A DNA stretch of 64,000 nucleotides. Source: Antricoccus suffuscus (GTDB taxonomy: Bacteria > Actinomycetota > Actinomycetes > Mycobacteriales > Antricoccaceae). Both the position numbers and the translations under genes were made by a program. This document shows, in pieces, positions 1 through 64,000 of this stretch. The stretch spans positions 372,001-436,000 of the forward strand of contig NZ_PVUE01000001.1 of the NCBI RefSeq assembly GCF_003003235.1. Reading direction: 5' to 3'. The notes beneath the pieces are model-generated. The model was not told the origin of the DNA. It saw only the letters and a list, made by a program, of their open reading frames with translations, and did not search any database. Position 1 is the stretch's first letter. Every line of letters starts with the position of its first letter.

Positions 1-1
1 C

Positions 2-94
2 GATGAGCAGAGCTGGCTCTGGAAGACGAAGGACTCGCAGGAAGGCGTCGCGGCTAACCTCGCCCGTCGTACGGCGGTCTTCACCGGCGAGTAA
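2..94 (+). CDS. Enoyl-CoA hydratase/isomerase family protein, C-terminal 30 residues (5' end outside window)
   Basis: The reading frame is open from the window edge to a TAA at 92-94. It encodes a tail containing EGVAANLARRTAVFTGE, the usual C-terminal helix and ending of crotonase-superfamily proteins (typically ...EG..AF..KR.P.F.G.). Only about a tenth of the normal 250-280 residues is visible, so substrate and exact function cannot be judged. It points the same way as the acyl-CoA operon that starts at 554, but a 460-bp spacer with repeats and an operator-like palindrome separates them, so it need not be the same transcript. The family call rests on the tail alone. Confidence 0.5.
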   Translation, partial: DEQSWLWKTKDSQEGVAANLARRTAVFTGE

Positions 95-102
95 CCCGCC
101 GG

Positions 103-185
103 TCCGTCACAAAATCTCTGCCGATCCGTCACAAAATTCCGCCGATCCGTCACAAAATCTCTGCCGATCCGTCACAAAATTCCGT
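103..185. repeat. Four tandem 21/22-bp units, core TCCGTCACAAAAT
   Basis: The word TCCGTCAC starts at 103, 125, 146 and 168, giving periods of 22, 21 and 22. Units alternate between a CTCTG and a TCC variant after the AAAAT, so the array can also be read as two 43-bp units. A similar 21-bp unit occurs in the other orientation at 42211-42253. The array lies between a crotonase tail and the next operon and encodes nothing recognisable. The function is unknown. Confidence 0.85.
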
Positions 186-296
186 TCCGTCCGTCACCCT
201 CGCACCGTGCGTCGCGCTTGAGTTGCCATTCAAGCGGGCTGGACACAGACGACGCCGTTTCGGTCTAGTTCCGCTCCCCGTTACCGGCGTAGGACC

Positions 297-356
297 ACAT
301 TTGTACCGCTTCGCAGCACGCGCCAGATGCATTTTGCTGCGAAATAGCACAAATGT
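297..356. repeat. Nested inverted repeat (hairpin) in the 95-553 spacer
   Basis: Outer arms ACATTTGT (297-304) and ACAAATGT (349-356) are perfect complements. Inside them TTCGCAGCA (310-318) pairs with TGCTGCGAA (335-343), leaving a 16-nt loop. No T-run follows either arm, so it is not a classic intrinsic terminator. Its outer arm resembles the arms of hairpins at 19047-19107 and 33358-33419, which suggests an interspersed element. Apart from this, the tandem array and the palindrome at 503-531, nothing recognisable was seen in the 95-553 gap. Confidence 0.75.
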
Positions 357-502
357 CCGATTATGCGGATCGTGCGTGACGAGGTCGCGGACGGTGGGCT
401 ACGAACTCGCGGATTCTCGTACGACGAAAGCGTGGCGCTCGGGATGTGCGTAAACCTTAATCCGACGATGTGCTGATTGCGCGGAATCGACTCGTAGGGT
501 AG

Positions 503-531
503 AAGTATATGCAGTGAAAGTGCACATACTT
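503..531. promoter_or_regulatory. Operator-like inverted repeat upstream of the acyl-CoA operon
   Basis: AAGTATATGCA (503-513) and TGCACATACTT (521-531) are inverted copies matching at 10 of 11 positions around a 7-nt spacer. The site is 10 nt upstream of the AGGTGG ribosome-binding site (541-546) of the first operon gene, where a repressor would overlap the promoter or early leader. No regulator gene is adjacent, so the cognate protein (GntR or TetR type by symmetry) is unknown. Confidence 0.5.
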
Positions 532-553
532 ATAGTCGCGAGGTGGATTCTGC

Positions 554-1420
554 ATGTCAATAGAGCAAAACGTGATCGCGGGAATGACGCGGCGACCGCG
601 CAACCTGCATCAGGGGAAGCCCGGCAGTATTCACGACGACTCGACGGCACGGAAGCTCGGTTTCCGCGGGGGCACTATTGCTGGCAGTTACCACATGGAG
701 CAGGCCGTGCCGTTGGTCGCGCACCACTTGGGCGCAACGCCGGAGGAGTGGTTCAACAGCGGGACGATGGCCGCGTATTTCCTGCAACCGACCGTTGACG
801 ACCAGCAGGTCACCGCGTTTCTGAGCCCCGACGCAGGATCGGATGCGAATCGTGCGGACCTGTGGATGGAGACGGCAGACGGCGGGCGCGTGTTCGAGGG
901 CTCGGCGAGTGTCGGAGAGCCTGATGGGCCGAGCGCGCTCGCGGCGAAGATGAATAGCCGTGGCGCGGACGAGCGCAGGATTCTTGCGGCGATCGAACCG
1001 GGAGAAGAACTCGATCTCGGGGAGATCGTCGCAAAGGGCGAGTCGCAACGAAATCGCCTCGCCCAAGGCCTGATGGCTGAACCATTGCCCTGGTATCGCG
1101 GCGAATCGCCGTGGGGCGGGGCGATTGCCTCTCCCGTGGTGGAGGTCGGCTTCACATTCGAGAATGTCAAGCAGGAAATCATCCAACGTCGTGGACCGGG
1201 CGTCGTCGGCCTGTATGGAGCCATCGAGGTCCGCCACTTCGGGGAACCGCTGTTGCTCGATGAGAGCTATCGCGTGACGAGCACCGTCCGCGATATGGGT
1301 TGCACTCCTAAGACGGAGTACATGTGGACCGAGACCGTCGCGAGCCGAGCGGGCCGCCCCGTCCTGTCGGTGCTGATGATGAGCCGTGTCATGAAGGCCT
1401 CGTCTGAGCTGTACGCATGA
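554..1420 (+). CDS. MaoC-like acyl-CoA dehydratase/hydratase, double hot-dog
   Basis: The 288-residue protein has the MaoC hydratase signature near residues 27-50 (IHDDSTARKLGFRGG followed by TIAGSYH), where Asp and His act in (R)-enoyl-CoA hydration or the reverse dehydration. The length, about twice a single hot-dog domain, and a second region around residues 215-285 suggest two tandem hot-dog folds, the first with the visible catalytic motif. The start ATG is preceded by AGGTGG at a 7-nt spacing. It overlaps the downstream CoA-transferase by 4 nt (ATGA), so it heads an operon with two CoA-transferases and two acyl-CoA dehydrogenases. The family is solid; the substrate is not known. Confidence 0.8.
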   Translation: MSIEQNVIAGMTRRPRNLHQGKPGSIHDDSTARKLGFRGGTIAGSYHMEQAVPLVAHHLGATPEEWFNSGTMAAYFLQPTVDDQQVTAFLSPDAGSDANRADLWMETADGGRVFEGSASVGEPDGPSALAAKMNSRGADERRILAAIEPGEELDLGEIVAKGESQRNRLAQGLMAEPLPWYRGESPWGGAIASPVVEVGFTFENVKQEIIQRRGPGVVGLYGAIEVRHFGEPLLLDESYRVTSTVRDMGCTPKTEYMWTETVASRAGRPVLSVLMMSRVMKASSELYA

Positions 1421-2556
1421 GCGGCTCTGTTGCGAAGCGGGCGCCGCGAAAGGCGGACGTCCGCCCTCCTGCTCTGCGGCACCTGCACGTGGTGGACCTC
1501 AGCGCCGGGGTCGCCGGGCAATATTGCTGCCGTGTCTTAGCCTCTGCCGGCGCCCGCGTGACTCTTGTGGAGCCGCCAGAGGGTACGGCGACTCGACGTA
1601 TGCCGCCGTACGACGCGAGCGGCGACTCGACCCTGTTCCGTCACCTGAACCAGGGCAAGCACGGCGTCGTTGTGCCGAACTCTGCCGATGGCGATGCTCG
1701 CCTGGCCGATCTTGTCGCGTCCGCGGACGTGATCGTGCGAGACCTCCCCGGCGGGGAGATCAGTTCGGCGGTGCCCATTCCGGAGAGCGCCATCGACTGC
1801 GTGATCAGTGACTTCCCGGAGGACGGGCCGTACGCGACGTGGAAAGCGGACGAGATGGTGCACCAGGCGCTGTCGGGCTATATGAACGCCACCGGGCGCG
1901 GAGACCGACGTCCGCTATTCGGAGTCGGCCACCGGGCGTACTACGCCTGCGGTACGACGGCCACCACCAGCATCCTCGCAGCGCTGCACGAACGCCGTCG
2001 CTCCGGGCAAGGCCAGCGCGTACGTGCGACCGTCTTCGAGTCGATTGCCGCGATAGGGCAGAACTTCGTCACGCAGTACACCTACAACGGCACCTCAGAA
2101 AGTCGTGCCCGCTACACAGGCCTGCTCGCAACGCTGCGCTGTTCGGACGGATACATCGTCATGTTCGCGATGCGCGACTCAGCGGCCGTCTGCCGGACTT
2201 TCGATGCCGAGCACTTGATCACCGATCCTCGATTCGATAGGCCCGCCTCACTCATCCGCAACTGGGACGAGCTCGTGCAGGTCTTCCAGGCCAAGGCGCA
2301 AACAATGACCACCGCTGAGGTGGTCCGCCGCGCTCAGGCAGAACGAATCAGCTGCGAGCGGGTCGCCACCCTGGGTGAGTTACTCGATTCAGAGCAGTGG
2401 CGCGAGCGAGACGTAGTGCGAGCTGTTGGGCCCGCTGACGGAGGGCCGACAGAGTTCGCATTGGGACCCCTATACCGAGTCTCGGGATCACCAGGTGGCG
2501 TAACCACGTCGAGCCCACGCCTAGCGCCCGCATCGCGACGGGTGGCTGGTCGATGA
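1417..2556 (+). CDS. CaiB/BaiF (family III) CoA-transferase, probably non-catalytic subunit
   Basis: At 379 residues this is a family III CoA-transferase: HVVDLSAGVAGQYCCRVLAS and an acidic-Pro ARVTLVEPPEG stretch at the N-terminus, and the conserved helix ILAALHERRRSGQGQRVRA near residues 183-202. In active members an Asp that forms the acyl anhydride lies in an aDyaaG-like segment just before this helix. Here the segment reads RAYYACG and Tyr175 sits in the Asp position. The next gene is a second family III protein with the Asp intact, and the two ORFs overlap (ATGA), so the natural reading is a heteromeric transferase in which this chain is structural or substrate-binding, as in BbsE/BbsF-type pairs. 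Confidence 0.75.
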   Translation: MSGSVAKRAPRKADVRPPALRHLHVVDLSAGVAGQYCCRVLASAGARVTLVEPPEGTATRRMPPYDASGDSTLFRHLNQGKHGVVVPNSADGDARLADLVASADVIVRDLPGGEISSAVPIPESAIDCVISDFPEDGPYATWKADEMVHQALSGYMNATGRGDRRPLFGVGHRAYYACGTTATTSILAALHERRRSGQGQRVRATVFESIAAIGQNFVTQYTYNGTSESRARYTGLLATLRCSDGYIVMFAMRDSAAVCRTFDAEHLITDPRFDRPASLIRNWDELVQVFQAKAQTMTTAEVVRRAQAERISCERVATLGELLDSEQWRERDVVRAVGPADGGPTEFALGPLYRVSGSPGGVTTSSPRLAPASRRVAGR

Positions 2557-3842
2557 ATCACACGAACACCACTTTGACGGGGCCGCTCAGCGATATTCGG
2601 GTTCTCGACATGACCACGGCGTGGGCGGGGCCGATGGCGAGCCGGAGCCTTGCGTGGCTCGGCGCGGACGTCATCAAGATCGAGGCTCCTGGTCGCCCGG
2701 ACGGTTGGCGCGGATTCCTGACCGGCGGGGCGGCACACCACTATCCCGATCTCGAGCACGGCGCGCGACCGTACAACCGCGACCTGCTGTTCAACACGCA
2801 GAACCACGACAAGAGGTCCCTTGTCCTCGACCTGAAAGCGCCGCACGGTCGCGATGTGTTCCTTGAACTCGCGGCGTTGAGCGACATCGTCGTTGCTAAC
2901 TTCACGCCGGGTGTGCTCGACCGGCTGCGGATCGGGTACGACGATTTAGCCGAGGTAAACGACCAGATCATCGTCGTGGAGATGCCCGCCTTCGGATCGA
3001 CCGGACCGATGGCCTCGCATTTCGGCATGGGCAAGACCATGGAAGCCGCGTGCGGGATGGCGGATCTGATGGGTTATGGAGATGACGATCGGCCGGTGCT
3101 CACCGGACCCGCGATCCTGGATCCCATCGGTGGGTTGAACGCCGCCAACGCCGCGGTTGCGGCGCTCGAACTGCGCGCCGAGACGGGAATTGGTTGCCAT
3201 ATCGAGGTCGCCCAGACCGAAGCAGCCGCGCACTGGATCGGCGAACTCTTCCTCAACGAGCTGGGAGGCGGTGCGCCGCAGATCAAAGACGGCAATCGGA
3301 TCCCGGGGGTGACTCCGCACGAGGCCTTCCCCGCTCTAGGAGATGACCAGTGGGTCGTCGTTGCCGCACGAGACGAGCAAGAGTGGCAGTCGCTATGTGA
3401 GGTCATTGGCCGACCCGACCTTGCCGCCGATAGCGAGCTCGCGAACCCCGATGGCCGGTACCGTCGCAAGGACGACGTTGAATCCGCAGTGGCGGAGTGG
3501 ACCGCGCAACGCGACAAGCGCGCCGCCGCCACGTTGTTACAGGCCGCGGGAGTTCCGGCCGCACCGGTCTGCGATGGTGCCGACGTAGCGGGCGATCCTG
3601 GGTTGGTGGCGAGCGGGATGCTCCAAGAGATAACCCATCCGGAGGCTGGCACACACATCTACCCCGGTCTGGCGTATCGCCTCGACCGCACTCCTGGCGG
3701 CATGTCTCGCCCAGCCCCATTGTTCGCGGAGCACAACGAAGAGATCCTCTCCGAGATGCTCAGCAAGTCTGAGGAACAGATCGCCGCGCTCGCCGCGACG
3801 GCGACCATTAGCGACACACCCGTCATCAAACCGACCAAATAG
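2553..3842 (+). CDS. CaiB/BaiF (family III) CoA-transferase, catalytic subunit
   Basis: This 429-residue protein carries the complete family pattern: VLDMTTAWAGPMASRSLAWLGADVIKIE at the N-terminus (positions about 18-45), NHDKRSLVLDLK, NFTPGVLDRLRIGY, and the acyl-accepting Asp190 in PAILDPIGG. Such enzymes move CoA between carboxylic acids by a ping-pong mechanism with a mixed-anhydride intermediate. Its start overlaps the stop of the preceding family III paralogue, which lacks this Asp. The pair probably activates the operon's substrate acid using another acyl-CoA as donor. Donor and acceptor are unknown. Confidence 0.85.
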   Translation: MNHTNTTLTGPLSDIRVLDMTTAWAGPMASRSLAWLGADVIKIEAPGRPDGWRGFLTGGAAHHYPDLEHGARPYNRDLLFNTQNHDKRSLVLDLKAPHGRDVFLELAALSDIVVANFTPGVLDRLRIGYDDLAEVNDQIIVVEMPAFGSTGPMASHFGMGKTMEAACGMADLMGYGDDDRPVLTGPAILDPIGGLNAANAAVAALELRAETGIGCHIEVAQTEAAAHWIGELFLNELGGGAPQIKDGNRIPGVTPHEAFPALGDDQWVVVAARDEQEWQSLCEVIGRPDLAADSELANPDGRYRRKDDVESAVAEWTAQRDKRAAATLLQAAGVPAAPVCDGADVAGDPGLVASGMLQEITHPEAGTHIYPGLAYRLDRTPGGMSRPAPLFAEHNEEILSEMLSKSEEQIAALAATATISDTPVIKPTK

Positions 3843-3912
3843 ACAGCGCCCGTGCCGACGTCCGCTGCCGAGCCCGCGGATGGCGCGCCGTATGTTGCAA
3901 GGAGAATCTGCC

Positions 3913-5169
3913 ATGCAGAACCGCGTCATTTCTCGACCGCCAGTCCCACCGACCGAAGTCGCGGTGAACGCCGGACCTGAAGTTGCGCGGTTCCGACAGG
4001 AGTTCCGTGAGTGGCTGAAGCAGCACGCGCCCGCGGACCTCCGGGGCGTCGCGTGGCCGGTCTCCGAGCACAGTCCACACCGGCAGCGCCTGCTGGAATG
4101 GGGCAATGTCCTGGCCGAGGCCGGATACATGTGCGTCGCGTGGCCGACCGAGTACGGCGGACGGGGCCTGTCTCCGACCGAGATCGCGGTGATGAATGAA
4201 GAGTTCGACAGTGCGAACGTCCCGAGGGTCACTCGCGGTCGAGCCGAGACCACCGTCGGTCCAGCGATCATCGCGCACGGAAGCCCGGAGCAGAAGGCGT
4301 ATTTTCTCCCGCGGATCATCTCGGGCGAGCATGTCTATAGTCAGGGTTTCTCCGAGCCGAACTCCGGCTCGGATCTCGCGAGTCTGCGCACGAGTGGCTT
4401 CGTCGAGGGCGACGAACTGGTGATCAACGGCCAGAAGGTGTGGACCTCTGGATACTACGAAGCGACCATGATGTTCGTGCTGGTCCGTACGGATCCGGAC
4501 TCGTCCAGGCACTCGGGAATTAGCTACGTGCTCGTACCGGTGAAAGATAACGGGCCCGGGACGGGCGTCGAGTTCCGACCGATCCGTCAGTTGACGGGCA
4601 AGTCTGGGTTCGCGGAGACCTTCTTCGAGGATGCGCGGGTACCGCTGTTCAATGTAATCGGTCAGCTGAACGATGGCTGGCGCGTCACCGTCACTACGCT
4701 GGGTCACGAACGCGGGAACCGCGCGACGACCGCCCATGTCGGGTATGCGCGCGACTTCTGGGCCCTTGTTGAGCAGCTGCGCTCACGGGGCGATCTGTCG
4801 AATCCCGTCGTACGGGAGAAACTTGCCTGGGCCTGGACGCAAATCGAAACCATGCGCTTCTCGGGCCTGCAACTGCTCGCCACGCTGGCGGCCGGCCAGG
4901 ACGCGAGTAGCCGCGCCGAGAACGGGTCGTCCACCAAGATCCGGTGGTCGGAATATGCGCGGCGGTTCGGCGAGATCGCGCTCGATCTGATCGGACCGGA
5001 CGGCCTGACTTCTGGGAATTCGAACCCCGGCCGGCTGGGCCACTGGCAGGAGAGTTTCCTGAGCAGCCGGTCGGGGACGATCTGGGGCGGAACCGCTGAG
5101 GTGCAACGCAACATCATCGCCGAACGAGTGCTTGGCATGCCGAAAGAAAATAGAGGACAAGGCCGATGA
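3913..5169 (+). CDS. Acyl-CoA dehydrogenase, long-subunit type
   Basis: An ATG lies 33 nt upstream at 3880, but the start at 3913 has an AAGGAG eight nt before it and is preferred, giving 418 residues. The protein has the ACAD layout: an N-terminal helical region with AWPTEYGGRGL, the FAD/substrate loop FSEPNSGSDLASL followed by GQKVWTSG, and the C-terminal IWGGTAEVQRNIIAERVLG. It oxidises an acyl-CoA at the alpha-beta bond and passes electrons to ETF. The next gene is a second, shorter ACAD overlapping by ATGA. In actinobacteria such neighbouring unequal ACAD genes often encode alpha2-beta2 heterotetramers (the ChsE-type steroid enzymes), which is the suggested arrangement here. Confidence 0.85.
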   Translation: MQNRVISRPPVPPTEVAVNAGPEVARFRQEFREWLKQHAPADLRGVAWPVSEHSPHRQRLLEWGNVLAEAGYMCVAWPTEYGGRGLSPTEIAVMNEEFDSANVPRVTRGRAETTVGPAIIAHGSPEQKAYFLPRIISGEHVYSQGFSEPNSGSDLASLRTSGFVEGDELVINGQKVWTSGYYEATMMFVLVRTDPDSSRHSGISYVLVPVKDNGPGTGVEFRPIRQLTGKSGFAETFFEDARVPLFNVIGQLNDGWRVTVTTLGHERGNRATTAHVGYARDFWALVEQLRSRGDLSNPVVREKLAWAWTQIETMRFSGLQLLATLAAGQDASSRAENGSSTKIRWSEYARRFGEIALDLIGPDGLTSGNSNPGRLGHWQESFLSSRSGTIWGGTAEVQRNIIAERVLGMPKENRGQGR

Positions 5170-6287
5170 GCTTAGCTATCACGCAAGAGCAACAAGACCT
5201 CACGAGCGCGGTGCGTCGGTACCTTGCGAACCGGTCACCATTGACCAGAGTCCGTGAAGTGATGGACCATGACGTCCCGCATGATCCGGAGATATGGCGC
5301 GGCCTCGCTGACCTCGGCGTACACGGCTTGGCGATCCCCACCGAGTACGGTGGCAGCGGCGTCGACGCATCGACGCTCTCGCACGTGATGGAAACGATCG
5401 GGCGTGCGCTCCTGCCAGGGCCGTGGCTGGCAACCCTCGGTCTTGCAGTACCGCTGCTGCTGGCCAGCGAGGACGCTAATGCGATGTCGCGGTATTTACC
5501 GGCTATTGCAGAAGGGCAGTCTGTGGCTACCGTGGGGTGGCTCACCCCGGGGTGTGGTTGGGAGGACATCGGTTCGGCGGTCACCGCGCGCGAGGTCGAT
5601 GGCCGCTGGCGACTCAACGGAAAGGTCGCGTTGGTCCTCGATGCGCCTGCGGCCGACGTGATTCTCGTAGTCGCGTCGTCCGGCAACGAGATAAGCGTCT
5701 TCGCCGTGGACGCTTACACCGTTGGTGTCTCGACGCAGCATGTCCCCGCACTTGACTGCACTCGGGGCCTCGGCGACGTCACGCTGACTGATACAGAGGC
5801 CAGCCTCGTCGGGAAGGTGGGCGGCGGTGCCGAGCTTCTCGAACGGGCCCGCGAGCAGGCGTACGTGCTATTGGCGGCGGAGATGGTTGGCGGCGCTCAG
5901 GCCTGTCTTGACTCGGCCGTGGGCTATGCGCTGCAGCGTGAGCAGTTCGGGCGATCGATTGCTTCATTCCAGGCGATCAAGCACAAGTGTGCCGAGATCC
6001 AGGTCGACATCGAGGGAGCTCGCTCCTGCGCCCGATACGCCGCCTGGGCGTGCGGGAACAGCCCCGCTGAGGTTCCTTACGTGGCCGCGCTGGCGAAGGC
6101 ATCGGCTGCCGATGCCTTCTTTCACGCCGCCGCGGAGAACATTCAGATCCACGGAGGCATCGGTTTTACGTGGGAGCACGACGCGCATCTTTACTTCAAG
6201 CGAGCGAAGGCGGACCAGCTCTTGTTCGGCGATACGTCGGCGATGAGGCTCAAGCTCGCCGACCAGTTGTTCGGCCCCACTGGGTAG
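5166..6287 (+). CDS. Acyl-CoA dehydrogenase, short-subunit type
   Basis: This 373-residue ACAD has IPTEYGGSG near the N-terminus, an atypical middle segment (WLTPGCGWEDIGSA) in place of the well-conserved E.gaGSD loop of its neighbour, and the C-terminal QIHGGIGFTWEHDAHLYFKRA. The Glu in WEHD is at the position used as catalytic base in several bacterial ACADs of this branch. The weakened FAD/substrate loop and the coupling to the preceding ACAD fit a partner subunit in a heteromeric dehydrogenase rather than an independent enzyme. It shares the CoA-transferase/MaoC operon. Family certain, subunit role inferred. Confidence 0.8.
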   Translation: MSLAITQEQQDLTSAVRRYLANRSPLTRVREVMDHDVPHDPEIWRGLADLGVHGLAIPTEYGGSGVDASTLSHVMETIGRALLPGPWLATLGLAVPLLLASEDANAMSRYLPAIAEGQSVATVGWLTPGCGWEDIGSAVTAREVDGRWRLNGKVALVLDAPAADVILVVASSGNEISVFAVDAYTVGVSTQHVPALDCTRGLGDVTLTDTEASLVGKVGGGAELLERAREQAYVLLAAEMVGGAQACLDSAVGYALQREQFGRSIASFQAIKHKCAEIQVDIEGARSCARYAAWACGNSPAEVPYVAALAKASAADAFFHAAAENIQIHGGIGFTWEHDAHLYFKRAKADQLLFGDTSAMRLKLADQLFGPTG

Positions 6288-6328
6288 AAGGGGCAGCGGG
6301 CCGTCGACCGCTAGGTAATGTCGACGTC

Positions 6329-8125
6329 ATGTTTACGACGCGACCGGAGCTTACCGGGACCTTTGGGGCAGTAGCCTCGACGCACTACCTCGCCAGCCAG
6401 TGTGGGATGGCGGTGTTGGAGGAGGGTGGCAACGCGTTCGACGCGGCCGTCGCGACGGCATTCGTGATGCAGGTGGTCGAACCGCACCTCAACGGACCCG
6501 GCGGCGACATGCCGCTCATTATGCGCAAGCAGGGCGAGTCGCCGAAGGTGTTGTGCGCGCAGGGCGTCGCACCGATGGGCGCAACCATCGAGCATTACCG
6601 CTCGCTGGGCCTCGACGTGGTACCCGGCACGGGGCTGCTCGCGCCGGCGCTACCGGGCGCCGTACCCGGCTGGCTGACGCTCCTGCGCGATTACGGCACG
6701 CGTACGCCGCGCCAGGTCATGCGTTTCGCCATCGAGTACGCCGGGGCCGGTCACCCGCTCATCGCCGGCGCGGCGACCACGATCGACCGGATGGCGGGCT
6801 ACTTCACCGAGTCTTGGCCGACGTCGGCCGCGACGTGGTTGCCCAACGGCCAGGCGCCGCAGGCGGGTGAGGTGTTTCGAAACCCCACCTTGGCCGCAAC
6901 GTACTCCCGCCTGTGCGACGAAGCCGAAGCCGCAGGTAGCGACCGTGAGGCTCAATGCGATGCCGCGCTGCGCGCGTGGAGTCACGGGTTTGTGGCAGAG
7001 GCAATCGACGCGTTCGCGCGGCAGGAAGTCCCTGACTCGTCCGGCGCCCGGCACGCGGGAGTGATGACGGGCGAAGACCTGGCGCGGTGGACGCCGACGT
7101 ACGAAGAGCCGCTCAGCCTCGACTGGCGCGGAAAGACCATCTATAAATGCGGTCCCTGGTCGCAGGGCGTGGTCTTGCTCGAACAGCTCGCGATCCTCGA
7201 CGGGCTCCTACCGGACCGCCTCGAGGACTGGGACGCTGCCACGATTCACAGTGTCGCGGAGGCAGCGAAACTCGCGTTTGCCGACAGAGATGCATTCTGC
7301 GGTGACTCGCTTGACAATCCGGTCGACGTTAGCGGACTGCTCGATCCGGCGTACGTCGCGCAGCGCCGCGCCCTGATCGGAGCTGAAGCGTCGCTGGAGC
7401 TACGCCCCGGGTCACTCAACGGTGTCGCCGGCCGGCTCGCGTCCGCCGTACAGGTCCGGACTTCCTATGAGGCAAGCAAAGTCGGCCAGACCGTCGCCGG
7501 TATCGGCGAGCCGACTATCGACCGTAAAGGGGTGACCCGCGGCGACACGTGCCATTTGGACGTTGTCGACCGGTGGGGCAACGTCGTCTCGTCGACGCCG
7601 AGCGGCGGGTGGTTGCAGTCGTCGCCGACCATCCCGGCGCTCGGCTTCGCGCTCGGCAGCCGTTTGCAGATGACCTGGCTCGAGGAAGGTCTACCGTCGT
7701 CGCTGCGACCGGGACGCCGTCCGCGATCCACGCTGACTCCGTCGCTGTCGACCGATGAGCACGATGTCACGACGTCGTTCGGTACGCCGGGCGGCGATCA
7801 ACAAGACCAATGGCAGCTGGTGTTTCTGCTCGGCCAGGCTATCCGCGGGCTCAACCTTCAGGAGGCCATCGACGCGCCGAGCTGGCACTCATCCGGCGTG
7901 GTCTCGTCGTTCGACCCCCGGGTGTGGGAACCCGGCGTACTCGACCTCGAGTCACGTATCCCGGACGCCGTCATCGATGAGCTCGCCGACCGCGGACATC
8001 GCATCCGGCTCGCCGGTGACTGGGCCCTTGGTCGCATGTCGGCGGCGTCGTACGACCCACGAGACGGGCTCATCCGCGCCGGCGCCAACCCACGAGGCAT
8101 GCAGGGGTACGCCGTCGCCCGCTGA
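6329..8125 (+). CDS. Gamma-glutamyltransferase (Ntn-hydrolase) family protein
   Basis: The frame is open from 6170, but homology begins at the ATG at 6329, giving 598 residues starting FTTRPELTGTFGAVASTH. Family landmarks are GGNAFDAAVA and GPGGDMPL near the N-terminus, the autocatalytic Thr407 in RGDTCHLDVVDRWGN, which becomes the N-terminal nucleophile of the small subunit, and TPSGGW and FGTPGGDQQ in the small subunit. No signal peptide is visible, so it appears cytoplasmic, unlike the periplasmic glutathione enzyme. Actinobacteria use mycothiol, so the substrate may be another gamma-glutamyl or amide compound. It lies 41 bp after the ACAD genes on the same strand and may be co-transcribed. 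Confidence 0.8.
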   Translation: MFTTRPELTGTFGAVASTHYLASQCGMAVLEEGGNAFDAAVATAFVMQVVEPHLNGPGGDMPLIMRKQGESPKVLCAQGVAPMGATIEHYRSLGLDVVPGTGLLAPALPGAVPGWLTLLRDYGTRTPRQVMRFAIEYAGAGHPLIAGAATTIDRMAGYFTESWPTSAATWLPNGQAPQAGEVFRNPTLAATYSRLCDEAEAAGSDREAQCDAALRAWSHGFVAEAIDAFARQEVPDSSGARHAGVMTGEDLARWTPTYEEPLSLDWRGKTIYKCGPWSQGVVLLEQLAILDGLLPDRLEDWDAATIHSVAEAAKLAFADRDAFCGDSLDNPVDVSGLLDPAYVAQRRALIGAEASLELRPGSLNGVAGRLASAVQVRTSYEASKVGQTVAGIGEPTIDRKGVTRGDTCHLDVVDRWGNVVSSTPSGGWLQSSPTIPALGFALGSRLQMTWLEEGLPSSLRPGRRPRSTLTPSLSTDEHDVTTSFGTPGGDQQDQWQLVFLLGQAIRGLNLQEAIDAPSWHSSGVVSSFDPRVWEPGVLDLESRIPDAVIDELADRGHRIRLAGDWALGRMSAASYDPRDGLIRAGANPRGMQGYAVAR

Positions 8126-8147
8126 CCCGCCGTACGAGGGAGCCGTA

Positions 8148-9656
8148 TCAGCGGTATTCGAGACCGTCTTCCACGTCAATTTCGGGAAAGATCTTGGCCT
8201 CGTGGTCGTATTCGTACAAATGCTTCCACGGGTCCCGGTCACCCTGCTTGTAGAGCTTGTCAAGCGAACGCATCATGTAGCCCGCACTGATGTTCTCCGA
8301 GTCGACCCACGGCATCAGCGGCATGTCTTCGTCTTCGGGACGCAGGGTCGGTACGACGACGTGCGCATTGCGCTCGACCATGTGCCCGAAGATGCGACCG
8401 ACGAGCTCGTTGATCATGTCGATCCGCAGCGTCCAGCTGTGCCGGAAGTAGCCGAATGCGTAGGTCATGTTTGGGACACCGCTGATCATGAGCCCACGCC
8501 AGGTCACGCGTTTGGTGAAGTCGACGGGCTCGCCGTCCACCTCGAACGGGATGTCGCCGAACGTTGACATGTTGAAGCCGGTCGCGGTGACGATAATGTC
8601 GGCCTCCAGCACCTCGCCGGAGGAGATCTGCACACCCTTCTCGACGAACTCGTTGATCGTGTCGGTGACGACCGAGATCTTGCCGGCACGCATCCGCTCG
8701 AAGAAGTCGCCGTCGGGGACTCGCACGATGCGCTGCTGCCATGGCCGGTATTTCGGCGTGAAGTCCTTGTCGATGTCTGCGCCCTCCGGAAGCAGGTCTC
8801 GGATGCCGTCCAGCAACATCTCGCGAGCCTCATCGGGGTTCGTCTGGGCGAGCGTCGTAATCGCGTCGCTCTCCATGATGTATTGGCGCCGAAGGATCTC
8901 GTGGGTCCATGCGGGTGGTAGGTCCAGCGGTTCCAGCATCTTGGCGAGGTCGTGTACGACGGGCCGCGCGGCATAGAACGATGGCGAGCGTTGCAGCACG
9001 GTCACGTGCTCTGCCGTCTTGGCCATCTCTGGGGCCACGGTCGCCATGGTCGCGCCGGAGCCGATGATCAACACGCGTTTGTCGGCGTAGTCGACATCCT
9101 CTTGCCACTGTTCCGGGTGTACGAGGGTCCCCTCATAGCGATCCATGCCCGGCCAGTTGGGCGTGTAGGGCTCGTCGAAGTTGTAGTAACCCTGGCACAT
9201 CCACAAGAAGTTGGCGGTATAGCGCACCTGCTCACCGGTGTCGCCCCGGGTGACGTGGGCGGTCCACTGACTGTCCTGGGATGACCACTCGAGCGCGGTC
9301 ACTCGGTGGCTGTAGTGGATGTGACCGGCCAGGTCTTCCTCCTCGATGACCTCTTCGAGGTACTTGAGGATCTGGTCAGCGGTCGCGATCGACGGGCCGC
9401 GCCACGGTTTGTGCTGGTAGCCGTAGGTGAACAGGTCGCTGTCGGAGCGGATGCCGGGGAAGCGGTGTGCCCACCACGTGCCGCCGAAGGCATCCTGCGC
9501 ATCCAGGATCGCGAAGCTCCGGTCGGGGTATTTGTCGCGCAGATGGTGCGCGGCGCCGATACCGGAGACTCCGGCACCCACAATCAGTACGTCGACATGA
9601 GTAACGTCGCCGGTACTCGTTTCCTGCGGGAGATCAACTGTTGCGGTATCTGTCAT
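8148..9656 (-). CDS. FAD/NADPH-dependent monooxygenase, EthA/Baeyer-Villiger type
   Basis: The 502-residue protein begins with an FAD Rossmann motif (VLIVGAGVSGIGAAHHL) and FGGTWWAHRFPGIRSDSD, close in pattern to mycobacterial EthA. It then has the Baeyer-Villiger/FMO fingerprint region YEGTLVHPEQW (variant of FxGxxxHxxxW) and a second nucleotide-binding motif IIGSGATMAT for NADPH. It likely inserts oxygen into ketones or oxidises sulfur or nitrogen compounds. Its 3' end faces the gamma-glutamyltransferase gene across 22 bp. It diverges from a DUF488 gene, with about 125 bp between the two starts. Substrate unknown. Confidence 0.85.
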   Translation of the reverse strand: MTDTATVDLPQETSTGDVTHVDVLIVGAGVSGIGAAHHLRDKYPDRSFAILDAQDAFGGTWWAHRFPGIRSDSDLFTYGYQHKPWRGPSIATADQILKYLEEVIEEEDLAGHIHYSHRVTALEWSSQDSQWTAHVTRGDTGEQVRYTANFLWMCQGYYNFDEPYTPNWPGMDRYEGTLVHPEQWQEDVDYADKRVLIIGSGATMATVAPEMAKTAEHVTVLQRSPSFYAARPVVHDLAKMLEPLDLPPAWTHEILRRQYIMESDAITTLAQTNPDEAREMLLDGIRDLLPEGADIDKDFTPKYRPWQQRIVRVPDGDFFERMRAGKISVVTDTINEFVEKGVQISSGEVLEADIIVTATGFNMSTFGDIPFEVDGEPVDFTKRVTWRGLMISGVPNMTYAFGYFRHSWTLRIDMINELVGRIFGHMVERNAHVVVPTLRPEDEDMPLMPWVDSENISAGYMMRSLDKLYKQGDRDPWKHLYEYDHEAKIFPEIDVEDGLEYR

Positions 9657-9782
9657 GCCTTCTCATCCCTCCGGTGGAATACGGTTCTAATTTGACGCTA
9701 CCCCGAAGGCGCTACGTGTGACCAGGGAAGGGTGGGTGTCGTCCTCTCCCGAGCAGCAACCGTGGCAGGGTTCAATAGCGGT

Positions 9783-10316
9783 ATGGCGACGACCAAGGTG
9801 TATACGATCGGGCATTCGACGCATCCCATTGACGAGTTCCTCGAGATGCTTAAGGTGAACGGCGTACGACGGCTCATCGATGTGCGGACGGTGCCCGGCT
9901 CGCGGCATAACCCGCAGTTCGGTGCGTCTGAGCTAGCCGAAACCTTGCCGGATGCGAACATCGAATATCAACCGATGAAATCATTGGGCGGCCTACGGCA
10001 TTCTCCTGCCGGAGAGTCGACGATCAACGGGGCATGGCGCAACAAGAGCTTCCGCAGCTACGCCGACTATATGCAGACGGCCGAGTTCTCAAGTGCGATA
10101 GATGAGTTGGTCGAGTTAGCGAAGGAGCAGCCGGTCGCGATCATGTGCGCCGAAGCGGTGCCCTGGCGGTGTCACCGATCGCTCATTGCTGACGCGTTAC
10201 TGGTCCGAGGCCAGGAGGTATGCGACATCATGAGCCCGACGTCCACAAAGGCACACACGATGACCAGCTTCGCGAAGGTCGAGGGCCTGCGTCTGTGGTA
10301 TCCGTCCGACGAGTGA
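9783..10316 (+). CDS. DUF488 family protein
   Basis: The ATG at 9783 begins MATTKVYTIGHSTHPIDEF, the standard DUF488 N-terminus, so the longer open frame from 9732 is not used. It encodes 177 residues with the conserved RLIDVRTVPGSRHNPQF segment and the Cys/Arg motif MCAEAVPWRCHRSLIA near residue 123, both typical of the family. The biochemical role is unproven; a nucleotide- or nucleic-acid-related role has been suggested for the fold. It is a single gene between the divergent monooxygenase and the convergent MFS gene. Confidence 0.85.
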   Translation: MATTKVYTIGHSTHPIDEFLEMLKVNGVRRLIDVRTVPGSRHNPQFGASELAETLPDANIEYQPMKSLGGLRHSPAGESTINGAWRNKSFRSYADYMQTAEFSSAIDELVELAKEQPVAIMCAEAVPWRCHRSLIADALLVRGQEVCDIMSPTSTKAHTMTSFAKVEGLRLWYPSDE

Positions 10317-10333
10317 CCGGGCCTCGATTCGGC

Positions 10334-11515
10334 TCAGGTACGACGGCTCAGTACGACGCCGACGACGGCCAGTACGGCGAAGACGCCGGCCGCCGCGGCG
10401 TAGCCGCCCAACCCGTCGGCCAGCAACGCGCCGGCAAGGGGCGAGATAGCGATCGCCGCGGCGATCGGTGCGTTGAACAGGCCGCTGAGCGCGCCGAAGT
10501 TTGCCGTGCCCCATCGATCGGCGACGGACGTCGGCATCAGCAGGGTGTGTGAGCCGCGGACCGCACCGATGAAGATTGCCGCCGCGATGACAATCCCCAC
10601 CGGACCGGGAATGGTCGCGACGAGAGTTAGTGCAACGACGGTGAGTATCATCTGCGTGGAGATGCGAGCCCGCGGCGTACCTTTGCCGCTCAACGGGGCG
10701 AAGACAAGTCGCCCGGCGACCTGTCCGGCACCGACCAGACCGAAGGTCAATGCGGCGAGTGAATCACTGAATCCACGCGCGGTGAGCAGCGGAATCAAGT
10801 TAAGCGTGACCGAGTAGAGGCCGAGCCCGGCGACCATCGTCGCCGCCTGGAGCGCGCGGAACCGCTTGGTGTGGGTGATCGCGCGGAGTTCGACGGCAAG
10901 GGCGGTCTTGCCGGTCGCACCCCGCGGGGTTGATGGCCACGGCGCGCGCAACGCCACGAGGTGCAGCGGAAGGGTAATGATCAGACCGATTGCCGCCAGC
11001 ACAAGATATGCCTGGCGCCAGTCGAGATGGTCCAGCAGCAGCGCAATGAGCGGAGCAAAGACGGTCGAGGCGAACCCGGCAACCAGCGTGAGAATCGTGA
11101 GCGGCCAGGCCCGACGTACGCCGTACCACCGGGTGAGCGCCGTGAACGCCGGCGGATAGAGCGTCGCGGACTGAGCGACGCCGATGACGAGCCACGCGAC
11201 GATGAAGACGGCGAGGTGCGGCGCCTGCGAGCAGAGTACGAGGCCCGCCGCGCCGATCACCGAACCGGTCGACATCACGATCCGGGGACCGATCCGGTCC
11301 AGCAGTCGCCCAATCCAGATCCCCATGAACGCCGACAGCAGGATCGAACTGGAGTAAATGGCAGCGATCGTCGTGCGCGACCAGCCGGTGTCGGACGAGA
11401 TGGCCGCGGACGCGACGGGCAGCGAGTAGTAGAGGACGCCCCAGCTGACGATCTCGGTGACTGCTAGCGCAACTAGCGCGCGCCGAAGCTCACCGTCGGT
11501 CGCCTGCCGGGCCAA
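10334..11515 (-). CDS. MFS transporter (12-TM, exporter-like)
   Basis: The 393-residue protein is hydrophobic throughout with an MFS pattern: a first helix VALAVTEIVSWGVLYYSLPV, the loop 2-3 motif GIWIGRLLDRIGPR (G...D..GRR type), and repeated glycine-rich helices. It lies directly downstream of the adenosine-deaminase-family gene on the same strand with essentially no gap (stop at 11517-11519, start at 11515), so the two are very likely co-transcribed. A nucleoside-related cargo is possible but is only inferred from this coupling. Confidence 0.8.
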   Translation of the reverse strand: MARQATDGELRRALVALAVTEIVSWGVLYYSLPVASAAISSDTGWSRTTIAAIYSSSILLSAFMGIWIGRLLDRIGPRIVMSTGSVIGAAGLVLCSQAPHLAVFIVAWLVIGVAQSATLYPPAFTALTRWYGVRRAWPLTILTLVAGFASTVFAPLIALLLDHLDWRQAYLVLAAIGLIITLPLHLVALRAPWPSTPRGATGKTALAVELRAITHTKRFRALQAATMVAGLGLYSVTLNLIPLLTARGFSDSLAALTFGLVGAGQVAGRLVFAPLSGKGTPRARISTQMILTVVALTLVATIPGPVGIVIAAAIFIGAVRGSHTLLMPTSVADRWGTANFGALSGLFNAPIAAAIAISPLAGALLADGLGGYAAAAGVFAVLAVVGVVLSRRT

Positions 11516-11516
11516 G

Positions 11517-12548
11517 CTAGGACCGACTTGCCGTGTCGTCGATCTGGTCGATCAACGCCCACTTGTCGGCCTCGCCGATGAACGACGCGTGCACAGCCGC
11601 TTTGGCGAGGTCGACGATGCCGTGTCGGTCCAGCCCGAGCAGTTCGGTCGCAATCTCGTACTCACGGTTGATCGTCGTACCAAACATCGGCGGATCGTCG
11701 CTGTTGATCGTTACCGGTACGCCGGCCGCGACCAGCACTGGCAATGGGTGCTCCTCGATCGACGGCACACACCGGGTCGCCACGTTGGACGTCGGGCACA
11801 CCTCCAATGCGATGTTGTTCTCGGCGAGGTACGCCATCAGCTCCGGATCGGTGGCCGCGGCGATGCCGTGCCCGATTCGTTCGGCGCCGAGGGTGTGGAT
11901 CGCGTCCCAGATCGTCTGTGCGCCGGTCGACTCGCCGGCATGCGGCACCGAGTGCAGCCCGGCCGCGCGGGCGGCGTCGAAGTACGGCGCAAACTGGGGT
12001 CGCGGTACGCCGATCTCGGGGCCGCCGAGGCCGAAGCCGACAAGCGTCGACGGGCCATGCTCAAGCGCGACCTTAAGTGTGCCTTCCGCGGCTTCAATCC
12101 CGGATTCGCCTGGGATGTCGAAGATCCAGCGCAGCGTGAGACCGAGGTCGCGTTCGGCGGCGACGCGGGCGTCTTCGATTGCCTCGACGAAAGCTGCGGG
12201 ATCGATTCCGCGGATGACCGAGGTGTACGGCGTGACGGTGAGTTCGGCGTACTGGACGTTTTGGGCTGCGAGATCGGTCGCGACGCCGTAGGTGAGCTCG
12301 CGTACGTCGATCGGCTCGCGGACGAGGTCGACTACCGACAGATAGACCTCGATGAAGTGTCCGAAATCGGTGAACGTGAAGTAGTCCGCGAGTGCATCGG
12401 GGTCCGACGGCACGGTGCCTGGATGTCGCGCGGCGAGGCTCGCGACGGTAGCCGGTGATGCGGAGCCCACCTGGTGTACGTGGAGCTCGGCCTTCGGCAG
12501 GTTGGCGATGAACGCGGCGATATCGGGTGGGACTGGCGACTGTGTCAT
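11517..12548 (-). CDS. Adenosine deaminase family protein
   Basis: The open frame extends to 12659, but the ATG at 12548 begins TQSPVPPDIAAFIANLPKAELHVH, matching the family N-terminus (343 residues). All metal and catalytic landmarks are present: HVH for zinc, PHAGES containing the catalytic Glu, RIGHGIAAA, EVCPTSN and NSDDPPMF with the zinc-binding Asp pair. The segment after the metal site is HVHQVGSAS instead of the usual HLHLEGS, which removes the acidic residue that contacts the ribose in classical adenosine deaminases, so substrate preference may differ. It is likely transcribed with the MFS gene downstream. Confidence 0.8.
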   Translation of the reverse strand: MTQSPVPPDIAAFIANLPKAELHVHQVGSASPATVASLAARHPGTVPSDPDALADYFTFTDFGHFIEVYLSVVDLVREPIDVRELTYGVATDLAAQNVQYAELTVTPYTSVIRGIDPAAFVEAIEDARVAAERDLGLTLRWIFDIPGESGIEAAEGTLKVALEHGPSTLVGFGLGGPEIGVPRPQFAPYFDAARAAGLHSVPHAGESTGAQTIWDAIHTLGAERIGHGIAAATDPELMAYLAENNIALEVCPTSNVATRCVPSIEEHPLPVLVAAGVPVTINSDDPPMFGTTINREYEIATELLGLDRHGIVDLAKAAVHASFIGEADKWALIDQIDDTASRS

Positions 12549-12677
12549 CCGCCAATTATCGCCTGTCGTCAAGCCATCAACGGAACCGCAACTCCGGTGG
12601 CGTGGTCGGACTCGAGATACGAGATGATGGGTTCCGTCCCGTCGCTGACACCCGAACACCGAGGAAATGATGCCGAG

Positions 12678-13271
12678 ATGACCCAGTCGCCCTACGGAGG
12701 CCAGTCGCCGTACCAGAATCAGGGTGGCTATCAGGACCAGCCTCCAGCGACGAAAAACAAACTGCCCGTGGTGCTCGCGGGACTGATTGCGGTCGTCGGT
12801 CTCGCCATCGCGGTCGTCATCATCGTGGTCGGCAGGTCCGGTTCGGGCGACAATCAGGCTGCTGGGGACGGCGGCCAGTCGGGTACCTCCACTCAGTCAG
12901 CGCAGTCGGACGCCAGTAAGACCTCCGACAGCAAGGGAACCAAGTCCGACAAGTCGAGTGGCGCCGGGGACACGGTGACAAAATCCGAGCTTCCAAAGGG
13001 ATTCCCCGTTCCCGATGGCTTAGACATCTCGACCTACAGCACGGGCGGCGAAGTTAGCGGTCTGGCGACACTGACCGATCCTGAAGCGGCGTATAACTTC
13101 TGGATGAGCGAACTGCCTAAGGCCGGCTACGAGATCAGCGACAAGACCAAAACCGGCTCAGGTGAGAGTCTGATCGGCCAGATCACCTTCTCGGGGAATG
13201 GTTACGGCTCCTCGACCATCTCTATCGTCGGTACAACGGCCGCGATCGGGCTAAAGCCTAAGACGGACTAG
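12678..13271 (+). CDS. Single-pass membrane protein with Gly/Tyr/Gln-rich N-terminus, function unknown
   Basis: The start at 12678 follows an AGGA-containing leader, and upstream in-frame codons give an unnatural N-terminus, so 197 residues are predicted. Residues 1-25 are a low-complexity Gln/Tyr/Gly/Pro segment and residues about 30-50 are a strong transmembrane helix (LPVVLAGLIAVVGLAIAVVI). A Ser/Thr/Asp/Lys-rich linker and a C-terminal extracytoplasmic domain of about 110 residues follow. The architecture resembles many actinobacterial DUF proteins anchored outside the membrane. No enzymatic motif was recognised. Its stop overlaps the convergent ykoC stop by 4 nt. Confidence 0.75.
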   Translation: MTQSPYGGQSPYQNQGGYQDQPPATKNKLPVVLAGLIAVVGLAIAVVIIVVGRSGSGDNQAAGDGGQSGTSTQSAQSDASKTSDSKGTKSDKSSGAGDTVTKSELPKGFPVPDGLDISTYSTGGEVSGLATLTDPEAAYNFWMSELPKAGYEISDKTKTGSGESLIGQITFSGNGYGSSTISIVGTTAAIGLKPKTD

Positions 13272-14113
13272 CCGAAAATCGTCCGGAACGTACCGCCGAT
13301 GATGCTGTACGCCGTCGCGCCGGCGCAGACGATCACGGTCACCAGGACCAGTAGCGTGTCGCGCCGGCGCCAGAATGACTCGCGGGCAAGCGAGCGTCGC
13401 CGCCCGTCCCCTGAACTGGTCGAGGGGCTGGAGCGATCCGGGTCGAACCCGCGCGAATCCATCGCCGTGGCGAGCCGGGTGGCGCGGCGTACCGACGACA
13501 CGAGAAGCGCGACCAAGCTGGCGGTCAGCATCCGGGCGTGCCTGAGCGGGTTCGCGCCGCCGGAGATCCCACGGGTACGACGGGCCATCTTGATGTGCTG
13601 CCAGTCGTCGTAGATGAGCGGGATCATGCGCACCGCGGCCAGTGAGCCGATCGCGAATCGCGGCGACGTGTGCCAGTGCGTGATGAGCGCGTCGCCGAGG
13701 TCGGTCGGTTCGAGGATCGCGAAGAACAGGACACCCGGTAGGGCCATTGCCAGCAGCCGGACCGCGACCGCGCACGCGGCACCGAGTGAGCCGGACGTGA
13801 CGTGGAGGGGACCCCACTGCAGCAACGTCGTACCGCCGCTGGCGGCCGAGAAGATCAGGTTGGTGAGTACGACGACGGCTAGGGCGAGCGCGATCGGCCA
13901 CCCGCGCGCCCACCACTGGCGCGGCGTCATCCGTGACATCACGACCAGTGGAATTTCGGCGGCGAGCACGATGAGCGAGACTCGCAGGTCGAGGTTGATC
14001 AGCAGAGTCAGGGAGATGACCAGGATGATCGAGATCCCCACGAGCGGGTTGTACCGTCGTAGCAGCGATTTCGGCGCGGCCTGACCGAAGCCGACGAGTC
14101 CGGGAGGCGGCAT
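13268..14113 (-). CDS. ykoC: ECF transporter transmembrane T component (EcfT/YkoC-like)
   Basis: This 281-residue protein has five or six hydrophobic segments and the coupling-helix Ala-Arg-Gly pattern RRTRGISGG of T components, followed by a second such region RATRLATAMDSRGFD, which contacts the ATPase. It is the last gene of a three-gene set (S, double ATPase, T) reading leftward. Its ATG overlaps the ATPase stop (TGATG) and is preceded by GGAGG. Together with the TPP riboswitch upstream of the set, it should form the membrane scaffold of a thiamine or hydroxymethylpyrimidine importer. Confidence 0.88.
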   Translation of the reverse strand: MPPPGLVGFGQAAPKSLLRRYNPLVGISIILVISLTLLINLDLRVSLIVLAAEIPLVVMSRMTPRQWWARGWPIALALAVVVLTNLIFSAASGGTTLLQWGPLHVTSGSLGAACAVAVRLLAMALPGVLFFAILEPTDLGDALITHWHTSPRFAIGSLAAVRMIPLIYDDWQHIKMARRTRGISGGANPLRHARMLTASLVALLVSSVRRATRLATAMDSRGFDPDRSSPSTSSGDGRRRSLARESFWRRRDTLLVLVTVIVCAGATAYSIIGGTFRTIFG

Positions 14114-15588
14114 CAGCGCACCTCCTCGGTACGACGCAGGCCGATAATCTCGTCCGAGAGCGTGTCCACCAGCAGGTGGTCGTGAGTTACCAGCAGCAGT
14201 GCGGCGCCGTCGTCACGCTGCTGCGCCAACAACCGATGAAGTTCCGCCCAGGTACGCCGGTCCTGGCCGAAGGTCGGCTCGTCGAGCACGAGGACTCGTG
14301 GTGCCGTCGCTAGTGCGGTCGCCACCGAGAGGCGTCGCTTCTCGCCCCCGGAGAGTGTGAAGGGGTTGGCATCGGCGAGATGCGTGAGATGGAGACGTTC
14401 GAGTAGTTCCTCGGCGCGTCGTTGAGCGTCGTGCCGGCCCGCCCGCTGTGCGCCCAGGGCTATTTCGGCCGACAGCGTCCCCGTCAAAAACTGGTGCTCT
14501 GGATTCTGGAAGACGGTACCGATCCGTGATACTAGTATCGACGCTTTCCATTTGTGTAGGGGTTTCCGTCGAATCTCCGCATTCGCGAGGGCGTCGGTTG
14601 CGGTCACGCTCCCACTACTGGGGCCGCGGAGCCCCGACAGCATCATCGCCAACGTCGATTTGCCGGACCCGTTCGGTCCGACGAGTGCCGTTGTCGTGCC
14701 TGCTCGCAACGTGAAGTCGGCGGGCTGAGGCAAGAGTGGCCCGTCGGCCGAGTGACGATAGCGTGGCGCTGCCGCGTGCATCAGGTCATCACCAACGGCG
14801 CTGCAGAAGCTTGGTGCTACTGGCGCGGAGTCGTCGATCCAGACCCCTTGTGCGGCAAGGGATGTGGCCTGCGCGCCGATAACCGTGCCCGGTGTGCCGT
14901 CGGCGATGACCCCGTCCTGCGAGTCGATCACGATCACCCGGTCGACGATAGGCAGGGCCACCGAGACCTTGTGCTCGATCATCAGGATCGTGCTTGACCT
15001 GCTGCGGCGCAGTCGATCGAGCGCACCGACGACGGTTGCCGTGCCTTCCGGGTCGAGATTCGCCGTCGGCTCGTCAAGCAGCAGGAGTCCCGGTCGCAGC
15101 GCCAGTACGCCGGCTAGCACGAGACGTTGGCGCTCGCCGCCGGACAGCGAGTGGGTCGAGCGGGTCACGTCGTACTTGAAGTCGACTTGTGCGAGCGCGT
15201 CGTGGACGCGCGGCCAGATGTGGTCCATTGGTACGCCGTGGTTTTCGAGTCCGAAAGCGACCTCGTCACCGCACCTGCCCATGACTATCTGCGCGTCCGG
15301 GTCTTGGAAGACGATGCCCGAGCGGCCGTCACCAGGACGCGGTGGTTGGCCGTCGATCAGGATCTCACCCTCGATATCGCCGGACTCGTAGTCCAGCAGG
15401 CCGGCGATCGCGCTGAGCAGCGTGCTCTTCCCGGCGCCGGAGGCGCCCAGTAAGAGCACTCGTTCGCCGGGCTCGATGGTGAACGAGATGCCGCGTACCG
15501 CCCAGGTCGGGCGCGCGAGATGCCGAAAGCCGAACCCACGCACCTCAATCCGGGCGGGGGACCGACCCCGGTCGGGGTGCGGGCTCAC
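14113..15588 (-). CDS. ykoD: ECF transporter ATPase, two fused ABC domains (YkoD-like)
   Basis: The 491-residue protein contains two complete ABC cassettes. The first has Walker A LLGASGAGKSTLL, signature LSGGERQRLVLAG and Walker B LLLLDEPTANLD. The second, from about residue 265, has LVGPNGSGKSTLAMM, LSGGEKRRLSVA and VLVLDEPTFGQD. A single-chain double ATPase replaces the usual EcfA1/EcfA2 pair, as in YkoD. It starts with GTG overlapping the S-component stop (GTGA) and is coupled to the T component downstream. It powers substrate uptake by the complex. Confidence 0.92.
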   Translation of the reverse strand: MSPHPDRGRSPARIEVRGFGFRHLARPTWAVRGISFTIEPGERVLLLGASGAGKSTLLSAIAGLLDYESGDIEGEILIDGQPPRPGDGRSGIVFQDPDAQIVMGRCGDEVAFGLENHGVPMDHIWPRVHDALAQVDFKYDVTRSTHSLSGGERQRLVLAGVLALRPGLLLLDEPTANLDPEGTATVVGALDRLRRSRSSTILMIEHKVSVALPIVDRVIVIDSQDGVIADGTPGTVIGAQATSLAAQGVWIDDSAPVAPSFCSAVGDDLMHAAAPRYRHSADGPLLPQPADFTLRAGTTTALVGPNGSGKSTLAMMLSGLRGPSSGSVTATDALANAEIRRKPLHKWKASILVSRIGTVFQNPEHQFLTGTLSAEIALGAQRAGRHDAQRRAEELLERLHLTHLADANPFTLSGGEKRRLSVATALATAPRVLVLDEPTFGQDRRTWAELHRLLAQQRDDGAALLLVTHDHLLVDTLSDEIIGLRRTEEVR

Positions 15589-16217
15589 GCAGGTATGCGC
15601 CTCTGCTCACGCCGGGCCGGCAGCGCGCCGGACGCTTGCAAAGCCTTGTGCAGAGCCAGACTCGCGAGGCCGCACACGACCAATGCGCCGATGGTCGTCG
15701 CTACTACGTGCACGACTTTCCAGCCGGTCGCGAACTCCGGGTAGTACGTCGTGACGTCTAGGAGCCCGGACGCGATTCCCGCCGTGGCGCCGGAGAGGAA
15801 GACGACCAGTGGCTTCCAGATGCGGTAGAGGACGACGGCGTACCCGACTTCGGCGCCGATTCCCTGGATGACGCCGTACAACAGGATCGAGCCGCCCGAC
15901 CATGGCGCGCCGAAGAGGACCGAGACGAGTGCGGCGAGCGACTCGGCCAGGATCCCCGAGCCGGCGCGCTTCGTCACCAGGGGCGCGAGTACGCCGGGCA
16001 GCAGCCAGACGCCGACGATCAGGCCGCCCCACGGAGATCCGGCGAAGAGTTTGTCGAATGCGGGGCTGATGGTGTTCCAGCCCCAGAAGACGACGCCGAA
16101 GACGACGCCGATGACGGCGGTGATCAGAATGTCGGAGGTCCGCCATCGCGAAAATGCGGTCGATGCGCGGGCCTTGGTCGGCGTACTACTTGCGCGCGTT
16201 GGTTTGGTACTTGTCAC
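15585..16217 (-). CDS. ykoE: ECF transporter substrate-binding S component, YkoE family
   Basis: A GTG at 16217 with AGGGA upstream is preferred over the longer TTG-started frame, giving 210 residues. After a Thr/Ser/Arg-rich cytoplasmic leader there are five or so membrane segments starting with TSDILITAVIGVVFGVVFWGWN, the hallmark N-terminal helix of YkoE-type S components. These capture thiamine or its pyrimidine precursor HMP. The gene is immediately downstream of a TPP riboswitch and heads the ykoEDC-like operon, so regulation by intracellular TPP is expected. Confidence 0.88.
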   Translation of the reverse strand: MTSTKPTRASSTPTKARASTAFSRWRTSDILITAVIGVVFGVVFWGWNTISPAFDKLFAGSPWGGLIVGVWLLPGVLAPLVTKRAGSGILAESLAALVSVLFGAPWSGGSILLYGVIQGIGAEVGYAVVLYRIWKPLVVFLSGATAGIASGLLDVTTYYPEFATGWKVVHVVATTIGALVVCGLASLALHKALQASGALPARREQRRIPA

Positions 16218-16299
16218 GTTGATCCCTGCCCTCTGGTTCAAGGACAGAAAAGCGGCACGTCTCGCCGTGGCTCATCCTTTCGAATCGCCCGCGGCGTTC

Positions 16300-16378
16300 G
16301 ACTCCCTGCGCTGGCATTACCCAGATCAGGTGTGAGGGTCTGCGGTTGCCCGCACTCTCAGCGCTGTGCGCTCCCCTG
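16300..16378 (-). promoter_or_regulatory. TPP (thiamine pyrophosphate) riboswitch
   Basis: Read on the minus strand, the segment contains the conserved THI-box elements in order: AGGGGAGC at the 5' stem, GCTGAGAGTGCGGG with the CUGAGA core, ACCC, then CCTGATCTGGGTAATGCCAGC and the closing CAGGGAG. These are the pyrimidine-sensor and pyrophosphate-sensor helices of the aptamer. It lies about 80 nt upstream of the YkoE-like start, leaving room for an anti-SD or terminator platform. TPP binding is expected to shut off importer expression. Confidence 0.93.
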
Positions 16379-16459
16379 TCGTACTTAGGAGTGTTACAGG
16401 TCCAACTGTAGGGCAGGCGGCGTCGATGGTGGCGCCGGGGTGAGCCTGGCGTGGCTGGG

Positions 16460-17281
16460 TCAGGCGTGCTGCGTGACCGTCGGTGGATACCGACCGTGGT
16501 CGATCTTGATTGGTTCGGTGCGCGGGTACGCCTCGGGCGGCGCGTGTTGTCCGGTCTCCGCGGTTTCGACGATGTCCGCGAGGATCACCGTCACGTTGTC
16601 CGGCGCGCCCGCGGCGAGGGTGAGCGCGATGAGCTTGTCCGCCGCGGCGTCGATGTCCTCAAGATCGAGGGCCGTGGTGATGTCGTCGATATCGACGTAG
16701 TCGGTGAGGCCGTCGCTGCACACGAGATAACGATCGCCGTGCATCCGCACCAGCGTCGTGAAACGGGGCTTGACCTTGCTGCCGTCGACCGATTTGACGA
16801 TGACGCTGCGATAGGGATGGTCATGTGCTTCCTGCGCCGTGATCTCGCCGGAATCGACCAACATCTGCACGAACGAGTCGTCGCTGGTCAGTTGCGTCAA
16901 CCGAGAACGACTCCGCTGGTAGACGTACGCCCGCGAGTCGCCGACGTTGGCCACCACGATCCGCCGGTCGCCGAACAATATCGCGGTGGCCGTCGTACCC
17001 ATCCCGGCCAGTTCGGGGCTTGTCTCGACCGCGGCCGCAATCGCCTTGCTGCTCTCATCGATCGCGGCCGCCAATGTTGTGTAGAGGCGCGGGTCGACGG
17101 TGTGTTCGTCGATGTCGGCGAAATGCTCAGCGGTGATCGCCGACGCGACCTCACCGGCTTCGTGTCCGCCCATCCCGTCGGCGACGACGATGAGTCGATT
17201 GCCTACGTGGTAGGAGTCTTCGTTGTTTCCGCGTTTCAGCCCTGGGTGCGTGCGCGCCGTCGCGTTGATGGCATATGACAT
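16460..17281 (-). CDS. PP2C-family serine/threonine protein phosphatase
   Basis: The ATG at 17281 is chosen because SYAINATARTHPGLKRGNNED is the natural N-terminus (273 residues) and an AGGGG lies upstream. Metal-binding motifs are complete: RGNNEDS, VADGMGGHEAGEVAS, VANVGDSRAYV, VCSDGLTDYV and APDNVTVILADI. It is close in form to PstP-type phosphatases that reverse Ser/Thr kinases, but at 273 residues it has no membrane anchor or extracellular tail and no kinase, FtsW or PBP genes beside it. It is therefore probably a second, soluble phosphatase. Confidence 0.9.
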   Translation of the reverse strand: MSYAINATARTHPGLKRGNNEDSYHVGNRLIVVADGMGGHEAGEVASAITAEHFADIDEHTVDPRLYTTLAAAIDESSKAIAAAVETSPELAGMGTTATAILFGDRRIVVANVGDSRAYVYQRSRSRLTQLTSDDSFVQMLVDSGEITAQEAHDHPYRSVIVKSVDGSKVKPRFTTLVRMHGDRYLVCSDGLTDYVDIDDITTALDLEDIDAAADKLIALTLAAGAPDNVTVILADIVETAETGQHAPPEAYPRTEPIKIDHGRYPPTVTQHA

Positions 17282-17387
17282 CGGGTGCTCACCCCTCATC
17301 GGCTGATCTGGTGCTGGTCAATCTTACCCATCAGTGGCGATCGGGCGGGGTACGTCGCAACGTGCGTACGCCAAGGTGACGCGGATG

Positions 17388-18998
17388 CTAATGATCGGTC
17401 TCATCATCGGTGCCTTCGGCTATCAGCGTGTTCTGATGTCCGCGGCGGTTATGCCGGCGGATCAACCCGGATTCCTCCAGATCCAGATCCCGCTCGATCT
17501 GCTGGTAGCTCCCTTCGGACAACTTGCCGTTGTTGCGCAACCGGATGTACGTCGCGCGCTCGGATGCGATGATGTCGCGCCGTACGTGGTTGATCGTGTC
17601 CTGGTACTGCAGGTAGAGGTCGCGGTCGGCCTCGGCAACACTCGCCTCGGCGCCGCGGGCTTTAAGCCAGCGTTCGACGAGCAACCGCGCGGGCGCGGGG
17701 AGGTGGTGTTGGTCCAGTGCCGCGTGGGCGATCTCGCTGGCGCCCGCCATCGCTTCGTGGCGGGCCCGTCGTACCTCGATGGCGGCCGTCTCCGGATCGT
17801 CCGCATGTACGCCGACGATCCGAGCGAACCATGGCAAGGTTGGCCCTTGCAGGACGAGTGTGCCGAAGATGACGACCACCGTGCACAACAGAATCAGGTC
17901 GCGGTGCGGCGTATCTAGCGGCAAGGTCTGTGCCGCCGCCAGCGAAACAACGCCGCGCATCCCGGCCCAGGACACCACCGCCAGCTTCCGAGGCTCCAGG
18001 CGGTGCTCGCGGCGGAATAGGCGCGAGAGCGCGTCGCCGCCGTACACCCAGAGCGGCCTGCTGAGCACGACCACGAGCAGGGTGGTGACCGCGGCCAGCA
18101 ACGCCGTACCCGCGCTCTCCTGGACCGATCGGACGATGTCCCAAAGCTGCAGTCCGATCAACGCGAAGACGGCACCCTCCAGGACGTAACGCAGCGTCGC
18201 GAACGTCGCCCCTTCGACGATCCGGACGTCTCCTGACACATGAGTCGCAGAGGTGAAGCCGACGATCAGCCCGGCGACGACGACCGCGAGTACGCCGGAG
18301 CCGTGCAATTGCTCTCCGAGGAGGTACGCCACGAATGGCGTAATCAGCGACAGCGCGGTGATCGACAACGAATTGGACAGTGCGTTGCGTGCCCAGGAGA
18401 CGCCCACGCCGAGGATCGCGCCGACGGCGAGCCCGATCGCGGCGGACGTCGCGAACTCGCCGACCGCGGCACCGGAACCAAACGTGCCGACGCCGATCGC
18501 GGTGACCGCCACCTTGAGCATGACGAGCGAGGTCGCGTCGTTGAAGAGCGACTCGCCTTCGAGCAGTGTCACGACGCTGCGCGGCAGCCCGACCTTGCGG
18601 GCCACCGCCACCGCGGCGACGGCATCCGGTGGGGCGACGACCGCGCCAAGCGCGAGCGCCACCGGAAAGGGGATCGCGGGCACGACTGCGTGCACGATCA
18701 GGCCGACCACCACGGCCGTCAGGATCACGGCAACGACGGCGAGCTGCAGGATCGGTCGGAGCAGCTTCTTGAACGCGATGATCGAGGACTCCATGCCGGC
18801 GGCGTACAGCAGCGGCGGGAGCAGGATGAACAGAATGACGTCGGGTGACACGGTGAAGCTGGGTACGCCGGGGATGAACGACACGCCGAAACCGATGAGG
18901 ACCAACAGCACCGGTGCGGCGATGCGCAGCCGGCTGGCGAGGCCGTTGACGATGATGACTCCGGCGACGAGGCCGATGACCGGCCAGAGCTGAGGCAT
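17388..18998 (-). CDS. Na+/H+ antiporter, CPA1 (NhaP-type) family
   Basis: The 536-residue protein has around 12 membrane helices followed by a cytoplasmic tail of about 140 residues. Recognisable pieces are FILLPPLLYAAGMESS, ALGAVVAPPDAVAAVAVARK (the ion-site Asp within APPDAVA) and LLEGESLFNDATSLV, all typical of CPA1 antiporters. The hydrophilic C-terminus rich in Arg/Glu (LYLQYQDTINHVRRDI, ERDLDLEESGLIRR) fits the regulatory domain of actinobacterial members. It exchanges cytoplasmic Na+ or K+ for protons. It is a single-gene unit. Confidence 0.9.
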   Translation of the reverse strand: MPQLWPVIGLVAGVIIVNGLASRLRIAAPVLLVLIGFGVSFIPGVPSFTVSPDVILFILLPPLLYAAGMESSIIAFKKLLRPILQLAVVAVILTAVVVGLIVHAVVPAIPFPVALALGAVVAPPDAVAAVAVARKVGLPRSVVTLLEGESLFNDATSLVMLKVAVTAIGVGTFGSGAAVGEFATSAAIGLAVGAILGVGVSWARNALSNSLSITALSLITPFVAYLLGEQLHGSGVLAVVVAGLIVGFTSATHVSGDVRIVEGATFATLRYVLEGAVFALIGLQLWDIVRSVQESAGTALLAAVTTLLVVVLSRPLWVYGGDALSRLFRREHRLEPRKLAVVSWAGMRGVVSLAAAQTLPLDTPHRDLILLCTVVVIFGTLVLQGPTLPWFARIVGVHADDPETAAIEVRRARHEAMAGASEIAHAALDQHHLPAPARLLVERWLKARGAEASVAEADRDLYLQYQDTINHVRRDIIASERATYIRLRNNGKLSEGSYQQIERDLDLEESGLIRRHNRRGHQNTLIAEGTDDETDH

Positions 18999-19046
18999 GA
19001 CCTCACCCTAAGACCCCCGATCCGTGTCGTCGTCCTCTCGCAACTC

Positions 19047-19107
19047 CACGTATGTGCCGTAACGCAACGCCGCTGGCAAAATTTCGCTGCCAACTGGCAC
19101 ATGTGTG
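19047..19107. repeat. Interspersed imperfect hairpin, copy 2
   Basis: Arm CACGTATGTGCCG (19047-19059) and arm TGGCACATGTGTG (19095-19107) are inverted copies at 10 of 13 positions. An inner CTGGCA/TGCCAA pairing lies between them. The arms match those at 33358-33419 closely (5' arm 11/13), which shows a repeated element rather than a chance hairpin. It lies in the gap between the antiporter start and the Sir2 stop. Confidence 0.6.
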
Positions 19108-19133
19108 CCCGAACGGCCGTGACGGAGGCGGCG

Positions 19134-19910
19134 TTAGGCGAGAGCGCTGCGGACGGTCGGGGGCAGTACTTCGCCGGCGCGACCGGTCACCACGAGCCGG
19201 GCGATCGAGTCAAGCGGCGTCGGCTCGTCGTTGATGATCGCCAGTTGTGCGCCGTGTCGTACGGCGTGGACTGGCAAGTCCGCTGCGGGGAAGACTTGCA
19301 GCGACGAGCCAATCGCCAGCACGAGGTCGGCTTGCTCCATCAGATCGGTGGATGCCTCGATGATGCCGGGGAACAGCATCTGGCCGAACGATACGGTCGC
19401 GGACTTCACCAGTCCTCCGCAGTCAGGGCAGCGCGGATCCGCCGTACCGGCGGCGACCAGGTCGAGAGCCCATGCGGTGTCGGCGCGAAATCCGCAGCCG
19501 TCCGGCGTACCGGCCACCGGCGCCGCACCAATGCACATCACCTCTCGCGCCGTCCCGTGGATTTCTACGACGTTGGTCGAGCCGGCGAGCTGGTGGAGAC
19601 CGTCGATGTTTTGGGTTATCACCCCAAGGCTGCGACCAGCCTTGTCCAACTCGGCCAGTGCCAGGTGGGCGGGGTTGGGCGCAGGCGTGTTGCCGAGGAA
19701 TTCCTTGCGCATCGCCCACGAGTTTGCCCGGACCTCGGCTGATCCGACGTACTTGTCGAAGGTGAATTCGCGCGGATCGTATCGGGTCCACACGCCGCCG
19801 GGTGAGCGGAAGTCGGGAATGCCGGACTCGGTCGAGATGCCCGCTCCGGTAAACGCGACGATTCGCGCGCTGTCTCGCATCAGGTCGGCAAGAGCGTCGG
19901 TGTCAGGCAT
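19134..19910 (-). CDS. Sir2-family NAD-dependent protein deacylase
   Basis: The ATG at 19910 starts PDTDALADLMRDSARIVAFTGAGIS, so 258 residues are used rather than the longer frame. The NAD-binding GAGIS (residues 22-26), SGIPDFRSPGG, TQNIDGLH (99-106) and the catalytic His118 in EIHG are all present. The structural zinc set is unusual: Cys126 and Cys139 are separated by 12 residues instead of the usual two, while Cys161-Cys164 keep the CxxC form. It removes acyl groups from lysines using NAD+. It is a single gene with no evident partner. Confidence 0.9.
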   Translation of the reverse strand: MPDTDALADLMRDSARIVAFTGAGISTESGIPDFRSPGGVWTRYDPREFTFDKYVGSAEVRANSWAMRKEFLGNTPAPNPAHLALAELDKAGRSLGVITQNIDGLHQLAGSTNVVEIHGTAREVMCIGAAPVAGTPDGCGFRADTAWALDLVAAGTADPRCPDCGGLVKSATVSFGQMLFPGIIEASTDLMEQADLVLAIGSSLQVFPAADLPVHAVRHGAQLAIINDEPTPLDSIARLVVTGRAGEVLPPTVRSALA

Positions 19911-20057
19911 GCCAGCCAGCCTACGACCCCAGCATTTCGTCAGCGCAATTACAGGCACAACACAGATTCGCGGAGGACAATGTCAACGTAGCTCGGTGAG
20001 GGAACGTCTTGCTAGCAACAGCACTCCAACAGCGAGCACGTCGCATCTGGGGGAACT

Positions 20058-20327
20058 ATGTCGCCTAAGAGATCGATTCACCGCGACCGAACAGATATCT
20101 GGTCGACGATCGCCTTCTTCTTCGGAGGGATCGGCGCCATTATTGGCTGTTTCGTCGCCATACTAGCCAGCGTCCGGCACCAAGGCGACGCGATCACCTG
20201 GGGATTGGCGATAGCCAGTGTGGGCGTGGCGCTTGTCGCCTTCGCCGACGCTATCGACATCCGTGCCGCTCGCGTGTGGCGGGCCGCGCGGGTTAAACGC
20301 GACCGCGAGCACTCGTCATCACGTTAG
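20058..20327 (+). CDS. Small two-helix membrane protein, unknown function
   Basis: The 89-residue ORF starts at an ATG with GGGGGAA just upstream. After a basic N-terminus it has two hydrophobic segments (about residues 16-42 and 48-66), separated by SVRHQGDA, and ends in a basic tail rich in Arg/Lys. No known family was recognised. It lies between the Sir2 and msrA genes, oriented with msrA and ending 35 bp before it. Codon use and the good ribosome-binding site support it as real. Confidence 0.6.
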   Translation: MSPKRSIHRDRTDIWSTIAFFFGGIGAIIGCFVAILASVRHQGDAITWGLAIASVGVALVAFADAIDIRAARVWRAARVKRDREHSSSR

Positions 20328-20362
20328 ATGCGCGCCGGCAACGCTGGGCATAGGCTTTGGGC

Positions 20363-21058
20363 ATGGGACTTTTTGGTGGAACGCCGTCCATGATCGACGA
20401 ACGCGTAGCTCTCAAGGGGCGCGCGGACTACGGGTACGCCGTACCCGACACGCACGAAGTGCTCGGCAACCCGATCAAGCCGCCGTACCCGGACAACCTC
20501 GAGGTCGCCGTCTTCGGCATGGGCTGTTTCTGGGGCGCGGAACGCATCTTCTGGCAACTCGACGGGGTCTGGACGACGGCCGCGGCGTACGCCGGGGGCT
20601 ATACGCCGTACCCGACCTACGAAGAGGTGTGCAGTGGTCGGACGGGGCACGCCGAGGTCGCTCTGGTTGTGTACGACCCGAAGCAGATCACCTTCGAGGC
20701 GCTGGTCGCGGTGTTCTTCGAGAACCACAACCCGACCACCCGCTACCAGCAGGGCAATGATGTCGGCACGCAGTATCGCTCCACCATCCTGACGACGACT
20801 CCGGAGCAAGCCGAGGTCGCTGACAAGGTGCGTACGGCGTACCAGGCTCGCCTCACCGAGGCCGGTCACGGCGAGATCACCACCGACATCGAACCGGTGG
20901 GGCCGATCTATCTGGCTGAGGACTACCACCAGCAGTACTTGTTCAAGAACCCCAACGGCTACTGCAACCACGGTTTCAACGGGATCGCCTGCCCAGTAGG
21001 CATTCTCGCGCAGGACGAGGTGCCGAGTCAGCAGTCGGTTCTCGGCAACACCGACTGA
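20363..21058 (+). CDS. msrA: Peptide methionine sulfoxide reductase A
   Basis: The 231-residue protein contains the active-site GCFWG with Cys55 and the downstream family blocks TAAAYAGGYTPYPTYEEVCSGRTGHAE, NPTTRYQQGNDVGTQYRS and YLAEDYHQQYL, separated as usual. It reduces methionine-S-sulfoxide in proteins, repairing oxidative damage. The start is taken at the ATG at 20363; a TTG two codons upstream is less likely. The N-terminal extension of about 45 residues ahead of the catalytic core is common in actinobacterial MsrA. It stands alone; no msrB is adjacent. Confidence 0.95.
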   Translation: MGLFGGTPSMIDERVALKGRADYGYAVPDTHEVLGNPIKPPYPDNLEVAVFGMGCFWGAERIFWQLDGVWTTAAAYAGGYTPYPTYEEVCSGRTGHAEVALVVYDPKQITFEALVAVFFENHNPTTRYQQGNDVGTQYRSTILTTTPEQAEVADKVRTAYQARLTEAGHGEITTDIEPVGPIYLAEDYHQQYLFKNPNGYCNHGFNGIACPVGILAQDEVPSQQSVLGNTD

Positions 21059-21085
21059 TCGAGCGTGTTGCCAGTTAGTGAACTC

Positions 21086-21703
21086 TCACAAGCTGACCGT
21101 GTGTGGGTCGGTATTCAGACTTGCCAGTAGGTATGCGGCGATCTGGTTACCGATCTGTTCTGGAGTGAGACTGCCGTGCGGGTCATACCACTTGTAGACC
21201 CAGTTCGCTGCGCCGAGACAGGTATTGACATACATCGTTACGTCGAGCGTTGCGCTCGAGCGGTAGCGGGTAGTGAGCCTGTGAAGGACGTCCTTAAGGA
21301 TGCCTTCGTAGTCGTGTCGATGTTTGAGTAGTCGGTCCATCATGTGCCGTGGGAGCTCTTCTTCCTCCTCGAAGAACACCTTGTGCATTGCCTGATTGGT
21401 GCAGGTCGCGACCACACGTTGGACGATGAGCGCTCGGAAAGCTTCGATGGGGTCGTCGACCTCGTCCGAGATCGCTATCGCCTCCGCAACGGACCGTTCC
21501 ATGAGGTCCTCGTAGAGGCGGACGAGGATCTCCTCTTTGCTGTCGAAGTAGTGGTAGAGGGTTGGCTTGCTCAATCCGGATGCGACGGCGATCTCGTTCA
21601 TCGACGTTCCGCGGTAGCCACGCTGGCTGAACACGTCGACGGCGGCGGACAGAACTTCCTGTCGCCGTGAGGCGGCGTTACTGGGGCGCCCAACTTTCGC
21701 CAC
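21086..21703 (-). CDS. TetR-family transcriptional regulator
   Basis: The 205-residue protein has a canonical N-terminal helix-turn-helix (residues about 12-55: VLSAAVDVFSQRGYRGTSMNEIA, then GLSKPTLYHYFDSKEEIL) and an all-helical ligand-binding remainder. It is transcribed away from a six-gene acyl-CoA/biotin-carboxylase operon, with a perfect 10-bp-arm palindrome in the shared spacer, so autoregulation plus repression of that operon is expected. The local arrangement parallels the mycobacterial branched-chain keto-acid repressor next to accA1/accD1. The inducer is probably an acyl-CoA of the pathway. Confidence 0.9.
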   Translation of the reverse strand: MAKVGRPSNAASRRQEVLSAAVDVFSQRGYRGTSMNEIAVASGLSKPTLYHYFDSKEEILVRLYEDLMERSVAEAIAISDEVDDPIEAFRALIVQRVVATCTNQAMHKVFFEEEEELPRHMMDRLLKHRHDYEGILKDVLHRLTTRYRSSATLDVTMYVNTCLGAANWVYKWYDPHGSLTPEQIGNQIAAYLLASLNTDPHTVSL

Positions 21704-21828
21704 TTCTGTCTCCTCCTCGGTGCCGCTGCTCGGCGAGATCCGCTCAACCCTAGTTGTCGCGCTCCGCGACGTTGTGAACGTGGTCGCCGGGTCTGGGCTC
21801 TTGCCTACCTATGATCGCAGAGTTATTG

Positions 21829-21854
21829 TAGTTTACCGACCAGACGGTAAACTA
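21829..21854. promoter_or_regulatory. Probable TetR operator (perfect palindrome)
   Basis: TAGTTTACCG (21829-21838) and CGGTAAACTA (21845-21854) are perfect inverted copies around the 6-nt spacer ACCAGA. The site ends 3 nt before the GGAG (21858-21861) that precedes the ACAD start, and lies 125 bp from the divergent TetR start. Position, symmetry and AT-rich arms are what a TetR dimer pair usually binds. It would block transcription of the operon and possibly of the regulator itself. Confidence 0.8.
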
Positions 21855-21866
21855 ATTGGAGCGACA

Positions 21867-23000
21867 ATGACCCTCGCACCCGAGCACCGCGACTTCCAGT
21901 TGATGTGTCGCGCATTCACCGACAAACAGGTACGCCCTGCGGTGGCACAGGCTGAGACTGACGGGCGCCTTACCGATGAGCTCTGGCGATCAATGGGAGC
22001 TGCAGGAATGCTCGGCCTGATGACACCCGAAGAGCAGGGCGGGAGTGGTCGCGATCAGGTAGCCGTCGCCATAGTCGCCGAGGAACTCGCCAGGGCAGCC
22101 GGTGGCGTTGCGATCGGTCCGTTGGTAAGTGCATACATGGCCGGTACACACATCATCGATAACGGCACCGATGCCCACCGCGAAGAGTTTGCCGAAGGTA
22201 TCGCGGCGGGGGAGAAGATTGCGTCGATCGCGGTCACCGAACCTGGCGCGGGGTCGGACGTCGCGGGCCTGATCACCCGGGCAGTAGCGGCCGATGACGG
22301 CTACCGCATCACGGGTCAGAAGATGTTCATCACCAACGCCGGATTGGCCGACGTCCTTATAGTCGGCGCCAAGACCGAGCCAGGACGCGGACACCGCGGT
22401 ATTACGACATTTCTCGTTCGAGCAGGTACCGAGGGTCTGTCCGTGGGAAAACCGCTGCCCAAGATGGGATGGCGGTCATCCGATACCCGCGAGGTGATTC
22501 TGGACAATGTGTTCGTCCCGCGCAGCGACATCGTCGGCGGACTCAATCGTGGCTTCTACCAGATCATGGCGGCCTTCCAGCTTGAGCGGGTCATCCTTGC
22601 AGCGATGGGTGTTGGGCACGCCGCCGAAGCGTTTGAACTGGCGATCCGTCACGTTCGAGACCGCGCGGCCTTTGGCGGGCACCTAATAGACAAGCAGTCA
22701 GTCCGCCACCGTCTGGCGACGATGGAAATCGACCTGGACACTGCCCGGATGATCACCTACCTCGCGGCCGAGCAACTGCGGACCGGGCATCCCGACGCGC
22801 CGCGGACGGTAGCCAAAGCGAAATATCACGCGGCCGTTGCAGCCGCCCGAGTGGTCGATGACGCCGTGCAGCTTCACGGCGGGTCCGGATACGTAGAAGA
22901 AGGTGACATCGCCCGCCATCAGCGTGACGTCCGGATCCTCCGCATCGGAGGCGGAGTCGACGAGGTGCAGCTCGACATCTTGAGTAAGGCCTACGCCTGA
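21867..23000 (+). CDS. Acyl-CoA dehydrogenase (first gene of the biotin-carboxylase operon)
   Basis: The frame is open from 21720, but the ATG at 21867 has GGAG five nt upstream and gives the natural start TLAPEHRDFQLMCRAF (377 residues). It contains VTEPGAGSDVAGLITRA, GQKMFITNAG, and the C-terminal HGGSGYVEEGDIARHQRDVRILRIGGG. It oxidises a short or branched acyl-CoA to the enoyl-CoA, with ETF as acceptor. Because a biotin-dependent carboxylase and a CitE-like lyase follow, isovaleryl-CoA or a related branched acyl-CoA is the best guess. The specificity cannot be read directly. Confidence 0.88.
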   Translation: MTLAPEHRDFQLMCRAFTDKQVRPAVAQAETDGRLTDELWRSMGAAGMLGLMTPEEQGGSGRDQVAVAIVAEELARAAGGVAIGPLVSAYMAGTHIIDNGTDAHREEFAEGIAAGEKIASIAVTEPGAGSDVAGLITRAVAADDGYRITGQKMFITNAGLADVLIVGAKTEPGRGHRGITTFLVRAGTEGLSVGKPLPKMGWRSSDTREVILDNVFVPRSDIVGGLNRGFYQIMAAFQLERVILAAMGVGHAAEAFELAIRHVRDRAAFGGHLIDKQSVRHRLATMEIDLDTARMITYLAAEQLRTGHPDAPRTVAKAKYHAAVAAARVVDDAVQLHGGSGYVEEGDIARHQRDVRILRIGGGVDEVQLDILSKAYA

Positions 23001-23041
23001 GTTCATAGCGCCGAACCGTTGGACCGTCCAAGGAGGAATGA

Positions 23042-24997
23042 ATGTCTGACAATCTGAGTGAAATGCTCGCGGCACCGCTGCTGCCGTTGCGCGAAGAGTG
23101 GGTCGCGCCGGACTACCAAGAGGAGGCGGCGCACGCGCGCGCTCTTCATGATGAAGATCCCGACCTGTATTGGGAGTGGGTCGCGAAGCAGCATCGTTGG
23201 CAGCGGCCGTGGTCGACGCTGCGCACCGGCGGGTTCGGCGATTTTGAGTACTACGTCGGTGGCCGCATCAACGTTGCGGACAATTGTGTCGATCGCTGGG
23301 CGGAGGACCCACAGACTCGCGACAAGCCAGCCGTGATCTGGGAGGGGGAACCTGGCGACAGTCGCACCGTCACCTATGCCGAACTTGCAGACGAGGTTGG
23401 TCGGTTCGCCGCCGGCCTGTCCTCGGTCGGGGTGCGACGGGGCGATATCGTGGCCATCTACCTTCCCAACACGGTCGAGGCGTTCGTGGCAATACACGCA
23501 TGCAACCGCATTGGAGCTATATATACGATTCTCTTCTCTGGATTCAGCGAGGAGGCCGTGCGGTCGCGGTTGGCGCAGGCCGAGCCGAAGGCGGTCGTTG
23601 TCGCGGATGCGAGTTACCGTCGCGGACACGAGGTGCCGCTGCTTGACACACTTCGCGCCGCCCGGGCCGACCTCGTCGAGCAACCGGTGACGATCGTGTT
23701 TGACCGTACCGGGCACGGAGTTGCGCTGACCGACGGAGAGGTCGACTACGCCGAGTTGCTCGCGCAGCAAACCGTGTCGGCGCCCATGGCGCAGATGGAT
23801 CCGAACGAGCCGGCGTTCCTAATATTCACGAGCGGAACCACGGCGAAGCCCAAGGGTGTCGTGCACAGCGTCGGTGGTTTCCTCGTTGGAACCTGGGCCA
23901 ATGCGCACTGGCAAGTGGGCCCGCAGGATCGTGACGTCTACTGGGTCGCGGCCGACGTCGGGTGGCTTACCTTCCCTATCCAGGCTGTCATCGGTGGACT
24001 GGCCAACGGCATGACGATCGTTTGTTACGAGGGTGCGCTCGATGCGCCGACGAATGAACGTTTCTACCAGATCTGTGAGAAGCACGCGGTTACGAAATTG
24101 CTCGCCGCACCTACCGTGTTGCGCATGTTGCGTGGACTCGGCGAGGAGATCAACCATGCACATCCGCTGCCGTTGCTCAAACTTGTGACAGCGCAGGGTG
24201 AACCACTAGATAGCGAGACCTTCACCTGGACGAATGAGCATCTAAGTGGCGGGCTACCGGTGATCAACGCCTACGGCCAGACCGAGACCGGTTCGACCTG
24301 GACCTACCCCATCTACGGAGTGGATCCCCTCAAGGCCGGATCCGCAGGCACCCCCGTCCCGGGTCACACGTGTGCCGTCGTCGACGACGAAGGTCAGCCT
24401 GTTCCCGTTGGCGTAAAAGGCAACTTAGTCATTACTCGTCCGTTCCCCACTCTGGCCCGTTCGGTCTGGAAGGATCCCGATCGATACAAGGAGACCTATT
24501 TTGCACGGTTCCCTGGTGCGTACGCGACCAGCGATGAGGCGGTCATCGACCCGGATGGCCATTTGTGGGTGCTGGGCCGATCCGATGACGTGATCAACGT
24601 TGCGGCCCACCGGATATCGACGATGGAGATCGAAGAGGCAGTCGGCGGTGTCCCGGATGTGCTTGAGGCGGCGGTCGTCGGCGTCTCCCACGCGACGAAG
24701 GGGACTGTGCCGGTGGCATTCGTGCGGCTCACCCAGGACGCACCCTCGGACACTGTCGACACGATCACGAAGACCGTGCCGCAGCAACTCGGAAAGTACG
24801 TCCAGCTGGGTGCGGTGTACGTCGTTGACGCGTTGCCGCGCACTCGGACCGGAAAGACGGTGCGCCGGCTGTTGCGTGACGTTGCTACCGATGGTCGCCC
24901 AAGCGGTGACACCAGCGCGGTAGAGGACATCGCCGTACTCGACCGAATCGTCGAACTGGTGAGTCGCGCCAAGCAGAACTCCGGGGCGCAAGGATGA
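23042..24997 (+). CDS. AMP-forming acyl-CoA synthetase (acetyl/propionyl-CoA synthetase-like)
   Basis: The 651-residue length and layout match the acetyl-CoA synthetase branch. The N-terminal ACAS domain contains [12 protein letters not shown] and [15 protein letters not shown]. The ATP loop is [15 protein letters not shown], followed by [30 protein letters not shown] and the C-terminal catalytic Lys region [16 protein letters not shown]. It activates a carboxylic acid with ATP and CoA. Within this operon it probably activates a short or branched acid feeding the dehydrogenase. The downstream gene starts inside its stop (ATGA). Confidence 0.88.
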
Positions 24998-25467
24998 GCG
25001 CTGCTCGTCCCACAACGGGCATGTGGTTCGAAGAGCTCGCACCTGGAACGATCGTCCAGCACGCGGTGCGCCGCACCGTGACTGAGACCGACAACGTGCT
25101 CTTCACGACGATGACGATGAATCCGGCGCCGCTGCACTTGGACGCGGCTTATGCCGCGACCACCGAGTTCGGCAAGCCGTTGGTGAACAGCATGTTTACC
25201 ATGGCGCTTGTTGTCGGACTCTCCGTGCACGAGCTGACGTTGGGCACGATAGTGGCCCAACTTAGCGTGTCGGACGCGGTCTTCCCGGCTCCGGTCTTTC
25301 ACGGCGACACCATTCGAGTGGAGACCGAAGTGCTCAGTGCGCGGGAGTCTAGTTCGCGTCCGGGCGCAGGCCTGGTTGTCTTCGAACACCGCGCATACAA
25401 CCAGAACGAAGTACTCGTCTGCAAGCTGCAGCGCACGGGCCTGATGCATAAGGAGCCACGAGAGTGA
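24994..25467 (+). CDS. MaoC-like enoyl-CoA hydratase
   Basis: A single hot-dog protein of 157 residues with [19 protein letters not shown], the MaoC hydration motif (here Asn in place of the common Asp, His retained), and [18 protein letters not shown], which forms the second conserved strand. It resembles the MaoC protein of the mycobacterial accA1/accD1-citE locus. It should hydrate the enoyl-CoA made by the operon's carboxylase or dehydrogenase. It overlaps both neighbours by 4 nt, so equal expression is likely. Confidence 0.85.
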
Positions 25468-26981
25468 CGGACTCGCAGATTCCTGTTCTTGAAGCCATTG
25501 ACGCGGCCCGCGCCGGGAACAGTCCCGAGCGCTGGCCGGAGAAGATCCCGGTCCGCGATCGGGTCGCACTCCTTCTCGACCCGGGATCGTGGGTCGAGGA
25601 CGGCCTGCTAGCGAACAGCGCTAGTGAAGGTCTCCCGGCCGATGGGGTGCTCACCGGGGTCGGAACCGTGCACGGCCGAACGGTAGCGGTCATCGCGCAC
25701 GACTTCGCGGTCAAGGCCGGTTCGTGGGGTGAGTTGACGGTCGAGAAACAGATTCGAATTCTTGAGCGCGCCGATAGAGACCTGCTCCCGGTCTTCTACC
25801 TCGTCGATTCCGCCGGTGGGCGGCTGACCGACCAGTTCGGGTTCTTCCATGGCAGCCGTGGCGCTTCGCGCATCTTTCAACTCCAGGTGGCACTGTCCGG
25901 GCGAGTGCCGCAGATCTGCTGTTTGCACGGCCCGTCGGCGGCCGGGGGCGCCTACATGCCCGCGTTCACCGACTGGGTGGGCATGGTCAACGGCAATGCC
26001 TCGATGTATCTCGCCTCGCCGCGGGTTGCCGAGATGGTGACTGGTGAGAAGACCACCCTCGAGGAGATGGGTGGTGCGATGATGCATGCCAGCATCTCAG
26101 GGTGCGGCGACGAGGTTTTCGACTCGGATTGGGAGGCTATCGCCGCGGCACGGCACCTGCTGTCCTACCTCCCCGACGACTGGCGTACTCGGCCGGCAGA
26201 GGTCGAGGCACGTCAACCCGCGCGCCTTGACTGGCCGGCGAACTTGATTCCCGAAGAGCAGAACGGCGGATACGACGTTCGCGATGTGATCGACCGCCTG
26301 GCCGACGCGGACAGCTTCTTCGAAATCAAGGCGCGCTGGGCCACGGAGATCGTCGTCGGTTTCGCTCGCCTCGACGGCTCGGTCGTCGGTGTAGTGGCGA
26401 ACCAGCCGTCAGTGCGCAGTGGCGCGATATTCGTCGATTCGGCCGACAAGGCCGCCCGGTTCATCAGCATGTGCGACGCCTACAACATCCCGTTGCTGTT
26501 TTTGCAGGACGTGCCCGGCTTCATGGTTGGAGTCGCAATCGAGCGTCAGGGGATCATCCGACACGGCGCGAAGATGGTGACCGCGATGGCCAGCGCCGAG
26601 GTTCCGAAGGTCGCCGTGGTACTCCGTAAGGCATATGCAGCGGGCTTCTACGCGATGTGTGCGCCAGGTTTTGAGCCGCGTGCCACCCTCGCCCTGCCCG
26701 GCGCGACGATTGCTCCGATGTCGCCGGAGGCCTCCACTAACGCTATCTACGCGAGAAAGATCGAGGCCATTGAGGACGATAACGAGCGCGAACAGTTCGT
26801 CGCCGAGAAGGTTGCCGAGCAGTCTGCTGATGCCGACCTGCTCAACGTCGCGAGCCGGCTCATCGTCGATGCGGTCGTGGAGCCCGGTGACCTGCGCACC
26901 GAACTGGTCCGGCGGTTTCACGCTGCTCAAGGCTGGAGCCGGTCTGCGAACCGTCGCCATCATGTGATCAGCCCCGTCTGA
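25464..26981 (+). CDS. Acyl-CoA carboxylase, carboxyltransferase (beta) subunit
   Basis: The 505-residue protein is a biotin-dependent carboxyltransferase: [48 protein letters not shown] and [17 protein letters not shown] in the N half. The C half has [11 protein letters not shown] and a biotin/CoA-site loop [18 protein letters not shown]. It moves carboxyl from biotin to an acyl-CoA. The partner biotin carboxylase/carrier subunit is two genes downstream. The pairing is that of MCC/PCC-like enzymes; the substrate (3-methylcrotonyl, propionyl, or other branched acyl-CoA) is not fixed by the sequence. Confidence 0.9.
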
Positions 26982-27000
26982 AGGAGATTGTCTTCATCCC

Positions 27001-27828
27001 ATGAGCCAGATAACCGTCGCACCCCGCAGCGTGCTGTTCATGCCAGCCTCCAAGCCGACAATGGCGGCAAAGATCCCCGACATCCGGCCCGACGTCGCCG
27101 TACTCGACCTCGAGGACGCGGTGCAGCACGGCGCCAAGTCGCAGGCGCGCGAACAGTTGCGTGCCATCCTGACCCAGACACAGTTGCTGGACGGGGACGT
27201 CCCGATTCTGGTGCGCGTCAATGAGATGGGAAGCCCCTGGATCGACGAAGACTTGTCGCTCGTCCGCGAGATTCCCCGCGTGGGAGTGGTCCTACCTAAG
27301 GCCGAGTCGCCCGAGGCCGTCGAACGGGTGCGTTTACTACTGCCGGACCGTCACCTGATGGTGGGTGTGGAGAGCGCGCGCGGGGTGGCGGACGCGCGAG
27401 TCATCCTGGAGGCCGGCCCCGATAGCTGCTACTTCGGCGCCGAAGACTACATCGTCGACCTCGGCGGGCGACGCACCAACGCCGGCAACGAGGTGCTCTA
27501 TGCACGCAGCCAGGTAGTCCTTGCCGCCCGGCTCAGCGGCGCGTACGCCGTCGACCAGGTAGTCGTCGCCGTACACGACGATTCCGCGTTTGAGGCCGAC
27601 GCCGCGGTGGCGCGCGATCTCGGATACAACGGCAAGCTGTGCTTGCACCCGCAGCAGGTCGAAGTTTCGCACCGAGTCTTCTCGCCCTCGCCGGAGGAGG
27701 TAGCGCACGCCCGGCGCGTCGTGCGGGCCGCCGGCGACGGTGTTGGGTTGGTAGACGGAGCAATGGTCGACCACGTGCATGTCCGGCAGGCACGCGACGT
27801 ACTCGCCAGATCCGGCGGAGCCTCGTAA
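27001..27828 (+). CDS. HpcH/HpaI aldolase / CitE-like beta-hydroxyacyl-CoA lyase
   Basis: This 275-residue TIM-barrel lyase has SVLFMPASKPTMAAK, VLDLEDAVQHGAK (metal/Mg2+ Asp-Glu), MVGVESARGVADA, YFGAEDYIVDLGG and GYNGKLCLHPQQ, the full CitE/Mcl pattern. No citrate-lyase alpha or gamma partners are nearby. In mycobacteria the CitE-like protein beside accA1/accD1 is a beta-hydroxyacyl-CoA lyase of leucine-type degradation. That role would let this operon cleave a hydroxymethylglutaryl-type CoA without a classical HMG-CoA lyase. A GGAG-like leader lies 8 nt upstream. Confidence 0.85.
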   Translation: MSQITVAPRSVLFMPASKPTMAAKIPDIRPDVAVLDLEDAVQHGAKSQAREQLRAILTQTQLLDGDVPILVRVNEMGSPWIDEDLSLVREIPRVGVVLPKAESPEAVERVRLLLPDRHLMVGVESARGVADARVILEAGPDSCYFGAEDYIVDLGGRRTNAGNEVLYARSQVVLAARLSGAYAVDQVVVAVHDDSAFEADAAVARDLGYNGKLCLHPQQVEVSHRVFSPSPEEVAHARRVVRAAGDGVGLVDGAMVDHVHVRQARDVLARSGGAS

Positions 27829-29612
27829 TGAGAATCGGAGACCCGTCGATGACAGTCCAGCCCGAACTGCGTCATGGAGACTTCACCGGTGTTCTGGTGG
27901 CAAACCGCGGCGAGATCGCCGTGCGAGTGATCCGGACTGCCCACGATGAAGGTCTGCGTACCATCGCCGTGCATTCAGACGCGGATGCCGACGCCCCGCA
28001 TGTCCGTCTTGCCGATGAAGCGCACGCGCTGCCCGGCAACCTCGCCGCCACGACGTACCTCGACATTGAACGACTGGTCGATATCGCCTTGGCCAGTGGT
28101 GCGGAGGCGGTCCATCCCGGCTATGGGTTCTTGTCCGAGAGCGCCGAGTTTGCACGCGCGGTAACGGCGGCCGGGCTGATCTGGGTTGGTCCGCCACCCG
28201 CCGCGATAGAAATGCTCGGCGACAAGGTCAAGGCCCGCGCGGTTGCGCGTAGCGTCGGGGCGCCACTCACCCCAGGTACCGCGGAGCCGGTGTCCTCGGT
28301 GGCCGATGTGGACGAGTTTGTCGCGGCTCACGGCATGCCTATCGCGATCAAGGCAGTCTTTGGCGGTGGCGGACGAGGCCTGCGCGTGGTTCACGACCGG
28401 TCCCGGATCGCCGAAGAGTTGGAGTCGGCGAGGCGCGAGGCGGTTGCCGCATTCGGTCGCGGCGAGTGCTTCATCGAGCGCTACCTTGAGCGGCCGCGAC
28501 ATGTCGAGGCTCAGCTACTTGTCGACCGCTACGGTGACGCGGTCGTCGTCGGGACCCGCGACTGCTCGCTTCAGCGTCGTCATCAGAAGCTGGTCGAGGA
28601 GGCGCCGGCGCCGTTCCTCGCAGAGGAGCAGACGGGCGCGATCGTCGACGCGTCGCTGCGAATCGGCGCCGCGGCCGGCTACGTCGGCGCGGGAACCGTG
28701 GAGTTTCTCATCGGGAACGACGGCACGGTGTCGTTCCTGGAGGTCAACACGCGGCTACAAGTCGAGCATCCGGTGACCGAAGAGACGACAGGGGTCGACC
28801 TTGTCAGCGAGCAGTTCGCGATCGCACGGGGAGAGCGGCTTCGATTCAGTGTGATGCCTCCGGCCCGGGGACACAGCATCGAGCTGCGTATCAACAGCGA
28901 GGATCCGTCGGAAGGCTTTCGGCCAGTTCCAGGACGGATCACCCGGTGGAACTTCCCGCGCAGCCCGGGTCTGCGTCTCGACGCCGGGGTCGAGACGGGT
29001 ACCACCGTCACCGAGTTTTACGACTCGATGCTCGGCAAGCTCATCGTCACCGGCAAAGACCGAGCCACCGCGCTTGCACGAGCGCGCCGAGCACTTGAGG
29101 AGCTTCATGTCGAGGGCGTGCCTACCGTGCTCACGCTCGATCGGGCGATCCTCGCGCATCCCGACTTCACCGCGCCAAACGGCACGTTCGGGGTGCACAC
29201 AGGTTGGATCGAGTCGAACCTTGACCAGCTACTCGGCGAGGACCGCAGCGGCGACGACTCGTCCAACATCGTTGAGGTCGCGATCGGGCGGAACGTCCAC
29301 CGCATCGAGCTTCCCGGCCTGGCGACGCTTGGTGAACGCGCTGACTCGATCCGCTCCAGCGTCAACCGAAAGATCGCGACCGTGGAGTTGAGTGACGCGG
29401 TCGTGACGCCGATGCAGGGCACTGTGGTGAAAGTGATGGTCGCCGAAGGTGACCGCGTGGTGCAGGGCGACATAGTGGCTGCTCTCGAGGCAATGAAGAT
29501 GGAGAATCCGGTGCTGGCCCATCGTTCCGGCACGGTGCGCAACCTGAAGGTCGTGGTCGGGGACGTGTGCGGTCAGGGGGAGCAGATCTGCGTGATCGAG
29601 TCCGATTCCTGA
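27828..29612 (+). CDS. Acyl-CoA carboxylase alpha subunit (biotin carboxylase + biotin carrier)
   Basis: The start codon overlaps the preceding stop (TAATG) with GGAG seven nt upstream; 594 residues result. Residues about 18-465 are a biotin carboxylase: VLVANRGEIAVRVIRTA, HPGYGFLSESAEFA, the ATP loop FGGGGRGLR, RDCSLQRRHQKLVEEAPAP and EVNTRLQVEHPVTE. The C-terminal lipoyl-like carrier contains EAMKMENP with biotinylated Lys557. It supplies carboxybiotin to the beta subunit two genes upstream. Last gene of the operon; a 414-bp gap with decayed sequences follows. Confidence 0.93.
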   Translation: MRIGDPSMTVQPELRHGDFTGVLVANRGEIAVRVIRTAHDEGLRTIAVHSDADADAPHVRLADEAHALPGNLAATTYLDIERLVDIALASGAEAVHPGYGFLSESAEFARAVTAAGLIWVGPPPAAIEMLGDKVKARAVARSVGAPLTPGTAEPVSSVADVDEFVAAHGMPIAIKAVFGGGGRGLRVVHDRSRIAEELESARREAVAAFGRGECFIERYLERPRHVEAQLLVDRYGDAVVVGTRDCSLQRRHQKLVEEAPAPFLAEEQTGAIVDASLRIGAAAGYVGAGTVEFLIGNDGTVSFLEVNTRLQVEHPVTEETTGVDLVSEQFAIARGERLRFSVMPPARGHSIELRINSEDPSEGFRPVPGRITRWNFPRSPGLRLDAGVETGTTVTEFYDSMLGKLIVTGKDRATALARARRALEELHVEGVPTVLTLDRAILAHPDFTAPNGTFGVHTGWIESNLDQLLGEDRSGDDSSNIVEVAIGRNVHRIELPGLATLGERADSIRSSVNRKIATVELSDAVVTPMQGTVVKVMVAEGDRVVQGDIVAALEAMKMENPVLAHRSGTVRNLKVVVGDVCGQGEQICVIESDS

Positions 29613-29626
29613 GCGACAGTAACGTT

Positions 29627-29680
29627 GAGGTAGTCGCCGAATCCGCGGTTGGTGAAGCCGAGTGGCCATGCGCGGCGACC
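29627..29680 (-). pseudogene. Frameshifted copy of the last coding segment of the downstream ATPase gene
   Basis: On the minus strand, this 54-bp stretch aligns with the 3' coding end of the ATPase gene at 30027 (its segment 30048-30101) at 44 of 54 positions with one single-base deletion. In one frame it reads LGFTNRGFGDYL against LGFTINGFGDYL in the intact gene. The deletion breaks the frame just before it. It shows that a second copy of the ATPase tail once lay here, about 420 bp from the intact one and in the same orientation. Confidence 0.7.
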
Positions 29681-29729
29681 GGGGAAGCGAGGCGTCTTCC
29701 GGTGCCGGCTACGGGGGCATGTCCACTAG

Positions 29730-30002
29730 TTACATGTCGAAGATGACGGCCAGCGTAGTGCGAATCTGTTGGAGTACAACTGGGCCCACGTTTCCAAGAT
29801 TCGACCGCACTCTGCTGACGGCAACGGAACGCACGTGCTCCACACCAGTCTCCCGGATTGTTCGAGTGAGTGGCACGACCAGCACGACGTTCGGGCCACC
29901 ACGCAAGATCCTGCCTGCAGTGACGATCACGGCAGGCCTAATCATCCCCGCTTCAGACCCAGATGGCGCGTGGTCGTTTCGGACATATACCGTCCTACGA
30001 TC
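29730..30002 (-). pseudogene. Remnant of a MazF/PemK-type endoribonuclease toxin
   Basis: Reading leftward just past the ATPase stop, and in the same frame, the translation runs SGSEAGMIRPAVIV, then VVLVVPLTRTIRETG and VVLQQIRTTLAV. This is the standard MazF order: GSE.g..RPavVv, the VVPLT strand, and the QIRt strand. It has no plausible start codon ahead of the GSE motif (the first ATG, at 29945, lies within the conserved block), and it stops about 25 residues short of a normal C-terminus. No antitoxin gene adjoins it. It is therefore best read as a decayed toxin gene, though a leaderless or frameshifted active form cannot be excluded. Confidence 0.55.
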
Positions 30003-30003
30003 G

Positions 30004-30023
30004 TGTAGACAAATATGTCTACA
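30004..30023. promoter_or_regulatory. 20-bp palindrome between the ATPase stop and the toxin remnant
   Basis: TGTAGACA (30004-30011) and TGTCTACA (30016-30023) are perfect inverted copies separated by AATA. The site starts 4 bp after the ATPase stop codon, at the place where a toxin-antitoxin promoter/operator would lie upstream of the MazF-like remnant. No T-run follows, so it is more like an operator than a terminator. Confidence 0.6.
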
Positions 30024-30026
30024 ACC

Positions 30027-31211
30027 TCAGTCGTCGGCGCGGTCGCGGAGGTAGTCGCCGAATCCGTTGATGGTGAACCCGAGCTGTCCGTGTCCGGTGA
30101 CACGGATGATCCCCTTCGCGATCAGTCGGTCGCGCGGTTCGCTCAGGCTGCGGCTCGCCACGTGTAGTGCGGTCGCGATGTCCGTGCGGCTCACCGACGT
30201 ACCGCCGATGTCGGCCATTGCTTGAAGGAACGATTGTTCGGCAGGTGTGGCAGCGTTCCACCGAGCCCGGTGCAGCGTCTCAAGATCGGTGGCGATCGTC
30301 TGTCGGGCCGTGTGCACGTGCGCGAGCGTGATCTGCCGTCCGGCGTCAGGCCTGCCGGCGGCCCGCCAGGCGGCGTCTCCGAGAAGCTGCAGCGTGAACG
30401 GAAAGCCCTCGGCGTATTCGACCGCGGCTCGTAGTCCATCCGGTGCCCACGTGACGCCAAGTCGTTGTGCCGGGCGGACGAGCGCGGCTATCGCGGCGTT
30501 CGGCGATAGCAGGTCAAGCGGCTGATAGTCCCACCGCTCGGTGAAGCTGGCGGCGGCGCGCAGCACCGTGTCGGAGTTCGGTAGGCCGGCGGCGAACACG
30601 GCGGCCGGAGCGGCGCCGCTACCGGGGAGGTGTTGCAGGTTTTGCCAGCCGTGCGCGAACGAGCTCAGCCCGACCTTGTCCGCGTCCTGAATCTCATCAA
30701 TGAGTAGGACGAGCCCGCTGTGCTTTTCGCGCTGCGCGGCCTTAGCCGCTTCGGCGAGAAACGTGGTCAGCTCACCAGCGCCGGCCGGGGCTCCCGGATC
30801 GTGAGCGGAAGCGTCCGGCGCAGCAAGCTTGGCCTCGGCACCGACGAGACCCGGTACGCCGACGCGGACCTTGAAGCTGGCCCTGTTGGCAAGGTCGTGC
30901 AGCTTGCGACGGGTCCGCGGCGCCCAGCCGTCGGTGGCGATCTCGAACTGCGCGGCGATGTCTGCGATCAGGCTGCCGCCGCCACCGGCGACCCAGATCG
31001 TCACCGCGCCACGTTGTTCGGCCATCCGTCGTACTTGGGCCAGCATCGACGTCTTGCCGACGCCGCGCGGCGCGATGTCGATGCGGGGCCGGCCGATAAA
31101 CTGTCGCAGGTCGGCCATCAGCGACAAGCGCTCGTCGAACTCGGCGAGTTGGTGGTCGCGACCTGGCACTTCGGGCGCGATAGCCCCAGGCGTGTACGGA
31201 CTCGGCTGCAC
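30027..31211 (-). CDS. AAA-type ATPase with C-terminal winged helix (archaeal-ATPase / Orc1-Cdc6-like)
   Basis: The 394-residue protein starts at a GTG with GGAGAAGGA upstream. It has Walker A IAPRGVGKTSML near residue 49, Walker B-like LVLLIDEIQDA near 170, a sensor-like segment FAAGLPNSDTVL, a helical lid, and a C-terminal winged-helix region (residues about 325-390: FLQAMADIGGTSVSRTDIATALHVASRSLSEPRDRLIAKG). Such stand-alone proteins are found scattered in actinobacteria and their role is not settled. Iteron-like repeats precede the start. A broken copy of its 3' end and a toxin remnant lie downstream. Confidence 0.75.
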   Translation of the reverse strand: MQPSPYTPGAIAPEVPGRDHQLAEFDERLSLMADLRQFIGRPRIDIAPRGVGKTSMLAQVRRMAEQRGAVTIWVAGGGGSLIADIAAQFEIATDGWAPRTRRKLHDLANRASFKVRVGVPGLVGAEAKLAAPDASAHDPGAPAGAGELTTFLAEAAKAAQREKHSGLVLLIDEIQDADKVGLSSFAHGWQNLQHLPGSGAAPAAVFAAGLPNSDTVLRAAASFTERWDYQPLDLLSPNAAIAALVRPAQRLGVTWAPDGLRAAVEYAEGFPFTLQLLGDAAWRAAGRPDAGRQITLAHVHTARQTIATDLETLHRARWNAATPAEQSFLQAMADIGGTSVSRTDIATALHVASRSLSEPRDRLIAKGIIRVTGHGQLGFTINGFGDYLRDRADD

Positions 31212-31221
31212 GTCCTTCTCC

Positions 31222-31263
31222 CGATACTTTACGATAGTTCAGCCAAAGTATCACAAAGTATCG
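31222..31263. repeat. Iteron-like repeats (AAAGTATC) before the ATPase gene
   Basis: AAAGTATC occurs as direct copies at 31245-31252 and 31255-31262 (10-bp period), and inverted as GATACTTT at 31223-31230. CGATACTTT (31222-31230) and AAAGTATCG (31255-31263) form a perfect 9-bp inverted pair. On the coding strand these lie 11-52 nt upstream of the ATPase GTG, covering its promoter. A winged-helix ATPase binding its own iterons would fit. The repeats end 8 bp from the stop of the neighbouring LLM gene. Confidence 0.75.
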
Positions 31264-31270
31264 GTAGAAG

Positions 31271-32062
31271 TCACTGCCCCGACAGTTGAGCGAGCACCGG
31301 AGCGAAGTCGTCAACGAAGTCCTCGGCCACGACGATCTCGTCAACGCCCCAACGTTCTTGGCGTCCTTGCAGTACGTCGACAATCGCGGCCGGATCGGCC
31401 GGCAGCATGCCGATGGCGCCGCCGTTGAGCAGCGCATCGCCGTTGATGCCGGCCCGGGCCATATACGCCGGCAGCCGTCCGCCGACGCCCATCGCCTGCA
31501 GGGACAGCGGTACGGCGGGTGCAACAGCACGCACCTGTTGCACCGCGGCGTCGAGGTCTTGCTCGGTGGCGGCCGGCCTGAGCGCGAGCGCGACGCAGTC
31601 GACGACCGGCGCCGCGGCCGCGATCATCTTCTCGCCGCTCGCGGTCACCACGATCGGTGGCGCCGGCGACACCTCGGCTCGTACGGCGCCCGCGACGTCG
31701 AGTAGTTGCTGCCGGCGCTGCGACCCGGTCGGCCACGGGAGACCTAACTGGGTGGCTTCCTTCTGCGCGTCGGGACGTCCGGTCCCCAGACCAAGCTCAA
31801 AACGCCCGTCCGACAGGACTTGTAGCGCGGCGGTTTCGCGTACGACGGCAGCCGCCGACCGCAACGGTATGGCGAGCACCCAGGTGCGCAGTCGCAGTGT
31901 CGTTGTGACGGCCGCCGCGGCGGCGAGCGTCGGAAACGTGGACGGTATGGCGCCGGCGTCCGGCACCAGGACCGCCTGCCATCCGGCACCCTCGAGCCGT
32001 CTGGCTCGCTCGGCCCAATCGGCGCCGCTTGTTGTGGGCGTGGCTATAACGGCAAACTTCAT
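31271..32062 (-). CDS. LLM-class (luciferase-like) flavin oxidoreductase, probably F420-dependent
   Basis: The ATG at 32062 is preceded by GGAGGC, giving 263 residues starting KFAVIATPTTSGADWAERA. The family pattern is visible: VLVPDAGAIPSTFPTLAAAAAVT, LRLRTWVLAIPLRSAAAVVRETAALQVLSDGRFELGLGTGR and IVVTASGEKM. Members use reduced F420 or FMN to reduce or oxygenate small molecules. Its 3' end is adjacent to the ATPase iterons, and it diverges from an MFS gene with about 75 bp between the starts. Substrate unknown; the F420 assignment is by family habit in actinobacteria. Confidence 0.85.
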   Translation of the reverse strand: MKFAVIATPTTSGADWAERARRLEGAGWQAVLVPDAGAIPSTFPTLAAAAAVTTTLRLRTWVLAIPLRSAAAVVRETAALQVLSDGRFELGLGTGRPDAQKEATQLGLPWPTGSQRRQQLLDVAGAVRAEVSPAPPIVVTASGEKMIAAAAPVVDCVALALRPAATEQDLDAAVQQVRAVAPAVPLSLQAMGVGGRLPAYMARAGINGDALLNGGAIGMLPADPAAIVDVLQGRQERWGVDEIVVAEDFVDDFAPVLAQLSGQ

Positions 32063-32135
32063 GATGCCTCCAGGGGTCATTGTCGAGGCTAACCCTGCTA
32101 TCGCCTGTTGCGGAGGTCATCAGTACCGTGCGGAT

Positions 32136-33305
32136 GTGAAGCAAACTGCGTCGTCCGCGAGCGATTCGGTGGACGGGCGCGGGCGAAAACCGCGCGTATG
32201 GGCGTTGTACGCCGGCGGGTTTCTTGGCCCGTTCGGCGGCGGGATGACCACGACGATGTTGCCCGAGATGGGACACAGCGTGCACGTCGGTGTCGCCGAC
32301 GCGGCCCTGTCGATCACCGTCTACATGGTGCCGTTCGCCGCCGTACTGCTGATCTCAGGTTCGCTTGCCGAACGCTGGGGCAAGCAGCGCACCCTGAGGG
32401 CGGCGTACGCCGTCTACATCGCCGCCTCGGTGCTGATTTTGTTCGCGTCGAGTCTCGGACTAATACTGCTGGGACGGGGACTGCAGGGGATCGCAAACGC
32501 ATTCGTGACACCGGTCTTGCTGGCCGTGCTCTCGGACATGGCCAGCTCCGAACGGCTAGGCCGCACTCTCGGGCTGTTCGGGTCGTGCCAGGCCGCCGGG
32601 CAGGCCATGGCGCCGTTCGCCGGCGGGATCGCGGCCGAACTCGGCTGGCGATGGGCGTTCGCGGCTTCGGCCGTGGTGGGTCTGGTGCTCATGGTGATGA
32701 CGCCATCCGGAGGCGCGCGTACGGCGCCCGCCGTCGAGAAGGGATCGGGCAACGTCCTGCGCCGCGGAGTGATCGTCGCGGCACTCGCGGCCGCGGCGGC
32801 GTACCTCACGATGATGGGCATGTTGCTGCTCGGCGCACTCATGGCCTCCGACACCTTTGGCGCAAACCCCACTATGCGCGGGCTGGTGGTCGCCAGCTGC
32901 GGTGTCGCAGGACTGGCCGCGGGTCCGCTGGTCGGGAGCTTCACCGACCGCGTCGGGATCCGGGTGGCCGGCGCCGTACTCGCGCTCGTCCTAGCCGGCG
33001 CCGCAGTGATTGCCGGTCTCGCGCCGGCACTGATCGTGATGGTGCTGGGGATGCTGATCGGCGGCGCAGCGAATACCGGAGTCCGCGCGGCAACCAGCGT
33101 GCTGGCCGTGCGGACCGTGCCGAACAACCGGGGCGGCGCGGTGTCGTTCGTGCTGGCCTTCCAGTTCGTCGGCGCCGCGATCGCGCCGGTGATCTGGGTG
33201 CCGCTTTACCACGCGAACGGTGACCAGGTCCTCGCCTGGGCCGCGGGCGGAGCCGTCGTTGCCGCGATCCTGCTGGGCGTGTTTTCGGGTACGTCTCGCA
33301 AATAG
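32136..33305 (+). CDS. MFS transporter, multidrug-efflux type
   Basis: The open frame begins far upstream on the antisense of the LLM gene. The GTG at 32136 is chosen because it directly precedes KQTASSASDSVDGRGRKPRV and the first helix, giving 389 residues; the start is uncertain because no good ribosome-binding site is close. About 12 helices are visible, with the motif-A loop SGSLAERWGKQRTLR and the helix VTPVLLAVLSDMASSERLGR typical of drug:H+ antiporters. It faces another MFS gene tail-to-tail across a repeat. Confidence 0.8.
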   Translation: MKQTASSASDSVDGRGRKPRVWALYAGGFLGPFGGGMTTTMLPEMGHSVHVGVADAALSITVYMVPFAAVLLISGSLAERWGKQRTLRAAYAVYIAASVLILFASSLGLILLGRGLQGIANAFVTPVLLAVLSDMASSERLGRTLGLFGSCQAAGQAMAPFAGGIAAELGWRWAFAASAVVGLVLMVMTPSGGARTAPAVEKGSGNVLRRGVIVAALAAAAAYLTMMGMLLLGALMASDTFGANPTMRGLVVASCGVAGLAAGPLVGSFTDRVGIRVAGAVLALVLAGAAVIAGLAPALIVMVLGMLIGGAANTGVRAATSVLAVRTVPNNRGGAVSFVLAFQFVGAAIAPVIWVPLYHANGDQVLAWAAGGAVVAAILLGVFSGTSRK

Positions 33306-33357
33306 CGAGCGAGTTGGGGTAGTCGGCTTGCGGACGTTTCGCGCCCATACAAATGCT

Positions 33358-33419
33358 CACATACGTGCCGGTTCGCATCAGGTCCGAAGGGAATCAGTGT
33401 GCGCATCGGCACATGTGTA
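33358..33419. repeat. Interspersed imperfect hairpin, copy 3
   Basis: CACATACGTGCCG (33358-33370) and CGGCACATGTGTA (33407-33419) are inverted copies at 10 of 13 positions. It lies between two convergent genes (MFS ending at 33305 and UMF1-type ending at 33448) and closely resembles the hairpin at 19047-19107. A terminator role at this convergent site is possible, but no T-run follows the arms. Confidence 0.6.
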
Positions 33420-33447
33420 CCGGAATGTCACGGGGGTCTGATCGCGG

Positions 33448-34743
33448 CTAGGTGGCGGTGTCGACGGGGCGGCGTACCGGCAAGATGGCCAGCAGGCCCG
33501 CGAGCAGGACGAGCAGGATGCCGATCGTGCCGGCCCGGTCCGAGCTGAACAGGAAGCTGAACAAGCCGAACAGCGCCGGTGCGAGGAACGACACGGCGCG
33601 TCCGGTCGTGGCGTAGAGGCCGAACATCTGTCCCTCCTGGCCGACTGGCGACAGGCGCGCCAGGAAGGTGCGCGACGAGGATTGCGCTGGTCCCACGAAT
33701 AGGCACAGGAACAGCCCGAAGATCCAGAACATCATGCTGCCGGACACGAACAGCAGCACGGTGCCGGCGACCAGCATCCCGACCAGCGAGACCACGATGA
33801 CCGTCTTAGGTCCGGTGCGGTCGTCGAACCGGCCGGCGGTGAGCGCACCGAGCGCGGACACCACGTTGGCGGCGACGCCGAAGATCAGCACGGACGCGGC
33901 GGTAAAGCCGTAGACGTTGACGGCCAGTACGGCGCCGAACGTGAAAACGCCCGCCAGTCCGTCCCTAAACAGCGCGCTCGCGCCGAGGAAGAACACCGTG
34001 TGCCGGTCCGAGCGGTAAAGGTCTCGGATGTCGCGAAACAGCTTGCGGTAGGCCTGGAGGAAACTAGGTCGCCGATCGGCGGGGATCCCCTTGACCTCAG
34101 GCACCTTGAACAGCACCGGGAGCGCGAACACCGCAAACCAGACCGCGGCAAACAGTGCGACAACCCGGAAGTTCAGCCCGCCGTCCGTGCTGACGCCGAA
34201 CAGCGCGTCGTCCTTGATGAAGCCGACGTAGCAGACCAGCAGCAGCACGATGCCGCCGAAATAGCCGAGCGACCATCCGAACGCCGACACCCGGCCGATG
34301 TTGTGCGGCGTCGAGACCTGCCGCAGCATCGCGTTGTAGGACACCCCGGCGAACTCGATGAAGATCGATCCCGCGCCGAGCAGGACCAGGCCGATCCACA
34401 GATAGTGGTAGTCGTCCTTCACGGCGAACAAACCCACCGTGGCCAGCACGGTCAACCCGGTGAATACGCCGAGCGACAGCTTGCGGTGCCCGCCCGCGTC
34501 CGCGCGTTGTCCGGTGACCGGTGCGAGTACGGCGATCAGGAAACCCGCGATGCCGAGGGCCCAGCCGAGCCACGTACTGGCGCTGATTCCGCCCGGCAGG
34601 TCGTCGCCGACTGCTTTGGTGAGGTACGGGCCGAAAACGAACGTCAGGATGACGGCATTAAATGCGGCCGAGCCCCAGTCCCACAGTCCCCACGCCGCGA
34701 CCTGACCGCGGGTCGCGGGGCTACGTATCTCATCTGGGCTCAT
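33448..34743 (-). CDS. MFS transporter, UMF1/Atg22-like family
   Basis: The ATG at 34743 is favoured; a frame extends 48 codons further but with an unnatural, promoter-like composition. The 431-residue protein has the UMF1 N-terminus WGLWDWGSAAFNAVILTFVFGPYL and an internal pattern YNAMLRQVSTPHNIGRVSAFGWSLGYFGGI, both characteristic of the family related to yeast Atg22. Twelve helices are expected. Cargo is unknown; amino-acid export has been suggested for relatives. It diverges from gltB with a 176-bp spacer. Confidence 0.85.
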   Translation of the reverse strand: MSPDEIRSPATRGQVAAWGLWDWGSAAFNAVILTFVFGPYLTKAVGDDLPGGISASTWLGWALGIAGFLIAVLAPVTGQRADAGGHRKLSLGVFTGLTVLATVGLFAVKDDYHYLWIGLVLLGAGSIFIEFAGVSYNAMLRQVSTPHNIGRVSAFGWSLGYFGGIVLLLVCYVGFIKDDALFGVSTDGGLNFRVVALFAAVWFAVFALPVLFKVPEVKGIPADRRPSFLQAYRKLFRDIRDLYRSDRHTVFFLGASALFRDGLAGVFTFGAVLAVNVYGFTAASVLIFGVAANVVSALGALTAGRFDDRTGPKTVIVVSLVGMLVAGTVLLFVSGSMMFWIFGLFLCLFVGPAQSSSRTFLARLSPVGQEGQMFGLYATTGRAVSFLAPALFGLFSFLFSSDRAGTIGILLVLLAGLLAILPVRRPVDTAT

Positions 34744-34919
34744 TAGGGCGCTCACCAGCGAAGCGTAGCCGAGGGCGTGCTCCGTTCGTCTCAACTTTCG
34801 ATGAACACACAGGGCATGTTGTACGCTTAGGAACTTGCATGGGCCAATGTCGTCCCGCGCTCTAAAAAGCACATTAACTGTATCCATCGAGATGCACTTG
34901 ACGACGGGAGAATGCCGCT

Positions 34920-37900
34920 ATGCAAGCATTCCCGCCACCGCAGGGTTTGTACGACGGACGCCACGAGCACGATGCTTGTGGCGTGGCTTTCGTCGCGACA
35001 CTGACGGGCGACGCCAGCCACGACATCGTTGCTAAGGCGCTGACTGCGCTGCGCAACCTCGAGCACCGCGGAGCCTCGGGCGCCGAACCAGACTCCGGCG
35101 ACGGCGCCGGGATCCTTCTGCAGGTTCCGGACGCGTTCTTGCGTGCAGTTGTCGACTTCGATTTGCCCGAGGCCGGGGCGTACGCCGTCGGCACCGCCTT
35201 CCTGCCCGGCGATGCCGAGGCCGTGGCGCAGACCCGCCGCCAGATCGAGAAGATCGCCGGCGAGGAAAATCTGACCGTTCTGGGCTGGCGCGACGTACCG
35301 ATCGAGCCCGGCATGCTCGGCGCGACCGCGCGCGGCGTCATGCCCGCCTTCAGTCAACTGTTCGTCAGCGCCGCAGGCGCGGCGCTGACCGGAATGCCGC
35401 TGGAGCGGGCGGCGTACTGCCTGCGCAAGCGTGCCGAGCACGACTCCGACGTCTACTTCCCGTCGCTGTCCTCGCGCACCCTCATCTACAAGGGGATGCT
35501 GACCACCGACCAGCTCGACAAGTTCTTCCCTGACCTGGTCGACGAGCGGTTGGCCTCGGCGATGGCCGTCGTACACTCCCGGTTCTCGACCAACACGTTC
35601 CCCAGCTGGCCGCTGTCGCACCCCTTCCGGTTCATCGCGCACAACGGCGAGATCAACACGGTGATGGGTAACCGCAACTGGATGCGCGCCCGCGAAGCGC
35701 TGCTGCAGAGCGAGCTCATCCCCGGTGACATGGAGCGACTCTTCCCGATCTGTACGCCGGGCGCGTCTGACTCGGCGTCGTTCGACGAAGTGCTCGAGCT
35801 GTTGCACATGGGCGGGCGTTCGCTGCCGCACTCGGTGCTGATGATGATCCCCGAGGCATGGGAGAACCACGCCGAAATCGACGAGAAACGCAAAGCGTTC
35901 TACGCCTTCCACGCCGCGATGATGGAGCCGTGGGACGGCCCTGCGTGCGTCGTATTCACCGACGGAGCACAAATCGGCGCGGTCCTCGACCGCAATGGTC
36001 TGCGGCCCAGTCGCTACTGGGTCACCGACGACGGCCTGGTCGTGCTCGCGTCGGAGGTCGGCGTACTCGACCTCGACCCGGCCACAATTGTCCGTAAAGG
36101 CCGGCTGAAGCCGGGCCGGATGTTCCTCGTCGACACCACCGAGCACCGGATCATCGAGGACGAGGAGATCAAGAACGGTCTTGCCGCCGAGCATCCGTAC
36201 GGCGACTGGCTCAAGACCGGCCAGATCCGCCTTGATGAGGTGCCCGACCGTGAACACGTCGTGCACACTCGCGCGTCGGTTACTCGCCGACAGCAGGTCT
36301 TCGGCTACACCGAGGAGGAGCTGCGGATACTGCTGACGCCGATGGCGAACTCGGCCACCGAGCCGATCGGGTCGATGGGCACCGATACGCCGATCGCCGT
36401 GCTGTCCGCGCGCCCGCGGCTACTGTTCGACTACTTCTCTCAGTTGTTCGCTCAGGTGACCAACCCGCCGCTCGATGCCATCCGCGAAGAACTCGTCACC
36501 TCGCTGCACGGCTCGATCGGCCCAGAGGCCAATCTGCTCGAGCCCTCCGAGGTCTCGTGCCGCCGGATCCTCGTGCCATTCCCGGTCATCGACAACGACG
36601 AGCTGGTCAAGATCCGGCACCTCAACCGTGAAGGCACTCTGCCGGGGTTCATCACGCACGTCTCCCGCGGGTTGTATCCCGTGGAAGGCGGCGGCGCGGC
36701 GCTCCAGCAGCGGCTCGACGAGATCTGCGCCGAGGTCTCGACCGCGATTGCCGAGGGCGCGCGAATTATCGTGCTGTCCGATCGCCATTCCACGGGCGAA
36801 CTGGCACCGATTCCGTCGCTTCTTATGACTTCAGCCGTGCATCATCACCTTGTGCGTGAGAAGACCCGGACCCAGGTGGGGCTGGTCGTCGAGGCCGGCG
36901 ACGTACGCGAAGTGCACCATGTCGCGCTTCTCATGGGATACGGCGCCGCCGCGGTCAATCCGTACCTCGCTATGGAGTCCGTCGAAGACCTCGCGAAGGA
37001 CGGCTACTACGTCACCGAGGAACCGCATCTCGCAGTGCGCAACCTCGTCAAGTCGCTCGGCAAGGGCGTGCTCAAGGTGATGAGCAAGATGGGTGTCTCG
37101 ACCGTCGCGTCGTACACCGGTGCTCAGATCTTCGAGGCCGTCGGGCTCGCGCAACCCTTGGTGGACAAGTACTTCACTGGTACGACGACCAAGCTCGGCG
37201 GCATCGACCTCGACACCATCGCCGAGGAGGTCGCCCGGCGACACCGCACGGCGTACCCCGTCGACGGTCTTGCGCCCAACCACCGCACGCTCATCATGGG
37301 TGGGGAGTACCAGTGGCGCCGCGAAGGTGAAGAGCACCTGTTCGACCCGCAGACGGTCTTCCGGCTGCAGCATTCCACCCGTAACCGTCGCTACGACATC
37401 TTCAAGCAGTACACCGACCGAGTCAACGAGCAGTCTGAGCGACTGATGACCTTGCGCGGTCTGTTTAAGTTCAAGGAAGGCCGCGAGTCGGTTCCGATCG
37501 ACGAGGTGGAGCCGGTTTCGGCGATCGTCAAGCGGTTCTCGACGGGCGCGATGTCGTACGGGTCGATCAGCATGGAGGCGCACGAAACGCTTGCCATCGC
37601 GATGAACCAGCTCGGCGGTAAGTCCAACACCGGTGAGGGCGGCGAGGACGCCGAGCGGCTCTATGACCCGCAACGGCGGTCGGCTATTAAGCAGGTCGCG
37701 TCCGGCCGGTTTGGCGTGACGTCGGAATACCTCACCAACTCCGACGACATCCAGATCAAGATGGCGCAGGGTGCGAAACCCGGCGAGGGCGGACAGCTTC
37801 CCGGCAACAAGGTCTATCCGTGGGTCGCCAAGACCCGCCATTCCACGCCCGGCGTGGGACTGATCTCGCCGCCGCCGCACCACGACATCTACTCGATCGA

Positions 37901-39440
37901 GGATCTCGCTCAGCTGATCCACGACCTGAAGAACTCCAACCCATCGGCGCGGATCCACGTCAAGCTCGTCGCCGAGGTCGGTGTCGGCACGGTGGCTGCG
38001 GGCGTATCGAAGGCGCACGCGGACGTCGTACTGATCTCTGGTCATGACGGTGGCACCGGAGCCGCCCCCATGACGTCGCTGAAGCACGCCGGCGGTCCGT
38101 GGGAGCTCGGGCTCGCCGAGACGCAGCAAACCCTGCTGCTCAACGGATTGCGCGACCGGATCGTCGTACAGGCAGACGGTCAGCTCAAAACCGGACGTGA
38201 CGTGATCGTCGCGGCGCTGTTGGGTGCTGAAGAGTTCGGCTTCGCGACGGCTCCACTTGTGGTGTCCGGCTGCATCATGATGCGTGTCTGTCATCTCGAC
38301 ACCTGCCCGGTCGGCGTCGCGACTCAAAACCCGGTGCTGCGCGAGCGGTTCAGTGGCAAGGCGGAGTACGTCGTCAACTTCTTCGAGTTCATCGCCGAAG
38401 AGGTGCGCGAACTGCTCGCGGAACTAGGTTTCCGCAGCATCGAAGAAGCGATCGGGCACGCTGAGGTCATCGACGTCGAGCGTGCGGTCAACCATTGGAA
38501 GGCGTCCGGACTTGACCTCAGTCCGGTGTTGTACGTGCCGGAACTCGCCGATGGCGCTCCGCGGCACAACACCACGGGTCAGGACCACGGCCTGGACAAG
38601 GCACTGGACAACGAGCTCGTGAGGCTCGCCGAAGACGCGCTCGAACGCGGTGAGCCGGTGCGCGCGCAAGTGTCGATCCGCAACGTCAACCGCACGGTCG
38701 GCACGATCCTCGGGCATGAGGTGACTAAGCGTTACAAGGGCGCGGGTCTGCCCGACGGCACGATCGACATCACGTTCACCGGGTCCGCCGGGCAGTCGTT
38801 CGGCGCGTTCGTGCCGGCCGGGATCACGTTGCGACTCGAAGGTGACGCTAACGACTACGTCGGTAAGGGACTTTCCGGAGGCCGCATCGTCGTACGCCCA
38901 GACCGCGCCGCGACATTCGAGGCGCAACACCAGATCATTGCCGGCAACGTGATCGGGTACGGCGCGACTTCCGGTGAGATCTATCTTCGCGGTCAGGTCG
39001 GCGAACGCTTCTGTGTCCGCAACTCCGGCGCCACCGCGGTCGTCGAGGGCGTCGGCGACCACGCCTGCGAATACATGACCGGTGGCAAGGTGGTCATCCT
39101 CGGATCAACCGGCCGCAACATCGCGGCTGGTATGTCCGGCGGCGTCGCCTGGATTCTCGATCTCGATGAGGCACGGGTCAACCGCGAGCTCGTCGAGCTG
39201 CATCCTGTGGTGGACGAAGCCGCGGATGAGCTGGAAACCGCCGTACGACGGCACTTTGAGGAGACCGGGTCGCCCGTCGCCGAGGCGCTGTTGAAGGACT
39301 GGTCCAACAGCCTGACCCGATTTACCGAAGTAATGCCCCGCGACTTCAAGCGCGTACTGGTCGCGCGTGCCGAAGCGCTTGAACAAGGTCTCTCCGAAGA
39401 AGAGGCCGCGACTCGGATGATGGAGGCGCTCCATGGCTGA
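34920..39440 (+). CDS. gltB: Glutamate synthase (NADPH) large subunit
   Basis: The 1506-residue protein has the full GltB order. A class II glutaminase domain carries the Cys20 nucleophile exposed by propeptide removal ([10 protein letters not shown]). The central domain is followed by the FMN-binding synthase barrel, with [23 protein letters not shown] and [11 protein letters not shown]. The 3Fe-4S cysteine set is C-x5-C-x4-C in [15 protein letters not shown], and a C-terminal beta-helix is rich in glycine. It makes two glutamates from glutamine and 2-oxoglutarate. A GGAG lies upstream of the ATG. Its stop overlaps gltD by 8 nt, and the assimilatory nitrate operon of this window would feed it with ammonium. 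Confidence 0.97.
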
Positions 39441-40899
39441 TATTAGAGGTTTCCTAAAGCACACACGTGAGGAAGCGGCGCACCGACCGGTAGCCGAGCG
39501 CGTCAACGACTGGAACGAAATCTATCCGGACGGCATTCGCCGTGCGTTGCTGCCGATCATCTCTACGCAGGCGAGCCGCTGCATGGACTGCGGTATTCCG
39601 TTCTGCCATCAGGGATGCCCGCTCGGCAACATCATCCCGGAGTGGAATGACCTGGTGTACCGCGACGACTGGGAAGGCGCTTCGGAGCGGCTGCACGCGA
39701 CGAACAACTTCCCGGAGTTCACCGGCCGGCTGTGCCCCGCGCCCTGCGAGACGGCGTGTGTACTCGGGATCAACCAACCAGCGGTCACCATCAAGAACAT
39801 CGAGGTCTCGATCGCTGACACGGCTTGGGAATCGGGATTCGTGCGCCCTCAGCCGCCCGAGTGGCTTACCGGCAAGACGGTTGCCGTCGTCGGGTCCGGG
39901 CCCGCTGGGCTCGCGGCCGCGCAGCAGCTGACCCGCGCCGGTCACACCGTCGTCGTTTACGAGCGCGATGACAAGGTCGGTGGTTTGTTGCGTTATGGGA
40001 TCCCCGAATTCAAGATGGAGAAGAAACACCTCGAACGCCGTCTCGACCAAATGCGTCGCGAGGGCACGATCTTCCGCCCGGGCGTCGACGTCGGGCTCAA
40101 GCCGACCGGACTGGAGCTGACGAAGCGATTCGACGCCGTCGTACTGGCGATCGGCGCGACGGTACGTCGTGATCTGCCGGCGCCGGGTCGTGAGCTCGAT
40201 GGGATCCACCAGGCGATGGAGTATCTGCCGCAGGCCAACAGGGTCGCTTCGGGCGAAGAGGTCGAAGATCAGATCGTCGCGACCGACAAGCACGTAGTCA
40301 TTCTCGGCGGCGGCGATACCGGTGCGGACTGTCTTGGTACGGCGCACCGGCAGGGCGCGAAGTCGGTGACCCAGCTGGAGATCATGGCAGAGCCTGGCAC
40401 CGAACGTTCAGAAGCTCATCCGTGGCCGACGTATCCTGCGATCTTCCGGGTTTCCGGTGCTCACGAGGAGGGCGGCGATCGGGTGTACGCCGTCTCCACA
40501 AAGGAGTTCCTCGGCGACGATTCGAGTCATGTGCGGGCGCTTCGGTTGGTCGAAGTTTCTATGCAGGATGGGAAGTTCGAGGAGATCGCGGGTAGCGAAC
40601 GTGAGATCCCGGCCGATCTGGTGCTCTTTGCGTTGGGCTTCACCGGGCCGCAGCAAGATGGTGTCGTCGAACAACTCGAGACTGAGCTCGATGAGCGGGG
40701 CAACGTCGTACGCGATAGTGACTACATGTCCACCACAGATAGGGTTTTTGTGGCTGGTGACTGCGGCCGTGGCCAGTCGTTGATTGTCTGGGCGATCGCC
40801 GAGGGTCGCGCCGCGGCGTCGGCGGTGGACAAATACCTCACGGGTGCGACGACGCTGCCGTCGCCGATTCTGCCGACGGAGCGCTCGATCACCGTTTAG
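39433..40899 (+). CDS. gltD: Glutamate synthase small subunit
   Basis: The 488-residue protein carries the N-terminal double 4Fe-4S cysteine region [17 protein letters not shown] followed by [15 protein letters not shown]. The FAD Rossmann motif is [17 protein letters not shown], and the NADPH site is [15 protein letters not shown]. The C-terminal [18 protein letters not shown] closes the FAD site. It passes NADPH electrons to GltB. The start lies 8 nt inside gltB, so the two subunits are translationally coupled. It ends just before a convergent Mug-type gene. Confidence 0.97.
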
Positions 40900-40917
40900 A
40901 CCTGCGCGACGGCGTAC

Positions 40918-41484
40918 CTATTCAACGATGCCGGCCTCGATGGCCGGTTCGCGGTACGCCGCCGCGAGGCTGGCGACAGTTTCGTGGGCATTGAGCCCGC
41001 TCGGGTTGGGCACGATCCATAACGGTCTGTCGGCGATCCGCTCTTCCTGTCGACCGGTCTTCGCCTTGGTCTTGCCAAACGCGGTCCGGTACGCCGTGAT
41101 GCCGGCGATCGCGACGACTCGAGGCTGGTGCGTCGCGACGAACCGCGTGAGCTTTTCAGCGCCTGCTCGAAGCTCGTCTTTGGTTAGCTCGTCCGCGCGA
41201 GCAGTCGCGCGAGCCACGACGTTGGTGATGCCGACGCCCCGCTGCGTCAGGTAGTCGCGGTCAGCGTCAGGCATGCCGCTCGACCACGTGAGGTCTCGCT
41301 CAGTGATGCCAGCTAGCCGAAGCGCCGGGTAGAACCGGTTGCCCGGATACGCGAAATGCGTCTGGGTCGCGGCAGACCACAGGCCGGGGTTGATGCCGAC
41401 AAAGAGGAGTTTGAGGTCGGCTGGAATGAGACCGTTCAGGGTGGCGTCGCGGAACGACTCGAGCTCACTCCTGCTGAATCCCAC
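40918..41484 (-). CDS. mug: Mug/TDG-type mismatch uracil (thymine)-DNA glycosylase
   Basis: The 188-residue protein has the two diagnostic loops of the Mug/TDG family: LLFVGINPGLWSAA (residues about 26-39), containing the GINPG catalytic-Asn motif, and the C-terminal minor-groove loop VPNPSGLNAH. Between them is GVGITNVVARATARADELT, also conserved. It removes uracil or thymine (and etheno-cytosine) from G mismatches. High-GC actinobacteria with frequent deamination rely on such enzymes. It is convergent to gltD and divergent from the following gene. Confidence 0.88.
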   Translation of the reverse strand: MGFSRSELESFRDATLNGLIPADLKLLFVGINPGLWSAATQTHFAYPGNRFYPALRLAGITERDLTWSSGMPDADRDYLTQRGVGITNVVARATARADELTKDELRAGAEKLTRFVATHQPRVVAIAGITAYRTAFGKTKAKTGRQEERIADRPLWIVPNPSGLNAHETVASLAAAYREPAIEAGIVE

Positions 41485-41525
41485 AATCTGCCTCGTCTCT
41501 CAGAATCCTCGATTATCCTAAGGCC

Positions 41526-41984
41526 GTGAATACTCCGCAGCAGCCCGTCCCGCCGGATCTTGTTTTCAAGAGCGGCCTGTATTGGCGCCAGAGTGCGTTC
41601 CTCGGCAACAAGACCGTGCCGGTGATCTTGACTCTTGCGGGCGGCTGGCTCACGCTGACCACTCGCACCGAGCAGGTCTTTCAGGTGCCGTTGCCTCAGG
41701 TAGCCGTGAAGTTCAGCAAGCTGTCGACCATGTTTCTGACGGTTGCCGGTAAGAAGTATCCGATAGTCGGAATCGGCGCGGGAATCTCACCGAAGTTCTC
41801 AGAAGCCCAATTGCAAGAGCTCGCCAATGCTCACGCGACGGCGACGAGCCGGTACGCCGGCAGCGTGCCGGGCCTCATGCAAGGTAGCCCGCTGGGCGGT
41901 CTCGCGGCCTCAGTCGCCGACTTCTCGAGGATCCGCGCCAACATCGCGCCGTGGAAGGAAATCTTCGGCGCGCACGGCCTCTAA
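41526..41984 (+). CDS. Conserved actinobacterial protein of unknown function (PH/GRAM-like)
   Basis: The 152-residue protein starts at GTG and has no transmembrane helix or signal peptide. The N-terminal 75 residues look like a small beta-barrel (YWRQSAFLGNKTVPVILTLAGGWLTLTT, QVPLPQVAVKFSKLSTMFLTV), similar in strand pattern to PH/GRAM-like domains, followed by a helix and a Gly-rich linker. This is only a structural impression; no catalytic residues are evident. It diverges from the Mug gene with about 40 bp between the starts. A bidirectional promoter is likely. Confidence 0.6.
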   Translation: MNTPQQPVPPDLVFKSGLYWRQSAFLGNKTVPVILTLAGGWLTLTTRTEQVFQVPLPQVAVKFSKLSTMFLTVAGKKYPIVGIGAGISPKFSEAQLQELANAHATATSRYAGSVPGLMQGSPLGGLAASVADFSRIRANIAPWKEIFGAHGL

Positions 41985-42210
41985 CCGCCGACATTCTCAC
42001 CCGCAAGCGAGATATTGGCGTCCGGACCCTAGCCGGATCTTAGGTTGCAGCCGCGAGATCAACCGGGATGCGTTCGATGTTGGAGTAGTCGAGGTGCGCG
42101 GTGTGCGGTGGTGCCGGGAGTCGTACTCGAGACCGGCCTGTGGATAGACGCGAGACCGTCCGCGTGCAGTGCAGTCCGTGGTCGGGGACCGGATCGGCAT
42201 ACGGAAGCGA

Positions 42211-42253
42211 CGGACGGCGAGAAATTCGTGACGGACGAGCGGACATTCGTGAT
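42211..42253. repeat. Two tandem 21-bp units related to the 103-185 array
   Basis: ATTCGTGA recurs at 42224 and 42245 (21-bp period). On the minus strand the unit reads TCCGTCACGAATTTCTCGCC, matching the TCCGTCACAAAAT unit of the array at 103-185 in both period and core. It lies at the 3' edge of the IS110-family element, so it may be flanking target DNA or part of the element end. Confidence 0.55.
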
Positions 42254-43650
42254 CCTTCTATGTTTGTCAAGCCGGGTTTGGGGCCGGTTTCGTCTTGTTG
42301 AGGGTTCGGTAGATCTGTCGGGCGAGGTAGCGTTTGAGGACCCGTTGGATGTCCCTGGTTGTTTTGCCTTCGGCGCGGCGTTTGTCGACGTAGGTCTTGG
42401 TGTCGGGGTCGCGTCTCATGCGGGTGATGGTGACGAAATACAGTGCCCGGTTCAGGCGCCGGTCGCCGCCGCGGTTGAGGCGGTGTCGTCCGGTGGTGTT
42501 GCCCGAGGACGCCGGGATCGGGTTCACGCCGGCCAGGGCGGCGAACGCGGCCTCGGAACGCACCCGGCCTGGATGCGACCACGCGGCCAGGCAGGTCGCG
42601 GCGGTGACCGGCCCGATACCGGTCTCTTGTAGCAGGGGCGCGGCCTGGCTGGATTGCACTGCCTGGCGCAGGCGCGTGGTGTTCTCGGTGAGGTCGCGGT
42701 CGAGGGCGTGGATCCGCCCGGCTAGGCGGTTCGCTTCGGCGCGGGCGGCCTGATTGGCCAGTGGTTCTTTGTGGACTCTCCAGCGCGCGGCCTGGCTGAC
42801 CTGCGCGGCGGTCAGTGGCCGGCGGGCGTCGATGCCCAGGTCGTGCACGCGCAGCAGCGCGGTCAACGCGTTCACCGCGCGGGTACGCTCGCCGGTCATC
42901 GCTTCGCGGGCGGTCAGCAGGATCTGCAGCGCGGCGCGCACGCCGCTGTCGGCTCGGGGGCGGCGCAACGTGGTCACGTCCAGGCCACGCACGGCGTCGG
43001 CTATCCGCCGCGCGTCGAGGGGGTCGGACTTACCGATCCCGTGCTGGGCGCGGGCGTTCATCGCCGGCGCCTCGGCGACCTGCCAGCCGCCGGCAGCGAC
43101 CGCGCCGGCTAACAACGCGCCGTAGGAGGCGATGCCCTCGATCACCCACAGCGTGTCGGTGACCGCGCCGGTACGGTGTGCTACCCAGTCGATCGCGCGC
43201 CGCAGGCCCGCGGCGGTAGTCGGGAACTGGCAAGTCTGGATGTGTTCGCCGGTGTCGGCGGCGATGAGCGCGTACACGTGGTTGCGGGCGTGGGTATCCA
43301 CGCCTACCACGAATCTGAAGTGATGCGCGACGATACTAGACATAGCGGTCTGATCCTCTCCGTTGCAGGAATGTGCGGTCCGGCCGTGACGGTCGGCGCC
43401 GATCCTGGGGTGGATCACTTCGGAACAGGTCTGTGATGAGTCACGCCACGGGTGTGGTGGACAGCCTTCTGATCAGGTCACCGTAGTGGGCCAGGCAGGC
43501 GCCGGCCGCCAACCCCGGGGATCGGACAGATCACGAACAAGGCACCCTTGCGAGGCCAGACGGATGGAGAGTCACAACCACGGAGCAGAACGGTCAACGC
43601 CTACCCTGCCAGCCAGTCCCAGACCAGCCACCACCACACTCACAGACGGA
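42254..43650 (-). mobile_element. IS110-family insertion sequence (ends approximate)
   Basis: An intact IS110-type transposase plus a long GC-rich, gene-free 5' region (about 300-390 nt) fits the IS110-group layout, in which the non-coding end lies upstream of the transposase. IS110 elements do not have long inverted repeats or target duplications, so the ends cannot be read from the sequence; boundaries given here are estimates from the coding region and the first flanking features. Confidence 0.55.
42267..43343 (-). CDS. IS110-family transposase (DEDD recombinase)
   Basis: The ATG at 43343 has AGAGGA about 10 nt upstream and gives 358 residues; a longer frame exists but adds no homology. 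The N-terminal RuvC-like DEDD domain begins FVVGVDTHARNHVYALI and continues GIASYGALLAGAV and GKSDPLDARRIADAV. The C-terminal Tnp_20 domain contains the catalytic-serine region NPIPASSGNTTGRHRLNRGG, preceded by LLQETGIGPVTAATCLAAW. All expected motifs are uninterrupted, so it may be active. Work on IS621 shows these enzymes use a bridge RNA from the element's non-coding end. Confidence 0.93.
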   Translation of the reverse strand: MSSIVAHHFRFVVGVDTHARNHVYALIAADTGEHIQTCQFPTTAAGLRRAIDWVAHRTGAVTDTLWVIEGIASYGALLAGAVAAGGWQVAEAPAMNARAQHGIGKSDPLDARRIADAVRGLDVTTLRRPRADSGVRAALQILLTAREAMTGERTRAVNALTALLRVHDLGIDARRPLTAAQVSQAARWRVHKEPLANQAARAEANRLAGRIHALDRDLTENTTRLRQAVQSSQAAPLLQETGIGPVTAATCLAAWSHPGRVRSEAAFAALAGVNPIPASSGNTTGRHRLNRGGDRRLNRALYFVTITRMRRDPDTKTYVDKRRAEGKTTRDIQRVLKRYLARQIYRTLNKTKPAPNPA

Positions 43651-43737
43651 TCGCGCTGGGCGAGTGTGACGAATCAGCGTGTCGGCTGGGCGCTTGACCA
43701 GAGATTCGCTTAACAACTGTCGACCTAGCATGCTGTC
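43344..43737. other. Non-coding 5' region of the IS110 element and flank; bridge-RNA candidate
   Basis: No convincing gene lies in these 394 nt. In the direction of the transposase gene they are its 5' non-coding end, the place where IS110-group elements encode the bridge RNA. Short self-complementary words such as GTGATGAGTCAC (43432-43443) are seen, but loops specific for target and donor could not be assigned without knowing the element ends. Confidence 0.35.
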
Positions 43738-43746
43738 ATGACAGCA
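43731..43746. promoter_or_regulatory. 16-bp perfect palindrome over the start codon of the RHH gene
   Basis: TGCTGTCATGACAGCA is a perfect palindrome and contains the gene's ATG (43738-43740) in its centre. A shorter palindrome AGCATGCT (43727-43734) overlaps its left side. Ribbon-helix-helix proteins bind such short palindromes as dimers, so this is a likely autoregulatory operator. Confidence 0.6.
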
Positions 43747-43950
43747 GCCAAGGTCTACACCATTCGCGTCCCCGAGAGCGATGCGCAGCAGATCGAGTTC
43801 GTCGCACGCGTCGAGGGTCTGTCCATAAATGAGCTCTTCCGGACGGCCCTTGATCAGTATTTTGAAGTGCTGAGAGACGACGCCGGCTTCGTCGGTAGGG
43901 CAAAGGCTCAGCTGGCCCACGATCGCAAGATTGCTAAGCGGCTCGTATGA
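43738..43950 (+). CDS. Ribbon-helix-helix DNA-binding protein, orphan antitoxin-like
   Basis: The 70-residue protein begins TAAKVYTIRVPESDAQQIEFVARVEGLSINELFRTALDQYF. This has the RHH pattern: a short beta strand (YTIRVPES), then helix A with alternating hydrophobics and helix B after SINE. The rest is a short basic tail. Such proteins are often antitoxins, but no toxin gene accompanies it; the next gene is a FUSC transporter overlapping by 4 nt (ATGA). It may control that gene or be a remnant of a toxin-antitoxin pair, brought here with the IS110 element nearby. Confidence 0.7.
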   Translation: MTAAKVYTIRVPESDAQQIEFVARVEGLSINELFRTALDQYFEVLRDDAGFVGRAKAQLAHDRKIAKRLV

Positions 43951-46313
43951 CGGAGGCGATCGCTGAGCAGCCGGCCCGGCTTCCGGGGCGAAGACCGTTG
44001 TTGTCGCGACCGCCGGAGTGGTTTGACAGGTTCCTCGGTTCCGACCCGGGCATGACGCGGCTGCGGATGGCGCTACAAGGTGTCATCACGATTGCGTGCG
44101 CGTTGCTCGCCGAATACCTATTCGTGCATCTGACAGGCGCCCTCGAAATCGATCCGGGCCCGGTGGATCTTCCGCCCGCGCAGGCCGCGGCGATCGCGGG
44201 GCAGCACCATGCGGTTCTCGTCATCGCCATGATGCTCGGTGCAGTGACCGCCATGAACGGCTCGTTCATGGCTGGTAGCGCGTCCAGCCCCGGCGAACAG
44301 CTGATCAACTATTTGCTTATGCCGATACCGCTGGTGGCCGGCCTCGCAACGGGTCTGGCGCTCGGCGCGTATCGCACCCTCGCGCTTCTCTCACTTGTCA
44401 TCTTCCTCGCGGTCGGCGCCTACTGTCGCCGGTTCGGGCCACGAGGGTTCTTCGGCGGCACATTGCTGTTCATGGGCGGCTTCTTCGGGTTCTTCTTACA
44501 CAGCGCGATCGGGCTGGCCGACATAGGCTGGCTCGCCGCGGAGATCTGCGTCGGCGTACTCGTCACCATTCTCGTCAACTTCGTGTTCTTCTACCCGAGG
44601 CCGCAACGTGCGCTCGACCGGCTGCGGCGCAGCTATACGGTCCGGGCGCGATCGGTCGCGGCGTACGCCGCCGCCCTGTTTGAGACGGACCACGACCTGG
44701 AGCGCGCGGCCACCCGCTTGCATCGACAGCTGATACGGCTCAACGAGACGGCGCTGATGATCGACGCACAGTTGGGACATCCGAGGTTGAGCGCGCCCGG
44801 CTTTCCGGCCACCGCGCTGCACCAGCGGCTGTTCGACGCCGAGCTTGCGCTGGGCAACGTCGCTCGGTTCTCCGAGGCTATCTGCCGGCTTGAGACAAGG
44901 CCTCATGTCCTCGACCGGGTCCATCGGGCACTCACCGCAATCCGCGATGGGGACGGGGCGAGCGCGCGCGCTTTGGCCAACCAAGTGCTCGACGAGCTTC
45001 GCGCCACAGCAGAGTCCGAACAGTACGGCTCCCGAGGCCGGGTGCTTCTGCATCGTTTCGGTACGTCGGTGATCACGTTGATCGATGCACTCGAGGCGTG
45101 GCGCACGGTCGGCGTTGAGGAGCCGGCGACCGAACCCGATGAGTTCACGCCGTCGGTGGAGTTGATGGCAGGGTGGCTGCCAGGATCGCGGTCGGTCAGC
45201 GCGACCGCCTCAAACGAACGCGGCGTGGGCCGTCTGGACCGCATCGCGCTGACTCCGAACGTCCGAGTTGCGATCCAGATGGCTGTCGCGGTGACCATCG
45301 CGATCCTGCTCGGCGAGTTGCTGTCCGAACGCCGGTTCTATTGGGCACTGATCGCGGTATTCGTCTCGTTTATGGGCACCAGCAACGTACGCGAGCAGGT
45401 CAACAAGTCTTTCTACCGTGTGGTGGGTACGTTCATCGGAATCATGCTCGGCGCCCTGGTGGCCCACGGCGTCCGCAATCACACCAGCCTGGGAATTGTG
45501 GTGATCCTCGGTGCGGTCTTCCTCGGCATGTACCTGATGCGCATCAGCTACATGTTCATGGTTATCGGGATCACCGTGATGGTGTCATTGCTGTACGTCC
45601 AGTTGAACGAGTTCTCCGACTCGTTGCTTGTGCTGCGCCTCGAGGAGACCGCGATAGGCGGCGCGGTTGCCATCATTACCGTGCTCTGCGTCTTCCCGTT
45701 GCGGACCGGTCGGGTGCTGCGGGTTGCCGCCCGCGAATACATCAGCGCACTGTCATCGGTGGCGACCGCCAGCGCGCGGTTGCTCATCGACCCAGCCCAC
45801 GCGGTCGACCTGCGCCCAGCAGCACGGCAGGTCGACGCGGCGTACCAGGCACTCGACACCACCGTGCGCGCGATTCGACTGCCATTTTGGTCGCCGCAAG
45901 GGGACGGCAAGATCACCGAGCTGGTGCAAATCGCCGCCGCGACACGCAACTATGCGCTCGAGCTCGTCTCCGAAGCCGCACACGTGCAGCCGGTCGAGTG
46001 CGCCCGCACGCAGCTGGAAGACGCCATCGGAACGTTCGAGACGTCGCTGTCGGCCGTGGTTGTGAAACTCGGCGGTGAAGCAGAAGGTGACAATGAAGGG
46101 GAAGGCGACGGCGTCTACATTCGATCCGCGTCGCTGTTCGACCAAGTCATGACCTCGATCCCCGAGCATTTCGAATCTGGTCCGGGGCGCCGGATCCTGC
46201 GCGACCTTGTCCTCATCGACTCCGCTATGGCCTCCATCGCGGAGACCGCGGGGATGACCGTACGGGCACTGGACACGAACGCTTCGGCTATCGACGTCGA
46301 ACACCGCGCGTAG
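43947..46313 (+). CDS. FUSC-family inner-membrane transporter (aromatic acid exporter-like)
   Basis: The 788-residue protein shows the FUSC duplication: two membrane blocks of about five or six helices each (residues about 32-210 and 430-560), each followed by a long soluble helical region. The second block contains MAVAVTIAILLGELLSERRFYWALIAVFVSFMG and NVREQVNKSFYRVVGTFIGIMLGALVA, matching the FUSC signature of YccS/AaeB-type proteins. It probably exports aromatic acids or similar compounds. It starts inside the last codon of the RHH gene, so translation is coupled to it. Confidence 0.85.
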   Translation: MTEAIAEQPARLPGRRPLLSRPPEWFDRFLGSDPGMTRLRMALQGVITIACALLAEYLFVHLTGALEIDPGPVDLPPAQAAAIAGQHHAVLVIAMMLGAVTAMNGSFMAGSASSPGEQLINYLLMPIPLVAGLATGLALGAYRTLALLSLVIFLAVGAYCRRFGPRGFFGGTLLFMGGFFGFFLHSAIGLADIGWLAAEICVGVLVTILVNFVFFYPRPQRALDRLRRSYTVRARSVAAYAAALFETDHDLERAATRLHRQLIRLNETALMIDAQLGHPRLSAPGFPATALHQRLFDAELALGNVARFSEAICRLETRPHVLDRVHRALTAIRDGDGASARALANQVLDELRATAESEQYGSRGRVLLHRFGTSVITLIDALEAWRTVGVEEPATEPDEFTPSVELMAGWLPGSRSVSATASNERGVGRLDRIALTPNVRVAIQMAVAVTIAILLGELLSERRFYWALIAVFVSFMGTSNVREQVNKSFYRVVGTFIGIMLGALVAHGVRNHTSLGIVVILGAVFLGMYLMRISYMFMVIGITVMVSLLYVQLNEFSDSLLVLRLEETAIGGAVAIITVLCVFPLRTGRVLRVAAREYISALSSVATASARLLIDPAHAVDLRPAARQVDAAYQALDTTVRAIRLPFWSPQGDGKITELVQIAAATRNYALELVSEAAHVQPVECARTQLEDAIGTFETSLSAVVVKLGGEAEGDNEGEGDGVYIRSASLFDQVMTSIPEHFESGPGRRILRDLVLIDSAMASIAETAGMTVRALDTNASAIDVEHRA

Positions 46314-46396
46314 ACCGGGCCCGGCCGCTCAGAATTTGCGCGCAGCCTCGCCCGGCATCCGCTCCTCTGCGGCACTTGGTGTGTTTGGCAGGCTCG

Positions 46397-47638
46397 TCAG
46401 AGTTCCACGTCGCCGGAGCGGAGCGAGGCAAGGATCGTACGCAGGAGAATCTCGTCCGTGCCGTCCGCGACCCGCAAGGCCCGGAACGTGCTCAGCGCTT
46501 CGACGAGATGCAGCTCGTTGGAGAACCCGATCGCGCCGTGCGTCTGGATGGCGCGATCGACCGCATAATTGGCGGCCTCGATCGCGAGGTACTTCATCAT
46601 CGGAAGCTCCTTGCGAGCAGGCCTACCTTCATCAAGAAGTCGAGCCGTGTTGAGTGCGACGAGATGCGCTGCGTGAAGTCGCGCCGATGCCTCAGCAAGC
46701 GGGTGACCAATTGCTTGCCGGTCGAGCAGCGGCTCGCCGAACGTCTCACGCTGAGCCCCATAGTCAAGCGCCGTCTGGAGGGCCCAGGTGCCGGTGGCGA
46801 CTGCGCGCGCAGAGTTGTAGATCCGTCCGAGCGAGACTCCCTGCATCGCGGCGCGGAACCCTCGATGCTGGGTGCCGATCAACTGCCATGGCTCAAGTCG
46901 GACATCCTCAAAGACGGTCTCGCCCTCGTTGCCGCCGATCTCGCCCCACATCTTGATGATCGAATGCAGCTCGAGTCCGGGACTGTCCATCGGGACCAGG
47001 AAGGCGCTGATGCCGCCCTTGCGCGCGGCTTGGGCGTCGGGGTCGGTCACGGCGAACACGACCATCCAGTCGGCGATCGGGACGTGCGTGGTCCAGATCT
47101 TGCGACCGTTGAGCGCCCATCCATCGCCGGACGGCGTGGCTCTGGTGGTCATCGCCATCGCATCCGAGCCGGCTCCGGGTTCTGACATTCCGAAGCAGAG
47201 GATTTGTTCACCGCTGATCAGGTTCGGCCATACTCGCTCCTTGACCTCATCGGTGATTCCCTCTAGAGCGATGCTGGGCCCAAAGGCCCAGTGTGAGATG
47301 GCGAACTGGGCCAGCCAGTTGCCGGGCGGGCACAACTCGTACACCCGTTTCCATGCTAGGTAGTAGGCCAGGTGTCCGAGTCCCGAACCTCCGAGGTGGG
47401 TCGGGACAGCGAGGTTGAAGTATCCAGCCTCGGCAGATGCCATGCGTATGTCTCGAATGATCTGGACGACCTCCGGAACGAGACGCCCGTCATTGTCATA
47501 GTGCTGTCGTGGGTCCTCGAGAAGCGCGCGGTGCGTCTCGTGTCGCCCAATCACTTCCTTCCGGACAAATCCGTCCAGTCCGGACACGAGGTCGGCGAGG
47601 TAATCAGGGATGAGATCCGACGTTGGGCTGCTAGACAT
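46397..47638 (-). CDS. Acyl-CoA dehydrogenase family protein
   Basis: The 413-residue protein has FNLAVPTHLGGSGLGHLAYYL, FGMSEPGAGSDAMAMTTRA, GRKIWTTH, EGETVFEDVRLEPWQLIGTQ and the C-terminal IQTHGAIGFSNELHLVEALS and RVADGTDEILLRTIL, a complete ACAD. It stands alone on the minus strand between the FUSC transporter and the nitrate operon, with no thioester partners nearby. No clear Shine-Dalgarno precedes the ATG, so the start is provisional. The substrate is unknown. Confidence 0.87.
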   Translation of the reverse strand: MSSSPTSDLIPDYLADLVSGLDGFVRKEVIGRHETHRALLEDPRQHYDNDGRLVPEVVQIIRDIRMASAEAGYFNLAVPTHLGGSGLGHLAYYLAWKRVYELCPPGNWLAQFAISHWAFGPSIALEGITDEVKERVWPNLISGEQILCFGMSEPGAGSDAMAMTTRATPSGDGWALNGRKIWTTHVPIADWMVVFAVTDPDAQAARKGGISAFLVPMDSPGLELHSIIKMWGEIGGNEGETVFEDVRLEPWQLIGTQHRGFRAAMQGVSLGRIYNSARAVATGTWALQTALDYGAQRETFGEPLLDRQAIGHPLAEASARLHAAHLVALNTARLLDEGRPARKELPMMKYLAIEAANYAVDRAIQTHGAIGFSNELHLVEALSTFRALRVADGTDEILLRTILASLRSGDVEL

Positions 47639-47798
47639 GGGGAGGCGCTGCCTTTCGGGTGACGCTGGGTTCTGATGCCGTTTCCGCTTAAGTCCAATCT
47701 GTCATATCAAGGTCGTAATGTCCGGCCGCCGCAGAAGTTGTGCCGGCGCTATAAGAACGCGCGACGCTCACCCGCAACCGGCATCCTGTGCGTTCGCC

Positions 47799-47836
47799 GT
47801 TACCAGGGATTTACGCGTGACGCGGATTTCTGAAAC
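47799..47836 (+). promoter_or_regulatory. Partial GlnR-type site upstream of narK
   Basis: GTTAC (47799-47803) and GAAAC (47832-47836) lie exactly 33 bp apart, the distance between the first a-box and the second b-box in the actinobacterial GlnR consensus. The two intermediate boxes are poorly conserved here (TTTAC at 47810, CGCGG at 47821). Given the nitrate-assimilation genes that follow, GlnR control is plausible but the match is only half complete. Confidence 0.3.
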
Positions 47837-47862
47837 ATCGCATTCCTAGCCTCATGACTATC

Positions 47863-47877
47863 ACCCACGACGTGGGT
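47863..47877 (+). promoter_or_regulatory. Inverted repeat in the narK leader
   Basis: ACCCACG (47863-47869) and CGTGGGT (47871-47877) are perfect inverted copies around one base. It lies 18 nt before the GTG start of narK, just upstream of the GGAGG (47885-47889). It could be an operator or a short stem controlling access to the ribosome-binding site. Confidence 0.45.
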
Positions 47878-47895
47878 CATAGATGGAGGCCGAAT

Positions 47896-49221
47896 GTGAC
47901 CACCCAAAGCGTGAACCAACAACCGTCCGAGACCGCACCCAAGAACCCGGTCCACCGCAGTGGCCGCTGGATCGACAACTGGGACGCCGAGGACGAGACC
48001 TTCTGGCGCAACGGCGGCAAGAAGATCGCCAACCGAAACCTCGGTATCTCGGTCTTCGCGGAGTTCCTCGGGTTTGGGATATGGGCGCTCTGGAGCATCG
48101 TCGTACCGCAGCTGAACTCTGTGGGCTTCGCCTTCACCATCGACCAACAGTTCTGGCTGATCGCCGTGCCCAGCCTTGTCGGAGCTACCCTTAGAATCCC
48201 TTATACGTTCGCGATCCCAATGTTCGGGGGGCGCAATTGGACCGTTGTCTCGGCGTTATTGCTCCTGGTGCCGACCGGGTTGCTTGCTTACTTTGTCTCC
48301 CGTCCAGAGACATCGTTCGGCGTCATGCTCCTCGTGGCTGCGACGGCCGGCGTCGGCGGTGGAAATTTCGCGTCGTCGATGGCCAATATCTCGTTCTTCT
48401 ACCCGCAGAAGGAGAAGGGGAGAGCGCTTGGGCTTAACGCGGCCGGGGGCAACGTCGGTACGGCGGCCGTTCAGTTCGCCGTACCGATTGTGATCGCTAT
48501 CGGTGCTGGCATCGCGCTGGAGCGCGCTGGGCTGATGATGATCCCGTTCATTCTGCTCGCCGGGTTCCTCGCATGGCGTTTCATGGACAACCTCACGTCC
48601 GCCAAGGCCGACTTCCGGGCGTTCGCCGCCGCGGCCCGCAACAAGCACACCTGGATCATCTCCTTCCTCTACATCGGGACATTTGGGTCGTTCATCGGTT
48701 ACTCCGGCGCATTTCCGACCCTGCTCAAGGGCCAGTTTCCGCAGATGACGCTGTCGATCGCTTTCATGGGGGCACTTGTCGGCTCCCTAACCCGCCCGCT
48801 CGGCGGCATTATCGCCGACAAGGTCGGCGGTGCGAGGGTGACGATTGCGTCGTTCATCGTCATGGCCATCGGCGCGTACGGCGCGATCCTGGCGCTTGGG
48901 TCAGGGAACTTCATCTTGTTCTTCCTCTCATTCATGCTGCTGTTCATCGCGACGGGGGTCGGCAACGGTTCGACGTACCGGATGATTCCGGCCGTGTTTA
49001 CAGTGAATCCGAAAGCGGCGGCCGGCTGTATCGGCATCGCGGGCGCGATTGGCGCATTCGGCGGCTTCCTCATTCCGCGTGGATTCGCGGTCTCTAACCA
49101 GATCGCGGGAAGCCTCATACCGGCGCTGTATGTCTTCATCGGCGTCTATCTGGTGATGGCCGTGACGACCTGGGCGGTCTACCAACGCCGTGGTGCCCCG
49201 ATGGCGACTGCGAAGATCTAA
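47896..49221 (+). CDS. narK: Nitrate/nitrite MFS transporter
   Basis: The GTG at 47896 has GGAGG six nt upstream and is preferred to an ATG 42 nt earlier, giving 441 residues. It has the nitrate-porter family pattern: ISVFAEFLGFGIWALWS in the first helix, LVGATLRIPYTFAIPMFGGRNW, and the signature AGVGGGNFASSMANISFFYP, which contributes the nitrate site with conserved Arg and Gly residues. A second such segment, GATGVGNGSTYRMIPAVF-like, is in the C half. It imports nitrate or exchanges nitrite. It heads the eight-gene assimilatory operon and its stop overlaps the reductase start (TAATG). Confidence 0.93.
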   Translation: MTTQSVNQQPSETAPKNPVHRSGRWIDNWDAEDETFWRNGGKKIANRNLGISVFAEFLGFGIWALWSIVVPQLNSVGFAFTIDQQFWLIAVPSLVGATLRIPYTFAIPMFGGRNWTVVSALLLLVPTGLLAYFVSRPETSFGVMLLVAATAGVGGGNFASSMANISFFYPQKEKGRALGLNAAGGNVGTAAVQFAVPIVIAIGAGIALERAGLMMIPFILLAGFLAWRFMDNLTSAKADFRAFAAAARNKHTWIISFLYIGTFGSFIGYSGAFPTLLKGQFPQMTLSIAFMGALVGSLTRPLGGIIADKVGGARVTIASFIVMAIGAYGAILALGSGNFILFFLSFMLLFIATGVGNGSTYRMIPAVFTVNPKAAAGCIGIAGAIGAFGGFLIPRGFAVSNQIAGSLIPALYVFIGVYLVMAVTTWAVYQRRGAPMATAKI

Positions 49222-51344
49222 TGTCTCGACCGGATCCCACCAACACGCACTGCCCGTACTGCGCCCTGCAGTGTGCGATGTCCCTCGCTGGAGACGACGT
49301 CTCAGAGCTCGAGGTCAAGGGCCGAGACTTCCCGACCAACAACGGCGGAATGTGTCAGAAGGGTTGGACGAGTGCAGCGGTCCTGAGTACGCCGGACCGC
49401 ATCACGAGCCCACTCATCAAAGACGCGGACGGCGAGCTGCGCAGCGCGTCATGGGGCGCGGCGCTGGACCTTGTGGCAGCGCAAATCCGCGTGACGCAAG
49501 AGAAGTACGGCGAGGACTCCGTTGCGGTCTTCGGCGGGGGCGGCCTGACGAACGAGAAGGCCTACGCGCTGGGCAAGTTCGCGCGCACGGTGCTGCGCAC
49601 GCCGAACATCGATTACAACGGCCGGTTCTGTATGGCCAGCGCGGCCGCGGCGGTGAACCGATCCCTCGGGATCGACCGCGGACTACCCTTCCCGTTGACG
49701 GATCTGGGTGGTGCGCAGGCGATTCTCCTGCTTGGAAGTAACGTCGCCGAGACGATGCCGCCGTCGTTGCGGCACTTCGCCGGTGCGCGTGAGCGAGGCG
49801 GACTGGTGGTCGTCGACCCACGTCGGTCGGCTACCGCGGCCCTGACCGAGGACGGTGCGGGAATGCACCTGCAACCGGTCCCCGGCACCGATCTGGTCGT
49901 TCTTCTCGCGCTGTTGCACATCGTGTGGGCGGAGAACCTCGCAGACCGGGACTACCTGTCAGATAGGACAAGTGGCGCCGGCGATGTACGCCGAAGCGTC
50001 GCGACCTGGTGGCCGGAGCGTGCAGAGCAGGTATGTGGAATAGCGGCCGACGAGCTGCGCCAGGTGGCGCGGGCCTTGGCGGCGGCGTCCGCGTCACGAG
50101 GCGGGACAGGCGCCTACATCCTGACCGGACGAGGTGTGGAGCAGTCGACGCAGGGGACTGCGACCGTCACGGCGGCGATCAACCTCGCGCTCGCGCTCGG
50201 TCTACCGGGGCGTCAGGGCAGTGGGTACGGCGCCATCACCGGCCAGGGCAACGGGCAGGGCGGACGTGAGCATGGGCAGAAATCCGATCAGCTGCCCGGT
50301 TATCGCAAGATCGACGACCCGCTAGCACGCGCGCACGTCGCGAAGGTCTGGGGCGTGGACCCGGCATCGATCCCGGGTCCGGGTAAGCCCGCGGTGCAGC
50401 TACTCCAGGACCTTGGAACCTCTGGCGGCCCGAAGATCCTGATGGTCCACGGCAGCAATCTCGCCGTCAGCGCACCCAACGCCGGCAACGTCATTGACCG
50501 ACTCAGGTCGCTGGACATGCTCGTCGTATGCGATTTCGTCCCGTCCGAGACGGCACTTCTCGCGGACGTCGTACTGCCGGTCACCCAATGGGCGGAGGAA
50601 GAGGGCACCATGACCTCCCTCGAGGGACGGGTGATCCGGCGCCGTAAGGCACTCGATCCTCCGGAGGGCGTGCGATCCGAACTGGAGGTCCTCGCAGAAC
50701 TTGCCGCCAGGCTCGCGCCGTCGGTCAGCTTCGACACCGACCCATCAGTGGTGTTCGACGAACTTGCCCGGGCCAGTGCGGGCGGGCCGGCCGACTACAG
50801 CGGGCTGAGCCACGAGCGCCTCGACAGCGAGCCCGTGTCCGGCTACTACTGGCCGGTACCGCGGCCGGATCATCCTGGTACGCCGAGGCTCTTCCAAGAC
50901 GGGTTCCCAACTACCGATGGGAAAGCGCGCATGGTGGCCGTCGATCACGTGGGCCCGAACGAAGATCTGCGCGCCGATGCGCCGATCTACCTCCTCACCG
51001 GGCGCGTGCTGTCGCACTACCAGTCGGGCGCGCAAACTCGCCGCATCTCTGAGCTCAACCGAGCCGAGCCAGCGCCGTACGTCGAAATGCATCCGCTGCT
51101 GGCGATCCGGCTCGGGGTCGATGACGGTGACGCCGTACGGCTGACCACGAGCCGCGGATCGATTGAGGCGGTGGCGCGGTGGAACGACAAGATCCGGCCA
51201 GACAGCGTTTTCATGCCCTTTCATTGGGGTGGGTCAGGCAGCGTCAACCAGATCACGAACGATGCGACAGACCCGATCTCCGGAATGCCGGAGTTCAAAG
51301 TGTGCGCGGTCGACGTCCAATGCTTAGCAAAGGTCAGCCGATGA
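49221..51344 (+). CDS. nasA: Assimilatory nitrate reductase, molybdopterin catalytic subunit
   Basis: The 707-residue protein starts with a 4Fe-4S motif THCPYCALQCAM plus the fourth Cys in NGGMCQKGW, then FGGGGLTNEKAYALGKFAR, NYNGRFCM-like and NVAETMPP, all found in NarB/NasA-type reductases with bis-MGD. The C-terminal domain has the MGD-binding VYLLTGRVLSHYQSG-like region and HPLLAIRLGVDDGDAV. It lacks the C-terminal BFD-like [2Fe-2S] segment of some NasA proteins, which is instead on the next gene. It reduces nitrate to nitrite in the cytoplasm. Confidence 0.93.
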   Translation: MSRPDPTNTHCPYCALQCAMSLAGDDVSELEVKGRDFPTNNGGMCQKGWTSAAVLSTPDRITSPLIKDADGELRSASWGAALDLVAAQIRVTQEKYGEDSVAVFGGGGLTNEKAYALGKFARTVLRTPNIDYNGRFCMASAAAAVNRSLGIDRGLPFPLTDLGGAQAILLLGSNVAETMPPSLRHFAGARERGGLVVVDPRRSATAALTEDGAGMHLQPVPGTDLVVLLALLHIVWAENLADRDYLSDRTSGAGDVRRSVATWWPERAEQVCGIAADELRQVARALAAASASRGGTGAYILTGRGVEQSTQGTATVTAAINLALALGLPGRQGSGYGAITGQGNGQGGREHGQKSDQLPGYRKIDDPLARAHVAKVWGVDPASIPGPGKPAVQLLQDLGTSGGPKILMVHGSNLAVSAPNAGNVIDRLRSLDMLVVCDFVPSETALLADVVLPVTQWAEEEGTMTSLEGRVIRRRKALDPPEGVRSELEVLAELAARLAPSVSFDTDPSVVFDELARASAGGPADYSGLSHERLDSEPVSGYYWPVPRPDHPGTPRLFQDGFPTTDGKARMVAVDHVGPNEDLRADAPIYLLTGRVLSHYQSGAQTRRISELNRAEPAPYVEMHPLLAIRLGVDDGDAVRLTTSRGSIEAVARWNDKIRPDSVFMPFHWGGSGSVNQITNDATDPISGMPEFKVCAVDVQCLAKVSR

Positions 51345-52978
51345 CAGACAAAAAGGTTGTCGTCGTCGGCAACGGCATGGTCGGCTCGAGGTTCGTCGAG
51401 GACCTTGTGGCCCGGGACCCGGATGAGCGGTTCCAGATCACCGTGCTCGGAGCGGAGGAGTACGCCCCTTACAACCGAGTGCTGCTCAGCGAGGTCGTGG
51501 CGGGCAACGTCGGTGTGGCGTCATTGACGTTGCCGTCGACGAACGATTCGCCTAGAGCACGCATCATGCGTGGGACGACGGCCATTGCGCTGGATCGACG
51601 TGGCCGGCGCGTCATCACCGCGGACGGGGGTGTCCATCCGTATGACTACGTCGTACTCGCCGCCGGCTCGAAGGCGAGAATCCCGGCTACTAGGGGACTA
51701 TCGCCTATCGGCGGACTTCCCGCCGGCGTCCACGCACTGCGCACCCTTGATGACGCCCGTGAGATCGTGGCCGCGACCGTGAATGCCCGGCGCGCAGTAG
51801 TCGTGGGCGGGGGAGTGCTCGGGCTCGAGGCAGCCTGTGGGTTAGCGAAGCGCGGGCTCCGGGTGACGCTGCTTCACGGTTCGTCGAATGTGATGGGTCG
51901 CCAGCTCGGACCGGAGGCGGCCGCCGTGGTCGCGCGCGCGGTCGCGGGCCTGGACATCGATCTGCGCACAGATGTCGTGACCGAGCAATTCGTCCTCCGG
52001 GACGGCCGGGTGACAGCCGTGCGGTTTGCCGCCGAGCAGATCGATACCGACCTGGTCGTGCTGGCGTGCGGCACGATCCCGGAGACCGTGATCGCTTCCA
52101 GCGCGGGCCTTTCGGTCGCAGAGGGTGTCGTGGTGAATCGCAACCTCGCGAGCCCGGATGATCCGTGCGTCTTCGCCATCGGCGATTGTGCGCAACCGTC
52201 CGAGGGCTCGAGCGGTTTGATTGCGCAAGGGTGGGAGCAGTCGCGGCGCCTTGCTGCCCAACTGACACGTTCACGCGCTCCGGAGTCGCCCACGCTGATC
52301 CGCGATACGCCGCGTCGACCGAGCATGGCGCTGCGCATCGCAATGGAGCACCTATCTTCTGCTCAGCTCGACGCGCGCGGCACCGACGTCGTACGTCTCA
52401 AGGCGGCCGGTCTCGACGTCGTGACCATGGGCGCCCGCCCGGATGCGGCGAATTCTGCGCAACGGGTCGTGCGCCTCAGCGATCCTGCGGCGGGCCGTTT
52501 CCTTGAAGTGGTCGTCGAAGACGGCCGACTCACAGGGGCCGTCTGTGTCGGGTCGGGTCAGGTCGGTGCCGACCTCGTCGTGACCTACACGCGGGGTACG
52601 CCGGTGCCGACCGACCCTGCGTACCTCCTGCTGCGGTCTTTAGGTGGTACGCCGGCCACGGCGAACGACCCCACCGCCATGCCGGAGGACACAGCGGTCT
52701 GCCGCTGTAATGGGGTGACGAAACGAGACATCGTCACCGGATGGCGAGACGGCGCGGCTACGCTTGATCAGATTGCGTCCGTCACGCGGGCGACCACCGG
52801 TTGCGGCGGCTGCAAAGAGGCGGTGGCCGGCCTTATCGACTGGATGGCGAAGTCCGACCCCGACCGGTCGTCCTCTCCCATAGGCGGCGCCGGCGGAGAG
52901 AACAGTGTTACGGCCCCGAAACACGCGGTTACGACGGCGAAACCGTTGATGCACTCGGCCGAAACCCGCCGTGGATAA
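51341..52978 (+). CDS. FAD-dependent NAD(P)H oxidoreductase with BFD-like [2Fe-2S] domain (nitrate reductase electron-transfer subunit)
   Basis: The ATG at 51341 overlaps the nitrate-reductase stop (ATGA), giving 545 residues. It resembles the N-terminal half of NirB: FAD motif VVVVGNGMVGSRFVEDL, LSEVVAGN, NAD motif VVVGGGVLGLEAACGLAKRG and CVFAIGDCAQ. A BFD-like cluster domain follows, with Cys in VCRCNGVTKRDI and TGCGGCKEAV. It likely feeds NAD(P)H electrons to the molybdoenzyme, filling the role of NasB/NasC reductase partners. It is a clear paralogue of the N half of NirB encoded next. Confidence 0.85.
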   Translation: MTDKKVVVVGNGMVGSRFVEDLVARDPDERFQITVLGAEEYAPYNRVLLSEVVAGNVGVASLTLPSTNDSPRARIMRGTTAIALDRRGRRVITADGGVHPYDYVVLAAGSKARIPATRGLSPIGGLPAGVHALRTLDDAREIVAATVNARRAVVVGGGVLGLEAACGLAKRGLRVTLLHGSSNVMGRQLGPEAAAVVARAVAGLDIDLRTDVVTEQFVLRDGRVTAVRFAAEQIDTDLVVLACGTIPETVIASSAGLSVAEGVVVNRNLASPDDPCVFAIGDCAQPSEGSSGLIAQGWEQSRRLAAQLTRSRAPESPTLIRDTPRRPSMALRIAMEHLSSAQLDARGTDVVRLKAAGLDVVTMGARPDAANSAQRVVRLSDPAAGRFLEVVVEDGRLTGAVCVGSGQVGADLVVTYTRGTPVPTDPAYLLLRSLGGTPATANDPTAMPEDTAVCRCNGVTKRDIVTGWRDGAATLDQIASVTRATTGCGGCKEAVAGLIDWMAKSDPDRSSSPIGGAGGENSVTAPKHAVTTAKPLMHSAETRRG

Positions 52979-55592
52979 CGTTTCGCGCATGGCACCACTA
53001 CCTACCAAGCACCTCGTCGTCGCGGGCGGCGGCATGGTCGCGCACCGTCTAGTCGAAACACTGCGCGCCCGCGACGAGTCCAACACGTGGCGGATCACCG
53101 TGGTCTCCGAAGAGCACGCGCTGCCCTACGACCGGGTGGCGTTGACCAGCTTTTTCTCGGGAAGCACGGCCCACGACCTCGCGCTCGGTGACGTTGCACT
53201 GTGGGACGACCCGCACGTCGATCTGATCCGCGGCGGGGCCGTCACGACGATCGACCGGGGCGCCCGGACCGTGGAGGTTTCCGATGGGCGTTCGCTCGCG
53301 TACGACGAACTTGTCCTCGCGACCGGCTCCTACGCTTTCGTTCCGCCGGTGGACGGGCACGACTTGCCCGGTGTCTTCGTCTACCGCACGCTCGACGATG
53401 TTGCTTCCATGCGTGAGTGGGTCGAGGCCAAAGCTCGCGCGATTGGCGGCGAACGTCCAGTGCGCGGCGCCGTCGTGGGCGGCGGGCTTCTAGGACTCGA
53501 GGCGGCGGGAGCGTTGCAGGCGCTTGGTGCGCAGAGCACGGTCGTCGAGTTCGCGCCGCGGCTGATGGCCCTGCAGGTCGACGATGGCGGCGGTCAGGCA
53601 CTCGATCGGCTCATTACCAGCCTGGGCATCGACGTACGCGCCGAGACCGCGACCGCACAGATTGCAGCCGGAGAGGACGGTTGCGCGGCGACCATGGAAT
53701 TCGCCGACGGTGCCCGCCTCGACGTCGATGTCGTGGTCTTCGCGACCGGCGTACGCCCGCGTGACGAGCTCGGCCGTGACGCGGGTCTCGCGTTAGGCGA
53801 GCGCGGCGGGATTGTGGTGGACGACTCCTGCCGCACCGAAGATGAAAATATCTGGGCCATAGGGGAAGTGGCGTGCATCGATGGCCAGTGCCTCGGCCTG
53901 GTCGCACCCGGAAACGCGATGGCCGACGTTGTCGCCGACCGGCTGCTCGGCGCAGAGGCAGTGTTCCCCGGCGCCGACATGTCCACCAAGCTCAAGCTGC
54001 TGGGCGTGGATGTGGCGAGCTTCGGTGATGCCTTCGCCGCTACGCCGGGCGCATTGGAGATCGTGTACGCCGATCCGATCGCCGGTGTATATAAGAAGGT
54101 TGTCCTCTCCGACGATGCGCGGACGCTACTCGGCGGCGTACTCGTCGGAGACGCGAGCGCCTACGCGGCGTTGCGACCGATGGTCGGACGAGAGCTCCCG
54201 GGCGATCCCGCGGCGTACCTGCTCCCTGAGGGATCGGCGCCGGCCCCGGGTGCTGACCTGCCAGACGACGCGACCGTGTGCTCGTGCAACAACGTGACTG
54301 CAGGGACGATCCGGTGGGTCATTACCGACGGCGAATGCACCGACCTCGCCGGTGTTAAGGCGTGCACCAAGGCGGGGACCAGTTGTGGATCCTGTCTTCC
54401 GTTGGTCAAGAAGATCGTGACGACCGAGCTTGAGAAGTCTGGTATCGAGGTCTCCAAGGCGCTGTGCGAGCATTTCGACCTTTCCCGAGCGCAGTTGTTC
54501 GACGCGATCTTGGTGTCGGATCTGCACACCTTCAGCGAGACCATCGCCCGGTTCGGCCGCCGCGATGGCGATCGCGGCTGCGATATCTGCAAGCCGGTGA
54601 TCGCCTCGATCCTGGCGTCGCTCGGCAACGGGCACATCCTGTCCGGCGAGCAGGCGACGTTGCAGGACACCAATGACCACGTGATGGCGAATATCCAGAA
54701 GGACGGCACTTACTCCGTCGTACCGCGGATTCCCGGTGGCGAGATCACGCCGGACGGTCTGCTTGTCATTGGTCAGGTCGCCAAGGATTTCGGTCTCTAC
54801 ACCAAAATTACTGGCGGGCAGCGCATCGACATGTTCGGCGCGCGCATCGAGCAATTGCCCATCATCTGGAAACGCCTCATCGACGCCGGTTTCGAGTCCG
54901 GTCACGCTTACGGGAAGTCGCTGCGCACGGTCAAGTCGTGCGTCGGGTCGACCTGGTGCCGGTACGGCGTACAGGACGCCGTCGGGATGGCGATCGAGCT
55001 CGAGCTGCGCTATCGCGGACTGCGCTCACCGCACAAGATCAAGCTCGGCGTGTCCGGCTGTGCGCGGGAGTGTGCCGAGGCCCGCGGCAAGGACGTCGGC
55101 GTGATCGCCACGGACAATGGCTGGAACGTGTACGTCGGAGGCAACGGCGGCTTCACGCCCAAGCATGCGCAGCTGCTCGCCGAAGATCTCGATTCACCGA
55201 CTCTCATCCGGACGATCGACCGCTTTCTCATGTACTACATCCGCACCGCCGACCGACTTCAACGGACCGCGGCGTGGCTCGATGATGTGGAAGGCGGCCT
55301 TGATGAGGTCCGGGCGGTCGTGCTGGAGGACTCGTTGGGCATCTGCGCCGATCTCGACCGCGCGATGGACGCGCACGTCGAGGACTATGAAGACGAATGG
55401 AAGGCGGCGCTGGACGACCCAGAAACCCTGCGGCGCTTCGGTTCTTTCATTAACGCGCCCGACGTGGCAGATCCGACGCTCGCCTACGTCGTCGAGCGTG
55501 GGCAGCCACGCCCCGCGACGTCGGTTGAACGTACGGCGACCGGAGATCGCGGCGTACTCATCGCTGGAACAACCCTGGAGGTACGCAGATGA
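52971..55592 (+). CDS. nirB: Nitrite reductase (NAD(P)H) large subunit
   Basis: The 873-residue protein has an FAD/NAD reductase half (VVAGGGMVAHRLVETL, VVGGGLLGLEAAGAL), a BFD-like [2Fe-2S] segment (VCSCNNVTAGTI and GTSCGSCLPLVKKI), and the sirohaem/4Fe-4S half with SCVGSTWCRYGVQDA and GVSGCARECAEARGKDVG supplying the cluster cysteines. It reduces nitrite to ammonium with six electrons. The start is either this GTG or an ATG 18 nt later; neither has a good ribosome-binding site, and translational coupling to the preceding gene is likely. Sirohaem enzymes lie downstream in the operon. Confidence 0.96.
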   Translation: MDNVSRMAPLPTKHLVVAGGGMVAHRLVETLRARDESNTWRITVVSEEHALPYDRVALTSFFSGSTAHDLALGDVALWDDPHVDLIRGGAVTTIDRGARTVEVSDGRSLAYDELVLATGSYAFVPPVDGHDLPGVFVYRTLDDVASMREWVEAKARAIGGERPVRGAVVGGGLLGLEAAGALQALGAQSTVVEFAPRLMALQVDDGGGQALDRLITSLGIDVRAETATAQIAAGEDGCAATMEFADGARLDVDVVVFATGVRPRDELGRDAGLALGERGGIVVDDSCRTEDENIWAIGEVACIDGQCLGLVAPGNAMADVVADRLLGAEAVFPGADMSTKLKLLGVDVASFGDAFAATPGALEIVYADPIAGVYKKVVLSDDARTLLGGVLVGDASAYAALRPMVGRELPGDPAAYLLPEGSAPAPGADLPDDATVCSCNNVTAGTIRWVITDGECTDLAGVKACTKAGTSCGSCLPLVKKIVTTELEKSGIEVSKALCEHFDLSRAQLFDAILVSDLHTFSETIARFGRRDGDRGCDICKPVIASILASLGNGHILSGEQATLQDTNDHVMANIQKDGTYSVVPRIPGGEITPDGLLVIGQVAKDFGLYTKITGGQRIDMFGARIEQLPIIWKRLIDAGFESGHAYGKSLRTVKSCVGSTWCRYGVQDAVGMAIELELRYRGLRSPHKIKLGVSGCARECAEARGKDVGVIATDNGWNVYVGGNGGFTPKHAQLLAEDLDSPTLIRTIDRFLMYYIRTADRLQRTAAWLDDVEGGLDEVRAVVLEDSLGICADLDRAMDAHVEDYEDEWKAALDDPETLRRFGSFINAPDVADPTLAYVVERGQPRPATSVERTATGDRGVLIAGTTLEVRR

Positions 55593-55999
55593 ACACGATG
55601 GTCCGGACGAAGCTAAGCCAATGGCGGCGGGTGTGCGACATCGAGGAACTGGCGGTCGAGCGCGGTCGTGCGGCACTGATTGGCCGCGAACAAGTCGCGC
55701 TGTTTCGGACCGCGTACGGCGATGTCTACGCGGTGCAACAGCTCGACCCGTTTAGCGGGGCCAACGTGATCTCCCGAGGCATCGTCGGCAGCCGAGGGCA
55801 CGTCCCGACCATCGCATCGCCTATGTACAAGCAGGTTTTCGACCTTCGGACGGGCGACTGTCTGGATTCCGCCGGCTATGCGGCGGTGGACGGCGGGGAC
55901 GGCTCGCTGAAGATCTGGGATGTCTTGATCATCGACGGCGATGTGCTGGTGACCCAGATGCCCGTCGAACCGGTGCCGCAGTTGCGCAGCTCGGCATGA
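55589..55999 (+). CDS. nirD: Nitrite reductase (NAD(P)H) small subunit
   Basis: The 136-residue protein has the Rieske-like NirD fold without cluster ligands: WRRVCDIEELAVERGRAALIGREQVALFRT, YGDVYAVQQLDPFSGANVISRGIVGS and YKQVFDLRTGDCLD in the conserved order, ending in a beta strand. It assists NirB in nitrite reduction. It overlaps nirB by 4 nt (ATGA) and the sirohaem gene by 4 nt, confirming co-expression. Confidence 0.93.
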   Translation: MNTMVRTKLSQWRRVCDIEELAVERGRAALIGREQVALFRTAYGDVYAVQQLDPFSGANVISRGIVGSRGHVPTIASPMYKQVFDLRTGDCLDSAGYAAVDGGDGSLKIWDVLIIDGDVLVTQMPVEPVPQLRSSA

Positions 56000-57222
56000 C
56001 CACGCTCGTCGGCCTGGAGCTTGCTGGCCGGGCCGTCCTTGTGGCCGGAGGCGGGCCGGTGGCCGCGCGCCGGATCGCCCAGTTCGTCGCGGACGGGGCC
56101 GACGTACTCGTGGTCGCGCCGGAGATATGCGAGGACCTGACTGCGCTGGTCACAGACGGCGCAGTGGCGTGGCGCCCCGATACGGTGCGCGACAGTGACC
56201 TTGACGGAGTCTGGCTGGTGCACACGGCTACAGGCGATCGTTGGGTCGATCGGCAGATCGCCGAGTGGGCCGAGAACCGACGCGTGTGGTGCGTGAACGC
56301 CGGCTCGGCTGCGCACGGCACCGCGCGCACTCCCGCCACTACGCGCAGCGGAGACGTGCTTGTCGGTGTGGTGACCGATGCGCGCGCCGACGGTGATGGC
56401 GGTGATCCGCGCCGGGTCGCAGCGATCCGGGATGACCTCGCCGATCATCTACGCTCTGGCGAAGTAGACCAACGGCGGCGTCGTACTGGCCCTGGGCGCG
56501 TCGTACTGGTGGGCGGTGGGCCGGGCGCGTCCGATCTGTTGACGGTTAAGGCCCGGCGATTGTTGGATCAGGCTGACGTCGTTGTTACAGATCGACTCGG
56601 CCCGATCTCAGCGCTTGACCGGCTGCCGGCGGATGTCGAGGTGATCAACGTCGGCAAGGCGCCGGGCGACCATCCGGTGCCACAGCACGAGATCAACCGC
56701 ATCCTGGTCGAAAGGGCACAACGAGGACAGTTCGTCGTACGGCTCAAAGGCGGCGACCCGTTCGTGTTTGGTCGCGGTGCAGAGGAAGTCTTCGCGTGCC
56801 GTGAAGCGGGAATCGCCGTCGAGATGGTCCCCGGGGTCAGTAGCGCGCTCAGTGTTCCTGCTCTTGCCGGGATCCCGTTGACCCACCGCGGGCTGGTGGC
56901 CTCATTCCAAGTTGCCAATGGGCACGATCCACTCGGGCCCGGGGCGCTTCGCAATATCCGCGACCGGACCGCGACGCTGGTGGTGTTGATGGGCGTATCG
57001 ATGCTTGCGCACATTGTCGAGCAGGCCATTGCCGCCGGTGCAGATCCCGAGCTTCCCGTGGCCATCGTCGAGAACGGTGCCAGCGACCGCGAACGTGTGA
57101 CACGAGCGTCGCTTAGTCGGATCATCTGTCGCGCAAGGGAAGTCCGTGTGGTCGCGCCGGCAGTCATCGTCATTGGTGACGTCGCTGAGCTTGATCTGCG
57201 CGACTTCTCTGGAGCGGCGTGA
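55996..57222 (+). CDS. Fused precorrin-2 dehydrogenase and uroporphyrinogen-III C-methyltransferase (CysG-like)
   Basis: The 408-residue protein has two parts. Residues 1-155 form a Rossmann domain (VLVAGGGPVAARRIAQFVADGADVLVVAPE) typical of precorrin-2 dehydrogenase/CysG N-terminus. Residues 165-408 form an SAM-dependent uroporphyrinogen methyltransferase (VVLVGGGPGASDLLTVKA, VRLKGGDPFVFGRGAEE, VPGVSSALSVPALAGIPLTHRG). It makes precorrin-2 and oxidises it to sirohydrochlorin. At 408 residues it is shorter than CysG (about 457), and iron insertion is probably done by the CbiX-type protein two genes downstream. Confidence 0.92.
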   Translation: MTTLVGLELAGRAVLVAGGGPVAARRIAQFVADGADVLVVAPEICEDLTALVTDGAVAWRPDTVRDSDLDGVWLVHTATGDRWVDRQIAEWAENRRVWCVNAGSAAHGTARTPATTRSGDVLVGVVTDARADGDGGDPRRVAAIRDDLADHLRSGEVDQRRRRTGPGRVVLVGGGPGASDLLTVKARRLLDQADVVVTDRLGPISALDRLPADVEVINVGKAPGDHPVPQHEINRILVERAQRGQFVVRLKGGDPFVFGRGAEEVFACREAGIAVEMVPGVSSALSVPALAGIPLTHRGLVASFQVANGHDPLGPGALRNIRDRTATLVVLMGVSMLAHIVEQAIAAGADPELPVAIVENGASDRERVTRASLSRIICRAREVRVVAPAVIVIGDVAELDLRDFSGAA

Positions 57223-58361
57223 GCGGGGCGCCCCGGTCCTCACTCGGCCAAGTAATGGCCGGATGCACCGTGCTGATCACGGCGGATCGGCGTTCGGCGG
57301 AGTTGGCGGCCGCACTGGCGCGCCGGGGAGCCGACATCCTGCACGCTCCGGCGCTGAGCATGATCCCCAACCACGACGACGAAGCACTTCTCGCTCGGAC
57401 TCGCGAGATCATTGACGAACCGCCGGATGTCCTGGTCGTCACGACGGGTATCGGGTTTCGTGGCTGGATTGAGGCCGCGGACGCGCACGGCATTGTCGAC
57501 GCGCTGCTCGCGGTGTTGGGTCGCGCCCGGATCGTCGCTCGGGGTCCGAAGGCGCTGGGAGCGATCCAGGCCGCGGGCCTGACGGTCGACTGGGTCGCGG
57601 AGTCGGAGACGTCGGCTGAGATCGCGGAACTCCTCTTGGCCGATGGGGTCGATGATCTGCGGATCGCGGTGCAGCACCACGGCGCCGGTGCGGATGGCCT
57701 CGACGATGTTTTCGCGGCATCCGGCGCGAAGGTCGTCAGCCTCGTCGTCTATCGCTGGGGTCCGCCGCCGGACGAGGACGCGTTACGGGAGTCCGTGCAT
57801 GCCGCCGCGTGCGGCGAGGTCGACGCCGTCGTATTCACCTCCGCGCCCGGCGCCGAAGCGTGGCTGCGTGTGGTCGAATCGAGGCGCGTCGCGGACGCCG
57901 TCATCGCTCGGTGCGTCAGCGGCGACCTCGTGGCGGCAGCCGTCGGCCCGGTCACCGCGAGGCCGTTAATACGCCGAGGAATCACACCGCTGATACCCGA
58001 ACGTGGCCGGCTCGGTGCGCTTGTGCGAGCGCTCGTGCGCCACTACGAGGGGACCGAAACCCAGGCTCTCGATACAGTCGCCGGCCGGTTGCAGGTCCGT
58101 TCGCGGGTCGCCGTACTCGACGGGGAAGTCCTGGCACTGTCGCCCAGCGGGCTGGAGGTGCTGCGGCTTCTCGCGACCGCGCGCGGCGACGTCGTACCTC
58201 GTGATCAGGTCCTCGAAGTGCTACCCGGAGACTCGCGGCACCCGCACGCCGCCGAGGTCGCCATCGCGCGATTGCGCGAGGCGAGCGGTGCACGGCAATT
58301 GGTGAAAACCGTCGTCAAGCGCGGCTACCGTTTGGAATTAGGAGCGCGTGAGAATGCCTAG
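57219..58361 (+). CDS. hemD: Uroporphyrinogen-III synthase fused to a C-terminal winged-helix domain
   Basis: The 380-residue protein has a HemD domain (residues about 15-265: VLITADRRSAELAAALARRGAD, LSMIPNHDDEALLARTREII, VVTTGIGFRGWIEAAD, VVFTSAPGAEAWLRV) followed by an OmpR/PhoB-like winged helix (about 285-378: LSPSGLEVLRLLATARGDVVPRDQVL and VAIARLREASGARQLVKTVVKRGYRLEL). This fusion is known in mycobacteria. It makes uroporphyrinogen III and may also sense or regulate the pathway. A decayed copy of its 3' end is found at 61331. Confidence 0.9.
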   Translation: MSGAPRSSLGQVMAGCTVLITADRRSAELAAALARRGADILHAPALSMIPNHDDEALLARTREIIDEPPDVLVVTTGIGFRGWIEAADAHGIVDALLAVLGRARIVARGPKALGAIQAAGLTVDWVAESETSAEIAELLLADGVDDLRIAVQHHGAGADGLDDVFAASGAKVVSLVVYRWGPPPDEDALRESVHAAACGEVDAVVFTSAPGAEAWLRVVESRRVADAVIARCVSGDLVAAAVGPVTARPLIRRGITPLIPERGRLGALVRALVRHYEGTETQALDTVAGRLQVRSRVAVLDGEVLALSPSGLEVLRLLATARGDVVPRDQVLEVLPGDSRHPHAAEVAIARLREASGARQLVKTVVKRGYRLELGARENA

Positions 58362-59094
58362 CCTCATTGGATGTTCACACGGCACCGACAGCGTCGACGG
58401 GCGCGCTACCGTGCGCGCGCTACTTAACGACGTCGCGACCCTTCGCCCAGATCTCGATGTGCACGAGGCGTTTGTCGACGTACAGGAGCCGCGTCTCGAT
58501 GCGGTGGTCGATGGCCTCGCCGGTCCACACGCGCGCAAACCGCACGAGGTTGTCGTCGTACCGCTGCTCCTGTCGGGCGGGTATCACGTCAATGTTGACG
58601 TGATGGAAGCCGTCGCCGCGGTGGGAGGCAATGCCGTGGCCGCAGGCGCTCTGGGGCCGGACCCTCGTCTAACGGCGGTCCTTGTCGATCGCCTCAACGC
58701 GGTCGGCGTACGGCCAGGAGATGCGGTCGTGCTCGCGGCCGCCGGTTCGTCGGACCCTCGCGCACAAGCCGACATTGAGCTCGTCGCTCAGGACCTGCGC
58801 GCGCATCACCAGGGACCGGTGACAATCGGCTTTGGGTCTATCGCTAAGCCCGCGCTTCCTGACGCGGTATCTGCTGCGCGCCAGGCGTTGTCAGGAAATG
58901 CCCGGGTCGTGGTTGCGGCGTACCTGCTGGCGCCCGGCTTCTTCTACGACAAGATCCGCGCCGCGGGCGCAGACCTGGTAACCGCCCCGCTCGCTCCAGA
59001 CGCCCGGTTGACGGCGATCGTCCTGGATCGCTTTTCAGCTGCCGTTCGGGCGCGTGGTCACCGGCACCCTTCTAATCCAGTCATCGTGGGATAA
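58354..59094 (+). CDS. Sirohydrochlorin chelatase-like protein (CbiX family, double-domain)
   Basis: The ATG at 58354 has GGAG nine nt upstream; the GTG at 58348 lies too close to the GGAG. The 246-residue protein has two chelatase halves: PSLIGCSHGTDSVDGRAT with the active-site His, VVVPLLLSGGYHVNVDV in the first, and PRLTAVLVDRLNAVGV, VVAAYLLAPGFFYDKI in the second. It probably inserts iron into sirohydrochlorin for NirB, completing the pathway encoded by the two preceding genes. The first coding bases overlap hemD by 8 nt. A broken copy is at 61331-61608. Confidence 0.88.
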   Translation: MPSLIGCSHGTDSVDGRATVRALLNDVATLRPDLDVHEAFVDVQEPRLDAVVDGLAGPHARKPHEVVVVPLLLSGGYHVNVDVMEAVAAVGGNAVAAGALGPDPRLTAVLVDRLNAVGVRPGDAVVLAAAGSSDPRAQADIELVAQDLRAHHQGPVTIGFGSIAKPALPDAVSAARQALSGNARVVVAAYLLAPGFFYDKIRAAGADLVTAPLAPDARLTAIVLDRFSAAVRARGHRHPSNPVIVG

Positions 59095-59107
59095 ATTCGT
59101 TTCCCGA

Positions 59108-60313
59108 TTAGATAAGTATCTGCCCATCGCGAACGACGACGCGACCGGCGGCCATCACCAGCGACCGTTCGGGAGCCCGCATGAGCGCGTCCTGTGGATT
59201 CTCGGCGTCGACCAGAACGATGTCGGCTCTGGCCCCTTCGGCCAAACCATGTTGCGTGCGGCCAACGAAACTACGGCCCTCGGACGTCCCGATCTCGATC
59301 GCCTCCCGCAGCTCCTCGTCGTAGCGGAACCCCGATACCTGGGCCAGCAGCCGCGCGAGATCGAGCATGTCGCCCGTGCCGTACGGCGTCCAGAGATCGC
59401 GAATTCCATCTGTTCCCAGTCCCACGGGGACACCGGCATCTCGCAGGGCTCGGAGGGGGAGCGGGGCGGGACGGACCGGGGCCACCGTCGTCATCGAGAC
59501 CCCAGCCTCGGCGAACTGCGCGATGATCTCCGCGCGTCTTGAGGCAGCGACCTCTCCAATCGCGAACCCGTGCGCGACGTTAACCCGGCCGGCGAGCCCT
59601 GTGCGGCGTGCCCGGTCGGCGATGAGCTCCATTTGAAACGCGCCGAGCTCGCCCGCGTCGTGCAGGTGAATGTCGATACCGACTCCGCGATTTTCGGCGA
59701 TGCCGAACAGCGCATCGAGCTGACCGACCGGGTCGCGGTCAATCCCGGCCGGGTCAAGGCCGCCGATGTAGTCCGCGCCCTCGCGTGCGGCCAGGTCCAG
59801 CAACTCGACCACGCCTGGACGGCGTAGCACGCCATCCTGCGGGAACGCGACAATCTGAGCGTCAATGGCGCCGCCGAGCTGGGCGAGCCCCTCGCGGACC
59901 ACCTCGATGCCGCGGACGCCGATACCGAGGTCGACGTCGACGTGAGTGCGGATAGCCGTTGTGCCTGTTCGGAGCGATTCGCGCAGCACAGCGAGCGTCA
60001 CTTCGACGCCGGGGATGCCGAGGCGTTCGCGGTGCTCACGCTCGTGGGCGATACGTCCCTCGGTGGTGGCTTGACCTCCGTAACTGACCCACGGCTGTCC
60101 CCACCAACTCTTGTCCACATGGGCGTGGGCGTTGATGAACCCGGGCAAAGCCAGCAAGCCCGCCCCGTCGATGTCGATCGCGGACAATCCGTCATACGGG
60201 CGGATTCCGATTATGTGCCCGTCGCGGATGAGTATGTCGGCCGGTGCGCCGCCCCAGGGACGGACATTGCTTAGGACCCTCGTCGCCGCGGACCTGGCCG
60301 CACTGTCGGGCAT
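59108..60313 (-). CDS. Amidohydrolase, cytosine deaminase-like
   Basis: The 401-residue protein has the amidohydrolase barrel with GLLALPGFINAHAHVDKSWW (HxH metal site plus Lys-like position), IRTHVDVD, DIHLHDAGELGAF (metal His), VAHGFAIG, VGLGTDGIRDLWTPYGTGDML (metal Asp) and GARADIVLVDAENPQDAL. It probably deaminates cytosine-like or related heterocycles. Its ATG overlaps the stop of a tiny ORF (TAATG), so translation is coupled to it. It ends just beyond the nitrate operon, convergent with it. Confidence 0.85.
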   Translation of the reverse strand: MPDSAARSAATRVLSNVRPWGGAPADILIRDGHIIGIRPYDGLSAIDIDGAGLLALPGFINAHAHVDKSWWGQPWVSYGGQATTEGRIAHEREHRERLGIPGVEVTLAVLRESLRTGTTAIRTHVDVDLGIGVRGIEVVREGLAQLGGAIDAQIVAFPQDGVLRRPGVVELLDLAAREGADYIGGLDPAGIDRDPVGQLDALFGIAENRGVGIDIHLHDAGELGAFQMELIADRARRTGLAGRVNVAHGFAIGEVAASRRAEIIAQFAEAGVSMTTVAPVRPAPLPLRALRDAGVPVGLGTDGIRDLWTPYGTGDMLDLARLLAQVSGFRYDEELREAIEIGTSEGRSFVGRTQHGLAEGARADIVLVDAENPQDALMRAPERSLVMAAGRVVVRDGQILI

Positions 60314-60375
60314 TAGGCCGCGCCTTCGTCCACGTTCTTGCGTGGGATGTCCACGGTTCGCTGCGTGTAATCCAT
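60313..60375 (-). CDS. 20-residue leader-like ORF coupled to the amidohydrolase
   Basis: On the minus strand an ATG at 60375, preceded by GAGGAG with a 4-nt spacer, opens a 20-codon frame (MDYTQRTVDIPRKNVDEGAA) ending in TAA that overlaps the amidohydrolase ATG (TAATG). The strong Shine-Dalgarno and the precise junction make it likely to be translated. It has no recognised homology. It could be a regulatory leader peptide or the truncated end of a former gene. Confidence 0.55.
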   Translation of the reverse strand: MDYTQRTVDIPRKNVDEGAA

Positions 60376-60465
60376 ATCGCTCCTCTGCTCTCCCGATGAA
60401 GGTCGATGACGTCGGCCGTGCGGCCGTTCCCGGACAGGTGGGTGTTCGGTGTCGTTCAGACGTCT

Positions 60466-60489
60466 GGCGACGATTTAGGGTACGTCGCC
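60466..60489. promoter_or_regulatory. Inverted repeat upstream of the amidohydrolase unit
   Basis: GGCGACG (60466-60472) and CGTCGCC (60483-60489) are perfect inverted copies around a 10-nt AT-richer spacer, about 90 nt upstream of the leader ORF start. It could be the operator of the amidohydrolase promoter or a leader stem-loop. Confidence 0.45.
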
Positions 60490-60535
60490 GCTCAAAGAGT
60501 CGACACCGTTGGCCGACCTAGACGGCCGCGATGCT

Positions 60536-61045
60536 TTAGGGTGTCGGAGCCTGAGTTGGACACTGATCGATCTGCTCGCGCAGGATGTCACCATGGCCCG
60601 CGTGCCGGGCGAACTCTTGAATCATGGCGACCAAAGTCCAGCGCATGCTGACTGTTCCTTCTCGGGGATTGTCCTTGATGTCGTCGAGGGCGAAGCCGGA
60701 GGCGATCTCCCGCGAGCGCTGGCTTGCGCGCTCATACTCGGCGATCACGTCGGCCAGCGTCTCGTCGTCTGCGACGCTGAAGGTGCCTTCGTCTCGCTTT
60801 GAGTAGCCGTCGCATTCGGACTCGTCGAGTCCCGCCCAGAATCGTTGGAACCAGATCCTTTCCGCTGCTGCAGCGTGTTTGACCAAGGATATTGGAGTCG
60901 TCAGTGATGTCACTAGTCGTCTGCGGGCGTCGATTTCGGACAGGCCGCGCACGGTATTGATGAGCGCTGCACGGTTACGATCGAGCATGTCGTCAAGTAT
61001 CGCTCGCTCATTGCCGGTAGCGATCGCTTTGGTATTCATGGGCAT
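60536..61045 (-). CDS. DinB-family protein (DUF664-like, mini-circle type)
   Basis: The ATG at 61045 with GGAA upstream is preferred among several in-frame starts, giving 169 residues. The four-helix DinB fold pattern is visible: AALINTVRGLSEIDARRRLVTSLTTPISLVKHAAAAERIWFQRF, with the metal His (in VKHAAAAE), and FARHAGHGDILREQID near the C-terminus with the paired His residues. These metal-binding proteins are often thiol-dependent enzymes in actinobacteria. A function cannot be assigned. Confidence 0.82.
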   Translation of the reverse strand: MPMNTKAIATGNERAILDDMLDRNRAALINTVRGLSEIDARRRLVTSLTTPISLVKHAAAAERIWFQRFWAGLDESECDGYSKRDEGTFSVADDETLADVIAEYERASQRSREIASGFALDDIKDNPREGTVSMRWTLVAMIQEFARHAGHGDILREQIDQCPTQAPTP

Positions 61046-61330
61046 TCGTTCCATTCTTTTGCGGGTCAAACTTGAGTCGTCCGCCGGTTGGCGGATGACT
61101 TGGGTGCGTGGTGGGGTTTAAGCGAGGGCACATCCAGTGGCCGAAGATGTAGCCAAGAGTCGGAGTGTGCAAGTTGTCCGAACATGCTGTGCCGCAAGAA
61201 ATGATCGATGGCGGCGACGCAGGAGCAACGATGGCGGTTTTGCCCTGTCCAAAAAACAAGGTGTCAGAGACGCCAGCCCGCACTATATCGCAATGAACGT
61301 CCGCGCATTCGTCACTGACTTGCGGTGGCT

Positions 61331-61608
61331 AGCTGAGACCGTTGTCAAGCGGGACTACCGTCTGGAATTAGGAGCGCGCGAGAATGCCTAGCCTCATTGG
61401 ATGTTCACACGGCACCGACAACCTCGACGGGCGCGCTACCGTGCGCGCGCGGTCCCGGACAATGCCGTAGCCGCAGGAGCTCTCGGGCCGGACCCGCGGC
61501 TAACGGTGGCCTTGTCGATCGCCTCAACGCGGTCGGCGTACGGCCAGGCGACGCGGTCGTGCTCGTGGCCGCCGGTTCGTCGGACCCTCGCGCACTCGCC
61601 GACATGGA
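61331..61608 (+). pseudogene. Decayed partial duplicate of the hemD-cbiX junction
   Basis: This stretch aligns with 58301-58778 (end of hemD and first part of the CbiX-like gene). It has a 199-bp net internal deletion (source 58421-58629 replaced by 10 nt) and a further single-base deletion near 61510. The hemD tail still reads VVKRDYRLELGARENA, and the CbiX start PSLIGCSHGTD is retained. The frame is broken by the deletions, so no functional protein is expected. The surrounding 61046-61330 and 61609-61721 show no other gene. Confidence 0.92.
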
Positions 61609-61721
61609 GACTGCGCAGCAGGCTGTGGTCTCGGAGTACGAGTTCGTTGGCCGGGACACTCAATGCTCGTTCCGTTGTAGTTGGGTTGCGGGCAGGTCCG
61701 AAGCCTCGTGACGCGGGAGAA

Positions 61722-62570
61722 TCAGCCAAGGGATGAAGTGGTTGCCGGCGGGTCGCCGAACGCTGCCAAAGATGTGGGCTGCCATTCGCGCCAGGTGTAT
61801 AGGCGCTCGGCGTACTCGGCCTCGATACCTGCCAAGGCACGACCGAAGACGACGCGTGGCGGCGGGTTCGGGGCATCGACTACCGCGAGAATTGCTTGCC
61901 GGGTCGCAGCTGGGTCGCCTCGCAGCCAGCTACTCCGGTCGATGCCGTCACGCACCCGGTTGTACGCGGGAAGTGCCGCGCTGCGACGTAGGCCGGTGCT
62001 TCCGAATCCTGTTGCATAGGGGCCGGGCTCGACGCAGGTCACATGGATGCCGAAGTCGGCGACTTCTAGTCGAAGCGATTGGGACAGGCCTTCCACCGCC
62101 CATTTGCTTGCGTGATAGGCGCCGAACTGTGGGAACGCGACGATCCCGCCTTCGCTGGTCACCTGGACGATGTGTCCACTGCCTTGCGCCCGCAGAATCG
62201 GCAGGACGGCTTGGGTGACCCAGAGCATGCCTAGGAAGTTCGTCTCGAGCGATGTGCGTATCTCATGCTCGCGAAGCTCCTCGACCATCCCGACCTGACC
62301 GAACCCGGCATTGTTGATCACCACGTCGAGACGACCGAAGTGCTGATGAGCCTCACCCACGGCGTGGGTTACCTGTGTTCGGTTGGTGACGTCGAGCTGT
62401 AGAGGCAGGACTGCGTCGCCGTAGCGGACGACCAGGTCGTCGAGCCGGTCGACTGAACGCGCGGTGGCGGCCACCTGGTCGCCGCGCTCGAGTGCAGCCT
62501 CCGTCCATTCGCGTCCGAACCCGTTCGAGGCGCCGGTGATGAACCACGTCTTGTGATTTGTCTCGGTCAT
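61722..62570 (-). CDS. Short-chain dehydrogenase/reductase
   Basis: The 282-residue protein has the classical SDR pattern: WFITGASNGFGREWTEAA (cofactor Gly motif TGxxxGxG), NNAGFGQVG, and the catalytic YHASK preceded by VTSEGGIVAFPQFG with the Ser. The C-terminal substrate loop is PGPYATGFGSTG. The start ATG is preceded by GGGAGA, with a palindrome next to it. It is divergent from a LysR gene that is broken by a frameshift, and would be its natural target. Substrate unknown. Confidence 0.93.
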   Translation of the reverse strand: MTETNHKTWFITGASNGFGREWTEAALERGDQVAATARSVDRLDDLVVRYGDAVLPLQLDVTNRTQVTHAVGEAHQHFGRLDVVINNAGFGQVGMVEELREHEIRTSLETNFLGMLWVTQAVLPILRAQGSGHIVQVTSEGGIVAFPQFGAYHASKWAVEGLSQSLRLEVADFGIHVTCVEPGPYATGFGSTGLRRSAALPAYNRVRDGIDRSSWLRGDPAATRQAILAVVDAPNPPPRVVFGRALAGIEAEYAERLYTWREWQPTSLAAFGDPPATTSSLG

Positions 62571-62583
62571 CTGTCTCCCAATC

Positions 62584-62603
62584 GGTTGAGGGTTTCCTCA
62601 ACC
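62584..62603. promoter_or_regulatory. Operator-like palindrome upstream of the SDR gene
   Basis: GGTTGAG (62584-62590) and CTCAACC (62597-62603) are perfect inverted copies with a 6-nt spacer, placed just upstream of the SDR ribosome-binding site in the spacer shared with the LysR gene. It is a likely regulator-binding site, although it does not have the standard T-N11-A spacing of LysR boxes. Confidence 0.55.
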
Positions 62604-62680
62604 ATGCGCCACTTCTGCTCTGTTCTGTAGCGACGATTTGGCACTCATGCCCTGCGCAAAACGCATGGCACAATTGGCTA

Positions 62681-63597
62681 ATGATCGACGATGTGACACT
62701 GTTCGGCCTGAAGGTGCTGCGGCAGGTGGCAGCCACCGGGTCGTTCGCCGCCGCCGCGAGCGAGTTGGGTTATACGCAGTCCGCAGTGTCTCGGCAGATG
62801 GCCGCTCTTGAAGCGGCCGTCGGGGAGCAGTTGTTCGAACGCGAGCGGCGTGGCGTAAGACTAACGCCGGCCGCCGAGATCGTCCTTTCCGGCGCGACGC
62901 GCGCCCTCGCCGAGCTGGAGACGACAGGCCAGCAACTCGCTGGCCTTCGCGACCGCGCAGCCGGCCGTTGGTGATCGGGGCCTTCCCGACGGCCTGTGCC
63001 GTGCTCGTTCCGCGTACGGTGGCTGCGCTGCTCAACGCCCATCCGGCCCTGCAGGTCGTCATCGACGAGGCGGCCACCCCTGTCTTGCTGCGCCGACTAC
63101 GAGCCCGGCGTCTCGACGTAGCGCTCGTAGCGTTGGGGACCGCGCCGGCCGAAAGCGATGTCACCAGCTTTCGTGCGCACGCCCTACCCGTCGTGGGACT
63201 GCGGATCGCAGTCCCTGCTGATCACCGCTTGGCGCGCCGCCGCACCGTCCAGCCGCGCGAACTCGCCGACGAAGCCTGGATCGCAGGCGTGGGAAGCCCT
63301 GGCGAACCGCAATTCGGCGCCTGGCCCACCGTTGGTGAACCCCGCATTGCTTACACCGTGCGACATTGGACCACCCGGCTCGGCCTCGTGGCCGCGGGCC
63401 TCGGTATCACCGTGCTGCCCGGGACGATGGCCAGCACGGTTCCCGCCGATGTCCGCGTGTTGACGGTGCACGATCGTTCCTACGCCGGGGGCAACAGCAC
63501 AATATTGACCCGCAGCGACCCGGGACGCGCGACGGACTTGGCCGTCAACGCCCTACTCGAGCAGGCCAGTGCACTACGAGCTCAAGCGAACGACTAA
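62681..63597 (+). pseudogene. LysR-family regulator split by a frameshift
   Basis: The N-terminal part (62681-62974) has the HTH LFGLKVLRQVAATGSFAAAASELGYTQSAVSRQMAALE and runs to LRDRAAGRW and a stop. The second part continues in the -1 frame from 62968 (TTG GTG ATC GGG) with the LysR substrate-binding domain (VIGAFPTACAVLVPRTVAALL). Together they form a normal 305-residue LysR protein if one base is added in CGTTGGTGATC. This is most simply an inactivating deletion or a sequencing error; translational coupling of two halves by the TTGGTGA overlap cannot be excluded. Confidence 0.85.
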
Positions 63598-63717
63598 AGA
63601 ACGTGTTCGTATGGCGCTGCGAGTTGTGAGGAGCCTGGCACTCGTACCCGCGTACCGATTGTCCAGCCACGGAAGCCTCGGATCGCTGCAGCATCCGATA
63701 GGTTCCCGATATGGCGC

Positions 63718-64000
63718 TCAAGCCGGATGCCGCGGATGCCGCTGTGTGTTGATCTGGTCGAGGCCGACGATGTAGCAAGCCAGCGCGAGCGCGAAGCATC
63801 CCGCCATGATCATCGACGAGTAGTCCTTGTTGAAGCTGAGGAAGCTCGCCCCGTTGAATGCCGCGCCGATGATAGCGAGCAGTCCGACGAGCGCGGCAGC
63901 GATAGGGCCACGCTGGCCGTAGCGCACCGCCGCAATGAGCCCGGCGATGCTGGCGAGCACCATCGCCAGGCCGAGAGCGACGTGCGCGGCCAGCCACACT
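63718..64000 (-). CDS. Multi-pass membrane protein, 5' end outside window
   Basis: The minus-strand frame is open to the window edge, so the start is not visible. The 93 residues seen contain three hydrophobic stretches (LAAHVALGLAMVLASIAGLI, then GPIAAALVGLLAIIGAAFNG, then MIMAGCFALALACYIVGL), the first with a His near its beginning. The pattern resembles small actinobacterial membrane proteins such as the DUF6220-like family, but no firm family is claimed. The 63598-63717 gap contains nothing recognisable. Confidence 0.6.
   Translation of the reverse strand, partial: VWLAAHVALGLAMVLASIAGLIAAVRYGQRGPIAAALVGLLAIIGAAFNGASFLSFNKDYSSMIMAGCFALALACYIVGLDQINTQRHPRHPA

Follow-up and report, generated by a model that had tools for sequence, protein, structure and literature searches.

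The six genes at 554–8125 of the window, by which we mean the whole analysed stretch of 64,000 nucleotides of Antricoccus suffuscus DNA (contig NZ_PVUE01000001.1, positions 372,001 to 436,000), are two separate things: a cassette of five acid-degradation genes (554–6287) and a gene for a gamma-glutamyltransferase (GGT)-like Ntn hydrolase (Table 1). At a probability of about 0.72, the cassette is a self-contained unit for acid activation and oxidation, sister to a module with an Opp-type importer, that was placed between the ech4 and GGT genes of an older operon. The GGT-like gene probably belongs to that older neighbouring operon, acd3-acdX-ech4-ggt, and its product, judging from sequence, probably acts separately, as a hydrolase of C-C or amide bonds and not as a gamma-glutamyl enzyme. 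This distinguishes systems that would look like one in a plain list of genes, and a role that can be tested is proposed for each. Together with its sister, the cassette represents a recurrent actinobacterial module having a CoA-transferase with one working subunit and a two-subunit dehydrogenase, with the Opp importer in the sister; no description of the module was found in the portions of the open-access literature returned by a search.

Gene set and junctions

All six ORFs named in a preliminary description of this DNA (a MaoC-like protein, a CoA-transferase pair, an acyl-CoA dehydrogenase pair and a GGT-type protein) were found, and Pfam backs the last five, with CoA_transf_3 matched twice, acyl-CoA dehydrogenase domains twice and G_glu_transpept once across cotA to GGT. 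Because ORF lists chosen by GC3 misjudge some frames, gene presence was judged by tblastn.

Table 1. Features of the segment from the end of ech4 to the GGT-like gene (window positions)
Feature	Position	Strand	Remark
ech4 3' end (enoyl-CoA hydratase/isomerase)	1..94	+	closes the cotC-acd3-acdX-ech4 operon, most of which precedes the window
22-bp tandem array, ~4.6 units	98..197	+	just 3' of the ech4 stop, left edge of the ech4-GGT segment
operator-like inverted repeat	503..531	+	22 bp 5' of maoC
maoC-like double hot-dog protein, 288 aa	554..1420	+	
cotA, family III CoA-transferase subunit without catalytic Asp (Tyr175)	1417..2556	+	
cotB, family III CoA-transferase subunit with catalytic Asp (Asp190)	2553..3842	+	
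acdL, acyl-CoA dehydrogenase alpha-type subunit, helix-G-type Glu (Glu266, counted from the 3913 start)	3913..5169	+	
acdS, acyl-CoA dehydrogenase beta-type subunit, RxQFG FAD-type motif	5166..6287	+	
GGT-like Ntn hydrolase, LmbA2991 type, nucleophile Thr407, 598 aa	6329..8125	+	3' of ech4 in two sister genera

The six genes had also been described as one transcription unit by overlap. This holds for three of the five junctions, where overlaps of 4 bp occur (at 1417, 2553 and 5166), but not for cotB-acdL or acdS-GGT. The acdL ORF opens at 3880, and the start at 3913, which lies behind AAGGAG, leaves a gap of 70 bp to cotB. A GTG at 6170, which would make GGT overlap acdS, was rejected because the start shared with homologues is further downstream, at 6329, the 6j3a protein and the copies of two sister genera (G018 and G041) all beginning with MFTTRP; the acdS-GGT gap is therefore 41 bp. 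No terminator-like site was found on the + strand in a scan of positions 1–8400, so read-through from acdS into GGT is possible, and the cassette and GGT are possibly co-transcribed now.

Enzymes of the cassette

Both CotA and CotB match PF02515 (204.5 and 334.7 bits, cut-off 23.3). At the position of E. coli Frc Asp169, which we take to be the catalytic residue, Asp is present in 19 of 19 aligned CotB homologues and in 0 of 20 CotA homologues, counts in which L037 (at a contig edge) gave no CotB and L043 (Bacillus, 27%) was left out as an ordinary CoA-transferase. The two genes are fused in 6 of the 8 loci tested. Together, the paired PF02515 subunits, the one-sided Asp and the fusions agree with the heteromeric CoA-transferase proposed earlier and identify CotAB, on its residues, as a two-subunit family III CoA-transferase with the catalytic Asp in CotB only. 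BbsEF (benzylsuccinate CoA-transferase, PDB 9fn0) is likewise a two-subunit family III enzyme, CotB giving 169 bits against its chain B and 89 against chain A, CotA 57 against chain A and 25 against chain B; however, it is the best match of neither, since 9br7 (succinate-hydroxymethylglutarate CoA-transferase) gives 173 bits with CotB and 4ed9 gives 80 bits with CotA. In the excerpts of PMC10818641, the bbs genes provide CoA transfer, then an acyl-CoA dehydrogenase and then a hydratase, and CoA transfer followed by acyl-CoA dehydrogenase and hydratase is the order common to bbs beta-oxidation and the cassette. Unlike bbs, the cassette has a two-subunit dehydrogenase, a double hot-dog protein as hydratase candidate, and an Opp-type importer with its sister module.

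AcdL and AcdS are adjacent, unequal subunits, with the helix-G-type Glu in 14/14 aligned AcdL sequences and the RxQFG motif in 13/13 of AcdS, a split that bears out the heteromeric acyl-CoA dehydrogenase suggested before and points to an enzyme of the alpha2beta2 type. AcdL resembles the steroid alpha2beta2 dehydrogenases (Tcur3483/Tcur3481, ChsE4-ChsE5, IpdE1-IpdE2), its best matches being 6wy8_B (184 bits) and 4x28_A (178), the latter entry presumably ChsE4-ChsE5; AcdS matches 6wy8_A (107 bits) and 4x28_D (85), and scores slightly higher on the ordinary dehydrogenase 8i4p (117). Both subunits are well under the cut-offs of the PimC (217 versus 624) and IpdE2 (183 versus 450) models. A division of labour between subunits, Glu versus FAD motif, is described for alpha2beta2 steroid dehydrogenases in PMC11153573.

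The maoC-like protein was assigned no Pfam or NCBIfam family in profile searches, PF01575 (MaoC) included, and had no PDB match by sequence search. A fold search of its predicted structure (mean pLDDT 85.6) against the PDB gave double hot-dog proteins as best matches (TMq 0.57–0.58, rmsd 8–9 A, E about 1e-11), the top two being 4e3e (putative MaoC dehydratase) and 8hgn (mesaconyl-CoA hydratase), with thioesterases (2own, TesB and FatA) also among the matches; since the placement was by fold search, the double hot-dog label is good for fold only. Profile comparison with MFE-2 hydratases gave a probability of 14%. In MaoC hydratases, the motif GD-x-NP-x-H carries the catalytic Asp and His. In the 10 aligned homologues of the maoC-like protein, His27 is invariant and this Asp is missing throughout, and one of the 10 matches PF01575 (E 7.5e-6, 26.0 bits against a cut-off of 27). 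Of the earlier label "MaoC (double hot-dog)", the fold is retained, while the MaoC part lacks both the Asp and the PF01575 match. A maoC search gave matches in 7 of 397 genomes; six other loci (L010–L015, of which L011 is short, with its maoC-like gene at the edge) contained none of the other five of the six genes at E 1e-6, and were therefore not taken for the same system.

Activating and desaturating a bulky acid is the most likely function of the cassette; the enzyme families, the catalytic residues and the conservation of the five genes support the acid activation and oxidation claimed previously. The Opp-type ABC importer, which we infer to be shared with the sister module, would bring in the bulky carboxylic acid, CotAB, with the chemistry on Asp190 of CotB only, would transfer CoA to it, presumably from succinyl-CoA or a similar donor, and the alpha2beta2-type AcdLS would desaturate it at the 2,3 position. 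The double hot-dog protein may then hydrate the AcdLS product or hydrolyse a thioester. Hydration, also part of the preliminary description, fits the fold but not the missing Asp, and is kept here tentatively. A thioesterase in this position, with the cassette releasing a free unsaturated acid and not feeding beta-oxidation, would agree with the absent Asp and with the thioesterases among the structure matches; since the two best matches are a putative dehydratase and a hydratase, and since an SDR gene (7K507) and thiolase and MFE-2-type hydratase genes (A. craniellae) lie further downstream in the relatives described below, as for full beta-oxidation, we regard it as rather unlikely.

The GGT-like hydrolase

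Like E. coli Ggt, the GGT-like protein belongs to the Ntn family PF01019 and, in the alignment, has the Thr nucleophile (Thr407) and the oxyanion Gly-Gly (Gly488-Gly489). It differs in the glutamyl-binding residues, having Gln, Gly, Arg and Met where E. coli Ggt has Arg114, Asn411, Gln430 and Asp433 (Arg114 corresponds to Gln78 and Asp433 to Met448), and in scoring 235.3 bits on the NCBIfam equivalog TIGR00066, below the cut-off of 357.85. The residues are replaced in all 22 distinct clade sequences aligned, window copy included, and all of these have the active-site sequence of LmbA2991; 11 of the 12 loci fetched from the order entered this alignment (L052 was left out, a wrong reading frame having been selected for it), L085/L089, being one gene, were counted once, and L090 (34%) and other weak rows were excluded. 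According to the excerpts of PMC8062742, Arg114 and Asp433 bind the alpha-carboxylate/alpha-amino group of the gamma-glutamyl moiety, and some true GGTs tolerate changes in the pocket, such as Ser for Arg, or Asp433Asn, which keeps 82% of hydrolysis.

The LmbA2991/Ant6 GGT homologues of Streptomyces, which we infer to be 6j3a and 6j3i, match the window protein over its full length (656.7 bits), and the pocket residues, read from the alignment, are the same. The Asp-Thr processing site and the start of the small subunit, TCHLDVVDRW, are identical to those of the LmbA2991 type as given in the excerpts of PMC5519988; a search of the open-access literature found no description of 6J3A. Unlike LmbA2991/Ant6, the window GGT is surrounded by acyl-CoA enzyme genes. 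The same excerpts describe C-C bond cleavage as demonstrated for the Ntn hydrolase LmbA2991, its own role being called unclear, and state that Ntn hydrolases mostly cut amides (PMC5519988). Judged by its clade, the GGT-like enzyme would hydrolyse a C-C or amide bond adjacent to a carbonyl group; an amide may be its substrate. It is doubtful, though conceivable, that it is a catabolic C-C hydrolase which works with acd3, acdX and ech4 and, by way of an acyl-Thr intermediate, cuts a two-carbon unit of oxalyl type off a product of the CoA pathway; if so, the LmbA2991 clade, present in roughly every second genome sampled from the order, would gain a role in catabolism. Matches to this clade below E 1e-90 occur in 97 of the 200 genomes sampled, and the clade is thus common under the gamma-glutamyltranspeptidase Pfam model despite its changed glutamyl pocket.

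Neighbourhood of the cassette and of the GGT-like gene

Actinomadura sp. 7K507 (L026) and A. craniellae (L027) have the same five genes, 64–77% identical, with no GGT adjoining. By tblastn, no GGT lies beside cassette-related genes, even at E 1, in 18 loci as far as their sequence reaches; these include four short loci (L029, L033, L037 and L039), where the absence holds for a stretch shorter than 10 kb on at least one side, the ordinary Bacillus CoA-transferase locus, and L024/L025 and L031, which are of the same genome. G018 and G041, from two sister genera within the window's family, lack the cassette and have GGT directly behind acd3-acdX-ech4, 20 and 63 bp from ech4. G002 keeps acd3-acdX-ech4-glucosaminidase-ADA without GGT. 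In the window, the cassette separates ech4 from GGT. The window GGT clusters with its counterparts from G018 and G041 (support 1.00); cotB, acdL and acdS cluster with those of the Actinomadura pair (support 0.99, 1.00 and 1.00). The GC3 of ggt (0.806) is like that of cotC-acd3-acdX-ech4 (0.801–0.824) and above that of the five cassette genes (0.744–0.773). On its absence beside the cassette in both close relatives and the 18 loci, and on its place behind another operon in the sister genera, GGT was rejected as part of the cassette; a cluster without GGT in relatives had been named in advance as refuting the membership claimed before. Of 13 genomes that carry related modules, 9, among them the two Actinomadura genomes, have a clade-level GGT at another place, which leaves room for action in trans.

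The sister module with the Opp-type importer lies 13.5 kb upstream of the cassette, which has no binding-protein gene of its own, and among the loci found the closest relatives of the cassette are in Actinomadura, near a sister module. Searches with cotA in 397 and 394 genomes at E 1e-40 returned only the genome itself and G660, misses being likely because at most 4 first-look candidates were scored per genome; a genome contig scan found more.

Two other accounts keep GGT and the cassette together. If the family's ancestor already had the cassette and the sister genera lost it, ech4-cassette-GGT would be the original order and GGT would always have been read with the cassette. The polarity of gain and loss rests on the few taxa of the window's family compared (five genomes), the two flanks of the cassette share one 9-base word and none longer, and the GC3 of the cassette is the same as the average over the remainder of the window (0.774, sd 0.047), so that there is no compositional sign of foreign origin, which lowers the odds of an insertion a little. 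Such a history is nevertheless improbable, as it needs the same clean loss in two genera, leaving ech4 and GGT 20–63 bp apart, and, among the loci found, those closest to the cassette are the Actinomadura ones, with a sister module nearby. The preliminary description had the acid released from, or carried as, an amide or gamma-glutamyl conjugate, with the GGT-like enzyme freeing it as a working part of the five-gene pathway. The short same-strand gap without a terminator-like site, the preference of Ntn hydrolases for amides and the clade-level GGTs elsewhere in both Actinomadura genomes speak for this; we consider it very improbable, since no GGT adjoins the cassette in either close relative or in the 18 loci as far as their sequence reaches, GGT adjoins another operon in two sister genera, and the glutamyl-binding residues are replaced.

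Putative regulatory elements were also sought. A promoter scan gave 0 sites (1.4 expected). The inverted repeat upstream of maoC (11-base arms matching at 10 of 11 positions, 7-base spacer) is absent from the list of the repeat finder, having been found by eye and then checked; the pattern derived from it, taken from the site itself, has a chance expectation of 0 and a single exact site genome-wide.

Gene content and junctions

All six genes assigned to 554-8125 in the preliminary description are present, with Pfam families found for five of the products and a double hot-dog model for the first. Its view that they form one unit by overlap holds for the 4-bp overlaps at 1417, 2553 and 5166, but not for the junctions before acdL and the GGT-like gene, where there are gaps. 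The start of acdL, with a ribosome-binding site, lies 70 bp 3' of cotB. The GGT start was placed 41 bp past acdS because its solved relative 6j3a begins at this point with MFTTRP and the same start follows ech4 in G018 and G041, two other genomes of the family. A scan of 1-8400 listed no terminator-like site on the + strand. Since an operator-like inverted repeat, which was not among the sites listed by the repeat finder and occurs as an exact match only here in the genome, lies upstream of maoC, the five genes from maoC to acdS (the cassette) may have their own promoter.

Features of the window discussed in the text
Feature	Position	Assignment
Older operon (cotC-acd3-acdX-ech4), end	94	
22-bp tandem array	98-197	
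Inverted repeat	503-531	Operator-like; arms match 10/11; 22 bp 5' of maoC
maoC-like gene	554-1420	Double hot-dog (model)
cotA	1417-2556	CoA_transf_3 (Pfam)
cotB	2553-3842	CoA_transf_3 (Pfam)
acdL	3913-5169	Acyl-CoA dehydrogenase domains (Pfam, in frame 3880-5169)
acdS	5166-6287	Acyl-CoA dehydrogenase domains (Pfam)
GGT-like gene	6329-8125 (+)	G_glu_transpept (Pfam)
Catabolic gene row	21720-29612	

The cassette and the GGT gene in related genomes

Searching the genome collection with four CotA sequences yielded 18 loci, spread over 16 genomes; these loci were annotated by tblastn with the six window genes, the GGT paralogue of the same genome and upstream genes. The five-gene cassette does exist and recurs in other genomes: both Actinomadura sp. 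7K507 (L026) and Actinomadura craniellae (L027) have a binding protein gene along with maoC, cotA, cotB, acdL and acdS, with 64–77% identity across the five genes in common with the window. No GGT gene lies beside the cassette in either, with 6.2 kb past acdS covered in both, and neither GGT matched within the 18 loci, four of them short, even at E 1. This absence from the neighbourhood in relatives, which the preliminary description named as refuting its model, speaks against membership of the GGT gene in the cassette. At other sites, however, 9 of 13 of these genomes, including both Actinomadura, do encode a GGT of the clade (49% identity or more).

Ten of the 16 other loci (L028-L036 and L038; L029 begins inside the opp genes, and L036, which is rearranged, gave no AcdS match) carry a sister module of CoA-transferase, dehydrogenase, ech2 and Opp-type importer (opp) genes, with a TetR-like gene in eight (L028-L035); L037 has opp genes and a partial cotA up to the contig edge. 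Judged by CotA position, the sister module of the window's genome is 13.5 kb upstream of its cassette; in both Actinomadura genomes the two are about 21 kb apart. Opp-type importer genes also occur near family III CoA-transferase genes at two further loci of the window's genome, L022 (contig C18) and L104 (C5).

Among the five genomes sampling the window's family, G018 and G041 have the order acd3-acdX-ech4-GGT, followed by a glucosaminidase gene and ADA on the opposite strand (identities 79% and 78% for acd3, 57% and 55% for ech4, and 66% for GGT; ech4-GGT spacing 20 and 63 bp). In the window's genome, the cassette occupies the stretch between the end of the older operon and GGT. G002 retains acd3-acdX-ech4-glucosaminidase-ADA and G031 acd3-acdX-ech4, both without GGT and with no GGT match at E 1e-20. 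GGT adjoins ech4 in 2 of the 10 other acd3-type loci examined, one of the ten (L104) being from the window's own genome. From these gene orders, GGT is an optional member of the acd3-acdX-ech4 operon and not a member of the cassette. G002 (L097) cleanly lacks the GGT that stands between ech4 and the glucosaminidase gene in L044 and L045, so GGT is dispensable at the older locus too.

In small-set trees, GGT groups with the G018 and G041 copies (support 1.00), and cotB, acdL and acdS group with the Actinomadura pair (0.99, 1.00 and 1.00). GC3 is 0.744–0.773 in the cassette genes and 0.801–0.824 in cotC, acd3, acdX, ech4 and ggt, so that GGT sorts with ech4; as the rest of the window has a mean of 0.774 (sd 0.047), the cassette is not foreign-looking by composition. 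Two points speak against insertion of the cassette here: the sister genera may instead have lost it, and no long repeat was found flanking it. Most likely, the six genes look like one operon only because they are neighbours.

Predicted functions of the cassette and the GGT-like protein

The first protein had no Pfam family, NCBIfam family or PDB sequence match. Its AlphaFold2 model, built from 10 homologues (pLDDT 85.6, pTM 0.86), best matched 4e3e, a putative MaoC dehydratase, and 8hgn, a mesaconyl-CoA hydratase (TM about 0.57, rmsd 8–9 Å), many hot-dog thioesterases also being among the matches. The modelled fold is a double hot-dog, and the hydratase role is only putative because the Asp of the usual MaoC motif is absent from all 10 aligned homologues; His27 is invariant.

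The Asp matching E. coli Frc Asp169 is present in 19/19 CotB and 0/20 CotA sequences, which points to a two-subunit CoA-transferase with one working half, CotB. Fusion of cotA and cotB into one open frame in six of eight loci tested, the six having been preselected as ORFs that had looked fused, supports a physical complex. The best matches of AcdL were to one of the two chain types in the heteromeric dehydrogenases 6wy8 and 4x28, and AcdS matched the other chain, with ordinary dehydrogenases scoring slightly higher. A Glu assigned by alignment to the presumed helix-G place occurs in 14/14 AcdL sequences, and an RxQFG motif in 13/13 AcdS sequences. This split fits the division of labour in alpha2beta2 enzymes as outlined in PMC11153573. 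In A. craniellae, the genes further downstream include a TetR gene and ones for a thiolase, an MFE-2-type hydratase and an acyl-CoA synthetase-like protein; in 7K507 there is an SDR gene. Taken together with the transferase and dehydrogenase features, these genes suggest beta-oxidation of a bulky acid as the predicted function.

The closest solved relatives of the GGT-like protein are 6j3a (656.7 bits) and 6j3i (654.4 bits), both full-length. We infer that these are LmbA2991 of Streptomyces lincolnensis from the length of 617 (420 + 197), the Asp420-Thr421 site, TCHLDVVDRW, and Thr421Ala in 6j3i. According to PMC5519988, LmbA2991 and Ant6 both cleave a C-C bond in a pyrroline derived from DOPA; oxalate was detected with Ant6, and LmbA2991, which shared the main product, reached about 37% of the conversion seen with Ant6. 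The paper calls the role of LmbA2991 itself unclear. In the window's protein the nucleophile Thr407 and Gly488-Gly489 are conserved, and E. coli Arg114, Asn411, Gln430 and Asp433 are replaced by Gln, Gly, Arg and Met in all 22 distinct clade sequences aligned. The carboxylate and amino group of the glutamyl moiety are held by Arg114 and Asp433, although some GGTs tolerate changes at these positions (PMC8062742). The preliminary description had read the GGT as a sign that the substrate is an amide or gamma-glutamyl conjugate; with the glutamyl-contact residues replaced, a gamma-glutamyl role is unlikely, but the protein may be an amide hydrolase. The second LmbA2991-type GGT gene of the genome (L021; C18, about 40–59 kb) directly adjoins an Opp-type ABC importer operon, with genes for CoA ligases and an enoyl-CoA hydratase close by.

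Other features of the window and genome

The 22-bp tandem unit (about GATCCGTCACAAAATC plus 6 bases) forms arrays in the window and at many other places in the genome (e.g. L107-L112). Allowing one mismatch, it matched 52 times over the two strands of this genome; the reversed control gave 0, and the counts for the four remaining genomes of the family were 0, 0, 0 and 1. TAA or TAG occurs within a few bases 5' of six of the eight arrays read, confirmed as a gene's stop for the window array only. Elsewhere in the window, genes for an acyl-CoA dehydrogenase, AMP ligase, MaoC, carboxyl transferase, HpcH/HpaI lyase and biotin carboxylase stand in a row, which we take to resemble leucine or isovalerate breakdown.
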